Shown piece by piece: positions 1-64,000 of a stretch of DNA of 64,000 nt. The stretch covers positions 49,989,136-50,053,135 of the forward strand of contig CP141136.1 of the NCBI GenBank assembly GCA_035236585.1, given 5' to 3'. Numbering within the stretch: the stretch's first letter is position 1; each line of letters opens with the position of its first letter. The position numbers and the translations under genes are program-made. The notes under the pieces were generated by a model. The model saw only the letters and a program-made list of their open reading frames with translations. It searched no databases and was not told where the DNA came from. This DNA is from Warburgia ugandensis (lineage: Eukaryota; Streptophyta; Magnoliopsida; Canellales; Canellaceae).

Positions 1-512
1 GATATGAACTTAGTTTCTATCCCCATTCACATGGGACCAATTGTGTAGTAAGTTTTTGAAAAAATTCTTCCTCGTTCACAAAACAAATTTCCCTTCATCA
101 TGAAATTAATAATTTCCAACAAAAGGATGATGAACAATATTGTGAATTTTGAGAATGATGGAATGAAATATTGGAAAAATGCCCTCATCATGGATTTAAG
201 AAATAGTAGTAGGTTCAATACTTCTATAAGGCATTAACTCCTCAAAATAGGCAAATGGTGGATGCTACAAAGTGGAGGGACCCTCATGCTAAAAGATGAG
301 TGAGACACATAGGAGAACTTTTAGACATTGGCAAATAATTCTTAGCAATGGGATTATTCTAATAGAAGAGAGAGAAAAAACCAGTCTCCAAAGAAAGGGG
401 GTCTATATGAGATTGGAGCACATACAAATCAATCCTATAAGCCTGACTCTATAGTTGAAAAATTAAACAAACTAGTGCCTTTAGGTGGAGGAATGGACAA
501 ACTTGAAACTAT
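1..512 (+). pseudogene. Athila-like gag, C-terminal part (left of a solo-LTR insertion)
   Basis: Degenerate gag of a plus-strand Ty3/gypsy Athila-like element, entering from the left edge. Base by base it follows the minus-strand gag at 60239-60780: the stretch reading like 'FFPIHKNN..MKLSISNKG', the 'GNDGMN' region, the 'IIMELRNGS' region and the 'GGxMDKLE' tail are all recognisable, but several stops and frameshifts interrupt it. Gag would form the intracellular particle that packages element RNA. The gag sequence breaks at 517 and resumes at 3246, on the far side of a solo LTR. No intact reading frame remains. Confidence 0.8.
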
Positions 513-517
513 ATTTA

Positions 518-3245
518 TGTAATGCCCGAGAAATTTATGCTATTTTAGACATTCTATGGGAAATAAACTGTGTTAAATGTTTGACTTTATTTAAAATAGT
601 AAATGAAGGAATTTGTGAGGAAACTTGGCACCATTAGATTTTACTTGAAAAATGGAATCTAACGCCTCAAAGAACGCCAAAAACAGAGTTCGTATGAAGA
701 AGTTACGACCGTTTAAAGATCAGGGGCAATTCTGTAATTTAAATAAAAAACAAAAAAGAACGAAAAACTTAGGGGGGCCGTTTTGATAACGGCACCCCCT
801 GTCGTCTTCCACCTCTAGATTTCTCCAGAAACCCTCCTCTCACGAATTTTCCAGAAAACACAGGGGAAATGGAGGCACCGCCATTGAGGGGCACCGCCTT
901 CTTCCCTCTATAAATTCCCTATCTCCCCCTATCCAAAAACATGATTTTCCGGCCATTTTGAGATTGGGGTTTATGGAAAAAATCAGAAACCCGTCTCAAG
1001 CCAGTCTCCCCTACGTTTGTCGGCAATAGCCAGGCCCGAGTCAGGCCGGCCATTGCCATCTCCCCATTTCCCCTCTTCTCCTTTCCGGTCTGGCATTGGG
1101 GTTTTCCCCTTCTTCATGGGTTCCGACAACATAGATTTTCGGCAGAGGGAAATGCACCACCGGGAAAAAGGGTGTCCCCAGGCTACCCAAGTAAGCCCCT
1201 CCTTACCTTCTCTCTGTTTTGCTTCCCCCAGGCCAAGATCCATGCCGGATCTGGTCTTTTTCCAGTCGAATTTCTTGGCCGGAAAATGACCCAGCCGGTT
1301 CCAACCGGCTCTGCACGAACAAGGCATCCCAGGGATGCCATGCTTCACCTGCGCCTGGGACTGGGTCCCTGGGACAGGTTCCAGGCGTACGACAGTGCGT
1401 ACACTGTCCCAGGTGCGGCCTTCGGGTGTGCGCGTGATGCGGGGCACGGGTCCTGGCTCGACCAAGATGCACGGGGTGCCCTAGGAGCTGAGACGCACCA
1501 TGCTACACCAAAGGTGCGTCCGTGCAATGCCATCCAGGACGCACGTCATAGTGACTCACTTGAGCATGCATGTGAGCGTGCAAAACGCGGTCCCTGGCAC
1601 GGCCTTTGGGCGCACAGGCACATGAGGCGGTCGCGGTTCAACCAGGATACATGGGTGTCCTGGGAACTGGGACACGCGGACCTAATGAGACTTTAAAGTT
1701 AGGATTAGAGGACAATTTACAGAGTTTAACTCTTGAATAGTAGATCCATATCATAGGATCTAACCTGACAATGAATTAGGCAAGGACCATGGACCCTAAA
1801 AGGAAAATCTAGCGATCTAATGTCTAAATAGAATGAAATTGATAAGGACTCCTTGTATCCATTCATACCCAGGACTTTATAAATGAGACCTAGGGACGGG
1901 TTGAGTGATAAAGGATGCGACTCTAGGAGACTTTGAGGTAGGTGCTCTATCACTACTAGACTTTTTTTAAAAGGAACCTATGATTGTTTTGAGAATGCAT
2001 GTTTTAAGTTTAAGTTATATGACTTGTTTAGTATGACTTAATTTTATAAACGACTTCAGCATGCATACAACAAATACATTAGGCATAGACATGCTTTGCA
2101 AACAATTGCATATATTGCATGATTTGTGAGCATTGAGTTTTTGTAAAAATTGCATGTCCTTGAGGGTTACCAAAAGACGCTGGAGTGCCCAAAAGACGTT
2201 GGGTAGGTAGTTGTGAGGGCCATGCAGTTGTGAAGGACCCAAAGAGGACAGGTTTTGAAAAAGAGGTTTTCTCTTGTTTGATCTTATATGATTTGGGCTA
2301 ATAAGCTCGTGGGTGCTATGCCGAGAGGTCTGGGTTGGCTTCTAGCCACTACCACTATTAGGTGGAATGGGTACCACGCCCAAAAAGGGCAATGTCCCTA
2401 TGTCGACTGTATGTGGTACAGGGGGCTACCACTAGTGTCACGGCACTGGGTCGATATGTCATATGCCCCATGGAGGCTATGACGTTGTGTCCCTAGGTAC
2501 CCAGGGACCACACGGCGGTGAGGTCGTGGGCATAGTTGGGCCCTATGGTTTGAGGATTTACTTGCACTGCATATGGCATGACATGAGGTTGGTCGACCAT
2601 ACCAGATATTCATGAGTTGGATTCAGTTGAGCATCTTAAGCACATCATTATGTTTATGATATATATATATGTGATATTTTTGACTTGGATTATGTTATTC
2701 TTTAAGTCATCAGTATTCCAATTTGACAGTGGTCTTTAATATCGATATTGAACATGATTGCTCGAACATGCACATGTTTTAAAGAGCATATGATTTTAAA
2801 CATAGCATACATTGTAAAACTAGTAGTGATAGACTCCTACTGAGTATAGTATATACTCACCCTATCCTTAACATTTTTCAGGATAGTTCCATTCATGAGT
2901 AAAGGATACCTATGTTAGTGCTACGAGCAAGAAAAATCAAAAGGAGACAATTATACATGTAAGTAAACACTCTACCCTTTGGACATGTATTTGCATTTAA
3001 TTACAGTTGAGCTGTGAGCTATGACTGGATAGACCTGGGAAAACATTTATGATTTCTGACATTTTTCAAAAACTACTTTGGTTGTTGTGAAAGCAAATGA
3101 CACTCGGGGTTTTCAAAATGAGTTTGAAACTAAAGATTTTCCGCTGCATTGCATGGTTTTTATAAAATGTTTTTCAAATCGGGATCCCACGTTAGGAATT
3201 TAGATTTTTCATTTAAAAATGCATGTGAAAACCCAGGTCATCACA
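518..3245 (+). mobile_element. Solo LTR S1 (chromovirus/Tekay-Del type), 2,728 bp
   Basis: It begins TGTAATGCCCGAG and ends GGTCATCACA, the TG...CA form of a Ty3/gypsy LTR. It is flanked by a perfect 5-bp target duplication, ATTTA at 513-517 and 3246-3250. Removing it rejoins the interrupted Athila gag in register with the intact copy near 60240, which fixes both edges. A GC-rich block (about 990-1700) carries overlapping ORFs of up to 174 codons on both strands, typical of LTR sequence rather than a gene. The segment near 2830-2890 (ACTCCTACTGAGTATA, then ACTCACCCTA and TTTTCAGGAT) resembles the R/U5 region of other LTRs of this class. No internal region remains, so LTR-LTR recombination has removed it. 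Confidence 0.9.
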
Positions 3246-4170
3246 ATTTAAAACTACCACTCTATTCCATAAACCTCCACCCAGGGTATGTGCTACTTGT
3301 TCTAGTCCAAGCCATCTTACATCAGCTTGTCCATCAAATAAGTATACCCTGAATACCTTTTACAACAAGTGAATGCACTTAGTGCATATCACATTCCTAG
3401 CAACAACAACCCATATTCTAAGACCCATTATCTAAGATGGGCTGAGCAACCCAATTTGTGATGGCTGAAGAATCCTTATCAGGGAGGTATGTCTGAGAAC
3501 CTCCTATTCAAAACTTCTGCAAAACTTGCACTTCAAAGAAACCACCAGGTTTCAACTACGCCATTAAACACAAAAACCATCAATGGAGGATAATATGCAA
3601 TATATCATGAAAAGCTTAATGAAAATACTAAAGCCTTGCACCAAACCCAGAATGAGAGTTGACAAATATCGCTAAGTTAGAGAGGGAAATGGGTCAGTTG
3701 CATGTGTCTTTGAGTTAAAGGGAAAAAGGAAAGTTTCTTAGTTAGCCTATCCCTACCCTAAGGGCCAATTAGAAATAATGTTAGTTCACAAAGACCCCAT
3801 GAGCAAGTCAAGTCTGTCACAACTCTTAGGATTTGGTCATTAGGTTGATAAAAAAGTAGGGAAGACTGAGGACAAGGAAGAGGAGAATGAAAAGGCCAAC
3901 ACATAGGAGAAAGAGATTAGACTGAAACCTCCTACTCCATTGAAATTTAAGGTGGAGGCACCCTATGTGCCCAAAGCTCCATTCCTTTAATTACTCAACA
4001 AGGCTAAGAAAGGAACAAATTTCATTGAGATAATTGAAGTGTTTAAACATGTACAAATAAATATTCCATTATTCAATACTATATCAGATATTTTTGCTTA
4101 TTCCAAGTTTCTTAAAGAGCTCTACACTACAAAGTGAAAGCTTAGTGTGCAAAAAGAAAGCCTTGCTCAC
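3246..4170 (+). pseudogene. Athila-like gag, C-terminal part and gag-pol spacer (right of the solo LTR)
   Basis: Continuation of the gag cut at 517; the first 150 bases track the gag of the minus-strand element below 60260. Further on, a stretch near 3950-4130 reads as the segment preceding protease in Athila polyproteins: a 'KAPF..LLNKAKKG..FIEIIEVFKHVQINIP' region followed by 'YSKFLKELY'. Stops and frameshifts are frequent, so this is a dead copy. Confidence 0.7.
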
Positions 4171-4177
4171 CTAGTAG

Positions 4178-4620
4178 GTGAGCTCATTAATTCAACACAA
4201 GACCTCAACACAATCTAGAGATCTAAGATGTCCTACAATTTCTTGCAGTATAGGAAAACATGTCACAGATAGGGCGCTACTTGACTTAGGGGCTAGTGTT
4301 AATCTGTTGTCGTACTCTGTCTATGAGCAATTAGTGCTTAGTGAGATTAAGCCAACCAACCCCACATTGTAGTTAGTTGATGGGTCAATTAAGATTCCTT
4401 TTGGTATGGTTGAAGATGTATTAATATAGGTGGACCAATTTTATTTCCCGGTTAATTTCATTATCCTGGATACGCAGCCTATATCAGACTTCAATAATCA
4501 GATCCCAGTAATTCTTGGACATCCATTCTTGGCAATGTCCAATGCAATCATAAATTATAGAAATGGTGTATTACAATTATCCTATGGAATATGAAAGTGG
4601 AGCTCAATGTTTTCAATGCT
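4178..4620 (+). pseudogene. Athila-like aspartic protease (PR) domain
   Basis: PR cleaves the Gag-Pol polyprotein. A 64-codon open stretch (4178-4372) contains the active-site motif as 'LLDLGASVNLLSYS', where family members have D-L/S-G-A-S. After a stop it continues as 'GMVEDVLI..VDQFYFPVNFIILD', then 'IPVILGHPFLAMSNAIINYRNG', the usual PR C-terminal half. The homologous domain on the minus strand is at 58900-59305. Two or more in-frame stops make it non-functional. Confidence 0.8.
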
Positions 4621-4894
4621 AACCATAAACAATTAGATCTTAATGACTCTTGTAACCTAATTGAAGATTAAATACCAGAAGTTCTACCACCATTATCAAC
4701 CTTCGATCCATTAGTGGCCTATCTTACACATTGTAATTTCACTTTTTAATGTCTAGTTGAAGCTGTTAAACTAGCACTTACTACGAGTCAACCTAGGGTC
4801 TTAGAGTCTCATGGTTTTGCATCACTTATTTATCATATAGATGTTTTATATTTCAAAACATTACGGACAATGTTTCATTTAGGTTGGGGAGGGG
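4621..4894 (+). other. Deletion scar joining the PR-RT linker to the 3' polypurine tract
   Basis: After PR the sequence follows the PR-RT linker seen at 58391-58900 on the minus strand only to about 4830 ('PPLSTFDPLVAYLTH'). It then jumps to the element's 3' end: AAAACATTACGGACAATG..TTAGGTTGGGGAGGGG at 4857-4894 matches 17034-17071 beside the next LTR. RT, RNase H and integrase are therefore missing here. The G-rich run 4883-4894 is the likely polypurine tract that primes plus-strand DNA. Confidence 0.7.
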
Positions 4895-7800
4895 TGTAGA
4901 CATGCATGAGATATCTAGTTTTTTTTTTTCTCTTTTTCCTGTTAAAAAAAATTAAAAATATTTTGAGGAAGAGTTCCCTTACTGTGATGAGAATCGGATG
5001 TTCAGAATTTAGTAATTCTACTATTTTTACCTCTTAATGGAAGTGCATATGGCTAGTTTTGCATATTATCCATACATTAGTAGAGACCTATAACTCAGTG
5101 AGTTTGGAAACTCTTCTTTCAAAGAGTTATAAGTAATTCCACAGTTTCTTTAGTGTACATAATTTAATGTGATCCTATTATCCTTGTTTTGGTTAACTAT
5201 CAAGAATAAGTAGGAGTAATAGCTTTATTTCTAAAAAATTTATTGAATCTAATAGGCTTTAGGAAACTTAGGGAATGATGTAGGCTATCCTTGTTCAGCC
5301 TAGAGACATAAAACCTACCCAATATAGTATACCACTAGTTAACCTCTTGAGTAAATTATGAAGCCTTTTGCTTCTTTAAACCAATTTACCTTAACCCAAA
5401 ACATGCTAGAAAAATAAATAATTATTACCCATTTTCAAAATGAATAGAGTTAGTAGAAAAGTTCAAAGAGGACAAAAAGTCAAAGAAATGAAAAACACAA
5501 GAAGTCTTTCTCTTAAAGAAGTTAAAAGAAAAAGAAATATAAGTGAAAAGAAAGAAATATCAGTAAAGAAGAGAAAAATTAAAAGTAAAGAATATAAAGG
5601 GTATTCACTTCAACAAAGTTAAAGAAGAATTGTCCAATAATAAAAAAAAGAAGAACTCTACGTGATTTTGAACCTTTGAAATCCTTATACCCTTCTTTTC
5701 TAAACCTGTCCCAAGCCTACGTTCCATCCTTTTTAAAGACCTATTGATCTTAGGTGGTATATAGCCTTAAAGAGGAAATAAAAAGAAGGGACTAAGGAAA
5801 AATACCCCTACTATTCTTGGTAATTACATCAACTCTTAGGGATCACTTTCCTTTATCTCATCAGCACTTAAAAATTTATGTGAACCATTAGTTTGTTGGA
5901 TTCGATCACATAATGAGAAAAATATGTTCAACCCTTATTTGAGAGATTCATTTATGAGAGAATACCTGAGAGAATTTGAGGTCAAAATATATTTCTAATG
6001 GAATTTAAGCATATCCAGTTAAACATCAAGGCTTATGTGGTTGTACACAAACATGCACTCTGAGAAATAACTAGAATAAAATATCTTTATTATGTGTATG
6101 ATTTGTAAAATTAATAATCTTCTCTCTTAAGTTGGGAAAAACTAGTAGATTACTGATGAATGAGGATTTTTTGAGATAAAATAAGGGACTTAACCTTAGA
6201 GAACTTTGTGGGTATATTCACTGCAAGCCTTCACAAGGCATAACTCGTCCACTAGGGGTAACCTAGGGGTTTAAGGGCTTGTTGCGTATGCTAAGTGCAA
6301 TCGTGAATACCTAAAAAAATGGCAATTATTATGTTTTCATGATTTTTTGTATATTTTTCTTGGGACTACAAAAATACTGGTTGTGCTCAATTTTGTATAT
6401 AAAGTACAAATTAGTTGCCCGTGTGCTATAACTTATAGTGTTAAATGAGGGTTTTTAGCCAAAATTTTGTAACACATGCATTTCTAACCTAATAATTCAA
6501 AAGTTTGATATTTTTTAGGTTCATGAGCTAATCCAAAGTAAGTATATGAATGATCATTATTTTCTAAGAATTAATTAGGATTTTTCTTTTTTAAGTGTTG
6601 AGAAGGTAATCCAAAGGTCGAGATTGATCGAGATAAGAATTGCGGTTATTCATGAGGTTTCTTACTCAAACTAGAAAACCTTAGCAAGATAAAGCCTAAA
6701 TTTCATCAATCTAATGTGTGAAGAAGGTTCAAGATCATCTTATGGCAAGCAAGAATACAATTGGAAGAGCTAAGGTGACTAAAATGGGCCCATTAGGCAA
6801 GCCATGCATTTGCACTACCTTTGCATGGGAGCCATTCAAGCCACCTTAGCCATATAAGCCATGAGAGAAGGTGACAAGCTAACATATTCAAGCCATGCCA
6901 AATGAGTCCTCAAAGTTAGTCATACAAGCCAACTAAGCCAAGTGTCACATCTAGATGGAAATTGAAGTCATTCATGAGGTTTCCTAGTCTAATTAGGAAA
7001 CCTGTGCAAGCCAAAGCCTAAATGTCATCAATCCAAGTTGTGATGAAGGTACAAGACTATCCTATGGCAATCTACAAGGCAATAGAGAAGCAAAAGGTGA
7101 CTAGAAATGGACTTAAGACCAAGCCATGCATTTTCACCACCTTTGCATGCAAGCCATTCAAGCCACCTACACCATTAAAGCCATGAAAAAGGGTGACAAG
7201 CCATATGAGCTACTTAAGCCTTGAAGCCAATTAAGTCACAAAGGAATGAACCATCAAAGTGAGCCATTAAGCCAAGGAGGAGTGCCACATGGAGTCACAC
7301 AATAGGAGCATCAATGCAAGCAACTTTCCTATGTTAAGAGTGTGATTTTTAAGGAATTTTGTGAGATTAATATAAAAGTTAAGATGATCATGTATTAAGA
7401 CACCCATAAATAGATAAAATCCCACCTTCCTAATCCATTTTCTAACCTGACTCCACCATTCATACTATGGTTCCACGTTTTTAAGTGGAGGAGGGAGCAA
7501 CCATCCAAAAGGATGACGGCCCCCTTTCCCGATTGGTGATCAAGTGGTTTCCTAAATAGGAGACCTTAGATCTAATTCAATTCAATTAACATCAAAATTG
7601 TAGATCTTTCTACATATTTACTAAACCTTATTTCTCACTTAATTCCTTGATTTTTCACCATTCAAATTCCATCCAATCAAGAGGGTGGAGAGCCACTTTC
7701 CTTCTATGGAAAATGATGCCTTCCCCACTTTCTAATTTAGAGATCAGTCAGCTCATATTTATTTCTCTCTCTTATGTCATCTATAATGATATCATTCCCA

Positions 7801-9477
7801 TCTAAATTTCCTCCTCCTAAATTTCTCATTCAACACCCTAACCCCAGGGCCACTTTCCTCATGTTTTCACCCTTTCCTAAGTTAGGAAACCACTCATCTA
7901 TTTATATCCCCATGGTCCATATGTATTTTCTAAGTAGAGGTGGGTGACACACCTTGAAATCAATCTTTCCTTTGGTGTTATTTTCCATTTGAATTTGGGA
8001 TTTCTTAGATGCTTTTCTCCATTTGGATTTCTAGTGATTATCTTGGTTATTTGCTCTCCAATTCAGGCTAGTAGTTTGCTTGCTTTGGTTTAGTTTTCAT
8101 TGCTTAGATTCCATTGTTTTGCTTTCCAGTTTTGCACCTTTCTTTCTATCTAGCTTTTTTTGTTCTTATTTACCTCAATTCCAGTTGTTTTTTTATCATC
8201 CAAGAGAATAGCTAGCTTAAATCCATGATTTTCCCAATTGAATTCTACATTTTCTATAGTTAGTTCACCCACTTAGATTTCTTTTTTCATTAATTAATTT
8301 TTCTGTTTTATTTGCATTTCATTATAGTTTATATTATGATCATTAGATTGGAATTTTTTTGTTGTTTAGATAGGATTTCAGTCTTTAGAAAAGTGCGCAA
8401 GTTTTATATTGTGTGGATAGTTTCATGTTTATAATTTTGATGTAAATTGGATGTGGTTCAACAAAGTTCTATGGGAATTATTGTTATGGAATGCTTGTTT
8501 CATCAAATTATTTGAAATATGGGTTCTTTTCTTGCATAAAAGTTATGGTTTCAATAGCTTTCTAATGTAAGATTTATTGACTATTTTTAAGTACCAAAAT
8601 CTAGACATTGGTTTTTCCTTAACTTTGTGCTTTAATTCCAGCTACCAAAACATCTTATTTTCCTAAATACTTAAGTACTCATTTATATTTTCATATTTTT
8701 TTAATTAGATCCCATGCTTAGTTTCCATAATAACTCACTGTACCTGCATTAAATTTCACCATCTTTAGGGCTTCAGATTCATGCACATCATCCAAAAACC
8801 ATGGGCATGGTTCTAAATCCCATTTATTTTGGATTTTTGCTTAGTTTAGTTGCTTAATTAAGTTTTGACATTATTTAATTTATTAGTTGCATATTATTTT
8901 AGTTTTATAAGTTTCCTTTTGACTTTTAGGAAGTTCCATCTTTAGAAAGTTTTAGTATTGAGAAGGTGTGAAAGTGGTCTTTAATTGTAGTTTCCATTCA
9001 CATGGATATTTCTAATTCTTGTTGAAGTTAGTTAGATCTTACTAGTAACCTGTTTTTCCGCATTAGTTTAGTGTTAGAAAGTTTATTAAATTGGTTTTAG
9101 AAAGTTTCTAATTCTAGTTTAGGAAAGTGTCATTTTTAGTACTTTCCTTTAATTTAAGTTTCTTAATTTGATTCATGATAATTTAGCATTAGTTTCCTTT
9201 AATTACTTGCATATTAGTTAGGTTAATTTGTAATTTCATTGTTTACTTTTAAGTTTGAGTAAGCTTCTTTTATGTTTAGTTTCTAATTCCATGCATGCTT
9301 TAGTTTCATGTTAGGTAATTTCCAAATTAATCACAACTCTTCTTTGACTGAAGTTAATTAACTTGAATAAAATTCAATCCATTACAAATATGTGAGATTC
9401 CTTATGGTATCAACGTTGCTTGCATGAAAATACTATATTGATTCATGCATTTGAGAGTTAACTTTAAAATCATAACA
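4895..9477 (+). mobile_element. Athila-like LTR, copy A1, about 4.58 kb
   Basis: It starts TGTAGACATGCA directly after a polypurine tract. It ends near 9477 in a typical Athila/Tat terminus: GATTCCTTATGGTATCAACG, then a short AT-rich stretch, then CATAACA. The same order of sequence recurs at 17072-21243 (copy A2) and in reverse at 52228-55895. The copy is longer than A2, partly because of an internal 322-bp tandem duplication at 6649-7292. No coding region is present; short ORFs such as 5440-5622 are lysine/arginine-rich AT sequence. The right end is fused to pol sequence instead of a primer-binding site. Confidence 0.75.
6649..7292 (+). repeat. 322-bp tandem duplication inside LTR A1, rich in AAGCCA
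   Basis: The segment beginning TTCATGAGGTTT at 6649 is repeated from 6971, and both copies run through the same landmarks (AAAGCCTAAAT, ATCAATC, GCCATGCATTT, CACCTTTGCATG, CCATTCAAGCCACC, AGCCATGA). LTR A2 has a single copy of this region (about 18890-19280). The hexamer AAGCCA recurs many times in it, as it does in reverse at 53880-54130. Confidence 0.75.
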
Positions 9478-9967
9478 TCTGACCACTTGATTTGAGTGCA
9501 TCATTTGAGATAATGTGTGTCACGTTGGATTATGCTATTGGAGTTGTTTTGGGGCAGTGGATTGCTAAACTTCCCCATATGATGTATTGTACTTGTAAAA
9601 CACTAAATTACATGTAACTAAACTATTCAACCATAGAAAAAAAGTTGCTAGCTATAGTGTTTGCTCTGGATAAGTTTTAAATCTTACTTGTTAGGGTCTA
9701 AAGTCATACCCTACTCGGATCATATGGCTGTAAAGTACCTCCTTTCTAAAATGGATGGAAAACCTAGGTTGATTCATTGGATACTCCTACTATAAGAATT
9801 TGACTTAGAAATTAGGGATAAGAAAGGTTTCAAAAATGTCGTAGTAGGCCACTTATCCAGATTAATGGTGAAGCACACAAGCTATAATGTGCTTATAGCT
9901 AAATCCTTTCTGGATTAACATTTATCACACATTTCCTAGTTAATTTAGTATGGTGATATAGTAAATT
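9435..9967 (+). pseudogene. Array unit 1 (left edge): LTR end + RNase H, frameshifted
   Basis: Founder-like edge unit. It reads 'DYAIGVVLGQ', then '[14 protein letters not shown]', then loses frame because of an extra T after AAGTTT (near 9677). The 'KELLA' glutamate of intact RNase H (seen at 57147-57359 on the minus strand) is already lysine, and the CDAS aspartate is already gone (the codons read C-V-T-L). It shares CTTATAGCT and TATGGTGATA with unit 12 against the internal units (CTTAAAGCT or CATAAAGCT, and TACGCTGATA or TATGCTGATA), as expected if both edges escaped homogenisation. Confidence 0.85.
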
Positions 9968-11563
9968 ATATTGATTTGTGCATTTGCGAGTTAACTTTAA
10001 AATCACAACATCTGACCACTTGATTGGAGTGCACCATTTAAGATAATGTGTGGCATGTTGGATTATGCTATTGGAGCTGTTTTGGGGCAGTGATTTGCTA
10101 AACTTCCCCATGTGATGTATTGTACTCGTAAAAACTAAATGATATGTAACTCAACTATTCGATCATAGAAAAAAAAGTTGTTAGGTGTAGTGTTTGCTCT
10201 GGATAAGTTTAAATCTTACTTATTAGGGTCTAAAGTCATAGCCTACTCGGATCATACGACTGTAAAGTACCTCCTCTCTAAAATGGATGCAAAACCTAGG
10301 TTGATTCATTGGATACTCCTACTACAAGAATTTGACTTAGAAATTAGGGACAAGAAAGGTTTCAAAAATTTCGTAGTAGACCACTTATCCAGATTAATGG
10401 TGGAGCACACTAGCTATAATGTGCATAAAGCTAAATCCTTTCTGGATGAACATTTATCGCACATTTCGTAGTTAACTTAGTATGCTGATATAGTAAATTA
10501 TATTGATTTGTGCATTTGCGAGTTAACTTTAAAATCACAACATCTGACCACTTGATTTGAGTGCACCATTTAAGATAATGTGTGGCATGTTGGATTATGC
10601 TATTGGAGCTGTTTTGGGGTAGTGAATTGCTAAACTTCCCCATGTGATGTATTGTACTCGTAAAAACTAAATGATATGTAACTCAACCATTCGATCATAG
10701 AAAAAAAAGTTGTTAGGTGTAGTGTTTGCTCTCGATAAGTTTAAATCTTACTTATTAGGGTCTAAAGTCATAGCCTACTCGGATCATACGACTGTAAAGT
10801 ACCTCCTTTCTAAAATGGATGCAAAACCTAGGTTGATTCATTGGATACTCCTACTACAAGAATTTGACTTAGAAATTAGGGACAAGAAAGGTTTCAAAAA
10901 TGTCGTAGTAGACCACTTATCCAGATTAATGGTGGAGCACACTAGCTATAATGTGCTTAAAGCTAAATCCTTTACGGATGAACATTTATCGCACAATTCC
11001 TAGTTAACTTAGTACGCTGATATAGTAAATTATATTGATTTGTGCATTTGCGAGTTAACTTTAAAATCACAACATTTGACCACTTGATTGGAGTGCACCA
11101 TTTAAGATAGTGTGTGGCATGTTGGATTATGCTATTGGAGCTGTTTTGGGGTGGTGATTTGCTAAACTTCCCCATGTGATGTATTGTAATCGTAAAAACT
11201 AAATGATATGTAACTCAACTATTCGATCACAGAAAAAAAAGTTGTTAGGTGTAGTGTTTGCTCTGGATAAGTTTAAATCTTACTTATTAGGGTCTAAAGT
11301 CATAGCCTACTCGGATCATACGACTGTAAAGTACCTCCTTTCTAAAATGGATGCAAAACCTAGGTTGATTCATTGGATACTCCTACTACAAGAATTTGAT
11401 TTAGAAATTAGGGACAAGAAAGGTTTCAAAAATGTCGTAGTAGACCACTTATCCAGATTAATGGTGGAGCACACTAGCTATAATGTGCTTAAAGCTAAAT
11501 CCTTTCTGGATGAACATTTATCACACATTTCCTAGTTAACTTAGTATGCTGATATAGTAAATT
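9968..11563 (+). repeat. Higher-order block 1 (units 2-4, types A-B-C)
   Basis: Unit 2 (A) carries CATAAAGCT and TTTCGTAG. Unit 3 (B) carries CTCTCGATAAG, CACAATTCC and TACGCTG. Unit 4 (C) has GATCACAG in place of GATCATAG, which removes a stop, so an ATG-started frame of 110 codons (11203-11535) is open; A and B units are open only from a TTG. Each unit encodes the RNase H core from '[18 protein letters not shown]' through '[16 protein letters not shown]' to '[16 protein letters not shown]'. Confidence 0.85.
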
Positions 11564-13159
11564 ATATTGATTTGTGCATTTGCGAGTTAACTTTAAAATC
11601 ACAACATCCGACCACTTGATTTGGGTGCACCATTTAAGATAATGTGTGGCATGTTGGATTGTGCTATTGGAGCTGTTTTGGGGTAGTGAATTGCTAAACT
11701 TCCCCATGTGATGTGTTGTACTCGTAAAAACTAAATGATATGTAACTCAACTATTCGATTCACCGAAAAAAAAGTTGTTAGGTGTAGTGTTTGCTCTGGA
11801 TAAGTTTAAATCTTACTTATTAGGGTCTAAAGTCATAGCCTACTCGGATCATACGACTGTAAAGTACCTCCTTTCTAAAATGGATGCAAAACCTAGGTTG
11901 ATTCATTGGATACTCCTACTACAAGAATTTGACTTAGAAATTAGGGACAAGAAAGGTTTCAAAAATGTCGTAGTAGACCACTTATCGAGATTAATGGTGG
12001 AACACACTAGCTATAATGTGCATAAAGCTAAATCCTTTACGGATGAACATTTATTGCACATTTCGTAGTTAACTTAGTATGCTGATATAGTAAATTATAT
12101 TGATTTGTGCATTTGCGAGTTAACTTTAAAATCACAACATCCGACCACTTGATTTGAGTGCACCATTTAAGATAATGTGTGGCATGTTGGATTATACTAT
12201 TGGAGCTGTTTTGGGTTAGTGAATTGCTAAACTTCCCCATGTGATGTATTGTACTCGTAAAAACTAAATGATATGTAACTCAACCATTCGATCATAGAAA
12301 AAAAGTTGTTAGGTGTAGTGTTTGCTCTCGATAAGTTTAAATCTTACTTATTAGGGTCTAAAGTCATAGCCTACTCGGATCATACGACTGTAAAGTACCT
12401 CCTTTCTAAAATGGATGCAAAACCTAGGTTGATTCATTGGATACTCCTACTACAAGAATTTGACTTAGAAATTAGGGACAAGAAAGGTTTCAAAAATGTC
12501 GTAGTAGACCACTTATCCAGATTAATGGTGGAGCACACTAGCTATAATGTGCTTAAAGCTAAATCCTTTCTGGATGAACATTTATCGCACAATTCCTAGT
12601 TAACTTAGTACGCTGATATAGTAAATTATATTGATTTGTGCATTTGCGAGTTAACTTTAAAATCACAACATTTGACCACTTGATTGGAGTGCACCATTTA
12701 AGATAGTGTGTGGCATGTTGGATTATGCTATTGGAGCTGTTTTGGGGTGGTGATTTGCTAAACTTCCCCATGTGATGTATTGTAATCGTAAAAACTAAAT
12801 GATATGTAACTCAACTATTCGATCACAGAAAAAAAAGTTGTTAGGTGTAGTGTTTGCTCTGGATAAGTTTAAATCTTACTTATTAGGGTCTAAAGTCATA
12901 GCCTACTCGGATCATACGACTGTAAAGTACCTCCTTTCTAAAATGGATGCAAAACCTAGGTTGATTCATTGGATACTCCTACTACAAGAATTTGATTTAG
13001 AAATTAGGGACAAGAAAGGTTTCAAAAATGTCGTAGTAGACCACTTATCCAGATTAATGGTGGAGCACACTAGCTATAATGTGCTTAAAGCTAAATCCTT
13101 TACGGATGAACATTTATCACACATTTCCTAGTTAACTTAGTATGCTGATATAGTAAATT
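11564..13159 (+). repeat. Higher-order block 2 (units 5-7, types A-B-C)
   Basis: It repeats the A-B-C order: unit 5 has CATAAAGCT and TTTCGTAG with GATTCACCG, unit 6 has CTCTCGATAAG and CACAATTCC, and unit 7 has GATCACAG and an ATG-started 110-codon frame (12799-13131). Units 5 and 7, with unit 3 of block 1, carry the TTTACGGATG variant (reading FTDE instead of FLDE), a two-unit spacing that cuts across the three-unit pattern. Confidence 0.85.
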
Positions 13160-14756
13160 ATATTGATTTGTGCATTTGCGAGTTAACTTTAAAATCACAA
13201 CATCCGACCACTTGATTTGGGTGCACCATTTAAGATAATGTGTGGCATGTTGGATTGTGCTATTGGAGCTGTTTTGGGGTAGTGAATTGCTAAACTTCCC
13301 CATGTGATGTGTTGTACTCGTAAAAACTAAATGATATGTAACTCAACTATTCGATTCACAGAAAAAAAAGTTGTTAGGTGTAGTGTTTGCTCTGGATAAG
13401 TTTAAATCTTACTTATTAGGGTCTAAAGTCATAGCCTACTCGGATCATACGACTGTAAAGTACCTCCTTTCTAAAATGGATGCAAAACCTAGGTTGATTC
13501 ATTGGATACTCCTACTACAAGAATTTGACTTAGAAATTAGGGACAAGAAAGGTTTCAAAAATGTCGTAGTAGACCACTTATCGAGATTAATGGTGGAACA
13601 CACTAGCTATAATGTGCATAAAGCTAAATCCTTTCTGGATGAACATTTATTGCACATTTCGTAGTTAACTTAGTATGCTGATATAGTAAATTATATTGAT
13701 TTGTGCATTTGCGAGTTAACTTTAAAATCACAACATCTGACCACTTGATTTGAGTGCACCATTTAAGATAATGTGTGGCATGTTGGATTATACTATTGGA
13801 GCTGTTTTGGGTTAGTGAATTGCTAAACTTCCCCATGTGATGTATTGTACTCGTAAAAACTAAATGATATGTAACTCAACCATTCGATCATAGAAAAAAA
13901 AGTTGTTAGGTGTAGTGTTTGCTCTCGATAAGTTTAAATCTTACTTATTAGGGTCTAAAGTCATAGCCTACTCGGATCATACGACTGTAAAGTACCTCCT
14001 TTCTAAAATGGATGCAAAACCTAGGTTGATTCATTGGATACTCCTACTACAAGAATTTGACTTAGAAATTAGGGACAAGAAAGGTTTCAAAAATGTCGTA
14101 GTAGACCACTTATCCAGATTAATGGTGGAGCACACTAGCTATAATGTGCTTAAAGCTAAATCCTTTCTGGATGAACATTTATCGCACAATTCCTAGTTAA
14201 CTTAGTACGCTGATATAGTAAATTATATTGATTTGTGCATTTGCGAGTTAACTTTAAAATCACAACATTTGACCACTTGATTGGAGTGCACCATTTAAGA
14301 TAGTGTGTGGCATGTTGGATTATGCTATTGGAGCTGTTTTGGGGTGGTGATTTGCTAAATTTCCCCATGTGATGTATTGTACTCGTAAAAACTAAATGAT
14401 ATGTAACTCAACTATTCGATCACAGAAAAAAAAGTTGTTAGGTGTAGTGTTTGTTCTGGATAAGTTTAAATCTTACTTATTAGGGTCTAAAGACATAGCC
14501 TACTCAGATCATACGACTGTAAAGTACCTCCTTTCTAAAATGGATGCAAAACCTAGGTTGATTCATTGGATACTCCTACTACAAGAATTTGACTTAGAAA
14601 TTAGGGACAAGAAAGGTTTCAAAAATATCGTAGTAGACCACTTATCCAGATTAATGGTGGAGCACACTAGCTATAATGTGCTTAAAGCTAAATCCTTTCT
14701 GGATGAACATTTATCACACATTTCCTAGTTAACTTAGTATGCTGATATAGTAAATT
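13160..14756 (+). repeat. Higher-order block 3 (units 8-10, types A-B-C)
   Basis: Third A-B-C round. Unit 8 has CATAAAGCT and TTTCGTAG with GATTCACAG; unit 9 has CTCTCGATAAG and CACAATTCC; unit 10 has GATCACAG with an ATG-started 110-codon frame (14396-14728). Unit 10 carries private changes ([22 protein letters not shown]). All three have TTTCTGGATG (FLDE), unlike units 3, 5 and 7. Confidence 0.85.
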
Positions 14757-15821
14757 ATATTGATTTGTGCATTTGCGAGTTAACTTTAAAATCACAACAT
14801 CCGACCACTTGATTTGGGTGCACCATTTAAGATAATGTGTGGCATGTTGGATTGTGCTATTGGAGCTGTTTTGGGGTAGTGAATTGCTAAACTTCCCCAT
14901 GTGATGTATTGTACTCGTAAAAACTAAATGATATGTAACTCAACTATTCGATTATAGAAAAAAAAGTTGTTAGGTGTAGTGTTTGCTCTGGATAAGTTTA
15001 AATCTTACTTATTAGGGTCTAAAGTCATAGCCTACTCGGATCATACGACTGTAAAGTACCTCCTTTCTAAAATGGATGCAAAACCTAGGTTGATTCATTG
15101 GATACTCCTACTACAAGAATTTGACTTAGAAATTAGGGACAAGAAAGGTTTCAAAAATGTCGTAGTAGACCACTTATCCAGATTAATGGTGGAGCACACT
15201 AGCTATAATGTGCTTAAAGCTAAATCCTTTCTGGATGAACATTTATCACACATTTCCTAGTTAACTTAGTATGCTGATATAGTAAATTATATTGATTTGT
15301 GCATTTGCGAGTTAACTTTAAAATCACAACATCCGACCACTTGATTTGGGTGCACCATTTGAGATAATGTGTGGCATGTTGGATTGTGCTATTGGAGCTG
15401 TTTTGGGGTAGTGAATTGCTAAACTTCCCTATGTGATGTGTTGTACTCGTAAAAAACTAAATGATGTGTAACTCAACTATTCGGCCACAGAAAAAAAAGT
15501 TGCTAGGTGTAGTATTTGCTCTGGATAAGTTAAAATCTTACTTGTCAGGGTCTAAAGTCATAGCCTACTCAGATCATACGATTGTAAAGTACCTCCTTTC
15601 TAAAATGGATGCAAAACCTAGGTTGATTCATTGGGTACTCCTACTACAAGAATTTGACTTAGAAATTAGGGACAAGAATGGTTTCAAAAATGTCGTAGTA
15701 GACCACTTATCTAGATTATTGGTGGAGCACACTAGCTATAATGTGCTTATAGCTAAATCCTTTCTGGATGAACATTTATCACACATTTCCCAGTTACCTT
15801 AGTATGGTGATATAGTAAATT
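14757..15821 (+). repeat. Array units 11-12 (right edge) running back into normal pol
   Basis: Unit 11 has an A-like linker (CATCCGACC, GATTTGGGTG, GGATTGTGC) but a C-like tail. Unit 12 is more divergent: [27 protein letters not shown] and RDKNGFK, open from an ATG at 15461 for 113 codons. It ends with GGTGATATAGTAAATTATCTTGATAC, the unrearranged pol sequence that leads into integrase. Confidence 0.85.
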
Positions 15822-16902
15822 ATCTTGATACAAGTCAAATGCCCAATCTTTGGACAAAGCAAGATAGGAAGATATTTTTAATGAGGTTAAATACTTTACT
15901 TAGGATGATTCGTACTTATTGAAGTATTGTCCTGATTAGGCGATAAGGAGATGTGTACCAGATAGTGAGCATTGTAGGATCATCTCCTTTTGTCATGATC
16001 ATGCATGTGGGGGCCATTTTAGCTCTAGAAAGATTGTTGCAAAAATTTTGTAGTGTCGTATTTTTATTGGCCCACCTCTTATAAAGATTCAAATGCTTAT
16101 TGCACAGCATGTGTGAGGTGCCAAAAGTTAGGAAGTGTAAGAAGGAGACACATGATGCACTTAATCCCAATCCTTCATGTAGAACCATTTGATATTTGGG
16201 GGGAAACACTTTTGTAATAACGTGTTTCAGAATCTAATGAAAAAGTATGGTGTCAACCATAGGATAGCTACCCCTTACCATCCTTAGCCTTGTGTGGCTA
16301 AGTAGAGGTATCTAATAAGAAAATTAAGCGTATCCTAGAGAAGATAGTCAATCCAAAGAAAGAGTGGACTATGAGACTCAATAACACTTTATGGGCCTAT
16401 CGTACAGCTTATAAAACCCAATAGGCATGTCTCCCTATCGCTTGGTCTATGAAAAAGCTTGCCACTTACCAGTAGAGCTAGAACACAAGGCATATTGGGC
16501 TATTAAAAAGCTCAATTTTGAATTAGATGTTGTTGAGACCCACCGAAAACTCCAACTCAATGAGTTGGATATGATTTTGCATGAATATACAAAGACTGGA
16601 TGAAGGTTAACCATAATAGCCAAATCTTAATGAAATTCTTCACACTTGGGCAAATGGTTTTGTTGTATAATTCAATATTGCATCTCTTTCTAAGAAAACT
16701 TAGATCTCAATGGACTAGACTTTATATCATATGCACAGTATACTCGTATGGGGCCATCGAGATTGAGGAGGGTGAGACTCAAAAAGTAAATGGTCAGAGC
16801 TTAAAACCTTTCCTAGAATTGTCTAACCCTGAGAATGATGAGCCACTATTAGAGGCACCTCATTATCATAACCCATGTAGAATATTCCAGGGAAACTTGT
16901 AG
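15822..16902 (+). pseudogene. Athila-like integrase, degenerate
   Basis: Integrase inserts element cDNA into the host chromosome. Pieces follow the minus-strand homologue at 55900-56900: the zinc-finger region is scrambled (near 16080-16170), then '[34 protein letters not shown]', '[12 protein letters not shown]', and the C-terminal part open at 16600-16902 (a 'GQMVLLYNSILHLF' region, 'KLRSQWTRLY', 'YGAIEIE', 'KVNGQSLKPFLE'). Many stops and frameshifts lie upstream. It sits directly after the RNase H array, its normal neighbour in pol. Confidence 0.8.
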
Positions 16903-17033
16903 ATCATAGTCCTTGCACTCATCATTATGTCTGGCTAAAGACATAAAACTTAGCACTCCCTGAGAGGTAATGTAGATGTTTTTCTAATCTCAGTCTTCTA
17001 CATCTTTCCATGGTCATTTAGGGTCCTATGTTT

Positions 17034-17071
17034 TAAAACATTGGGGACAATGTTTCATTTAGGATGGGGGT
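17034..17071 (+). promoter_or_regulatory. Polypurine tract and 3' end of the element's internal region
   Basis: AAAACATTGGGGACAATG, then TTTCATTTAGGATGGGGG, immediately before the LTR. This is the usual 3' end of Athila/Tat internal DNA and primes plus-strand synthesis. It matches 4857-4894, beside LTR A1. Confidence 0.65.
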
Positions 17072-20000
17072 TTAGATGTACATTGAAAATTTGAATTTTC
17101 TTAACTTTCTCCCTCCCCCTCCCCACCACCTCCAACCACCCCACCACACACAAAAAAAAAATTCAAGCAAAGTTACCATACTATGTTGAGAACTGGATTT
17201 TCATAACTTAGTAATTCTACTATTTTTCCCTTCTAGTGGAAGTGTATGTGGCAAGTTTTATTTATTATTCATGAGTTGAAGCATTTTATGAAGCTTAATT
17301 CTCAAAAAATATTTACACATAGCCTATAGTCAAGACTAATAGAAAGGTATAGCTTAGAGACCTATAACCCAATGAGTTTTAGAGACTATCTTCTTTTAGA
17401 GAGTTAAAGTAATTCCCTAGTTTCTTTAGATTGCATAATTTAGTGTGATCTTGTGACCCCTGTTTTGGTTAACTGTCATGAATAAATAGGAGTAACAGCT
17501 TTCTTTCTAGAAAGTTTATTGAATTTGATAGGCTTTAGAAAATCTAGAAAATTATATAGGCCATCTTTGTTCAACCCAAAGACATAAAACCTACCCAATA
17601 TAGTATATCACTAGTTAACCCTTTGAGCCTATTATTAAGCTTTTTCTTTCTTAACCCCACTTACCTTAAACTAGAAAAACTAAGAAATAAACATCTAGTA
17701 ACCATTTCGAAAAAGGGTAGAGAGTAGAAAAGTTTCAAAAGGACAAAAGGTTAAAGAAGTGTAAAACACCAGAAGTCTTTATCTTGACAAAGTCAAAAGA
17801 AAAATGAAAAGAAAGAAATAGGAGAAAAATTAAAAGGCAAAAATATAAAGAAAATTCACTTCAGTTTAGTCAAACAAAAAGTCCAACAATCGAAAGAAGA
17901 CCTCTACTAAATTTTGAAATTTGAAATCCTTATTCCTTCCTTTTCTAAAACTGTCCCAAGCCTTCATTTCATACCATTTGAAGACCTGTGGAACCTAGGT
18001 GGAACATAGCCTTAAAGAGGATATAAAAAGAAGGAATTAAGGTAAACTACCCTACTATTCTTATTGATGGCATCCACTCTTAGGGATCACTTTCCTTTTT
18101 CTCTGTAGCACTTAAAAATTTATGTGAACAATTAGCTTGTTGGATCCAATCACATAATGAGAAAAATATGCTTAACCCCTTATCTGACAGCTTCACTGTT
18201 GAGAGTAAACTTGTGAAGATGTGAGTTCAAAACATATTTTTAATGGAATTTAAGCATATCTAATTATTAGTCATGACTTATGTGGTTGTACACACACATG
18301 CACTCCAAGAAATAACTAGAATAAGATATCATTAATGTGCATATAATATGTAGAATTGCCGGTCATCTCCATTAAGTTGTGAAAATAGTAGTGGATTGTT
18401 AATGAATGAGGATTCTCTAAGATAAAATAGGGGACTCAATCTTAGGGAATTTTGTGGGTATATTCATTGCAAACTCTCATGAGACATAACTCGTCTACTA
18501 GGGGTTCAGTGGCTTTAAGCATGAGCTAAATGTAATCATGAGTACCTATGAAAGTGGTACTTTATATCCTATTTTATGAAATGATTTTTCATCTGTTTTG
18601 CTTGAGACTAGAAAAATGCTATTTGGGGGGTGGGGGGGGGGGCTTAGTAAGTGTCTAATTTGCATAAAAATTACCCAACTAGTTACGCATGTGTTATAAC
18701 TTATAGCGGTAAAAGAAGGTTTTTGACCAAGATTTGTAACACACATTTTTAACCTAATGACTCAAAAATTTCATATTTTGTAGGTTCAGAGATTAATCCA
18801 AGGTAAGTATGCAATTAATCATATTTTTTTAGACTTTAGTTAGAGTTTTTTTTAAAGTTTTTGTAGGAAGCAAGATGGTGATTCAACATCCAAGATTGAT
18901 TGGGATGAAAATGGAAGATCAAGATCAAAACATCAAGTGAAGACCAAAAAATCATTAATCCAAAATGAGATCAAAGGTCAAGATCATCTTTAGTACAAGC
19001 ATAGGATGCAATTAGAGGGTCCATAGGTAGCCATAGTGGGCCCATGCGCAAGCCATGCAAAGTCCACCACCTTTGCATGTGTTTCACTTAAGCTACTTAA
19101 CCATATTCAAGCCATGAAGAAAGTGACAAGCTAAGTAACCAAGCCAAACACAAAGTCAAGGATTTGAGCCTTCAAGCTAAATCAAGAAAGCCATCCAAGA
19201 TAGCCATGAAGCTAAGCCAATTGAGCTCTCAAAGTTGGCCATCATAAGCCATACAAGCCAAGCTACAAGGAAGGCCATGATTGGAGGAAAATACAAAGAA
19301 TTATCCTTGGGATTTATGGGGATTTTTGAAGAGAATAGGGGAAAGTTCTACTAGGATGAGGGAGCATGTGGACCAATAAGAAGAGACCCATTTATTTTTT
19401 ATATATTTTCTATGTTTTTCCCACTTTTTCTCACTTTCTACCTCACCACACAAATCTACCATGAATTTCCACCTTTCCACTTAAAGAGTTTCAAATTTCT
19501 AAAACTCTTGGACCAACTCACCATTCTAACTCTATCCAATCCCCTCACTCTACTTATTTCCCTTATCTCTCCATCTTTCCTCATTTCTACATCTCTTTCC
19601 TAGCCACCTATCTACTTAAAATCAATCCTAACCATTATATCTCATCTCAATAATCTCCACACTAGAAAAGAGGAGAAGGAAACCAATTATATAACTCCTA
19701 TAGGGATTCCATGTCGGAGAATATCTTTGGGAAGGAAAGAGGCTCCTAAGAAAGTGGTGCCTCGCTCCTTTAACTCTTTTCCACGTCTCCCATTCTAGAA
19801 TAGAAAAGCAAGGTGGAATGCTTAGAAGTGGGACATGTCCAACACCTCCAACCCATCTCTAACCTTTCTTCTTTGGTTCCTCACTCATCTACAAGGTAAG
19901 TCTTCCAAGCTTGTGTTCTTGTTCATGGTTTTATTAGTTTTCCTTTCGCTAGATTGTTTATGCATAGTGATTCTCCTTGTTTTCTTTTCAACTTGTCTTA

Positions 20001-21243
20001 TACTTTGTTACCCATCTCTATTTTTTCTTCATAGTCCAAGGTTTCTTTCCTCGTGAAGTGATAGCCAAGGGAAAGCTATCTTTTATCTTCATTTTGTTCT
20101 AGATCCACATCTAGGTGATTTCCTTCCCAATTTTATGACCTTTGATCACTTCTTTTCTCCTGTGGTTCCTAAGCATGGTGCTTTATGATATTGGCTATGA
20201 ATTGTGGGTAGTTTAAGGTTGTTTTGGTTGGTATTTTCTTGTTAATAGTCTGCACCATTTCAGTATTCATGACATGTAACATGCTTACTACTCTATATGT
20301 AGTTTTGGATTTAATATATTCATTTGATTGTTTAGCTTTCTCTAATTTGATTTGAATGATTTAAGCATTTTTAGTTGTGAATGGAATTCAACCATTACCC
20401 ACGAGTGGTGTTCATGAATGATCATTTGTTTTAAATCAGAATGTTTCATGGTGATACAAAGAATATTTTGGTGATAAGATTCACACACAAGGTTACATGC
20501 TTTAGTTAAATGTACCATGCGTTCTTTCCTTAAGGAATCGTACAAGCTGTGCCTTGGATATTCTCATACAATCCACAGTTTTCTATTTGTATCAAGGATC
20601 ATTTAGATTTAGCAAAGAAGTCACGGACCATTATCCTTGAACCATGTGTACACCTTTTGGGTCATATGCATGGTTATGAGGGAGTGCTATATTATTTGAT
20701 GAATTCTCTATTAGTCTAGTTCTCCATTAGTTTCTATGCATCCTAATGTTTGCATGTTCCATTTAGATAGTTACCATAGATGCATTAAGATTACATGCTT
20801 TTAGTTTTCATTTAAAACATCTGGTAGTCCTTTCATCATAGGATCATATGCACCATCCATTGGTGTCATGTGCATCATTGTTAGATGAGTTTCTTACTCT
20901 ATTTGTTTGATTCATTAGTTAACTATTAGTTTAGAGAGTGCCTAATTTTAATCTTATAAATTTTAATTTCAATTTAGGAAAGTGCTATCTATAGAGAATA
21001 TGTTTTTAGGAAAGTTTCCATCTTAGTTTGTTTACTTTTATTTCCATATGTTATGTGTTCAATTTATGTTAGGTTTCCAATATTAGTTTGGGTTTATAAT
21101 CTCACCATCTTAAGCTAGGTTATTTAGTTTAAGTAAGGGCCCACATAACACACAATTGTTTGATTCCTTGTGGGATCAATCACCTTGCACGAATTACTAC
21201 AGTCAGTTTATGCGCTTGCATGTTTTAACTTAAAATCACAACA
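17072..21243 (+). mobile_element. Athila-like LTR, copy A2, about 4.17 kb
   Basis: Same sequence order as LTR A1: TTCTACTATTTTTCCCTTCTAGTGGAAGTG, the K/R-rich AT block near 17700-17880, an AAGCCA-rich part (about 19020-19280), and a terminus TTGATTCCTTGTGGGATCAATC...AAAATCACAACA. A G-run (GGGGGGTGGGGGGGGGGGG, about 18625-18643) lies in the first half. Short ORFs here (18546-18746, 19412-19603, 19835-20056) show no conserved domain. Its end abuts, without spacer, the truncated LTR of a minus-strand chromovirus. Confidence 0.75.
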
Positions 21244-21324
21244 TGCAACATGAATTTTGACCATTGGATCAATCATGATTTTTCACTAATTTTGAAAAAT
21301 TGGACAAAATTTCAGGATGTTACA
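21244..21324 (-). mobile_element. Chromovirus 3' LTR stub (first ~81 bp only)
   Basis: On the minus strand this begins TGTAACATCCTGAAATTTTGTCC directly after the end of pol, as a 3' LTR should. Only about 81 bp survive before the sequence switches to the end of Athila LTR A2 at 21243. The 3' LTR was lost by deletion or replacement. Confidence 0.6.
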
Positions 21325-21650
21325 TTGGTTACCCCTTCAAAGAATTTCATCCTCAAAATTCCTCATCTGCAAATCATCAAATAATTTTGGGTACCTCGTT
21401 TTTCATATTCGACTCTAGTTCCCAATTATCTTCCTCAACTAATGGATTCTACCATAAAACTCTTACTAGTGTGATCTCTTTATTCCTCATTATCCGATTC
21501 TTCTTGTCTAAAATTTTAATGTTTATTTTCAAGGATTATGCATGCTTGTATCTCCTTTGGTATTTTGTCCAATATGCGAGTAGGATATGGGATATATTTT
21601 CACAACATAGAAACATGAAAAACATTGTGAACTTCTAATAATTGTAGTGG
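21325..21650 (-). pseudogene. Chromovirus pol C-terminus with chromodomain remnant
   Basis: The minus-strand translation contains 'EVHNVFHVSML..KYIPYPT', the end of integrase. It is followed by a degenerate 'VLW..PLVEEDNWELESNMKNEVP', the signature of the C-terminal chromodomain that targets Tekay/Del-type chromoviruses to heterochromatin. One or more frameshifts and stops break it. A purine-rich GAAGGGG precedes the LTR. Confidence 0.65.
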
Positions 21651-22620
21651 TAAGGCCTATTTGTATGCTATTGTACTAACATGATCTAAGGTCTCAAAAG
21701 GACCAGTGTATCGAGGCCTCAATTTTTCCTTCAAATCAAATCTCATAACTCCCTTAGAAAGTAAAATCTTAACAAATTCTAGGTCTCGACGCCTCCTATT
21801 AGCATAACTCTTTTGTTTACTTTGAGCAGTAAGTAGTTGCTTCCTAATGAGTTTCACCTTATCTACATAGTATTCTACCAACTCAGTTTTGATAATCAAA
21901 TTCTGGCCAACTTCATTCCAGTAAGTTGGAGAACGACAATGCCACCCATGAAGTGCCTCATAAGGATCCATTCCTATACTTGAGTGGAAGTTATTGTTAT
22001 AGGAAAACTCTATCAGAGGTAGGTTCTCATCCAAACTCCCTTTCCGATCAATTATGCAAGCTCGCAACATGTCCTCTGAAGTTAGGATTGTTCGTTTAGA
22101 TTGTCCATTAGTCAGTGGATGGAAAACATTGCTAAACCTCAGTGCTGATCCAAGGACACCTACACATTCTTCCAAAATTGAGAGGTGAACTGACTATCCC
22201 TATTTGATGTGATGGTCAATGGTACCCGATGTAGGCTTACAATCTCTTTGATTTAAAGTTGTGCAAAACTATCTATTGGTTTGTTTTGTCGAATGGTAAG
22301 GAAATGGGTCTATTTGGTAAATCGATCAACTATCACCCACAACATATCATACTCACCAATAGTTCGGGTTGGACCCACTATGAAGTCTACAGTAGCATGA
22401 TCCTAATTCCACCTAGAAAGCTCAAGAGGCTATAGTAAACCTATAGTTCTCTGGTGCTCAGCCTTAACTTGTAGACAAGTAAGGCAGCTACCAACAAATT
22501 CCCCTTCATCACTCTTCATGCCATGCCACCAAAACTATCTTTTTAGGTCTTGATACATCTTTGCTTATCCTAGACAGATAATGTACTACAACCAATGTGC
22601 CTCTCTAACATGTCTTATCT
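21651..22620 (-). pseudogene. Chromovirus integrase
   Basis: The open part 21657-22175 (172 codons) gives the core and C-terminal region: 'SNVFHPLTNGQSKRTI', 'LPLIEFSYNNNFHSSIGMDPYEALHG', 'CRSPTYWNEVG', 'QSKQKSYANRRRRDLEF'. Further upstream on the same strand are 'VGPTRTIGEYDMLWVIVDR' pieces and the zinc-binding region 'FWWHGMK', 'FVGSCLTCLQVKAEHQRT'. The DTQTE-type motif of functional members is absent and stops separate the parts. Confidence 0.8.
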
Positions 22621-22879
22621 CTTGGTTTGGTAGTACCACTAGCCTCACTTGAAATCTCACACTTCCATCAATCTCTCTAGTGCAGCCTGCTTTCTTAGCA
22701 AGTGTCTTGTGTATCTAGATTGCCTTTCTGGGTATGAAGGCCTCTTTCAATCACTGTAGATCTTATAGACAAATTAGCCACAAAGGCTCCACTATACTAG
22801 ATTTATGGTATACACTTAGTCACCTCTTGGAATAGTCTCCACCTCTTAGATAGTGTGCCATCACACATGCCTTGAGTCT

Positions 22880-23200
22880 TTCGACTTAACGCATTCGCCT
22901 TCCCTGGATGGTACTAATAATGAAGTCCTAGTCTTTCAGGTACTCCATCCATCTTCTTTGTCTCATATTTAAATATTATTATGAGAAAATGTTCTTGAGG
23001 ATCTTATGATGAGTAAAAACCTTGAACTTGTAACCATAGAGATAGTGTCTCTAAATTTTTAGGGCAAATACTACAGCAGTTAGCTCTAAGCCAAGGGTTG
23101 GGTAATTTACTTCGTGCTTCTTCAATTGTCTAATAGCATAGGTAATCACCTTCTTGTTCTAAATTAGCACACATCTTAGCAATTTACACGAGGTGTTACT
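22880..23200 (-). pseudogene. Chromovirus RNase H
   Basis: The minus-strand translation reads '[23 protein letters not shown]', a stop, 'RHYLYGYKFKVFTHHKILK', and 'LNMRQRRWMEYLKD'. RNase H degrades the RNA strand of the RNA/DNA hybrid. The aspartate of the usual 'FTDHKSLKY' is histidine here, and several stops occur, so it is inactive. Confidence 0.75.
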
Positions 23201-24102
23201 GTGTACAGCAAAACCTTCATTGTAAGAAGGGAGAGTTAGTAATGGAGTAATGATTAGCCTTCGCTTCAATTCTTTGAAGCTCTCCTCACATGCATCATCC
23301 TAGATGAATTTTACATCTCTTGTGGTCAACTTGGTAAGTGGCAAAGTGATCTATGAGAATCCTTCTATAAATCTACCATAGTACCTAGCAAGCCCTAGGA
23401 AGCTCCATATCTCTTAAACTGTCTTCAGTGCTTCCCACTTCTTCACTACCTTTGCCTTTGATGGGTCTATGGAAACACCATCCTTAGAGATTATATGACC
23501 TAGGAAGTTGACTTCTTCCAACCAAAACTTGCACTTGCTTGATTTAACATATAGCTAATGCTCTTTGAGCATACCCAACACTATCCACAAGTGCTCTCTA
23601 TGTGGCTCATAGCTCACAGAATACAATATGATATCATTTATGAATACTATCACAAATTTCTCTAGGACAGTCTTGAACACCTTATTCATCAAGTGCATGA
23701 AAGCAGTAAGAGCATTAGTCAATCTGAAACACATAACTCAAAATTCATAGTGCCTATACTTAGTTTAAAAGTTGTCTTCTAAATATCCTCTTCTTGTACC
23801 TTGAGCTAATGGTTGGCAGACCTTAGGTCAATTTTAGAAAATATTTGGAGATGGTCGAATAAATCATCAGTATGAGATAATCTACTCTTGATCATGACCC
23901 CATTGAGCATTCTATAATCGATGTGAAGTTGTAATGACCCATCCTTTCTCTTGACCAAAAGAACTAGTGCAGCCCCAGGTGAGATGCTAGGCCTGATAAA
24001 GCCTTTGTCTAATAGGTCTTGCAATTGTTCTTTTAGCTCTTTCAACTCAATTGGAGCCATTCTATATGGTGCCTTAGAGATTGGGGTTTTACTTGGAACC
24101 AT
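23201..24102 (-). pseudogene. Chromovirus reverse transcriptase
   Basis: The N-terminal half is open at 23806-24102: '[21 protein letters not shown]', '[13 protein letters not shown]', '[18 protein letters not shown]', '[17 protein letters not shown]'. Downstream the catalytic box, normally YIDD, reads 'FVIVFINDIILYS' near 23620-23655, so the first catalytic aspartate is lost. Stops separate it from the N-terminal half. Confidence 0.85.
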
Positions 24103-24660
24103 ATCGATAGTGAAATTGATTTAATGTTGTGGTGGTAATCTTGGCAACTCCCTAGGAAAGACATTGGGGAATTCTTGAACCACCACCATCTCCTCCAAAC
24201 TAGGCTTTCCTACCTCTACATCCTCCACTTTGGCCAAAAAGGCTTGACATCCTTGAGACATGTGAGAAATTATACATGGTCCTGAGTGGCTTTGCCTCTC
24301 ATGAAAGTTGATTGTGGCTTCTCCAGGCATATTGAATATCACCTTTTTCCTCTGATAGTCCATAGTGGCCCAATTTATAGCTAACTAGTCATAATAAGTA
24401 TCTCATCAAAGTCCACCATTTCAAGGAGGACCAGATTGGTGTCAAACTATTTGTTCCATATTATAATATGTACATTTGGAGGGAATTTATGTGTATATAA
24501 GGATTTTCCCAAAGGATTCATTATTTCTAAACAAACTCCTAAATTCTATATAGGACGATTAACATACAATGCAAAGTTGTTTGAAATAAAAGAATGCGTA
24601 GAGCTGGGGTCAAATAAAATCTTGGCAAGGTTGTCATGAATTAGGGTTGTACCTTCCACA
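24103..24660 (-). pseudogene. Chromovirus protease and PR-RT linker
   Basis: At 24121-24363 an open frame ends 'EEMVVVQEFPNVFPRELPRLPPQH', the conserved linker before RT. Upstream on this strand 'LAKILFDPSSTHSFIS' occupies the protease active-site position, where functional copies have D-S-G-A-T-H-S-F. In-frame stops lie between the two. Confidence 0.75.
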
Positions 24661-25407
24661 CTACGTTAGAGGTCTATGCTTACCCACTAGTAATGGCTAA
24701 GACTCATCCCTAGCTCTTGGGGAGTTGTTCTCTAGGATTTTCTCCGTCTCTCTTGTTTTTTGGGCAGTTGGGGCCATATGTGCAGTTTCCACACAATTAA
24801 AGCATTTAGAGCCCAGTCATGTGCATCTTTTGCTTGGATGATGTCTCTTGCATCACGGGCAAGGTCGATCACTGGGTGCTCTACTCTTCTGGTTGAAAGG
24901 ACTTTTTTGTGAGGGTTTAGATCCTAAAAATTGCACAGGTCTCTTTCCTATGTTGTACCTTCTGTTAAAGCTGGTGCCTTTTCCTTTATCCTTTCTTTCC
25001 TCAGTAGCTCTTTTAAAATCTTGCTTGAACACCGATGCCATATCCATTGCCTCATCCATGGTAGTAGGTTGAACTGAATGAACTTTGCTATGGAAGTTAG
25101 TAAATCACTTGTCAACAAACTTTTCTGCAGCCTTCTCATCACTTGTACAAACACCTAGAGCAAATCTTTGTTGCCTGGTGAATTTATTCTCATATTGGAT
25201 AATTGTCATGTCACCTTGTTAAAAGCTAAGAATTCTTTTTTTCTTTCTTCCTCTTTATGTGTGAAAGGAAATACTTGTTGAAAAATACTGCCTTGAAGTC
25301 TTCCCAAGATATCGACTCCAGATCCTCAAAATGAGTTCTCTCAATGGACTACCATTAGTAGGCAGCTTCACAAGTCATTATGAAGATAGCTATGACCACC
25401 TTTTTCT
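24661..25407 (-). pseudogene. Chromovirus gag (C-terminal two-thirds), truncated at an LTR insertion
   Basis: It reads 'HFEDLESISWEDFKAVFFNKYFP' (25220-25340), then a frameshifted central part, the 68-codon open stretch 24853-25059 ('FKRATEERKDKGKG', 'SFNRRYNIGKRP'), then 'CFNCVETAHMAP', the zinc knuckle with its last cysteine lost. The N-terminal part stops at 25407 where an LTR-like sequence begins. Confidence 0.75.
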
Positions 25408-26227
25408 TGTAACAACCCCAAATTTTGTGAATACTATTTTGGGCATTATTATGTGAAATTAGAATTTTGGAATATAATTAGAATTTTTGACCCAAAGAAA
25501 ATAAAATTTTACAGAAATGGAATTTGGAGTGGAAGCATGAATATTTGGAATGTACTCAAAAGATCAAGTCTAACGACATAAAGAATACTGAAATTAGAGT
25601 TCGGATGAATTTCACCCTAAAATTTTACTATTCCATGATCAAGTTATGAGTTTTCAAAAGGTATATCTTTTAATAGGATAATAATTTGGACTAAAATTGA
25701 TATTATTAGATAGTGCTCCGAAAATGGAATACAATGAGCCAAAGAATGCTGAAAACATAGTTCAAGTGAGGAAGTTAGGGCCTTCGAAGTTAGGGGCAAC
25801 ATGGTAATTAAAAGAAAAAACTAAGAACATGAAATTGAAATTATAAAATCTAGATTCTACTCATTAATACAAATCCATTGCTGAAAACAGAGTTTGGACA
25901 TATGATCACAAATTTTCTTATGAAGGGTAATATGAGTCTGATGATAATTAGATGTTAGTAAAGCATCACGTGTAGGAATATGCCTTATATTTGAAAGCAT
26001 GTTGGGAGGAATGATGAGGAAAAATATCATGATTAACAGCAAACATAAATTAATTAAAGGAAAAGAAGAATAGAGAAGAAAATAATAAAAGGAAGGGCCA
26101 TATTTGATAGTGGCACCCCCTAGTGGTTTTCCAAAACAGATTGTATGATCTATTCTCAAATGAAGAAACTCGGCATTCATGAACCCGACAGAATCGAGGA
26201 AAAACCTAACATGGAGAGGGGAGAAGA

Positions 26228-26300
26228 AAGAAGAAGAAGAAGAAGAAGAAGAAGAAGAAGAAGAAGAAGAAGAAGAAGAAGAAGAAGAAGAAGAAGAAAG
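26228..26300 (+). repeat. (GAA)n microsatellite, about 24 repeats
   Basis: Uninterrupted AAG/GAA trinucleotide tract. It produces long poly-Arg and poly-Phe frames on the two strands that are artefacts. Confidence 0.95.
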
Positions 26301-26546
26301 GAGCAGGGAGATTTATACGTAGGTAAAACCCAGTTATGCTAGAGAAGAAGAGCTGGGTGGGGCTTTTGGTGTCCCCAAAAAAGATGGAGTTTACCGGCAA
26401 CAAGGATAGCTTTGATTGGGGATCTGACCATTCAATCAAATCAACATAGGGAGGGGATCAAAAGCCCCTTGGTTCCACCTTGATCAGAGAAGTAATGTTG
26501 CAGGAACAAGGGGAAATCAATGTGCATGGGAGCATTTACTGAAAAA

Positions 26547-27094
26547 ATCTAAGATTTTGTTGTCTCTGGCATGCTACCCTCTCTCTAGCATCAATGACCC
26601 GTTTCTCTCATCGGGTGCATCGACCTTTCCTAGGGAAAACACTGGCTCCATCAACCCTAGCATGACCAAAAACCCCTCTTGGCTTTTGCCACTGCAAAAT
26701 CATCGGTGCCTAGATTGTTTCCCCCCCACTGGTGCACAACCCTTATTTTGGATAAACCCATCCTCTAATCTCCACCATTCCCAGAAACCAGTCATTATTT
26801 TGATCTCAAATTGATCTCAAATCTAAGATTTTGTTGTCTCTAGCATGCTACCCTCTCTCTAGCATCAATGACCCATTTCTCTCATCGGGCACACCGACCT
26901 TTCCTAGGGCAAACACCACCTCCATCAACCTTGGCATGACCAAAAATCCCTCTTGGCTTTTGCCACTGCAAAATCATCGGTGCCTAGATTGCTTCCCCCC
27001 CACTGGTGCACAACCCTTATTTTGGATAAACCCTTCCTCTAATCTCCACCATTCCCAGAAACCAATCTTTATTTTGATCTCAAATTGTGTATAG
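26547..27094 (+). repeat. 274-bp tandem duplication (two copies)
   Basis: Copies at 26547-26820 and 26821-27094 begin ATCTAAGATTTTGTTGTCTCT and match almost throughout, with about a dozen substitutions. Each contains an open frame of 85-87 codons beginning MLSLACYPLSSINDPFLSSG (26557-26814 and 26831-27094). I recognise no domain in it, and retention of the frame in both copies may reflect their youth. Confidence 0.9.
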
Positions 27095-27149
27095 GCGTTT
27101 AGGTCTAGGGTTTTGGCTGAGTGGGTAAGGGAGAAGATGACTATAATTT

Positions 27150-27419
27150 GCAAGTTCCTCAAAATTCCAGTCCTCAGAACTGTGTGTAAAAGTTGGAATT
27201 CGCGAGTTCCTTGAAATTTCAATCCCCAGAATTGTATGTGTAAAAGTTGGAATTCACAAGTTCCTTGAAATTCCAGTCCCCATAACTGTATGTGTAAAAG
27301 TTGGAATTTGCAAGTTCCTTAGAATTCCAATCCCCAAAACTGTAGGTGAAACTTTTGGAATTCTCTAATTCCATGAAATTCTAGTCTTCAAAATTGTACA
27401 TATAAGATCTGGAATTAGA
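27150..27419 (+). repeat. Five imperfect copies of a ~54-bp tandem repeat
   Basis: The consensus begins AGTTCCTTGAAATTCCAGTC and continues CCCA.AACTGTATGTGTAAAAG, then TTGGAATTTGCA. Copies become more divergent to the right and stop next to the transporter-gene fragment. Confidence 0.85.
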
Positions 27420-27439
27420 AGGAGAAATTGACTGGGACT

Positions 27440-27749
27440 CTGACCACTCTACCCAAAATTATGTTTTATGCAGTAGCTTCATTATCAATAGTCTTGGCAA
27501 TGGTTTTACACTTCGAACCCAGTTATGGTCAAACACATATTAGTTTACTTGGAAATCTGTTCTTTGACGAATTCACTAATGATTGTCAGCATAAAAGCCA
27601 TTGGTATTGCCACAAAGCTTGCAATAGAGGGAATAAGGCAAGTTGCTTATCCTAAAACATGTTTTGTTCTTTTTGTTGCTATAGTAGTTGTGTGCATTCT
27701 AACTCAATTGAATTGCTTGAATAATATTGAAGCCTATGGTGGGTTGTGA
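27440..27749 (+). pseudogene. Fragment of a NIPA-type magnesium transporter gene
   Basis: Two overlapping frames together give one block of the plant NIPA (DUF803) family, a multi-pass membrane Mg2+ transporter. Frame 1 (from about 27460) reads 'YAVASLSIVLAMVLHFEPSYGQTHI'. A single-base frameshift near 27535 moves the match to the frame starting 27525: 'ILVYLEICSL', 'NSLMIVSIKAIGIATKLAIEG', 'IRQVAYPKT', 'ILTQLNCLNN'. Family members have YGQTH-VY-GICSL-GSL-V-S-KA-GIA-KL and TQ-NYLN at these points. The match ends near 27715, then a stop. Only about 90 of some 350 residues are present, so it is a captured or transposed exon-sized piece, not a gene. The family assignment is from memory. Confidence 0.7.
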
Positions 27750-28879
27750 AGAAGAGGGCAATTAAAGCTAGTGGAATCTGATGAATGCGTCACACGAGGT
27801 TAGTGGAAATTTAAAACAGAATGTCTAAAGAATAAGATGCATGTTCAAAACATGATCTTATTTCTTCTTATAGACGTTATGAAACTCAAATGGTATGATT
27901 TATATTTGACATGCTTTAAATTGTAATGATGAAAATAATGTAATTAAATGAATTGCATGTTATAATTGATGTTATGACCTGTACAAATTATGTTTATGGT
28001 ACATGGGTACCATGTCAGTATTGATGATGTATGAGTCTAGGTTTATAGGATACATCCTTGGTGGGCGATCACCTAATAAGTAACTCCAAATCAAGATAAG
28101 AAAGAAGCTTTGTATTCCTGGTGAAGAGTAGAATCTAATGGAAGCGTAAAATTTAGGTTTTATTTTGTAAATTTTTGTAAATCACAAAAATATGGTACTA
28201 ATTCTCAAGATCAGTCAAATCTGACATGATTAGACATTAGAATTTTGATTTCTTAGTGACCTAATGATGTGACAATTTAAAGAAATGGATCAAATGTAGC
28301 TGATTTGGCAAATCTCTAGATCTCGACCATTAAAAGTAACAAAACCCTTGAAAATACATAATAATCTCCTTGATCAGATTGATCAAGGATGATTAGAAAC
28401 TATGAATCAGTATGGATGATGATCTAATGATAAGATCATGAGGAATGAATGGTTTGATGTGGCTAATTTGGGATAGATCGAGATCTATGCCCTTAATTTT
28501 GATAAAATGACTTAAGATCTTCTTGATTAGTTGTATCACGAAAGATCATCTCATATGATGAGATGCATCAATTATCTAATGATGATATCACATTAAGAGA
28601 ATGTGATAGATCTGAATAAAAAAGAAAGATTAAGATCTAAACCTTTAATGAGATGAAAAATGAATAGAAATCAAAATATGATCATTGGATCAAAATGGAC
28701 AAATATGATATATTCAAATGAGCATGTGAATTATTATATTCTATTATAAATGTTCTTTTAATTACTTAGTGGATTTAATTATTAAATTTTCTTATTTATG
28801 CTTTAATGTTCATGTTATGTAAATTAGATGGAAAATGTAATTAAATAAAAATAGATATTGATGAACATTTACAATGAAT

Positions 28880-29270
28880 ATGATCATGGACTTAATGATA
28901 GTCAGGGCTATAGTTTACAGGACAATATAAGGAATATCATTTCCTTGGCCCAATTTAGGAGAATAATAAGCACCCATGAATAACATTTTAAATGTTCATG
29001 GACATTAATTAAAATCAAATAGCAAGAGTACTTAAGGTATATGAGCTCATAGGAACCTTATATAAGGTTGAGCTAAGGTCACTCTAGTAAATGTGGAACA
29101 TGATGGTTAAGGGGGTTCTCTAATAGAGCCTCACTCTTCCCCCACCTTTTGGTGATGTTTACAAGGTCTAAATGCCATCTTACATGAGGATTGAATTAAC
29201 CACTCTGAAAGCAGCTTTTAACTGATAAGCATTAGTTAATTCTAAAATAAGGAGGAGCTGTCTAGTATTA
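28880..29270 (+). repeat. ~390-bp module shared with solo LTR S3 and with an Athila leader (copy 1)
   Basis: Landmarks in order: ACTTAATGATAGTCAGGG, TTCCTTGGCCCAATTTAGG, GAGCTCATAGGAACCTTAT, GGTCACTCTAGTAAATG, TACATGAGGATTGAATTAACCACT, GGAGGAGCTGTCTAG. The same order occurs on the minus strand at about 46170-46560 (in S3) and at about 61355-61725 (in the Athila leader). Confidence 0.75.
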
Positions 29271-31089
29271 GGAAAGAAATAAACTATCTTCAACTACTAA
29301 GACATTAACTAATTAAATAATAATAAGATCATAAAAAGATAGTAAACTATCTTGAATGATCAAAGATCAAACAAGATCCATAGGGAGATCTTAAATGATC
29401 AAGAATAATAAGAAAGATAATATTGTGTTAGTATGTATGTTTTTGAATTAGTATGAATGTTATATTTAAATATAGATCAATAGATTAGACCTTGATCAAT
29501 ATGATCCAAGGAAAAAGATCCAAATCATCCTATGTATGGATGATCAAAAGAACAACTAGAAAGTATAAATGAGTTGAGGAATGACTATATATATATATAT
29601 ATGATTTGACAGATACATGAAGGATATGATGATCAAGATAAATGAGAAGATGGATTGTTGAAAGTAAAGGTAGGTGGACCTTAAGAATATATTCAATATA
29701 TAAGATACATGTATTTTACACATGATCTTATCCTCATAACTATAGATTGATTATAATTGCCTTAGAATTGTTTATGAATCAACAAATTATGTTGAAATGA
29801 ATACAAAGTGATTGATTAAGTAATTATGAATTTACTTAATGGGTAGAATGAGAAGATTTGAACTACATAAAGTTGGACCCCCAAACCTTAAGGAAATAAG
29901 TTATAGGCATGTTCTATTATAACCAGACACATAGTCTGTAAGTATGAATTATTATTTTACACACATGCATGGAGGCTTATGATTTTGTTTTAAAATAGGC
30001 TTTTGCTTGGAAATGCCAATGCTAGGAGAGTTATAAGGGTTTGGCCACCTGTTCTCCGAAACTAATTATGATGATGATACTATGCCTAAAGATAGGCAAA
30101 ATGTCAGGTGGGGCAATTATGGGAAGGCCGCCACTATGACAGCCATTGTTCCCCCCATACAAACATGGATCGGTATTTGCCATCATGGTAACAGTGGAGT
30201 ATTGAGTAGTTATCCGAGCTCGCTGTACGGATTAAGACAATAAGCATGGTAGTCCTTGAGATTATTTTGCAATATAATGCAATTGATTATGTCATGATGA
30301 GATGCCTTATGTTATGGCCTAATGAGATGCCTTATTTTATGGTATGATGAGATGCCCGGTACAAGTTATTACTGATGTTGTATTAGAGGATGATTCCCAA
30401 TATGGTATGATTATATATTAACACCTAGTGTTAATATTGAAATCAGTTTGGAAATGAGATATTATTGATGATATTAACTATATTCACAATTTTAAATGGT
30501 TTTATTTATATGTAGTATATACATATAATTCATATGAAGAGTGAAGGATAAATTTGTTATCCAATGTATAAATTAATTTATATCATGGATATAAAGAATT
30601 GTTGATTGTGAGATATATTGATTATATTTCTTAAATCCCCTACTAAGCATAGCTTGTTGAGATATTATAAATGTTTGAATGTTTACAATATCTCAGATAC
30701 AGTTAAGGAAGATTAAAAGCTCAAGACTTGAGGGTAATCATCACTGAACTACTGCTTAGGGTATTTAATTTGAGGAAGATTGTATTGATTGCTTTATAAT
30801 TTAGATTGTAATATTTGGACAAGGTATGTAATGACTATTGAGGTTGTGTATGTGAACCACTAGATTGATCCTGATTTTAATAAAAGTATTTCTATTGATA
30901 TTCAATGGAAATTTTATTTTATACAAAAATCTATGCATAATAAGTAATTTAAGGTGGCACTCAGGTTTTTGACAAATCAATTTCAAAGAAAATATATTTT
31001 CGCTATTTGTATTTTGAAAATTTTCAAAATCAAGGCCCTATCTTTGTAAATATTTATGAAAATGTATTTTAAAAACCTATGGTGTCATA

Positions 31090-31480
31090 GAAAACCTAAG
31101 TTAGGGGACTTCCTTTCAAAGTGGAAAATGATGCCTCCTCTATGAGGGAGGAGGACATCCTCTTCCTTCTTCTCCATTCTCCTCTCTTATGCCTTTGTTT
31201 TGTGGACTTCTTGATTGCTACTATCTTCCTAAAGGTGTGTGGCATCTTCTAGAAGTGTTCCACACTTGGTTTTGTGATTGTTTTCTTCAAATTTTAAGGT
31301 TAGTTTCTCTTGATTCCTTTCTTGTTTTCCTTGGTTCTTTCCATGTTAGTTTTTGCCTTGTCCTCTTTTGTTGTGCCTTGCCTTAGAAACAAGTTTGAAG
31401 ACTGGTTTTCCCTTAGAGTGACCACCAAGGGAAATCATCTCAAATCTAGTTTTCCATTTTCCTTTCATAGCTTTTGAGTT
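31090..31480 (+). mobile_element. Athila-type LTR fragment, left of LTR B
   Basis: TTAGGGGACTTCCTTTC..AGTGGAAAATGATGCCTCC resembles the 7690-7730 part of LTR A1 (CACTTTCCTTCTATGGAAAATGATGCCTTCC). The left end is truncated against the long LTR. ORF 31189-31386 is hydrophobic TTT/CTT-rich sequence without a domain. Confidence 0.45.
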
Positions 31481-33449
31481 TGTTAAGTGTTTAATTTTGG
31501 CTAAAATACCCATAATTTAGCATTCAATTAGATCATCTAACCTTTCAAAATTTGGAAAATTGAGCTTGATTTTTAAATTTAACTCAAATTGACCATCCAA
31601 ACCTTAATTTGTCAAAATCAATGGTCAGATCATCATTAGAGCTCATTAGATGATTAATGTACGATTCAGATGATTCTAATTTAGTCTTTTCTTTTGCAGA
31701 TCAACCAAAAGACGCATGGATGGGTACGATTAAAAGTTGACAGTGTAGATCATCTTAAAGAAGATTGGATGGACTAGATCACCTATGGAGATGGTTGGGA
31801 TAGTTTCTTAGAAGACAAGGGAGCTTAATTTGGAATCACGGAAAAAAAGGAAAGGCAACTTTAAATTTTGAATAAATTTCCAAAAAGGAGAGCTTAAAAG
31901 AGGCAAGTAAAACTCTCTCTCCCCACTCTCTTTCCTCCTCTTCTCTCTTCTCTCTTTCCTCTTTCCCTCCTATTCTTCTCTTTTTCTTTCCTTATTCTTT
32001 CTTTCCTTTCCCACTCCCTCACGTCCTACCACTTCCTCTCTTCTTCTATTCTATTCTCTCATCTTCTTCTCACCACCTTCCTTTTCCCCTCCATCTTTCT
32101 CTTCTCATTCCCACTTTCCCATTCTCCTCTCTTCTATTCTTAAAACCCTTCTTTAAAAACTGTGGGAAGGGCTCCCATTTTTTTTACGACGTCTCTCTCC
32201 CTGCTTTATCTTTTTGTTTTCCTAGTTCTGGTTTTTTCTTTCCATAGCTATCTCCTTTTCCAACATAAAGTCTACTTTCTTCTTTCCTTACACACCTCTC
32301 GTTCCTCCCTCTTCCTCTTCCTCTTCCTCTTCCTCATCCCTGCCCAGCCCTCTCTCTCCTTGTTCTCCCTCTCACTCTGTCGCCCCCGTCACACTCTCTT
32401 TCTCCTTCTCTGCACCCAGCCTAGATTGCACCTTCACTTCCAGAACTGGATGGCCAAAAGCTCTGCCCGATCGCGCCATTCTGAACCAGACCAATCACCG
32501 GCAAGCCTCTACCAGCTGGCTCTCCACATCTCATCTCTCTATTGGACAGTCCAGGACCGAAAACCCGGATCGAGTTTTCCCTTCTTCCCTCTTTCTCTTC
32601 CTCTCCTCCTTTCATTTTCTTCTTCCTCCTCTTTCCTTTCCCTCTTATCCCTCATCTATTTCTCTCCTTCTTTGTCTGGTTTTTTCTTAAAAGCCAGAGT
32701 TTTCACAAAATTCCAATTTTGCCCTCACTCCTTAAAAGAAATTGCAATTCTGTCCTTTTTCGTTAATTCCATCTGTGTCCCCAGTTTATTTACATCTGTG
32801 TCCCATTTTATTCTAGTTCTATTTTATCTGTCTTTTGCTTATCTAGGAACTGCTTAATCTGAATAAGATCATTTATGGCTTAACCCAATCAATGGGTTAG
32901 CCTTAATCAACAAAGAATAGCAACTATCTCCTTCGTTACTTGGCAGATTTCAAATTAATTTTACAAAATAATTTTTAGGACATCCTTAGACATAATCAAC
33001 ATCTTTGATCTTCTATCTAAACCTCATCAATCAATCTAAACCATCCAAATCTTGAAAAGACAAATTAGATCAGATCTCTTTGCTTTTGAAGAATCTGTCA
33101 AATCCGACTGGTGGATCTCTAATCAAGGACATGATGAAGACATATATGAAGGCTGATCATCTCTTAGGACATCAGAGTTGAATATTTTGAGAGTGATTGA
33201 TCTAGGGAAGTGGGTTTTTCTTATTATTTGATTTTTTTTTGTTTTTTTTAGGAACTGAAAATTCTGTAATTTTGTTGGATATGATCTTTGATTATCATTT
33301 CAATAATTTCAGTATTTTTGAGTGATTTATTTTTAATTTTAGATAATTAAATTTTATTGAAATTCCTACTTTTTAAATCAAGTCCTCCTAGGATCGACCC
33401 ATACTTGCCTAAGCTACATTACAATATCCCGTGCACTTGTTGTTAAACA
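31481..33449 (+). mobile_element. LTR B, about 1.97 kb (probable solo LTR)
   Basis: It starts TGTTAAGTGTTTAATTTTGG; the same start occurs at 62998, and the two run in parallel through TAATTTTGGCTAAAA.ACCC, TCAAATTG.CCATCCAA, TCAAAAT.AATGGTCAGAT and TTTTGCAGATCAAC. It appears to end in the terminus GGATCGACCCATACTTGCC...GTGCACTTGTTGTTAAACA, with TGTTAA/TTAAACA ends. A long pyrimidine-rich block (31910-32420) and a 231-codon frame (32162-32857) of low complexity lie inside; I do not read this as a gene. Flanking 5-bp duplications are not evident. Confidence 0.6.
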
Positions 33450-34630
33450 TCAATAAAGTTCTCTTTTAGATTCCTTTAAATCTTGGCTTTGTTTTTTTCA
33501 TTAGTTTCCATTGATCATTGATTATATGCTACTAATATTTCCTTTGAATATTAGACTTTGTTGGAGAAGGAATTATTATTAGTCTTTTTTTTTTGTTTTT
33601 GGATTCAAGTTAGAAGGAATAGTGGTGTGTTTCATTCAAAAGTGGACAACAATCTTCCATGTAATCAATTGTATGCCATAAACTTTTGATAATCAATGGA
33701 ATGCTTTTTACTTTTATTATTGGCTATGCTTCTTCTTAATTGTTGCTTTATGTTGATGGGGTCTTAAGGAAGTGAATGTTTAATTATGAAATACTTGATT
33801 ATTGACCATGCATATTCTTAATTATTTACTTTATGTTGATGGGATATTAAGGAAGTGAATGTTTAATTCTGAAATTTCTAGCAATCTAATTAAAAGACCT
33901 CTAAAACCATGCATCCAATCCAAGGATGGAAAACATGATTAAGAGGGGCTTTAGGGCAAAAGTTGAAAAATCTTGTAGAATTGCTTGTTTATTTGTAGAC
34001 CCATAGTTTAATATTCCATATCTATTGATTTGAAATGCACTTATCAAAACATGTTAGAACTATGCATGTAAGTCATGGCTGGAATGCATAGCTTTGATTA
34101 ATTTGGGGAGTGAATAGATTCCAAGTTGTGGCACTCATTCAAGTAGGAAAAAGTAATTAAGTTGATCTTGTTTAGTTTGTTGTTAATTGTTAAAGTTCAT
34201 CCTCTTGATTTCCATTGCATTCCTTAGACAAATGCACGATTAAGAAAGTATGTGATAAAGCATGTTTTCTATAGACTAGTTGATTAATTTTATGCTTAAG
34301 AAAGTCCGTTCAAGCAAGTTGTTATATCTTCACTTAAGGAAAGATTTCACTTTAAGATATTTTTTATTTAGGAAAGTCATCAAATTAGAAAGTCTTCAAT
34401 TTAGGAAAGTTTTCAATTTAGCATGTTTCTTGTTTTTACATAGTTTCCTTTTTTATGTTATAGTTTCCATTCTTAGTTTAGGTTAAAAATTACTTGAATT
34501 TGGCTAGGTTAGATAGTTTAAAGTAGGGACCACTTACATCACATTAGTTCAACTCTTCGTGGGATCGACCTCACTAGCATACTATATTACAAATGGTTTG
34601 TGTACTTGCAAGTTTTATTTAAACTAACAA
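33450..34630 (+). mobile_element. Athila-type LTR 3' terminal part, right of LTR B
   Basis: 34495-34620 is close to the reverse complement of 62360-62490: TTGGCTAGGTTAGATAGTTTA, GTAGGGACCACTTACATCACATTAGTTCAACTC, GTGGGATCGACCTCACTAGCAT. It ends CTTGCAAGTTTTATTTAAACTAACAACA. It therefore belongs to the same subfamily as the right-hand Athila element, in the opposite orientation. Confidence 0.6.
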
Positions 34631-34777
34631 CACTTTTTCCAAGATCAAATAGTCCTATCTATGTACTTTTTCTAGCTACTTATACAAGGATCCTACAACC
34701 TTTATTTTGTTGATCATTCATGATTTTCCATCTGGGATATGGTTGTGAGAGAACATATCTTAGGTTCTAATACCAAC
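34631..34777 (-). other. Chromovirus 5' leader with primer-binding site
   Basis: On the minus strand GTTGGTATTAGAACC (34763-34777) follows the LTR end. It is close to TGGTATCAGAGC, the site complementary to initiator-Met tRNA used by chromoviruses to prime reverse transcription. About 130 bp of leader follow before the sequence switches to an Athila LTR end at 34630. It may be the 5' end of the element whose gag stops at 25407, but the gag start between them is missing. Confidence 0.6.
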
Positions 34778-35570
34778 TATAATGACCTGGGATTTTAAAA
34801 CACAATTTTTTTTATTTTTCCCTCTTTGTTGTGACAAAAAGACCAAAATGTGAGTAATTTTTTTTTATAGTGTCATTCAATTTTAAAACTCTCGGTGCAT
34901 TCTATCCAAACACACACACACACAACCTGATATATATATATATATATATATATAGTGGTGACCCATGTTTGAGCCCATATAAACATACTAAAAAAAAATC
35001 AATCCCAAGGATAATCATCTATCATAACCATGTTCCAATATATATATATATATATATTCCTATCATGAATGATCATAATCACCTAGTTCTTAAATAAATC
35101 AAGCGAGACATCTCCTCACATTTTCTCTATGTTGGAATGCTTGTCCAAAGGCTCTACTCCTTGATCTTTACTTGTCCATGAGGATTTACATTTATGTTGT
35201 AGGTTGAGTACACACATATGCCCAGTAGATAAATCTAAACCGCCTAAAACACAGAAAACACCTCATCTAGCATGTGCGTGTTTTTAAATCACATTTCCTG
35301 CATTACATTTATGTTGTAGGTTGAGTACCCCTTACCTAGGCTACTTTCACACTATATTCATATGGACATACTCCTAATGCATTTTCAAATATTATTCGCA
35401 AATACCACTCATAAAATCATACTTTCTAAAACCACTATCATCAACAGAAGAGTTAGCAAAACTCATCATTGGTCTCTCCATAAATATAATGCATTGTAGT
35501 ACATAAAAGAAATAATTCAATTAACAAAACCCATGAGTGATCATCCACCACTCATCCAAGGCTCTATTTT
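34778..35570 (-). mobile_element. Chromovirus 5' LTR, 3' part, cut by solo LTR S2
   Basis: The minus-strand sequence ends ...TTTTAAAATCCCAGGTCATTATA next to the primer site, as LTR ends of this type do (compare GGTCATCACA in S1). (TA)n tracts lie at 34930-34954 and 35038-35057. A ~25-bp motif (ACATTTATGTTGTAGGTTGAGTA) occurs twice, near 35190 and 35305. The LTR is interrupted at 35571 and no certain continuation past 39527 was recognised. Confidence 0.5.
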
Positions 35571-36884
35571 TGTGATGACTTGGGTTTTTATAACACTTTT
35601 ATATACAAAAGACATTTACATAGCGAAATCGATCTCTATTGAAAACCATTTTTAAAAACGAAATAACAGCACAAGAATCTTTTTCTTTTAAGTTAATTCT
35701 TAAAAACCCCAAGTGCCAATTTTCTTTTCTTAAAAAGGATTCTCAGTGAAATGAGCACTACATTTCTATCAAAAATTTGGCAGAGTTTTCTCTATTTTTT
35801 GAACATAAGACATTTAACGCATGTCATTGTGAAGTACCTGATAAACATTCTTTTCTATTTCAAAACAAGATTGGAGACTCCGTCTCCTTTTCAGAAACTT
35901 CTAACATGCAACATTCCCAAGACTTATCAGACACAGCCCAAATACAATTTAAATCACATATAACATTGAAATATTACCTATATAGTTAACATAATTTAAG
36001 TCTCTTAACAAAACTCTAAATTACCTTGCTACTTACCCTATTTAATCTACACATGGCCCTCTTAAAATCTCAATCACCTTTCTATTTCTCTTTGAGTCTC
36101 AGTAGATAATCCAATACTACAAAACTAAAATCACAGCATACACATCCAATGATTTGAAGAAAGGTTTTTTTGATGATAAAATCACTTGGCCACAAGCCAT
36201 CTCATGGAATGCATTATACGAAAACCTATGCATGTATACATATATGTATGTATATCATCCATAGAATACACATTATGCTTGACAAACCAAGTAACATATA
36301 ATTACTTTAACATTCATAGTAGTGATTCGATAATCTACATGTCGGACATTTCAAACCAACAATAACATCATCACTGTGCACATATCTATTCGAAGGAGCA
36401 TTATACAGTCATGTAATCTTAAACATATGATGATATTCATATTATATACATCACAGTTCATTTCAAGTAATCCCATATCATATCATTACATTAGATATCA
36501 ACTCATGACGTAGTCAGATCTATATCAAATCATCTTAAACTCTAACAACTCATAATCTACTTAGAGCTTGCTATAAACGAATACAATGCAATTAGCTTAA
36601 TAGAAATCCCATTTAGGATTTAATCTATCCATGTACACATTAGTACACGTAAAATCACAAGATATCCTTATGAAGGATAATGCATTCTATCAGTTGCACA
36701 ATTTCGTGAAAAAACAATTGAATCATTTTAATTGAATCATAGGCAAATCCATGCCAAAAATACATTTGAGCATATCAGCTCATCACAGGCAAATCCATGC
36801 CAAAACCAAATCTCCAATCAAATCATACATGTGAAGACAATCTCAATGCATATAAAATCATAAGATATCCATAGTCTTACAACT

Positions 36885-37395
36885 CTTATAAGTCATTTCA
36901 TATTACCTGAGTACCAGTCTTCAACTCTTACAAGTCATTTCACATTACTTGGCACCAATCTTAAATTCTTACAAGTCATTTCACATTACCTGGTGGTAGT
37001 CTTCAACTCTTACGAATTATTTCACATTACCTAGCACCAGTCTTAAACTCTTACCAGTTGTTTTACATTACCTAGTACCAGTCTTCAACTCTTACGAGTC
37101 ATTTCACATTACATGGTACCAGTCTTCAACTCTTATGAGTCGTTACACATTACCTGGTACTAGTGTCCAACTGTTACGAGTCATTTCACATTACTTAGTA
37201 CTAGTCTTCAACTCTTACGAGTCGTTTCACATTACCTGGTATCAGTCTTCAACTCTTACAAGTCGTTTTACATTACCTGGTACCAGTCTTCAACTCTTAC
37301 GAGTCATTTCACATTACTTGGTATCAGTCTTCAACTCTTACAGGTCGTTTCACATTACCTAGTACTAGTCTTCAACTCTTACAAGCTGTTTCACA
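36885..37395 (+). repeat. 41-bp minisatellite, about 12 copies
   Basis: The unit reads CCTGGTACCAGTCTTCAACT, CTTACGAGTCATTTCACATTA. The phrase CTTCAACTCT or its variant recurs at 37001, 37042, 37083 and 37124, exactly 41 bp apart. Units differ by a few bases each. It lies wholly inside solo LTR S2. Confidence 0.95.
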
Positions 37396-39299
37396 TTCAT
37401 ACATCTCAATTTGTATCATAAGACATGCATACCTTATACAAAACCACACATTTTCAAGCATTCCTTTCAAAGTATGAAAATTATACATGTACAAATCACA
37501 ATCTTTCTCATGTCTTATAAGTAAACATTTGAATAATTTAAGTTGAATGATTCATTGTCCTTTCAAAATTAGGTATGAAATACGGATTTAAAACCATATT
37601 TCATTTGCATACATCATTTATTAGAATGTCAAATATGGAACATATGGTAAATTATAGATCTACATGAAAATCATATACACTTAAATAACATACATATGTA
37701 TCAAACCATTGAAATTTGATAATAGTTCACCAACTATTTCCTCATTTTAAAGTTCTTTTGAGACTTGGTAGTATCAAATTACCTACCTCTTAGGATGTCT
37801 TTGATTCCTAATCATTTCTCAACTTGGTTTGGATTACATCTGGACTTGCATTGTACATAAACCTCCCATTTGTATTTCAACCTAAATTATAGATCAACAT
37901 TTAATTCAATACATCAATTGTATATCTTATGTAACATATCAATTCTTCAGTTATCGTATTACAATCATTGGATGGTGATCTGATCACCAATCAGACATTG
38001 TCAGGTCCTTACTTCTTTATTGCTTGATCGAATAGTTGAGATTATTTGTTCAAATTTCCATGTAGATCTATCAATTTCTATAATATACTAATAATTTCTA
38101 GGTTCTAGAACTCATCCATGGTGTTTGATCATCGATCAGACATCACAAAGTCACTCTTTGATTAGTGATAAATTGGATGGCTAAGATTGTCTGATTTGTT
38201 TCACCCTTGGATCAACACATTTGATCTATTCTACATGAATTTCAGGTCACTAAACTTACTAATCATGTCTGATCATCGATCATACGACATTAAACACCAT
38301 TTTCATAGTATTGATAGGATGGCTAAGATTGTCCGATTAGTTTTCAAACTAGATTGACCATCTCGATCCAATTCGAGTTTTATCAAACACTTATTTGCCT
38401 ATTCCTAGACTTATATTAACAAATGGACAGCTAGATCACCCATAAAAACTAGATCTAAGAAGAAATTGTATAGATTTAGCAAAATACATCAAATTGAGAA
38501 TAGGGTTTTACATATCTTACCTTCAGAGCATGTCTCTGTGCTTCCTCCACCCTTGGATGAGCCGAATTGACTTTGATTTCTGGTGAAACCCCTTTGATAT
38601 GATTGTACACTAGTTTTCTCTTTGATCAATGGTTTAGATTATCACATATCCCTCCATAACCATGGGGTTTTGGTTCTTGCTCGTGCATTGAAGAGATCGA
38701 TTGGCTCAGATTGACAATCTGAGTTGTCATCTTCTTAGGCAAACCCTTGCATTTTTGGCAAACCCAAAAACCTTGTTTTCCTCTTTCACTAGCATAGTCT
38801 CAGTTTTCTAGCATGTAGGCACCCACTCCCTCTCTCTTTTCTCTCCTTTCTCCTCCTTCCTTCTTCTTCTTCCCCTTTTTTCTTTCACTTCTTTCCTCTC
38901 CCCATCGGGCTTTCTTTTGTGTGTCGGGTTTGAGAATAGACCTAACAATCTATTCTTTGATTAACTTGAGTGGGGGAGGGGTGCCCGTATCAAATATGGC
39001 CCCCTTCTATTTTAGGCATTTCTTCTTTCTTTTCTTTTCTATTTTAATTTTAATTTTACAAAAATTCCCTTCATATTTAAAGTGTCATAACTTCTTTATT
39101 TATAGTCTGATTCTAGTGTTCTTAGAGTCATTGGAATCATCTTTTCTAGTGCAATCCAAATGTGGGGATCTCAACACTTAATTTGATGTTTATAAAAAAA
39201 TTGACCTTCTAAGTCCGAAATAGGAAATTTAATATTCACTTTTCATCCCTATTTAACATAACTCCAACATTTACTTAAATTAAGTTTTAAAAATTAGAA

Positions 39300-39496
39300 G
39301 GGGAGCCTTGGTGCAATGGTAAAAGTTGTTGTCATGTGACATTGAGGTCATAGGTTTAAGGCGTGGAATCAGTCTCTTGCAAAATGCAAGGTAAGGTTGC
39401 CTACAATAGGTCCTTGTGGTCTACCCCTTCCCTGGACCCAGCATAGGCTGGAGCTTCATGTACCGAGGCTGAACGTGCGCGCGCCCCCCCCCCCCG
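39300..39496 (+). mobile_element. Au-type SINE (tRNA-derived short retroposon)
   Basis: It starts GGGGAGCCTTGGTGCAATGG and continues through TAAAAGTTGTTGTCATGTGAC, GAGGTCATAGGTTTAAGGCGTGG, CTCTTGCAAAATGCAAGGTAAGG, CAATAGGTCCTTGTGGTC and CCTTCCCTGGACCC, which I recognise as the plant Au SINE. The pol III A box is TGGTGCAATGG and the B box a decayed GGTTTAAGGC. A 13-bp target duplication AAGTTTTAAAAAT lies at 39282-39294 and 39497-39509. The usual short T tail is replaced by a GTGCGCGCG + C12 run at 39475-39495. Movement would depend on a LINE reverse transcriptase. Confidence 0.9.
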
Positions 39497-39527
39497 AAGT
39501 TTTAAAAATCAAGGATATTACAATTTT

Positions 39528-40869
39528 ATAACCAAAACATGGGATCCTTAGGAGCCAAATCAAAATCTAATAAAGTCACTTGGGACTCACCATGCTCAAG
39601 ATCAAATCGTTGTATTATGTGCTTTTCGATATCTTAGAAAAACTTCGACCACATCCTCAGGGGCCCAACAAACTATCTTAAAGAGGTGATGTGAGTCACC
39701 TATTGTGGTCCCTACCTCCAGTCAAGAAAACTGTCCTTTTTGGGCTTTGGACACCATTCCATTTTTTATGTGGTCGGGGGCTGGGTGGTTAAACCCACAC
39801 TACCCCCAATAACTAAATTAACTAATGGGATAATTTTCATTCATCAGATCATAGACATTGTGCAAAGTTTGAACCATAAGTTTTTCACTATTAATATGAA
39901 TATCCAGGAACTCCTTTTTATACAAGGTCCTTTTTCTAATAATAAGTGTCAAGGTTAGTAAGTTCATGGTTTATAAGGTCTAAAAATTATCAATCAATGT
40001 CATAGATTGTACGTTCAACATTATAGACCAACCAAGCATGTATCAAATGGTCATAATTCATGCTATTAAGGAGATAGAAATTGCTGAATCATATATGGAA
40101 TGATCATGGAACATGCTTTTTAACAATAATTTAGTCAATCATGTATCATAAGATCTTAGATCATATAATCAAGGCTAACAATCATTTAGTCCTATTACCA
40201 AAAGATCATGGATTATACAATCAATCTATCCTATATCAAAAGGTTATATAAAAGTTATCTATGTGTAAAGGTCAACAGTTTGGAAGCGTTAGATCTATGC
40301 ACACAAACTCAGAATCCAAAGGTGGTTCAGTATGCATTGATCGAAGGATTATTTTCAATGATCTAAGTGCTTAGGTCCATATTCCAATTGGTCAAATAAG
40401 TGTGTTTGGATTTAGGATGCGTTGTCATAAATGTCCACCCTCGGATCAAAGCCTTGAAATGCTAGATCTCTAAGCTTAGATCAATGCTCAAGATGATGGG
40501 TCTATGCACATGGATCTAGATCCAAATGACTAGATTTATGCACACAAATCAATGGCACAAAACCAAGTTTGGTGCACCTGGATCAACATCCCAACAAGAT
40601 AGATCTATATGTGTAAAATCTTGGTTAAATTTACTAGATCTATAGCCCTATAACATGTGTCTGAAATGGAGAAGAACCATGCTCATGGATCAAGATCAGA
40701 AGGAAAAGGATCCTACACATGGATCAAAGATAAATAAATTATATAGATTGATATAAATAGATTATGTAACCAAAAAAATAAATAAATGTAAGTGACACAA
40801 TTGATATCTATATGTGGACACCCATCAACCTTATGATTTGTTGAAGAAAGAGTGGCCCAAAATTCAAGA
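39528..40869. other. Unassigned AT-rich DNA with scattered GATCTATGCACA-like motifs
   Basis: No coding signal. Between 40290 and 40680 a motif like AGATCTATGCACA(C/T) recurs irregularly (40291, 40501, 40534), which suggests a decayed tandem repeat. The ORF at 39740-39958 has no recognisable domain. Confidence 0.4.
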
Positions 40870-41115
40870 GACAATAAAACTAAACACTTAAAGTGGGTAG
40901 GACAACTTGTATAGAACTTTTATCATTAGGTGAATCCGCCCAATCTACATCACAATGTGCAACTAAAGTTTGCTTAATAGAACGAATGTTATAGATCCCA
41001 TGAGTTATAGTTCCTTTAAAATACCTGATAGTTCTCCTAACTGCTTGTAGATGAGAAGATATGAAAACATACATAAATTGACTCCCTTGATTGAAGACAC
41101 ATGCAATGTCAAGGT
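40870..41115 (-). pseudogene. Ty1/copia RNase H fragment
   Basis: The minus-strand frame reads 'DIACVFNQGSQFMYVF', 'HLQAVRRTIRYFKGTITHGI', 'LVAHCDVDWADSPNDKSS'. These match the end of copia RT/RNase H, where functional copies have 'SQFM..P...HW.A.KRILRYLKGT' and 'Y.DADWAG...DRRST'. Only about 80 codons remain, with no other copia domain nearby, so it is a relic. Confidence 0.8.
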
Positions 41116-44036
41116 GTATTAAATTTACAAATTATGAAGCCATTACCATTTGTGATAATGAAATCCATCTATAATGAGTTCTCCATCATACAGTGAGAGT
41201 TTTGATATAATCAACTCGCATTATTAATAGTCTAAATCAAATCAGGTGCATGGATTCATGATCTAAGAAACCTTTCATTCTGTTATAATAATCCATGTGC
41301 ATGGATCTAAAGGTCAGTTTGATAGGTCGTACTACAAGTGTTTAACCAGATAGGAAGTTAATGGTTTTCCATAATGAATCTTGTACATGGGTGGCTACTT
41401 ACCCCATGCGTATGAATCTAAAGGTCAATTGTATAGGCCATGCAAGTTAGACCATTAATCCTAAGGCAACCATGTGAATTGGTCAAAAGTCTCAATTTGG
41501 ACAGACCATGCACATGAACACAATTAACATGGATTCCTATGCATGAATCCATCACTCCTCTATAACACCCCATGTGCACAATTCCATATGCATGTAAGAA
41601 ATTCCCTTTTTTCATCATAGTCCATACACTTGGTTATTCTTGGATGCTTAATAAGATTTTCCTATTGTCATCATCTCACATGCATACTAGTAATCATCAT
41701 TACTATTTCATCCTATTAAAATCACACATATATACTAGCAATCATCTATACTATTTCATCCTATTATAGTCACATGTAACATTTATCCATCAACACATGC
41801 CTTTCCTCAATGATACACATGGATTTTATATATGTGAATTACATGGTTCAATCACACGAAATATATATGTATAGATTTATTATAGCATGGGTATGTACAA
41901 ATCAAAGTCTCATGAACACATGTAGATCAAGCGTAAAATACCATGAATACATTCATCCATTTAAACCCAATTAAAATTCATGTTTATTAATTTTTAAATA
42001 GTCTAAAAAATGAGATGGCGAGATCTACCTACCTCACTATAGGTTGGTTCTTCTTCTTAAGCTTTTTCCTTCTCTCCACTTCTTTCTCCTTCTCCATACT
42101 TCTTCTTCCCTCTCTCTCTCTCTCTCTCTCTCACTTTCTTGTTTCTTTTGTTTTGGAATCTCAAACATCCTTTATTAAAGAGTCATGAGTCTCATATTTC
42201 CTCTCCAAGCTTCCTTCGTTTTTATTGGTTTTTGGTTAAGTTATTTAGATAGAGATCCTCCTTATCTTTACTTGTTATATTCTTAGGTTCATTATATCTG
42301 GACATGTTTTCTCTACATTTCTTTACCTAATTTGTTAGGATAGATCTGATCCATAAAGATTATATTGGGATCTTCCCTCATTTGTTATCTATGATCATGG
42401 GGCCCCTTCTAACACACTTCTAACCTCTAGGTCTTAAGGTACTTGTAAAGCACTTGTTGAGCGATCTAAGAGTTAGGTACTCCAAGAGTGACTACCCAGA
42501 ACATCGACAAACTCGCATCTATCAAGACTTACATCTACTTATAGAGTGCTTACCTAAAACAGTAATGAAACCATAACCATCAAGGCTTACGATTGCTCAT
42601 AGAACGCTTATCTAAACATCAAGAAATCTACATCCATTAGGAATTATAGCTACTAGGCAAGTGCTTGCCCAAATCATAAATCAGACACATCTCCAAAATC
42701 ATTTCGTGAAAATTAATTCACTATTTCAAAGTTTTATGAGTAAAACACTTACATCTAATCATTTTCAACCCATATTCTCGACAAGTTGTTAAAACATATC
42801 TTTGTGATCATTCAAAACATGCATTCTTTATTTATATATTAGATAATGCTTTTTCAGTTCCCAAAAGAATGCATCCTATGCAATGATTATAATAGATAAA
42901 TCTTTAAGCAATATCTTAAAAGCACTTACTACTAATTGGACCATAGTTAAACTTGTGATAAAACTTTGATTAATAAAGACACATGTTTTACAACTTAAGA
43001 TCATGGCTTGGAAATATCTATTGTATGTCCATAGCTTTTAGAATATTCTTTTCAAGTTTAAATATGAATCATTTCCTGCGATTGTTGTCATTTCCAGTCC
43101 TACATACTAATAGCTAATTCCATTTCAATGAATAGTAGTCAAATAATGTTAAAGAAAACCTAATTAAGGGCTATTGTTTACACAATTTTAATTTTATCTC
43201 TTGGTTTTAAAGACCTTAGGATTATTCCCTTAGCATCTATTCATCAATACAAAGTATGAGTTAATATATTAAATTTTATTTTATCTTGGAACCAATGATT
43301 TCATCATTCTCAAGTTGTTAAGTTACAGCTATGACATCTTCTAGCAAATTTGCTTGGGTCCTCCTACAGTTAAAAATGTTCAGGAGCTACTCTGATATCT
43401 TTACTTTATTGTTGATATACTTATTAATATTTCATATTGTTTTGGACATTCCAAATATTATAGTATCAATATACCAGTCTTTATATCTCAATAGCATGCA
43501 TATGATCAAACCTTGTTTAACAGTGTCCACTTGAAGTATAAATTCAAAATCAGGGTAGGTAGTCCTATTGCTCATTTGTCTTAATTTATAATTGGGATAA
43601 AATAAGTGTTTTATGTTCATTTCATATTTGTAGCTAATCCAGATGTATATCATCTTTCTAAGTATTATCAACATTGGCTAAATGTATATATACTAAGTTC
43701 TAGTCATTGAGTATGGTTTCCATTCTTTTTCCTGGGCATTGCAACTAGGGTGATAGTAACATTTTCTATTTAAATTAGCCATTCCATTTTTTATTTGATA
43801 ATTTAAAAGGTGTCATAAGATAACTTTTAAATTTATCACATGCTTCCATAATTTTAGTAATTAGAGACAATACTTTGTAAATCATCATCTGCATTCAATC
43901 ATTCTTATAAACACAAGGCAATTATTAAAATTTTCAAAATAGCAATCTTAATCCACCTACCTCATTTGGTGTTTATCCTCGGGTCTCATATGTACCTCTT
44001 TTAGCTCGATATATCGATTGGAAAATTCATAGGTTC
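41116..44036. other. Unassigned AT-rich DNA; (TC)n near 42111-42133
   Basis: No protein domain recognised on either strand. 41290-41440 holds two copies about 108 bp apart of GCATGGATCTAAAGGTCA..TATAGG. A short (TC)n lies at 42111-42133. 42480-42680 has a loosely repeated CTTACATCTACTTATAGAGTGCTTACCTAAA theme. The frames at 43331-43534 and 43432-43674 overlap on opposite strands and look like chance. Confidence 0.35.
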
Positions 44037-47000
44037 TGTGATGACTCGGGTTTTTATAATAGATTTTGTAATACATTTTTCAAAGGTACGGTACCCTTAG
44101 TAGTAAAAAAATTTCCAAAATAAACCAACGAAAATTCTTTTCTTTAGAACTTGTTTTGTAGAACCCAAGTCCTCACTTTATACATAACATAAGTAGAATT
44201 TTGGACAAGATAAATGAAGGAATATACTTTTATTAAATTTCAAAATCTATCCAGTGGTTAACAGTACAGCCCAAGTATTCGTATAATACTTGTCCAAATT
44301 ACATAATCCAAATTTCAAACCTCACCATTCATTAAAAACTCTCCATACAATACAATGCTCTCAAATAAAAATACATGTCTTCAAGGGGTAGACACTAATT
44401 GATAATTCTTCCAAGCCTTCTCAAGTCTTGAGCTCCTAATTCTCCTTTTCTATATCTGAGATATTGTAAACATTCAAACATTTACAATATCTTAGCAAGT
44501 TATGCTTAGTAGGGGATTCAAGACGCACAATAATTTGATAGTAAAATCCTAATACTTCACCATTATTCATACTCATGGATCAATTTCTTTACTTTGTTAT
44601 ATATGTACATCCTTTCACATACATACTATATATGTCCTATATATATATATATATATAAGGTCAAAACCATGAAAAATAGTTAATATATCAAGCATCAATA
44701 GTCATACTCAGACACATTGAGTTGATCAATCATCCAGACTCTGCTGAAAAATACTCCCTCATTTGGGCGGTATCATCACACTCAGCCATACTAAGCTGAT
44801 AAAACATCCAGACTCTATTGAAAAAATACTCCCTTATTTGGGTAGTATCGGCATCTCATTATGCCATGCATCATAATGCAAAATACTTAAAGGACTACTA
44901 TGCTGCAGTCTAATTCATACCAGCGCACTCGTATATCATCATATATCTCACATTTCGAAGAGCAGGTGGCCAAACCCTCATAACCCTCCTAGCATAGCAT
45001 TCCTAGGCATACACCTATTTAAAACGAAGACCATAAGCCTCCTTGCTTGTATATAAACTATTCTTTTACTTATCAAACATCTTGTCTATTTATATCATCA
45101 TCCTCATATTTTGGTATTCTTATACCGAGGATAGGATTTCATTTCAAATTAGGGATCATCATTTACAATGAATGATACCCAAGTTTATGTAAGTCTAAGG
45201 ATCACCATTCTATATGAATGATTCCCATGTATTGATTTTATACTTATCAAACAATTTGTTTGTTTATCTAGGGCTAAAATACCTTGTAGTTCCCTATTCA
45301 CTTAGGGTTTTCCTCGATTCTAACTTAACCATTTCATATGTGTTTTCGTTGGATCATAAGGGTTTTCAATGGATTTAATACAAGTATTTACATTATACTT
45401 GTCAACATTTCCAGACATAAGATCATGTATTCAACATGTATTTCTCATGTAGATGCATTCATAAAATCCTCCTACCTTTAAGTAGTGATCCATCTCTTCA
45501 AATCTTCCATGATCCTAACTGACGTATGTAATTTGTAAATCCATACATACTATCAATATTTATACAATCTAAATAATCCTATGGTTTTGATTCTATATAT
45601 ATTCTTCGTTTAATCTTGTCCTTTGATATAAAGGATCTAGATCTTTTGTCCTATCAGGATCTATCTTCCTCAGATAATGTCTATCCTATTGATCAATAGA
45701 TTCGGTGGTTAGAATGATCTTCTAATCTTTCAGATCTGAGTATTTTCTATTCTAAGTCTTTGTGTATTCCTTTCTTTGATCTTGATCTTTCATAGATCCT
45801 TTGATCAACAATTTATACTTGTTCATAAAGATCAAGGGCTTAGATCTTCTATCTCTAGTTTTTCTTTGATCTAAGTTCAGTTGTTTGATCATCCCTAAGG
45901 AGGATGATCTTGGTTCTCTTCCTTGAATCATATTTGATAAAGGGTTTGGATTCTCTATCTAGATATGTCTACAACATACATACATAGATACGTAATAAAA
46001 TACGACATTAGGATTCATATTGTTCTTGATCATTCAAGATCCTATGGATCTTGTTTGATCATCTTATCTTACTTACAAATTTTATTAGGGTTAGATAATT
46101 TACTAACCTTTTATGCTCTTATTATTATTCAACCAGTTAATGTTTTACTGGCTAAAGATAACTTATTTCATCCTAAGTTTAGATTACTCCTCTTATTTCC
46201 AATTGGCTAAGGCTTACTAGCTGAATGGTTGAACACAAAGTGGTTACTTCAATCCTCATGTAAGGAAGCGTTTAGACCACACAAATGTGAATGAAACGTA
46301 GGGGTAGAGCAAGGCTTTATTAGAGAACCCCCTTAACCACCATGTTCAGCATTCACTAGAGTGACCTTAGCTCAACTTTTTATAAGGTTCCTATGATCAT
46401 TTTAACTGTGAGTACTCTTTCTAATTAATTTTAATTAAATCCATGAACATTTAAAATGTCATTAATGGGGTTTATTATTCTCCTAGTTTGGGATAAGGCT
46501 TTGATAATCCATATATTGTCCAACTAACTATAGCCCTTACTAATATTAAGTCAAAGTCATTCACTCATCTTAATTGTCCATGAATCTCTATATTCCATTA
46601 GTTTACATTTTTGGTGATTTATGCTCATTATATATTAACAACTACTTAACAATTGAATTTACTAATAAAATTTGGCAACAATTAAATCATAAAAATTAAA
46701 GCATAAATCCAATATAAGTTTAACAACCATTTATACTAACATGCTTCCTATAAATGTAACTTAACCTAATGGAATAAAACTATACTTAAACTAGCATGAT
46801 CCTAAGTTATGAAAAACATGAAATTTTACTATTAATATAATGGAATCATGCTAAAATCTCAAATTTAAACTAACATGGGCCCAAGATAATTAAATCTACC
46901 AACTTAATAACAAACTAATAACATTTAGAGCATAGCATGGTAAAATTTAAGAATTACACTATCATGCTTCCTAACATATATCACATTTACAATTCTATTA

Positions 47001-48545
47001 TTAAATAAAAGACAATTAAACTAATTAGATTAGGATCATTATAAGCTTTTACTTATGATCCAACCATTAGATCTTAGATCTTTTCCTTTAAATCAAGGTT
47101 TTAATTACATTTAGAGCTTTACTCCATTAAGATCCAAAGATCATATTCAATTGTTTTTGTCACATTTAATCCATGATCTAACTAGATTTCATCATAATGC
47201 CATTCATACAACCCATCCAAAGGGTCTGCTCATGCTTGATCTCATTGATCAAGTGGTCCCTTAGTATTTTTAGGGTTTTTCTACCATAAAGGGTAGATTC
47301 CTCATTTTATGTTAGATCTATCAAAATAAATCATGGATATTACGTGATTTCAACATTGTATCATCATTGCATTAGATCTCCAAGATCTGATCATCTCAAA
47401 TCTTGAAGATCATGAAAATTAGAAACTTAATTCCTAAAAATAGAAAGTTTCTTAAAGCCTTTTATGAATTTTATGATTTCATAAGAAAATATACATTACA
47501 AGCTTTCCATAGCTTCTTTTTTATCTTAACTTGAAGTTTCAGATGACTCCATAATTGAAGACTGAAGTTCACAGTGTTCTGAGGGTCCAAATTTGATTTG
47601 GGCCCAGCAGAATGAACAGCTTGGATTAGTCGGGCAGAGCGGGTCTGGTCAGAACGGTTCCCGTGCTCCCATCACTAGGACGCATGAGTAATGCACTTCT
47701 TGGGATTGGCGCTGTTGACAACACACACGAAGCGCAATCGGGATCCAGATCTTATTAGAAAGATTGGATAGTCCGTTTTGGACTGTCCAATCAATTCCTC
47801 TTCAATCAAGGGCTCAAACCTTGATAAAATTTCTTCAAAATTCTCTCCTAGGGGTTTTGTACCCTTCTGGATTGCTTAGATAGCTCAGATTTTCCATCTG
47901 AGCCCTCCATCATCCAGAATTGAAGGGTTCTTATCCTCACTTGATTTTTATATTTTTAACCTAAAACTAATTTTAGAAAAATAAAATTATATAAACTAAC
48001 TAAAATTATATCCTCACTTGATTTAATTCTTTTGTATATTAAATTAACATTGGATCCTCCACTACCACCTCCTAATCCACTATCATATGGTAGTGGTTTG
48101 AGCACTCATTACATGTTTTATGGTGGTTGAATTCATTTGTGGGCCCCACGGAGGTGTGAAATGACCATTTTGCCCTTTTATGAAAAAATTCTATTTTATT
48201 CTCCTGAACTCGGAATTGAGAGTACTTAGTGGCGTTGAAATTGTATTTCAGAGTACATTATAAATATTGATGTCTCAAATCTTGGTTATGAGTAAAATTA
48301 CCATTTTATCCTTTTATTCATAAAAATGGAGAAAATTAGGGGTTTTTTATTTTAACTTGGAATTGAACGTACTTAGTGTCATTTCAATTGATTTTTCAAG
48401 CACATTCATAATTTTAATTTTTAATTCATATTTTAATCTTTATAAAATGAGAATTTTCAATTACCTAATATTCCAACTCAGAATTTCTGAAAATTCAAAC
48501 TAAATTGATTTGCTCAATCAATTTACCAAAATTGGGGTTATAACA
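44037..48545 (-). mobile_element. Solo LTR S3 (chromovirus type), 4,509 bp
   Basis: In plus orientation it begins TGTGATGACTCGGG and ends GGGGTTATAACA, i.e. TGTTATAACCCC...GTCATCACA on the minus strand. Flanks GGTTC (44032-44036) and GGTTT (48546-48550) are a 4/5 target duplication. The segments near 44455-44520 and 46170-46560 match the long LTR at 25408-31089 in reverse. A (TA)n tract lies at 44638-44658. No internal region or gene is present. Confidence 0.8.
46170..46560 (-). repeat. ~390-bp shared module (copy 2, in solo LTR S3)
   Basis: Its reverse complement keeps the landmarks of 28880-29270: GATCATAGGAACCTTAT, GAGCTAAGGTCACTCTAGTGAATG, GGTTAAGGGGGTTCTCTAATA, TACATGAGGATTGAAGTAACCACTTT. 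Confidence 0.75.
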
Positions 48546-48719
48546 GGTTTCATATTCGATCCATCGATGGGCAACTCTCATCATGTATCTCTTATTGATT
48601 ATTATACTAGAAAATCAAAGATCTGTTGATCTATAGCTCCCAAACATGGAACTACTACAGATCAGAAAGAGATGTACTAACTAATCTCATAGAATCTTGC
48701 TTAAGATAGTCAATCAATG

Positions 48720-49420
48720 GTTAGATCTTAAGAACTAGCTAGATATGTCATTGTTCTGGAGGTTTGGCCATAGATCTATAGTCAGATCAGAATGAATACT
48801 CGAGTCAAATATGGATCTAAGGGTATGTTTCATGAATATACAATCAGATCGAGATGAAGGGCTAGATCTAATCACATATCAAATGATTTGGTGTAAAATC
48901 TACATGTAAACCTAAAGGGGAACTCATATCATTTTTAGATCTTGGTACAAAGTGTTTAATTAATGGTCGAATCATCTCTTAAAGGTAGATCAATCAATGA
49001 TCTGATGTTTCAATGACTGATCTAAGCTTATATCACTATAAAAGGATCAGATCAAACATAGATCTAGTTTATAGTGATCGATCAAAGGTTAGATCATGAT
49101 GAAAGGGTTAGATCAATCACAGATCAAGGTGTTAGTGACTGATGAATGGCTTGTTCATGTAAGGGTTCATAGATCGATCATAGATCTGACTTTCAAAGGC
49201 AGATCAATGGTCAGATCATGATGGATGGTTAAAATAAGTTGAGATCTTCCATTTGGAGGCAGATTGATAGTTGGATCATGGTAGGATCTACAAAATTAGT
49301 CACATATCCATTATTCAAAGATAAATCAATGACTAGATCTTGATGGATGACTAGATAGGTCACAGATCTAATGATCTAGTCCGATGAAGTGTCTGGTCAT
49401 GATTGAAGGCTGGATCTTCT
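48720..49420 (+). repeat. Decayed ~60-bp minisatellite, about 11 units
   Basis: Successive 60-base stretches align with one another. The clearest are 49081, 49141, 49201, 49261 and 49321, with a shared pattern AGATCAATGGTCAGATCATG, ATGGATGGTTAGAT, CACAGATCT, CAAAGGC. GATC is very frequent as a result. Units have diverged heavily, more so to the left. It lies just outside solo LTR S3, probably inside another decayed LTR. Confidence 0.65.
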
Positions 49421-50242
49421 CCAATTAGCAAACAAATAGATGAGCCTTATTCCTTGTGTTGCAAGGATCAGGACGGTTATCTTGGATCTGTGAAATTTGT
49501 TCTTGATTGGGTAGAAAAGGGGTTAGAGCTTAAAGAGAGTAATGGGGTCCACTTTGTCAACTCAGCTCACAAAGGCGAGTCGAGAGCAAGTGACATGGGT
49601 GAGTCGGCCTACCCCAACTCACTAGAGGAAAGGGAAATGGGGGGAGTAGGAGATCAGATGTGCTAGTGCCATTTGCTGGTTAGGCACGGATGGTGTGAGA
49701 GGGGATGGGGAGCTAGATGAGTCTTTTAGTGTTAACCATGTTGGGCGTCACTAGTGAGCAAGGAGGAGGAGAGGGAGAAGAGGAACAGTGTGGAACTAGT
49801 GCGCTTGTTGGGCCGCTGCCCAGTGCTGGAGGCAGAAGGGGGAAAATAGACTAAGAGAGAAGGGAGTAGGGATTGGTTGTAGCTTTCTATTCAGGCTACA
49901 GCTGTTCAAGAAGAGGAACAGGGGAAATTGTGCAGGTTCGCACAATCGGCCTGTGTGCACCGGTGTGTCAAGCAGGCCATGCTGGAGGGAAACCCAACTT
50001 GGGGTTTTTTTGGTCGAAGGGGAAATAGGGAAAAGGAAGTAGTACTGGCACGGTCGATCTGCTATACCATCCTCGGTGGGTCGAGGTAGGGAAGAAGGGC
50101 AAGAGGAGAGTGGGTATCCAAGCACGCAGGTGGTGGGCAGCTCTGGTTTGATCACCACCTGGGGTTGCCTAGAACTGAATCCGAGAGCAACAGGGGTTTT
50201 CTCACGTAGGACGCATTCACATCACCAGTGACGTGCTCCAGC

Positions 50243-50245
<3 letters not shown>
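49421..50245. other. Unassigned GC-richer DNA without a recognisable gene
   Basis: Frames of 87 codons (49403-49666, plus) and 120 codons (49796-50158, minus) exist but show no domain, signal peptide or repeat that I recognise. The base composition resembles the GC-rich central part of solo LTR S1, so an LTR origin is plausible. Confidence 0.35.

Positions 50246-50309
<64 letters not shown>
50246..50309 (+). repeat. (GA)n microsatellite, 32 repeats
   Basis: Perfect dinucleotide tract of 64 bp. Confidence 0.97.
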
Positions 50310-50312
<3 letters not shown>

Positions 50313-52227
50313 CAGGCCAATTGTGATGAAGGGAAGCTCTACCAGGTAGGAGAGAAGGGAAAGCTGGTGCTGGAGAGCTGGGTAGAATTGTAATACATAT
50401 AATCGCACTGTTATAATAAAAATATCCATATGTTCACAAAAATTGGGTAAATTTTTATTCATTATTTTATTTTAGTTAATATATGTCTTAAGGTGAAGTG
50501 AAAGAATAGATTGAGCACGTTGAGAAATTAAGTTAGCAAAGTTGATTTTTAGGTTAATTGAGAAATTTGAAACCAAATTTCATAGGTAAAAGAGTATCTT
50601 AAAAAAAAATCATTAATTAACAGTAAGTTGAGTTCCAAAGAAAAATATAATTTAAAAATATAAATTAAAGTTAAATTTGGGAATTAGATAGGTTGCTAAT
50701 AATCTAAGCCCCACTCAAATCAGGTGAAAAAACTCCAATAAATTAACTAGAAACTTTAGTATTGACTAGGGTATAATTGTTAACAATTACCTCAGCCAAG
50801 GTATAATTGAAAAATGTTAGGCAAAAGGGAGATTTTTATTGAGAACCAAATTGATGGCTGATGGGAGAAATCCAACCAGCCACATGGGAAAGTTTCCTAA
50901 TGGCCGCAGTTGGCCCCACCATGCCACCTACCCATTTCACCATATGCAAAATAGCCAAATATAAAATACTTTTTTGAAACTTAGGCTGGGATTTCTAGCC
51001 ATACAAAGAAGAATGAGAGGAAGTTGCGGTGGAAGGGAGAACAAAACAAAGAGGAGTGAGGAAGGAGGTGAGGTGTAGTAAGGCAATGGAAGTGAAGATC
51101 CTGAGGGTGCCATGGGAGTATGTATAAGTGAGGGCTGAGAAGGAAACACCTGAAGCTTGGTGTTTGAAGCTAAGGGAGGAAATTGTGCAAGAAAGATCAC
51201 CATTTTTCCTGCAACTCTTTAAGGTAAAGGAGGAGAGGAGCTCAGGCAGAGAGGGACTCATTACCAGGTAGGAATTTTGTAGGGAGATTTACTAATGCGC
51301 GCTTGGATTAGCCAAACATCTCAAGAGAATTTCGATTCAAATTGAAAGGAGTTGATTTTCATATAACTTGAACCAGTACCATTAGTGTTCTGGAAAATTT
51401 CACTCTAACTATTGAAATTTTTGTTTAATTGCTTAAACTCTTGTTGTATGATAATTTTACATGATCTTTGGCTTACATTTCATGGCTAGGAGCTCATCCT
51501 TTTATCATTTTAAATCCATGCTTATACTAGTTTTATACATACACTACTTTAGTTATTGCATGCATGTTTAAACAGGGAATGAATCTCCTTAAAAATCACT
51601 CCCTTTGTCTTGATAAAAAGGAAATCTATGTTATGGGTCTTGATCTATGATGATTGAACTTTGAATTATTGCACAAAAAGCATAATTCATTAACTGTTAG
51701 AGGAGATCAAATCTAAGTACAAATTAAAACAGAGACTACTCCAACCCAGTTTTTCTTGCACACAGATAGGCAAGGGACGCACAATCCCAGCTATATTTAC
51801 CTTCATTTGGCTCAAAATCAGAAAATGTAACACATGGGTTTTGAAGAGTACATAACTTTTTATTGTAATCTAAATTACCCCTAGAATTGTAGCTTGAATC
51901 ATTGGATTGAGGCGCTGTAGTAGGGAGAATTAGCACTGTTTCCTGCATGGTGCGTGCAGAAAATGACACCTAATTCTGCCACCTACTATTCACCTTGGCT
52001 TGTATAACATTTTTAACCTTATTCTAATTAGTAATAGTAAGCTAAAGATTTAGAAGCCTTAGAATAACTTCACCTTAGGCATTGCTTCTATATGTTGAAT
52101 CAATAGACCAACTTGCACCTTTTTCCTACTTGGTTTATGCAGAAAAAGTTAAATGGTGCCTTAACAAACTGATTTAACTTTTAGGTGTTTAAAGTAAGCA
52201 AATAGTTTGGGGAGATAACCATGCAAA
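50310..52227. other. Unassigned DNA
   Basis: Several overlapping short frames on the minus strand (50937-51261, 51736-51969) without known domains. Nothing links this stretch to the Athila LTR that starts at 52228, so 52228 is a rearrangement or insertion boundary. Confidence 0.35.
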
Positions 52228-55200
52228 CCACTTATGGACAACATACATGGTTTCAACATGATTGGAGAATTGTTTTCCATTCTTGATTAAAGGAGTAACG
52301 AGACTCATGAACTATGGATGGAAAGAAAGTTAACACAATCATTCAAACTTCAGCCATTCAAACCTTTTAAAACCACGCATTCAACCTTTGGATTGGACGA
52401 ATGATTCTGATAGTTTTTTTTTTTTTTTGGGGGGGGGGGGGTGTTGGTTTGGTTAAAAATAATAATCTTATATTACACATCCAACCATAGAATCAACACG
52501 TAAATAACTCACTTGTGCTAAGATTCATCAATGATAGGAGTCTTGAATTACCAAAAAATATTGATTAAGGAACAACAATCAATGATGGTGTGTACTAAAT
52601 TTACGTAGTGTGCACTACGAATTACAACATCCAAATTCAAAATAACTCTCACTTAGTCTTTCTTACTCCAGCCAACATGATGAACTAAAGGGAAAATCCA
52701 ATAGAATAACAAAGGCAACTCTTAAGGAACACTAAGGAAACAACTAGAAATCAATGAAATTGAAGGTTAAGCAGCAAAGTAAAGGACAAGGGAAGGATGC
52801 CTACCTTTATTGAAGAAGTGTGCATGAAACATAAAAGACAAGAATCCCCAAAACATAGAAGGATAAACCCCCAACAAAAAGTGCATTTTGCTACTATCAA
52901 GATAGGTTCCAAAGATATTAACACAATACAATTTCAAGGAGGAAGGAGCTGCCAATTTTTTAGGCATCTCCCTTCTTCCTTTCTGTCCCTTATCTACATG
53001 GTATCCCCCCTTTTTATATACTCTAGCTGGCTTCTAAATGGGGTCTGTCCCCAAAGAAGAAAAACATTAATCATTTTAAAGAGGAAGGAAGCACCACTTA
53101 TTTAGGCATCTCCACTTCGCACCATATATGTTCGATAAAAGGTGGAGATAAAAGGAGATTTAAAGTCGTTAGGAAAGAAAGTGATGTGGCATGAAGTGAT
53201 TGGATGGCTTAGAGAATGGAATGGGAAGGGAGTTCCTACCTTTTAGGATCTAGGCGTGGAACTCCTTTCCTAGGAAATTTTAATGTGGAAAACAAAAATT
53301 AGTAATGGGAAAGCCATTTGAACATGTTGGGGAGTAAAGAGGAAAGAGATCAAAGAATAAAATGTAAGAGGAGATGTGGCAACTTGGGGTTGGTCCACCC
53401 AATGAGGGGGAGACATTATTCTTCTAAAAACGTCTCTCGCTTATGGTTTTCTAGTGGAATTAATATTGGGAGAGAGAGCTTAGTGAAAATAATGGCAGCA
53501 CTTGGATTAGAATTGGATGGTGGAGATGATGCGATGGAAAAAGAAAGGAGGGATAAGGTGGAAAAAGGTGATTGACTAGTTAAGGATGATGTTAGGATTG
53601 GTTGGATGGTAGGAATGAAATGTGAAAGAGTTTTACAAAGTTAGGATTCTTTGGTGGAAAGTGAAATTCGTAGTATTATTTGGTGATGAGGTGGAAAGTG
53701 ATAAAAAGGTGAATATTTTTTTGATAAAAACTCAAGAAATAGAAGGCTCTTATCCCATTGGTCCACATCCCACCTTATTCTAATAAAATTTTCCTCAATT
53801 ATCTTCAAAATAGCTCATAGACAATCCTCTTGAATATCCTCCAATCCTAACCTTTCATTTAACTTAGCTTGATGGTTTAGATTGCTAACTTTGAAGGCTC
53901 CATTGGCTAAGCTTCATGGTTGGCTTAGGAAGCTTTCTTGGTTTGACTTCTTGGCTCCATCCCTTGGTTTGAGTGGCTTGAATGGTTTGGCTTGTATTCC
54001 TTAGCTTGCCACCTTCTTTCATGGATTATATGGCCAAGGTGGCTTAAAGTGGCTTCCATGCAAAGCTAGTGTGAAAGCATGGCTTACTTCATTGACCTAC
54101 TTTGGCCATCTTTAGCTCCTTTAATCACATCCATTACTAGTCTACAAGATGATCTTGGCCTTGAAGTGATGAATTTGAGGCTTTGACTTGATCTTTTAAT
54201 CTTGGCCTTTAATTTTTCTTCCTATAAAAGTGAAAAATCCTAATTAAATCCTAGAAAAATATTGTTAATCACATACCTACCTTGGACTAGCTTTTGGACC
54301 TATAAAATAACAAACTTTTAATTCATTGGGTCAAAAATGCACGTGTGACAAAATTTGGCCTAAAAATCCTAATTTAATTCTATAAGTTATGACATATGGA
54401 TAACTAATTGAGTGGATTTTTTTCAAAATTAAACACTTATCATAGCCCCAAGCCACATTTTGCTAGACCCCAACAAAACATGTGAAAAATTATTTTTCAA
54501 AAACTGATACAAGGGGTCACTTTCGTAGGTACTCACAATTGCATTTATCACATGCAACAAGCCCCTAAACCCCTAGGTTACCTCCAGTAGACGAGTTAGG
54601 CCTCGTGAGTGTTTGCAATGAATATACTTATAAAATTCTCTATTATATCTTAGAGAGTCCTCATTCATTAGCATCCTACTAGATTTTCACAAATTAATAG
54701 AGAGGATTAATAAGTTTACCAATCATGCACATATTAAAGACATTTCATTCCAGTTGTTTCTTAGAGTGCATATGTGTGTATGGCAACATAAGTCCTAACT
54801 TCTATCTGGATATGCTTAAATTTCATTAGAAATATGTGTTGACCTCAAATCCTCTTAGGTGTACTCTCAGAAATGAAGCTCTTAGATAATGGTTTAAACA
54901 TATTTCTCTCATTATGTGGTCGAATCCAACAAAGGTAATGGTTCACATAAATCTTTTAAATGTTAATGAGACAAAGGAAAGTGATCCCTAAGAGTGGATG
55001 CTATTACAAAGATTATTAGAGGTAGTTTACCTTAATCCCTTCTTTTTATCTCCTCTTTAAGGCTATGTTCCACCTAAGATCACATGTCTTTAGATAGGAT
55101 GAAATGTAAGCTTGGTAGGGTTCAGAAAAGAAGCGTATAAGGATTTTAAGAGTTCAAAATTGAGTAGAGGTCTCCAATGAATATTTGTTAGCACAACTTT

Positions 55201-55896
55201 TCTTTTGGTTGTACTTGAAGTGAATATTTCTTTATATTTTTGTCTTTCCCTTTCAATTTTTCTCCTCTTTTTCTATTTCTAATACTTCTTTCTTTCACTT
55301 TTCTTTGCTCTTGTTTTTCTTTTGACTTCTTTGAAAGAAAGAATTTTGATGTTTCTAACTTCCTTGACTTTTTGAACTACTAACTCTACTCATTTTGAAA
55401 ATGGATAAGGTTATTTATTTTATTAGTTTTTCTAGGTTAAGGTAAGTGAGGTTAAGAAAGAAAGACTTTAATAATAGGCTCAAAGGGCTAACTAGTGGTA
55501 GATATATTGGGTAGGCTTTATGTCTTTGGGTTGAACAAGGATAGGCTATATCATTTCCTAAGTTTCTTAAAGCCTATTGGATTCAATAAATTTTTTGAAA
55601 ATAAAGCTATTACTTCTATTTATTATTGATAATTAACCAAACAAGGATAACAGGATCACACTAAGTCATGTACATTGAAAAAAACTTTGGAATTACTTAT
55701 AATATTCTAAAGGAAGATAGTCTCTAAACTCACTCGCTTATAGGTTTGCACTGATTTTCCTCAAGGTCTTTAAGTCATACCTCTCTATTAGGCTTGACTA
55801 TGTGCTATGTGTAAATGGTTTCCATGAATTAACTTTCATAAAATGCTTCAACATATGAATAGTTTGCAAAAGTTGTCATATAAACTTCCATTAATA
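52228..55896 (-). mobile_element. Athila-like 3' LTR of the right-hand element, both ends truncated
   Basis: Its reverse complement follows LTRs A1 and A2: the GAAGCATTTTATGAA region (55835-55860), the K/R-rich AT block (55200-55400), the first-nucleotide region of 54470-54700, the AAGCCA-rich part (53880-54130) and GTGGACCAATGGGATAAG (53740-53765). The left end 52228-52325 is nearly identical to 62898-62995 in the partner LTR. The terminal ~550 bp and the first ~150 bp, including the polypurine tract, are missing. A T15-G13 tract lies at 52414-52441. Confidence 0.7.
52414..52441 (+). repeat. T15-G13 homopolymer tract
   Basis: Fifteen T followed by thirteen G, inside the Athila LTR. Confidence 0.95.
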
Positions 55897-56880
55897 GGTG
55901 AAAATAGATGCAATGTAAAGTTATACAATAAGATCTTTTGTCTAGGTGTGAAGGATTTCCTTAAGATTTGGTGACCATGAGCAACCTTCGTCTGGTCTTT
56001 GTATAATAGTGCAGAGTCATATGCATCTTTCCTCAATTCTTCCAACTCATTGAGTTAGAGTTTTCGGTGGGTCCCAGTAGAATCTAAGTCAAAGTTGAGT
56101 CTTTTGATAGCCCAATATACCTTGTGTTCCAACTTTATTAGTAAGTGGTAGGCCTTTCCATAGACTAGGAGGTAGGGTGACATTACTACAAGAGTTTTCT
56201 ATGCTGTATGATAAGCCCATAGATTGTCATTGAGTCTCATAGACCAGTCTTTCCTACTTGGATTGACAATCTTTTCTAGAATCCACTTTATCTTCCTATT
56301 GGATACCTTTACTTGTCCATTGGTTTGAGGATAGTATGGGTAGCTATTTTATGGTTGACACCATACTTTTTTAAAAAACAAATTTCAAACACTTTATTAT
56401 AAAAGTGTTTTCCCCCATCACTTATTATGGCTCTAGGAGTACTAAACCATGCAAAATATTTTCTTTTAAAACCATTACTACAACTTTGTGGTCATTGGTT
56501 TGCATGGTATAGCCTCAACCCACTTGGACACGTAGTCCACTCCCACTAGGATGTAAAGATTTTCAAAAGAATTAGGAAAGGGTCTCATGAAATATATGCC
56601 CTAAACATTGAATGGTTCTACTACAAGGATTGGGTTTAAGAGCATCATGTATCTGCTTCCTAGAATACTTAATCTTTGACACCTCACACATGCTGTGTAG
56701 TAAGCATGTGAATCCTTAAATATGGTAGGCCAATAAAAACCAAATAGTAAAATTTTTGTTGCTATCTTTCTCAAACTAAAATGGTCCCACATGCATGATC
56801 ATGACAAAAGGAGATAATTTTATTACACTCATTATTAACAATGCATCTCTTAATCACCTAAATGGGACAGTACTTGAATA
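55897..56880 (-). pseudogene. Athila-like integrase
   Basis: From N to C on the minus strand: 'HFSLRKIATKIL', 'FYWPTIFKDSHAYYTACVRCQRL' (zinc-binding region, 56601-56792), '[18 protein letters not shown]' (core with the first catalytic Asp), '[32 protein letters not shown]', 'LLVYGKAYHLLIKLEHKVYWAIKRLNFD', and the open stretch 55848-56045 with 'ELRKDAYDSALLYKDQTK' and 'FTPRQKILLYNFTLHLF'. The C-terminal end fuses directly to LTR sequence, so a deletion removed the pol end. Stops are present throughout. Confidence 0.85.
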
Positions 56881-56999
56881 AGTACAAGTCGTCCCAAGTG
56901 AAATATCTAACCTCAAGAAATAATCTCTTTTTATCTTGTTTGGTCCAATAATTAGGCATTTTTCTTATAACAAGATAATTAACAATATTACCATACCAA

Positions 57000-57500
57000 G
57001 TCAATTGGAAAATATGCTACAACTTCATCTGGGAAGGATTTAGTTATAGACTTGTGATCGCTAGTATGCTCCATCACTAGTCTAGATAAGTGATCTGCTA
57101 CAACATTTTCAGTACTTTTCTTGTTCTGAATTTCTAAGTCAAACTCCTATAGCAATAGTATCAAATGGATCAACCTAGATTTTGCATCTTTTTTGGAAAG
57201 GAGGCACTTTAAAGTCACGAGATTTGAGTATGCTATAATTTTAGACCCTAACAGGTAAGATGTAAATTTATCTAGAGCAAATACTATAGCTAGCAACTCT
57301 TTCTTAGTGGCTGAGTAATTGAGTTGCAAATCATTTAGTATTTTACTAGTGTAATACATTACATGAGGAAGTTTCTCAATGCGCTATCCCAAAATAGCTC
57401 CAATGGCATAATTAGAGGCATCACACATTATCTCGAAAGGTGCATTCTAGTCTTATGGTTAGATAATGGGTGTAGAAGTCAACTCAGCCTTGAGTAATTC
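57000..57500 (-). pseudogene. Athila-like RNase H
   Basis: The minus strand reads 'FEIMCDASNYAIGAILG', then 57147-57359 '[22 protein letters not shown]', 'SYLLGSKIIAYSNLVTLKCLLSKKDAKSRLIH', then 'ENVVADHLSRLVMEHTS'. The D of CDAS and the E of KELLA are kept; the third acidic position (AYSDH in related copies) is Asn. This is the single-copy relative of the domain amplified at 9435-15821, and it shows which changes the array carries. Confidence 0.85.
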
Positions 57501-58390
57501 AAATGCTTTCTTACAGTCCTCATCAAAGTAAAAAATGGCCTCCTTTTTAAGTAAATTATGAAGGGGCTTGGCAATTTTGCTAAAATCCTTGGTTCAGCAT
57601 ATGTAAAAGCTAGCATGACCTAAAAAGGAGTGAATTTCTTTCACTGTCCTTGGTGGAGGAAGGTTGGCTATTAAATTCACTTTTGCCTTATCAACTTCTA
57701 TCCCATTGGGTGATATTATGTGGCCTAAAACTATCCCACTCTATACCATAAAATGACACTTTTTCCAGTTTAAAATAAGAATTTTCTCCTGACACCTTGC
57801 TAGAACTAACTTTAAGTGGTGGAAGGCACTCATCAAATGATGATCCAAATACTAAGAAGTCATCCATAAACACCTCAAGAAACCTTTCAAGTGTATTAGA
57901 GAAAATGCCTAAGATACACCTTTAAAATGTAGTTGGAGCATTACAAGCCCAAAGGGCATACGTTGGTAGGCGAAGGTTTTGAAATGGCAAGTGAAGATGG
58001 TCTTCTCCTAATCCTCTTGTGCTATAGGAATCTAGTTGTAAAAGGAATATCCATCTGGAAAATAGTAATAACTATGTCTGGCCATGCTCTCTAGTATTTG
58101 GTCAATGAAGGGTAGAGGAAAATGATTTTTCCTTGTGACTGCATGCCATTTTTGGTGGTAAACTCTACACCCGGTGGTCATTTGGATAGGTACTAATTCA
58201 TTATCCTCATTGTTGACTACCGTGACCTTGAATTTCTTAGGTACAACCTAAATTGGGTTGACCCAAGTATTGTCAAAGATAGGATATATAACACCAACAT
58301 CTAAGAGCTTTAGGACTTCATCTTTGACCATGTCCTTCATGTGGGGGTTTAGTTGTCTTTGGGTTTTCCTAAAAGGTTTTGCATTTTCTT
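57501..58390 (-). pseudogene. Athila-like reverse transcriptase
   Basis: The minus strand reads 'VLKLLDVGVIYPIFDNTWVNPI', 'VVPKKFKVTVVNNEDNELVPIQ', 'TTGCRVY', 'ATRKNHFPLPFIDQILESMARHSYYYFPDGYSFYN', 'TFAYQRMPFGL', then in the frame 57691-57873 'MFMDDFLVFGSSFDECL', which keeps the catalytic FMDD (YxDD) box, and finally 'GHIISPNGIEVDKAKV'. Frameshifts and stops separate the blocks. The order PR-RT-RNase H-integrase is that of Ty3/gypsy. Confidence 0.9.
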
Positions 58391-58960
58391 CTAGGTGTAT
58401 CCTTGCATGCATACGATTAGACTAATCCCTTTTATGTCTGCTATCATCCACCCTAAAGAAGTTTTATGTTCCTTAAGAACATCTAAAAGCTTACCCTCCT
58501 GTTCATTATCTAAATCTGATGCTATTATCACAGGTAAGGTTTCATCTGGGATTGAGTATAAATATTTCAAGTTGTCAGGCAAAGATTTTAGGTACAGAGA
58601 TGGTGGTTGCTTAATTGAAGTTGTGGGAATAGATTCAGAAGGTGGAAGTGGTTCCACATAAGGACCCCACTTTGAAGTATCCATGATTGGAGCAGCCTCC
58701 AGAAGGTTGTTTACCTCCTTAATAGACTTGTCTATATCAAATTCTCCAATAAAGTTCATAAGACAAGCCTCTAGTGGGTCAAAGATGGATAATGATGGAT
58801 GAATGTCATTAATTAGACTCTCGATCAAATTTACATAATAAGAATCATCAAGTTTTAAATGTTGTTGATTAGTATTAAAGGCATTTACCTTTACTTTCAT
58901 GTTACTAAATGCCAATTTCATTACACCATTCCTACAAATAATAATGGCATTGGATGTCAC
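58391..58960 (-). pseudogene. Athila-like PR-RT linker, 189 codons open
   Basis: The open frame follows protease ('MTSNAIIICRNGVMKLAF', the protease tail) and runs through the acidic linker ('IFDPLEACLMNF', 'VNNLLEAAPIMDTSKWGP', 'PSLYLKSLPDNLKYLYS', 'LPVIIASDLDNEQEGKLLDVLKEHKTSLGWMIADIKGIS'). The last block is the conserved start of the RT region in Athila pol, so this is the best-preserved part of the element's pol. Confidence 0.85.
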
Positions 58961-59330
58961 CAGGAATGGATGTCCAATTATGATCGGAATCTAATTGCTA
59001 GGATTAGATACAAGTTGGGTGTCCAATACATTGAAATCAACTAGGTAATAGAACTAGTCCACCTGTATCAAGACATCTTCAACCAAACCAGGTAGTATTT
59101 TGACATATCTATCCACTATTTGCAGCATGATAGTGGTTTGTTTTAATTCATTGAGTCTTACTTGATCATAAAAAGAGTATGGCAACAAGTTAACAATTTC
59201 CCCTAGGTTAAGTAATGACCTATCTATGATATGATCTCCAATAACGCAAGAAATGGTAGTATACCCTAGGTCTCTAAATCTCGGTGGGGTCTTGTGTTGA
59301 ATCAATGAGCTTACCTACTCAGTGAGGAAA
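58961..59330 (-). pseudogene. Athila-like aspartic protease
   Basis: The open frame 59054-59305 reads 'MIQHKTPPRFRDLGYTTISCVIGDHIIDRSLLNLGEIVNLLPYSFYD', then 'VEDVLIQVD'. At the active site DLGAS has become 'NLGEI', so the catalytic aspartate is lost. The C-terminal 'FNVLDTQL' and 'IIGHPFLVTSNAII' follow after stops. Confidence 0.85.
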
Positions 59331-60380
59331 TCTTTCTTTTATACATTTAGCTTTCTTTTTCTTGTGCAGTGCTCTTCTAAGAACGTGCATAGGAAGGGAT
59401 GTCTTCAATTGCATTGACCAATGGAATATTGATTTGGACATGCTTAAATACCTCCATTAACTCATTGAAGTTTGTTCCCTTTCTATCCTTGTTCAGTAAC
59501 TAAGGAAAAGGGGCTTTAGTTACATGAGTTCCTCCACTATCAATTCTATAGGGTTTTTCTATCTTTTCTCTTTGTACTATGTTTGGGGTGCCTCTTTCTC
59601 CTCTATAGTTTCCTTAGCTTATCCTACTTTTATATCGATATGATGACTGCTCCTAAGGGTGGTTACAAACTTGGTATGCCTACGAGGGTTCTGATTTTGA
59701 GAACTTGACCCTATCTCAAATTGAACCTTAGGGTTGGGAATGGGTTGACTACAAAACTGACCCTTTCCTCTATTATGTAATTCGGCTGGCAATTGGCTCA
59801 CCTGTATACTTAATTTGGTCTAGGGCTTGAGAATTGATATTCTAGAATTGGTTCAAAGCCTTTTTGTTTCATCATTATGTTTTTCAAACATATTCTGAAT
59901 TCTATCCTCTAAAGATGGTTTATTTAGTTGGTGAGGTTGCTAGAAGCTAGTTGGCTATTGAGGAACTATAGTCCTAGGAGGAAAAATTTGGGTAGGGGGT
60001 TCATTGGTGGTCCCCCTTGGGTGATTATTCTTTAACTAGGAAAAATTGGGATGCCTAGCCCATCCAGAGTTGTAGGTCTTAGAGTACAAGTTGTTGCTAG
60101 GTTGGCATTCACTTGGTCTACAAGATATTCAGTGTATACTTTATTAGATGGACAAGCTAAAGTTAGATGAGCTGGACTAGAATAAGCAGCGCATACCTCT
60201 TGTGGAGGTTAATGGGATACAGTAGCGGCCATGAAAGATTAAAACATATTTTCAAGCTTGTCCATTCTTCCACCTAAAGGCTCTAGTTTGTTTAAATTTT
60301 CAACTACAAAGTTAAGCATATAGGATAGATTTGTATGCATTCCTATCTCATATAGATGCCCTTTCTTTGGAGGCTGATTA

Positions 60381-60466
<86 letters not shown>

Positions 60467-60576
60467 TTGAATAATCCCATTGTTGGAAATTATTGGCCAA
60501 TGTCTAAAAGAACTCCCAAGCTTCTCTTTCATCTTTTAGCATGAGGGCCCATCCACTCGCTGCATCTACCATTTGT
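59331..60576 (-). pseudogene. Athila-like gag C-terminal region and gag-pol spacer
   Basis: It continues gag on the minus strand. The frame 60239-60532 contains 'KKGHLYEIGMHTN', 'MLNFVVENLNKLEPLGGRMDKLENMF', the segment also found at 1-512. A (TC)40 tract expands an in-frame Glu-Arg stretch. Below 60240 the sequence matches 3246-3420. 59331-59470 holds the 'VFKHVQINIPLV' segment preceding protease. Confidence 0.75.
60383..60462 (-). repeat. (GA)40 microsatellite inside gag
   Basis: An 80-bp perfect dinucleotide, TC on the plus strand. At the homologous position of the left-hand gag (about 366-378) there is only a short run, so the tract expanded in this copy. Confidence 0.95.
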
Positions 60577-61125
60577 CTATTTTAAGGCATAACGCCTCAT
60601 AGAACTATTGTGCTTACTACCATTTCTCAATTCCATGATGATGGCATTTCTACAGCAGTTCATTCCATCATTCCCATCATTCCCAACACTCGCAATACTG
60701 CTCATCATCCCTTTGTTGGAAATTGATAATTTCATGACCAAGCCATTATTTTTGTGAATGGGGAAGAATTTACTCAAAAACTTCCTAGACAATTGATCCC
60801 ATGTATTTATGGAACCTACCTCTAAAGAGTTAAGCCATGACTTAGCTTTGTCCTTGAGTGAGAAAGGAAATACCCTAAACCTAATAGAATCATCGAAAAA
60901 ATTTTGGAACCTATATGTGTTGCAAATATCAAGGAACTCCTTCATATGTAGATAGGGGTCTTCTTGATCTTGACCATAAAATTTGGTGAGTAATTGAATG
61001 ACTCCCAGCTTTAACTCAAAGTGGTTAGCATTTGTAGGAGGTAAAGCTATGCAGGTGTTGAGTTATAGAGGCACATAGAAATCTTTAATTGCCTTGCACT
61101 CGACTTCTACTGGTGGTTCAGCCAT
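60577..61125 (-). pseudogene. Athila-like gag N-terminal and capsid region
   Basis: The start is taken at the ATG at 61125, which reads 'MAEPPVEVECKAIKDFYVPL', one in-frame stop, then 'FELKLGVIQLLTKFYGQDQEDPYLHMKEFLDICNTYRF', 'DSIRFRVFPFSLKDKAKSWLNSL', 'INTWDQLSRKFLSKFFP'. The 'FPFSLKDKAKSWLNSL' and 'TWDQL..KFL.KFFP' blocks are the hallmark of Athila/Tat capsid. From 60945 the frame is open for 122 codons, so one stop codon is the only damage before 60577. Confidence 0.9.
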
Positions 61126-62320
61126 GGGGATTGAAACTTGGTTTCTTTCCCCTTGTCTTAGGTTGTATTGAATCTATGGGTTGAAAGGTGTTAGATTTGG
61201 GTTCTAAGATCGATGCCCTTGCATAAACTATCCTAGACTAAATGTCATAATCTAAATGCTGACTCTAACTCTACGTGATGCGCAATCAAATCCTAGTAAG
61301 CACTAATCAAATAGTGTTTTGATTATCTTTGCTTCGTACAAAAGTGGTGGCTTATTAGAACTAAATCTAGATAGCTCCTCATTTTGTCCAGATTTGACTA
61401 TTGCTTACGTATTAGTTTCTGCTTGAAAGTGGTTAATACAATCCTCATGTACAGAAGGCATGGGAAAATTACTTGGATTTCAAGACATCCACTATAACCA
61501 CAGTGCTCAATAGCCACTAGAGTGACAATAGATCACATCCTTCTTAAAGGGTCTTATGAGCTCGATACCCTAAGTGTCTTTCTACTTGATTTTAAATTAA
61601 TGTTCAACGGGTGGGATCATGGCATACAAGGATGTTGATTGATGCTTAGGTGGGCCAAGGAGATGGTTATGAAATCCAATCCTTATCTTATAGGGTTTCT
61701 GTGGGACCCTTACTATCATTAATTCTATTCCATCGTAAAGCTGTAAATATGCAATGCAATACAAAAGAAAACTAATGCAACCTATATGCTATCCAACCAA
61801 GGTTAGATAGGTGCTCCAATGCAACAATCCTAAGTAAAGATGCGCAATTATCAATTGATGATCCTAATCTATATGAATTATACTATCCTCCAAAATGCAT
61901 ATTACACTAAATGTAAATTATTCTTAAAAATTAAGAATTGAGTGAGAGATACTTATAGTGAGAGGTTTGATGATGATTAAGTGTGGGTCAACATAACCCA
62001 CACTTGCCTTGTATTATTACAACCCATTTAAAATTAAATATTATAAAAATTGCAATTTACAATGGGCCTTGCTACAAGTTTCACTCAACCTTAATATAGG
62101 AAAGTAATAAAACCTAATCTAAGATGATGAAGCCATGGCCCACAGGATCGTCGTCACTCCTTTGCCAATTTCCCTTGCATGAAAATCAAAGAAATATGAT
62201 TAATATGAGGAAAATAGCAACAAATGAAAAAAGTATGCAAAAATCCAAATCTAATGCACCCTAAACCTAGACTAGAGGAAAATAGCTTAAAGTATGGAAC
62301 ATTACACAAATTGCTTCAAC
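61126..62320 (-). other. Athila-like 5' leader between primer site and gag
   Basis: About 1.2 kb of non-coding leader on the minus strand. Its central part (61355-61725) is the module shared with two chromovirus-type LTRs. 62060-62290 is an AT-rich stretch following the primer site. No ORF of note. Confidence 0.6.
61355..61725 (-). repeat. ~370-bp shared module (copy 3, in Athila leader)
   Basis: Its reverse complement keeps the order CATTGATGATAGTAAGGG-like start, CCTTGGCCCACCTAAG, GAGCTCATAAGACCCTTTA, TGTCACTCTAGTGGCTATTGAGCA, TACATGAGGATTGTATTAACCACTTTC and GAGGAGCTATCTAGATTTAG, as at 28880-29270. It is more divergent than copies 1 and 2 are from each other. Confidence 0.7.
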
Positions 62321-62344
62321 TCCTCGACAACTACGCCAAAAACT
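62321..62344 (-). promoter_or_regulatory. Athila/Tat-type primer-binding site
   Basis: The minus strand reads AGTTTTTGGCGTAGTTGTCGAGGA right after the LTR end. It is a decayed form of TTTTTGGCGCCGTTGCCGGGGA, the motif next to the 5' LTR of Athila/Tat elements that pairs with a host tRNA. It fixes the orientation of the element and the LTR edge. Confidence 0.75.
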
Positions 62345-62997
62345 TGCTATTGTTTTAATTAAAACTCTCAAGTACATGAATCATTTGCAATATAACATGC
62401 TAGTGAGGTCACTCCCACGAGGAGTTGAACTAATGTGATGCTAGTAGTCCCTACTCTAAACTATCTAACCTAGCCAAAATTCAAGTCATTTTTAACCTAA
62501 ATTAAGAATGAAAATTAAAATATGAAATTAGAAACTAAGCAAAATCATAAAACATGTTAAATGAGAAACTTTCCTAAAACATGCACTTTCTAGAATTAAA
62601 ACTTTCCTAAATTAAAAAATTCTAATTTTATGAGTTTCCTAATTAAAAACTTTTCTAAAATACAATTTATCAACTTTCCTAAACAAACATGCCTAAACTT
62701 GAAATTAACAACTAATTTAGGGAAACATGCTTTAACAAACTACATTCCTAATCATGAAAAATTAAGCAATTATCTTGTGGGAATGAAACTACAATGCAAT
62801 AAACTAATTTTTATCTTAACTACTTTTCCTAACAAAAAAAAAAAAAAACCAATTAACTTGGATTTCAATCCTACAAATCACTCAAAACCAGCACACCACT
62901 TATGGACAACATACATGGTTTCAACATGATTGGAGAATTGTTTTGCATTCTTGATTAAAGAAGTAATGGGACTCATGAACTATGGATGCGACAGAAC
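62345..62997 (-). mobile_element. Athila-like 5' LTR, last ~650 bp, cut by LTR B
   Basis: Its reverse complement ends AGTTCAACTCCTCGTGGGAG, TGACCTCACTAGCATG, ATGATTCATGTACTTGAGAG, AACAATAGCA, directly before the primer site. 62898-62995 is the near-identical partner of 52228-52325. An A15 run lies at 62827-62841. Everything beyond is displaced by LTR B. Confidence 0.75.
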
Positions 62998-64000
62998 TGT
63001 TAAGTGTTTAATTTTGGCTAAAAGACCCCTAGTTTAGCATTTAATTAGACCATCTAACTCATTAATTTGATAATTTCTTGCATAAAATATAAAAATTAGC
63101 TCAAATTGGCCATCCAACCATAAATTGTCAAAATTAATGGTCAGATAATCCATTGAGCTAAGTGGATGCTTAATGTATGATTTAGATGTATCTAATCTAG
63201 TATTTGGTTTTGCAGATCAACTAAAGGGGGGTTGGATGGCTCATATTTAATCTTAATGGTGCAGATTAGTTTGAAGATTAATAAGGCAAGGGATGAAGGG
63301 TTCCTAAAAGAAGAAGGAGACCTAATTTTGAAAGAAGAGTCCTAATTTGGAAGAGGAGAAAGTGTCCTAATGGGAATCTACCTCTTTAAGGAAAGAGTTT
63401 GAGGAAAATAAGTGAAAAGATTTTAAAGAGGGGAACTGTAGAGAAGTGGGGAGTTTTTTTTTTTGGAAGTTGTTGGGGTTTTGGACTCTACTTTTTTCAG
63501 CGTTTTTGGAATTTACTTTTTTTCTTGCTTCCATAAGTCCATGGTTAGACAGTTTATGGTGTTTCCAGTTCCCACCGTATCCATTCTCTCTTAGTCTCCA
63601 TCTCCCTCTCATTCTATCTCTTGTGTTTGCCCTCTATTTTAGGTTCTTTCTTTTAGTCGTTCTTTTTCTCACCCAATCTCCTTCTCGATATCTATTTCCT
63701 TTCTCTTTTAGCCTATTCTTCTTCATCTATCTTTCATGCTCCTCCACTTCTAAGCTATCTCCACTTCCAGGCCCCAGGCCCCAACATTGCACAAGCTAGG
63801 CTATTTGACCTATCCTCACATTTCTAGCACTAGTTGAAGTCTGTCCAGGTTGCCGCCACCTTCCCGATCCAAGGCACTTTGCTTCTCATCGTTTCTCCTT
63901 CATCCCCATCTCTTCCCAGCCATCTCCTTTTCACTATCTCTCTGGTACCCTCTCTTACTTGCATCATTTGTTCCAGACGACACCCATAAAAGACATTGTT
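62998..64000 (+). mobile_element. LTR B, second copy, first ~1 kb (runs off the window)
   Basis: It starts TGTTAAGTGTTTAATTTTGG inside the Athila LTR and follows the copy at 31481 through TAATTTTGGCTAAAA, the GACCATCTAAC and GGCCATCCAACC phrases and TTTTGCAGATCAAC. A pyrimidine-rich half begins near 63450, as in the other copy. The 117-codon frame at 63446-63799 is low-complexity LTR sequence, not a gene. Confidence 0.65.

Follow-up and report, generated by a model that had tools for sequence, protein, structure and literature searches.

How did the end of an LTR come to be joined to the RNase H part of a retrotransposon pol in Warburgia ugandensis, and how did that joint become a tandem repeat? 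Satellites derived from transposable elements are already known, and their beginnings have mostly to be deduced from completed arrays that no longer lie where they arose. In the window analysed here, by which we mean the whole stretch of 64,000 nt (GCA_035236585.1, CP141136.1, forward strand 49,989,136-50,053,135), an earlier note had described a satellite-like array of twelve units of about 532 bp at 9435-15821. We confirmed twelve units, with anchors running from 9455 to 15309 at a spacing of 531-533 bp (copy number from one assembly), and the coordinates proved correct within one base (Table 1). Pairwise identity among the units is 89.9-99.6%. The array is absent from the output of Tandem Repeats Finder, a program with a longest period of 500. 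In the genome-wide search for larger arrays that the note proposed, no second array was found among the scored matches of the unit search, nor in a pattern-based search. The head-to-tail order and the three-unit period described below are those of satellite DNA; the long arrays that satellites tend to form, at many loci or in large blocks, are not seen. Because the array is short (6.4 kb) and was found at this locus only, we call it satellite-like and not a satellite.

Table 1. Features of the locus, in positions of the window; C11 coordinates lie outside it.
Feature	Position	Strand	Remarks
Nested LTR retrotransposon, inner part	1..6377	+	5' LTR upstream of window, start C11:49982159; gag/RT-like and 3' parts match minus-strand relative at 54225-60804
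Nested element 3' LTR, degenerate	6378..9477	+	start set by register with 5' LTR
3' TSD copy of nested element, TCTGA	9478..9482	+	5' copy TCCAA at C11:49982154-49982158
Whole array	9434..15820	+	12 units (531-533 bp), each with 44 bp of LTR end, the TSD and host pol from RNase H into early integrase
Left partner of breakpoint, TATATTGAT	9434..9442	+	in LTR
Unit U01, left founder edge	9434..9966	+	original LTR end 9434-9477 and host pol; frame broken
Ten inner units U02-U11	9967..15287	+	four derived pol-part sites in common, missing from both edge units
Trimer block U03-U05	10499..12095	+	
Trimer block U06-U08	12096..13691	+	
Trimer block U09-U11	13692..15287	+	U11 fits U05/U08 class only loosely
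Unit U12, right founder edge	15288..15820	+	continues into host integrase
Right partner of breakpoint, TATCTTGAT	15821..15829	+	in host pol
Host integrase and 3' region	15821..18644	+	Integrase_H2C2 match; colinear with 12/12 fetched pol copies
Host 3' LTR, aligned part	18648..21243	+	5' LTR aligned at C11:49965109-49967573; 79.7% identical
Host 3' TSD TGCAA	21244..21248	+	same as 5' copy

Each unit consists of the last 44 bp of an LTR followed by about 488 bp reaching from RNase H to early integrase, and on the right this pol part runs on colinearly into integrase. The left flank matches the 5' LTR of the nested element itself as far as 9477; the best local alignment has 352/421 identities, and about 34 bp of it extend past the LTR terminus. 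Among LTR matches elsewhere in the genome, 29 of 39 reach window position 9468 or beyond (40 of 4,482 candidates scored). A domain search on the open reading pieces of the units and of host pol identified RNase H in the U04 piece (PF17917, E 1.5e-13). The note's reading of the unit as an LTR terminus followed by the RNase H region of pol was hence borne out. We also considered whether the LTR piece is itself pol, given its weak alignment to pol from GAGTTGACTT on; this was rejected, as the piece is matched up to the terminus by the 5' LTR of the nested element and by numerous LTR copies elsewhere. A frame of 100-113 amino acids is open in 11 of the 12 units, as would be expected if the RNase H fragment were under selection and the array had a coding role. 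Nevertheless, amino-acid changes are not depleted (188 synonymous against 233 non-synonymous in pairwise sums over U02-U12), the PF17917 match covers 58 of the 105 positions of the domain model, the frame of U01 is broken, and the open frame is explained by shared descent and homogenisation. Selection on the fragment is thus not supported, and we regard a coding role as extremely improbable.

The joint itself had been read as the product of a rearrangement. Instead, the joint is where the 3' end of a nested element was integrated. The LTR ends are of the TG...CA type, the 5-bp target site duplication (TSD) has decayed, and the remaining half of the interrupted pol lies beyond the nested element. 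The nested LTRs are paired and end in TGATAA...AACA. The TSD copies TCCAA and TCTGA are now identical at only 3 of 5 bases, a point against this reading; each is one CpG-type change away from TCCGA, which is present in 5 of the 12 units. The upstream host pol half directly precedes the nested 5' LTR, in register with uninterrupted pol copies, and all 12 fetched pol loci match it up to -6981 or -6977. In one such copy (L013) the match to the first host half ends at 1937 and that to the second starts at 1940, and 12/12 loci match the interrupted host colinearly on both sides. Next to the insertion the interrupted host pol has CATTATCCAA and, across from it, TCTGACC; the pol letters quoted earlier for the joint, CATTATCTAACC, come from a minus-strand relative in the same window. 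One putative Ty3/Gypsy element thus integrated in the RNase H of a related element and made the LTR-TSD-host joint. A rearrangement such as an internal deletion within one element could also have fused an LTR end to its own RNase H, as seen at the left edge, with amplification afterwards, but the other half of the interrupted pol lies directly before the nested 5' LTR, the joint coincides with the LTR terminus, and the nested and host elements each have their own LTR pair; fusion within one element is therefore very improbable. The only rearrangement at the locus is the 532-bp tandem duplication. Because the joint is a nested integration junction, the array is flanked by parts of two different elements, with the nested element's LTR on the left and the host's integrase on the right. 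From the nesting, the host element must be the older one. The LTR divergences count against this order, since the host LTRs (K2P 0.165) are no more diverged than the nested ones (0.168 and 0.177 for the 3' LTR pieces 7022-8203 and 8207-9477 against the 5' LTR), a difference without statistical significance (p 0.57).

The note's further claim, of short homology where the repeat begins anew, also holds. The duplication breakpoint lies in TAT between TATATTGAT in the LTR and TATCTTGAT in the host, a 3-bp identity within an 8/9 match of the two 9-mers, and 9-mer pairs matching at 8/9 are rare nearby (76 of 353,133 pairs). The first duplication may have been caused by microhomology-mediated repair or template switching. 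Both array edges are unbroken, with the LTR continuing on the left and host pol on the right. The first repeat copies could instead have come from an excised circle, a rolling-circle product that was reinserted: circles yield head-to-tail arrays, and closure at TAT would give an identical joint. However, the array stands where its source sequence lies and neither edge is interrupted; reinsertion there is possible and not needed, and the units differ by up to 10%, which argues for growth spread over time. We consider an origin from a circle improbable. Arrival of the array by retrotransposition of the host was rejected, as the unit holds the LTR end and TSD of this single nested insertion. At the corresponding place in the 12 fetched pol loci no array was present, with one pol match each.

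The order of growth is recorded in the differences between units. Mean differences are 7.0 at lag 3 versus 16.2-17.6 at lags 1, 2, 4 and 5, with 9.5 at lag 6; against shuffled unit order the three-unit period, which the note does not mention, has p 0.0005, or 0.005 for any lag from 1 to 5. The latest growth steps moved three-unit blocks, with 7 differing positions in 1,596 bp between the most similar, U04-U06 and U07-U09. The ten inner units share changes missing from both edge units. Two details count against this account: U11 clusters with the edge units and not with U05/U08, and a 2-bp variant, ACG in U03, U05 and U07 and CTG in the remaining units, is out of step with the three-unit period. 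Divergence falls from the insertions (0.165-0.177) through the outermost units (0.099) to the newest trimers (0.004), and the edge units are less different from each other than the nested LTRs are (Fisher p 0.0002). The few differences between U04-U06 and U07-U09 and the odd alternation of ACG and CTG would also fit a copy number that is partly an assembly artefact, for example through mixed haplotypes or double-counting of the newest trimers. We hold this to be quite improbable; most unit pairs differ at ≥10 positions and the edge units differ from the others at 24-54, so misassembly alone cannot make an array of several units.

Taken in order, these observations suggest, with a probability of about 85%, a nested insertion, then tandem duplication across its joint, then growth by unequal exchange or gene conversion, last in trimers. 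A putative Ty3/Gypsy LTR retrotransposon inserted in the RNase H region of a relative and left an ordinary LTR-TSD-host joint. A segment over that joint, with 44 bp from the LTR end and the next 489 bp of host pol, was later duplicated in tandem with a switch in TAT. The resulting 533-bp direct repeat would then have been enlarged when sister arrays underwent unequal exchange or gene conversion, the most recent enlargements moving blocks of three units. Because the array repeats the exact joint of one retrotransposon in another, the steps by which the repeat arose and grew can be followed one after another at its birthplace, and the earlier claim that origin, edges and unit structure lie in one place holds. 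The array is small and satellite-like, probably neutral, and known from one locus.

Several described systems resemble this locus in part. In the maize repeats CRM1TR and CRM4TR (Sharma et al. 2013, PMC3648361), tandem repeats stem wholly from Ty3/Gypsy elements, with the unit starting inside the LTR; the authors propose that illegitimate recombination began the process and gene conversion enlarged the arrays, and suggest that nested insertions may have been the source. Those units combine LTR and UTR from a single kind of element, whose internal deletion and nesting were deduced, whereas here the unit joins an LTR end, a TSD and the RNase H of a second element, with the nesting visible. The 22.7-kb segmental duplication in maize CEN10 (Wolfgruber et al. 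2016, PMC4806543) is, like this array, a tandem duplication within nested retrotransposons; it joins coding sequence to LTR at 5 identical nucleotides, against 3 here, and is single, the passages covered reporting no later amplification or higher-order growth. Ogre-derived satellites of Lathyrus sativus (Vondrak et al. 2019/2020, PMC7004042) likewise turn retrotransposon sequence into tandem arrays, short ones being occasionally expanded; they begin as repeats in the 3' UTR of Ogre/Tat elements and move with the element, whereas the present repeat was formed out of pol and LTR at a single locus once the insertion had taken place. Tandem LTR-retrotransposon structures in plants (Morales-Diaz et al. 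2025, PMC11899658) are head-to-tail whole elements sharing LTRs and ascribed to single insertions; here the unit is smaller than an element. A review (PMC12628747) proposes that composite satellite monomers come from "transposon graveyards" of nested, decayed elements by later tandemisation and calls monomer origin an open question; that is a proposed scenario, whereas the present locus shows this route for two partners, which are related elements, with the parents, the TSD and the breakpoint still in place.

In the literature searched, which took in few subscription papers, we found no account of an array that spans the joint of a nested insertion together with its TSD. A monomer that spans such a joint with its TSD, and with both founder edges intact, is unusual. 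Parent joint, TSD, breakpoint, founder edges and growth steps stand in one stretch and can be ordered against two LTR pairs. The locus is thus a worked case for the recent proposal of composite monomers from nested transposons, and a TSD within a satellite monomer offers a search rule to test that proposal elsewhere. A wider reading is possible though unlikely: insertion of a retrotransposon into its relative might itself seed satellites, and some composite satellites might carry a fossil TSD between two fragments of transposable elements. Duplication across nested joints would then be a recurrent route, because related AT-rich partners would supply similar breakpoints near the joint.

As to lineage, RNase H before integrase and RT before RNase H both fit the Ty3/Gypsy domain order. 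In host pol, RNase H scored above the cut-off, RT was weak (E 0.0011), and Integrase_H2C2, on the piece 16029-16217, lay slightly below it (E 1.7e-5; 25.3 bits against 25.5); gag was seen in the minus-strand relative. The Pfam ATHILA model PF03078 had no match in this genome or in any of 14 controls and is therefore uninformative about the Athila lineage that the note named; the gag, primer site and long LTRs may resemble those of Athila. Homologues of the RNase H piece among the matches listed (120 of 3,227 proteins) were ordinary RNase H domains only, and the organism names noted among them were mostly those of plants.

The array of twelve tandem units claimed by the earlier note was confirmed in the 1.12 Gb genome of 14 contigs, where the window spans C11:49989136-50053135, by twelve repeat-internal anchors spaced 531-533 bp apart. 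With borders set at TATATTGATT (9434, 9967, ... 15288; right edge 15821), the units, numbered U01 to U12, measured 531-533 bp and had pairwise identities of 89.9-99.6%. The array was absent from the Tandem Repeats Finder list, in which the longest period was 500.

Positions of features in and around the array (plain numbers, the window; negative numbers, upstream of it; C11 position = coordinate + 49989135)
Feature	Coordinates	Remarks
Array	9434-15820	edge units U01, U12; inner units U02-U11
Repeat-internal anchors	9455 to 15309	12 occurrences
Left flank, LTR	8207-9477	aligns with LTR at -2178 to -900
Nested 5' LTR, start	-6976	begins TGATAA; pol directly upstream
Sequence splitting nested 5' LTR	C11:49983450-49986956	L021:4315-7821 (fetched locus); ~3.5 kb of other repeat sequence, resembles 25.6-31.1 kb of the window, reversed
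Nested 3' LTR, end	9477	ends ..AACA
Nested element, open stretch	962-1696	244 codons
Open stretch, opposite strand	983-1480	165 codons
Host LTR pair	-24026 to -21562 / 18648 to 21243	aligned extents; 79.7%
Direct repeat pair in host, upstream of its pol	C11:49971824-49979883	fetched loci L023, L021; ~1.5 kb, 86.7% identical; probably a further nested LTR element
Segment with ACG variant	10974-13103	U03-U08
Third related element	54225-61062	minus strand; gag domain (PF03732), single-copy RNase H and integrase stretches
Tandem repeat	36873-37397	41 bp, 12.8 copies, 84% matches
Locus L033	C5:44450767-44451995	LTR end ~305 bp upstream of RNase H stretch; no array in the part fetched

The first 44 positions of each unit are the 3' end of an LTR. 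Over its last few hundred bases the left flank is identical to the upstream LTR at 352 of 421 positions, and there the shared terminus is followed by AGTTTTTGACATAG, which we take to be primer-site-like. Searching the genome with 9000-9480 yielded 52 matches among the best 40 of 4,482 candidates, namely the query, the nested 5' LTR, 11 short ones in the array and 39 elsewhere, 29 of which reach at least 9468 and so include 35 or more of the 44 bases. Allowing for up to 3 mismatches, the pattern TATTGATTTGTGCATTTGCGAGTTAACTT occurs at 23 places genome-wide, 12 in the array and 11 elsewhere; LTR-like sequence precedes all of the latter (weakest E 2.5e-8) and AGTTTTTG continues the pattern in four. 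Within 600 bp per side, RNase H follows none of these 11 directly; at one of them, L033, it lies downstream, possibly marking a second nested insertion into the same pol region. The remaining part of each unit, RNase H (PF17917) as far as the integrase start, is colinear with the minus-strand relative in the window and with all 12 fetched pol copies.

According to the earlier note, a retrotransposon rearrangement had fused the LTR terminus to pol. The LTR end is indeed joined to pol, but the joint was made by integration and the tandem duplication across it came later. The pol sequence upstream of the nested 5' LTR is matched by 12/12 fetched pol loci (11 to -6981, one to -6977) and reads ..CATTATCCAA directly before the LTR; beyond the nested 3' LTR the host reads TCTGACCACTTG. 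At L013, an uninterrupted pol locus, one match stops at 1937 and the other starts at 1940. The flanks TCCAA and TCTGA agree at 3/5 positions and each lies one CpG-type change away from TCCGA, which is found in five units (U05, U06, U08, U11, U12); TCTGA is found in four (U01, U02, U03, U09) and TTTGA in three (U04, U07, U10). The host element has its own LTR pair and a perfect target-site duplication (TSD), TGCAA/TGCAA. Interrupted pol on both sides, the LTR ends, the TSDs and the host's own LTR pair thus identify the joint as an insertion site; fusion within one element is contradicted by the pol halves on either side, the position of the joint at the LTR terminus and the two LTR pairs.

Since the LTR runs on unbroken to the left of U01 and the host into integrase to the right of U12, the unit was born when a segment made of 44 bp of LTR and 489 bp of host was duplicated in tandem. 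The breakpoint reads TATATTGAT on the LTR side and TATCTTGAT on the host side; in the units, the base preceding TAT is that of the host and the base following it that of the LTR, hence the switch lies within these 3 bp. In one fixed register, 8 or 9 positions agree in 76 of 353,133 pairs of an LTR 9-mer and a host 9-mer from the neighbourhood. The breakpoint is compatible with microhomology-mediated repair or template switching, and a choice between them would be inferential.

The K2P distance was 0.165 for the host LTR pair, 0.168 and 0.177 for two stretches of the nested pair, 0.099 between U01 and U12 and 0.0038-0.0146 between block pairs within the array. The edge units are less diverged from each other than are the two nested LTRs (49/532 versus 355/2319, Fisher p 0.0002) or the two LTRs of the host (p 0.0006), which places the founding of the array after both insertions, roughly at 0.6 of their age if rates were equal and conversion of edge units does not feign youth. 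Host and nested LTRs did not differ in divergence (p 0.57), though the host must be older; little time may have passed between the two insertions.

Mean differences among U02-U11 at lags 1-7 were 17.6, 16.2, 7.0, 16.7, 16.2, 9.5 and 14.3; when the order of the units was shuffled 100,000 times, a mean as low as that observed at lag 3 arose at this lag in 0.05% of trials and anywhere within lags 1-5 in 0.5%. Blocks U04-U06 and U07-U09 are separated by 7 differences in 1,596 bp, and five further block pairs by 11 to 25. A tree of the units and three pol copies groups U03/U06/U09, U04/U07/U10 and U05/U08, with U11 near the edge units. In the pol part (8 variable sites not polarised), four sites are derived in 10/10 inner units and ancestral in U01 and U12, which carry 18 and 8 private changes, respectively; exchange within the array that neglected its edges would give this pattern. 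The proposed course is nested insertion, later duplication across its joint and growth with a three-unit period. Against a simple growth story speaks a 2-bp variant, ACG instead of CTG, present only in U03, U05 and U07 and thus off this period; the alternation could stem from gene conversion or mixed haplotypes.

The genome-wide search with one unit, suggested in the earlier note, found no array beyond this locus among the best 40 of 4,028 candidates: its 51 matches were the 12 units and at least 39 others, which cover the pol part only at 81-82% identity and no two of which are near each other. Together with the TATTGATTTGTGCATTTGCGAGTTAACTT pattern search, this sequence comparison points to, rather than proves, restriction to a single locus.

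Tandem repeats derived from transposable elements (TEs) are well known, among them CRM1TR/CRM4TR in maize (PMC3648361), Ogre-derived satellites in Lathyrus (PMC7004042) and the examples in a published table (PMC9659126). In maize CEN10, a duplication within nested elements has its junction between coding sequence and an LTR, at 5 nt (PMC4806543). Elsewhere nested, decayed TEs are proposed as the source of composite satellite monomers, whose origin is termed an open question (PMC12628747). An array with a monomer across a nested-insertion joint and its TSD was not found in the literature searched, most subscription papers lying outside its reach. What this locus adds to the known cases is a small satellite-like array at its birthplace, seen at one locus.

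The RNase H frame is open over 100-113 aa in 11/12 units, with 58/105 positions of the domain model covered. Amino-acid changes are not scarce among U02-U12 (188 synonymous and 233 non-synonymous, as raw pairwise sums uncorrected for site numbers and shared descent), and judging from sequence the array is taken as neutral.
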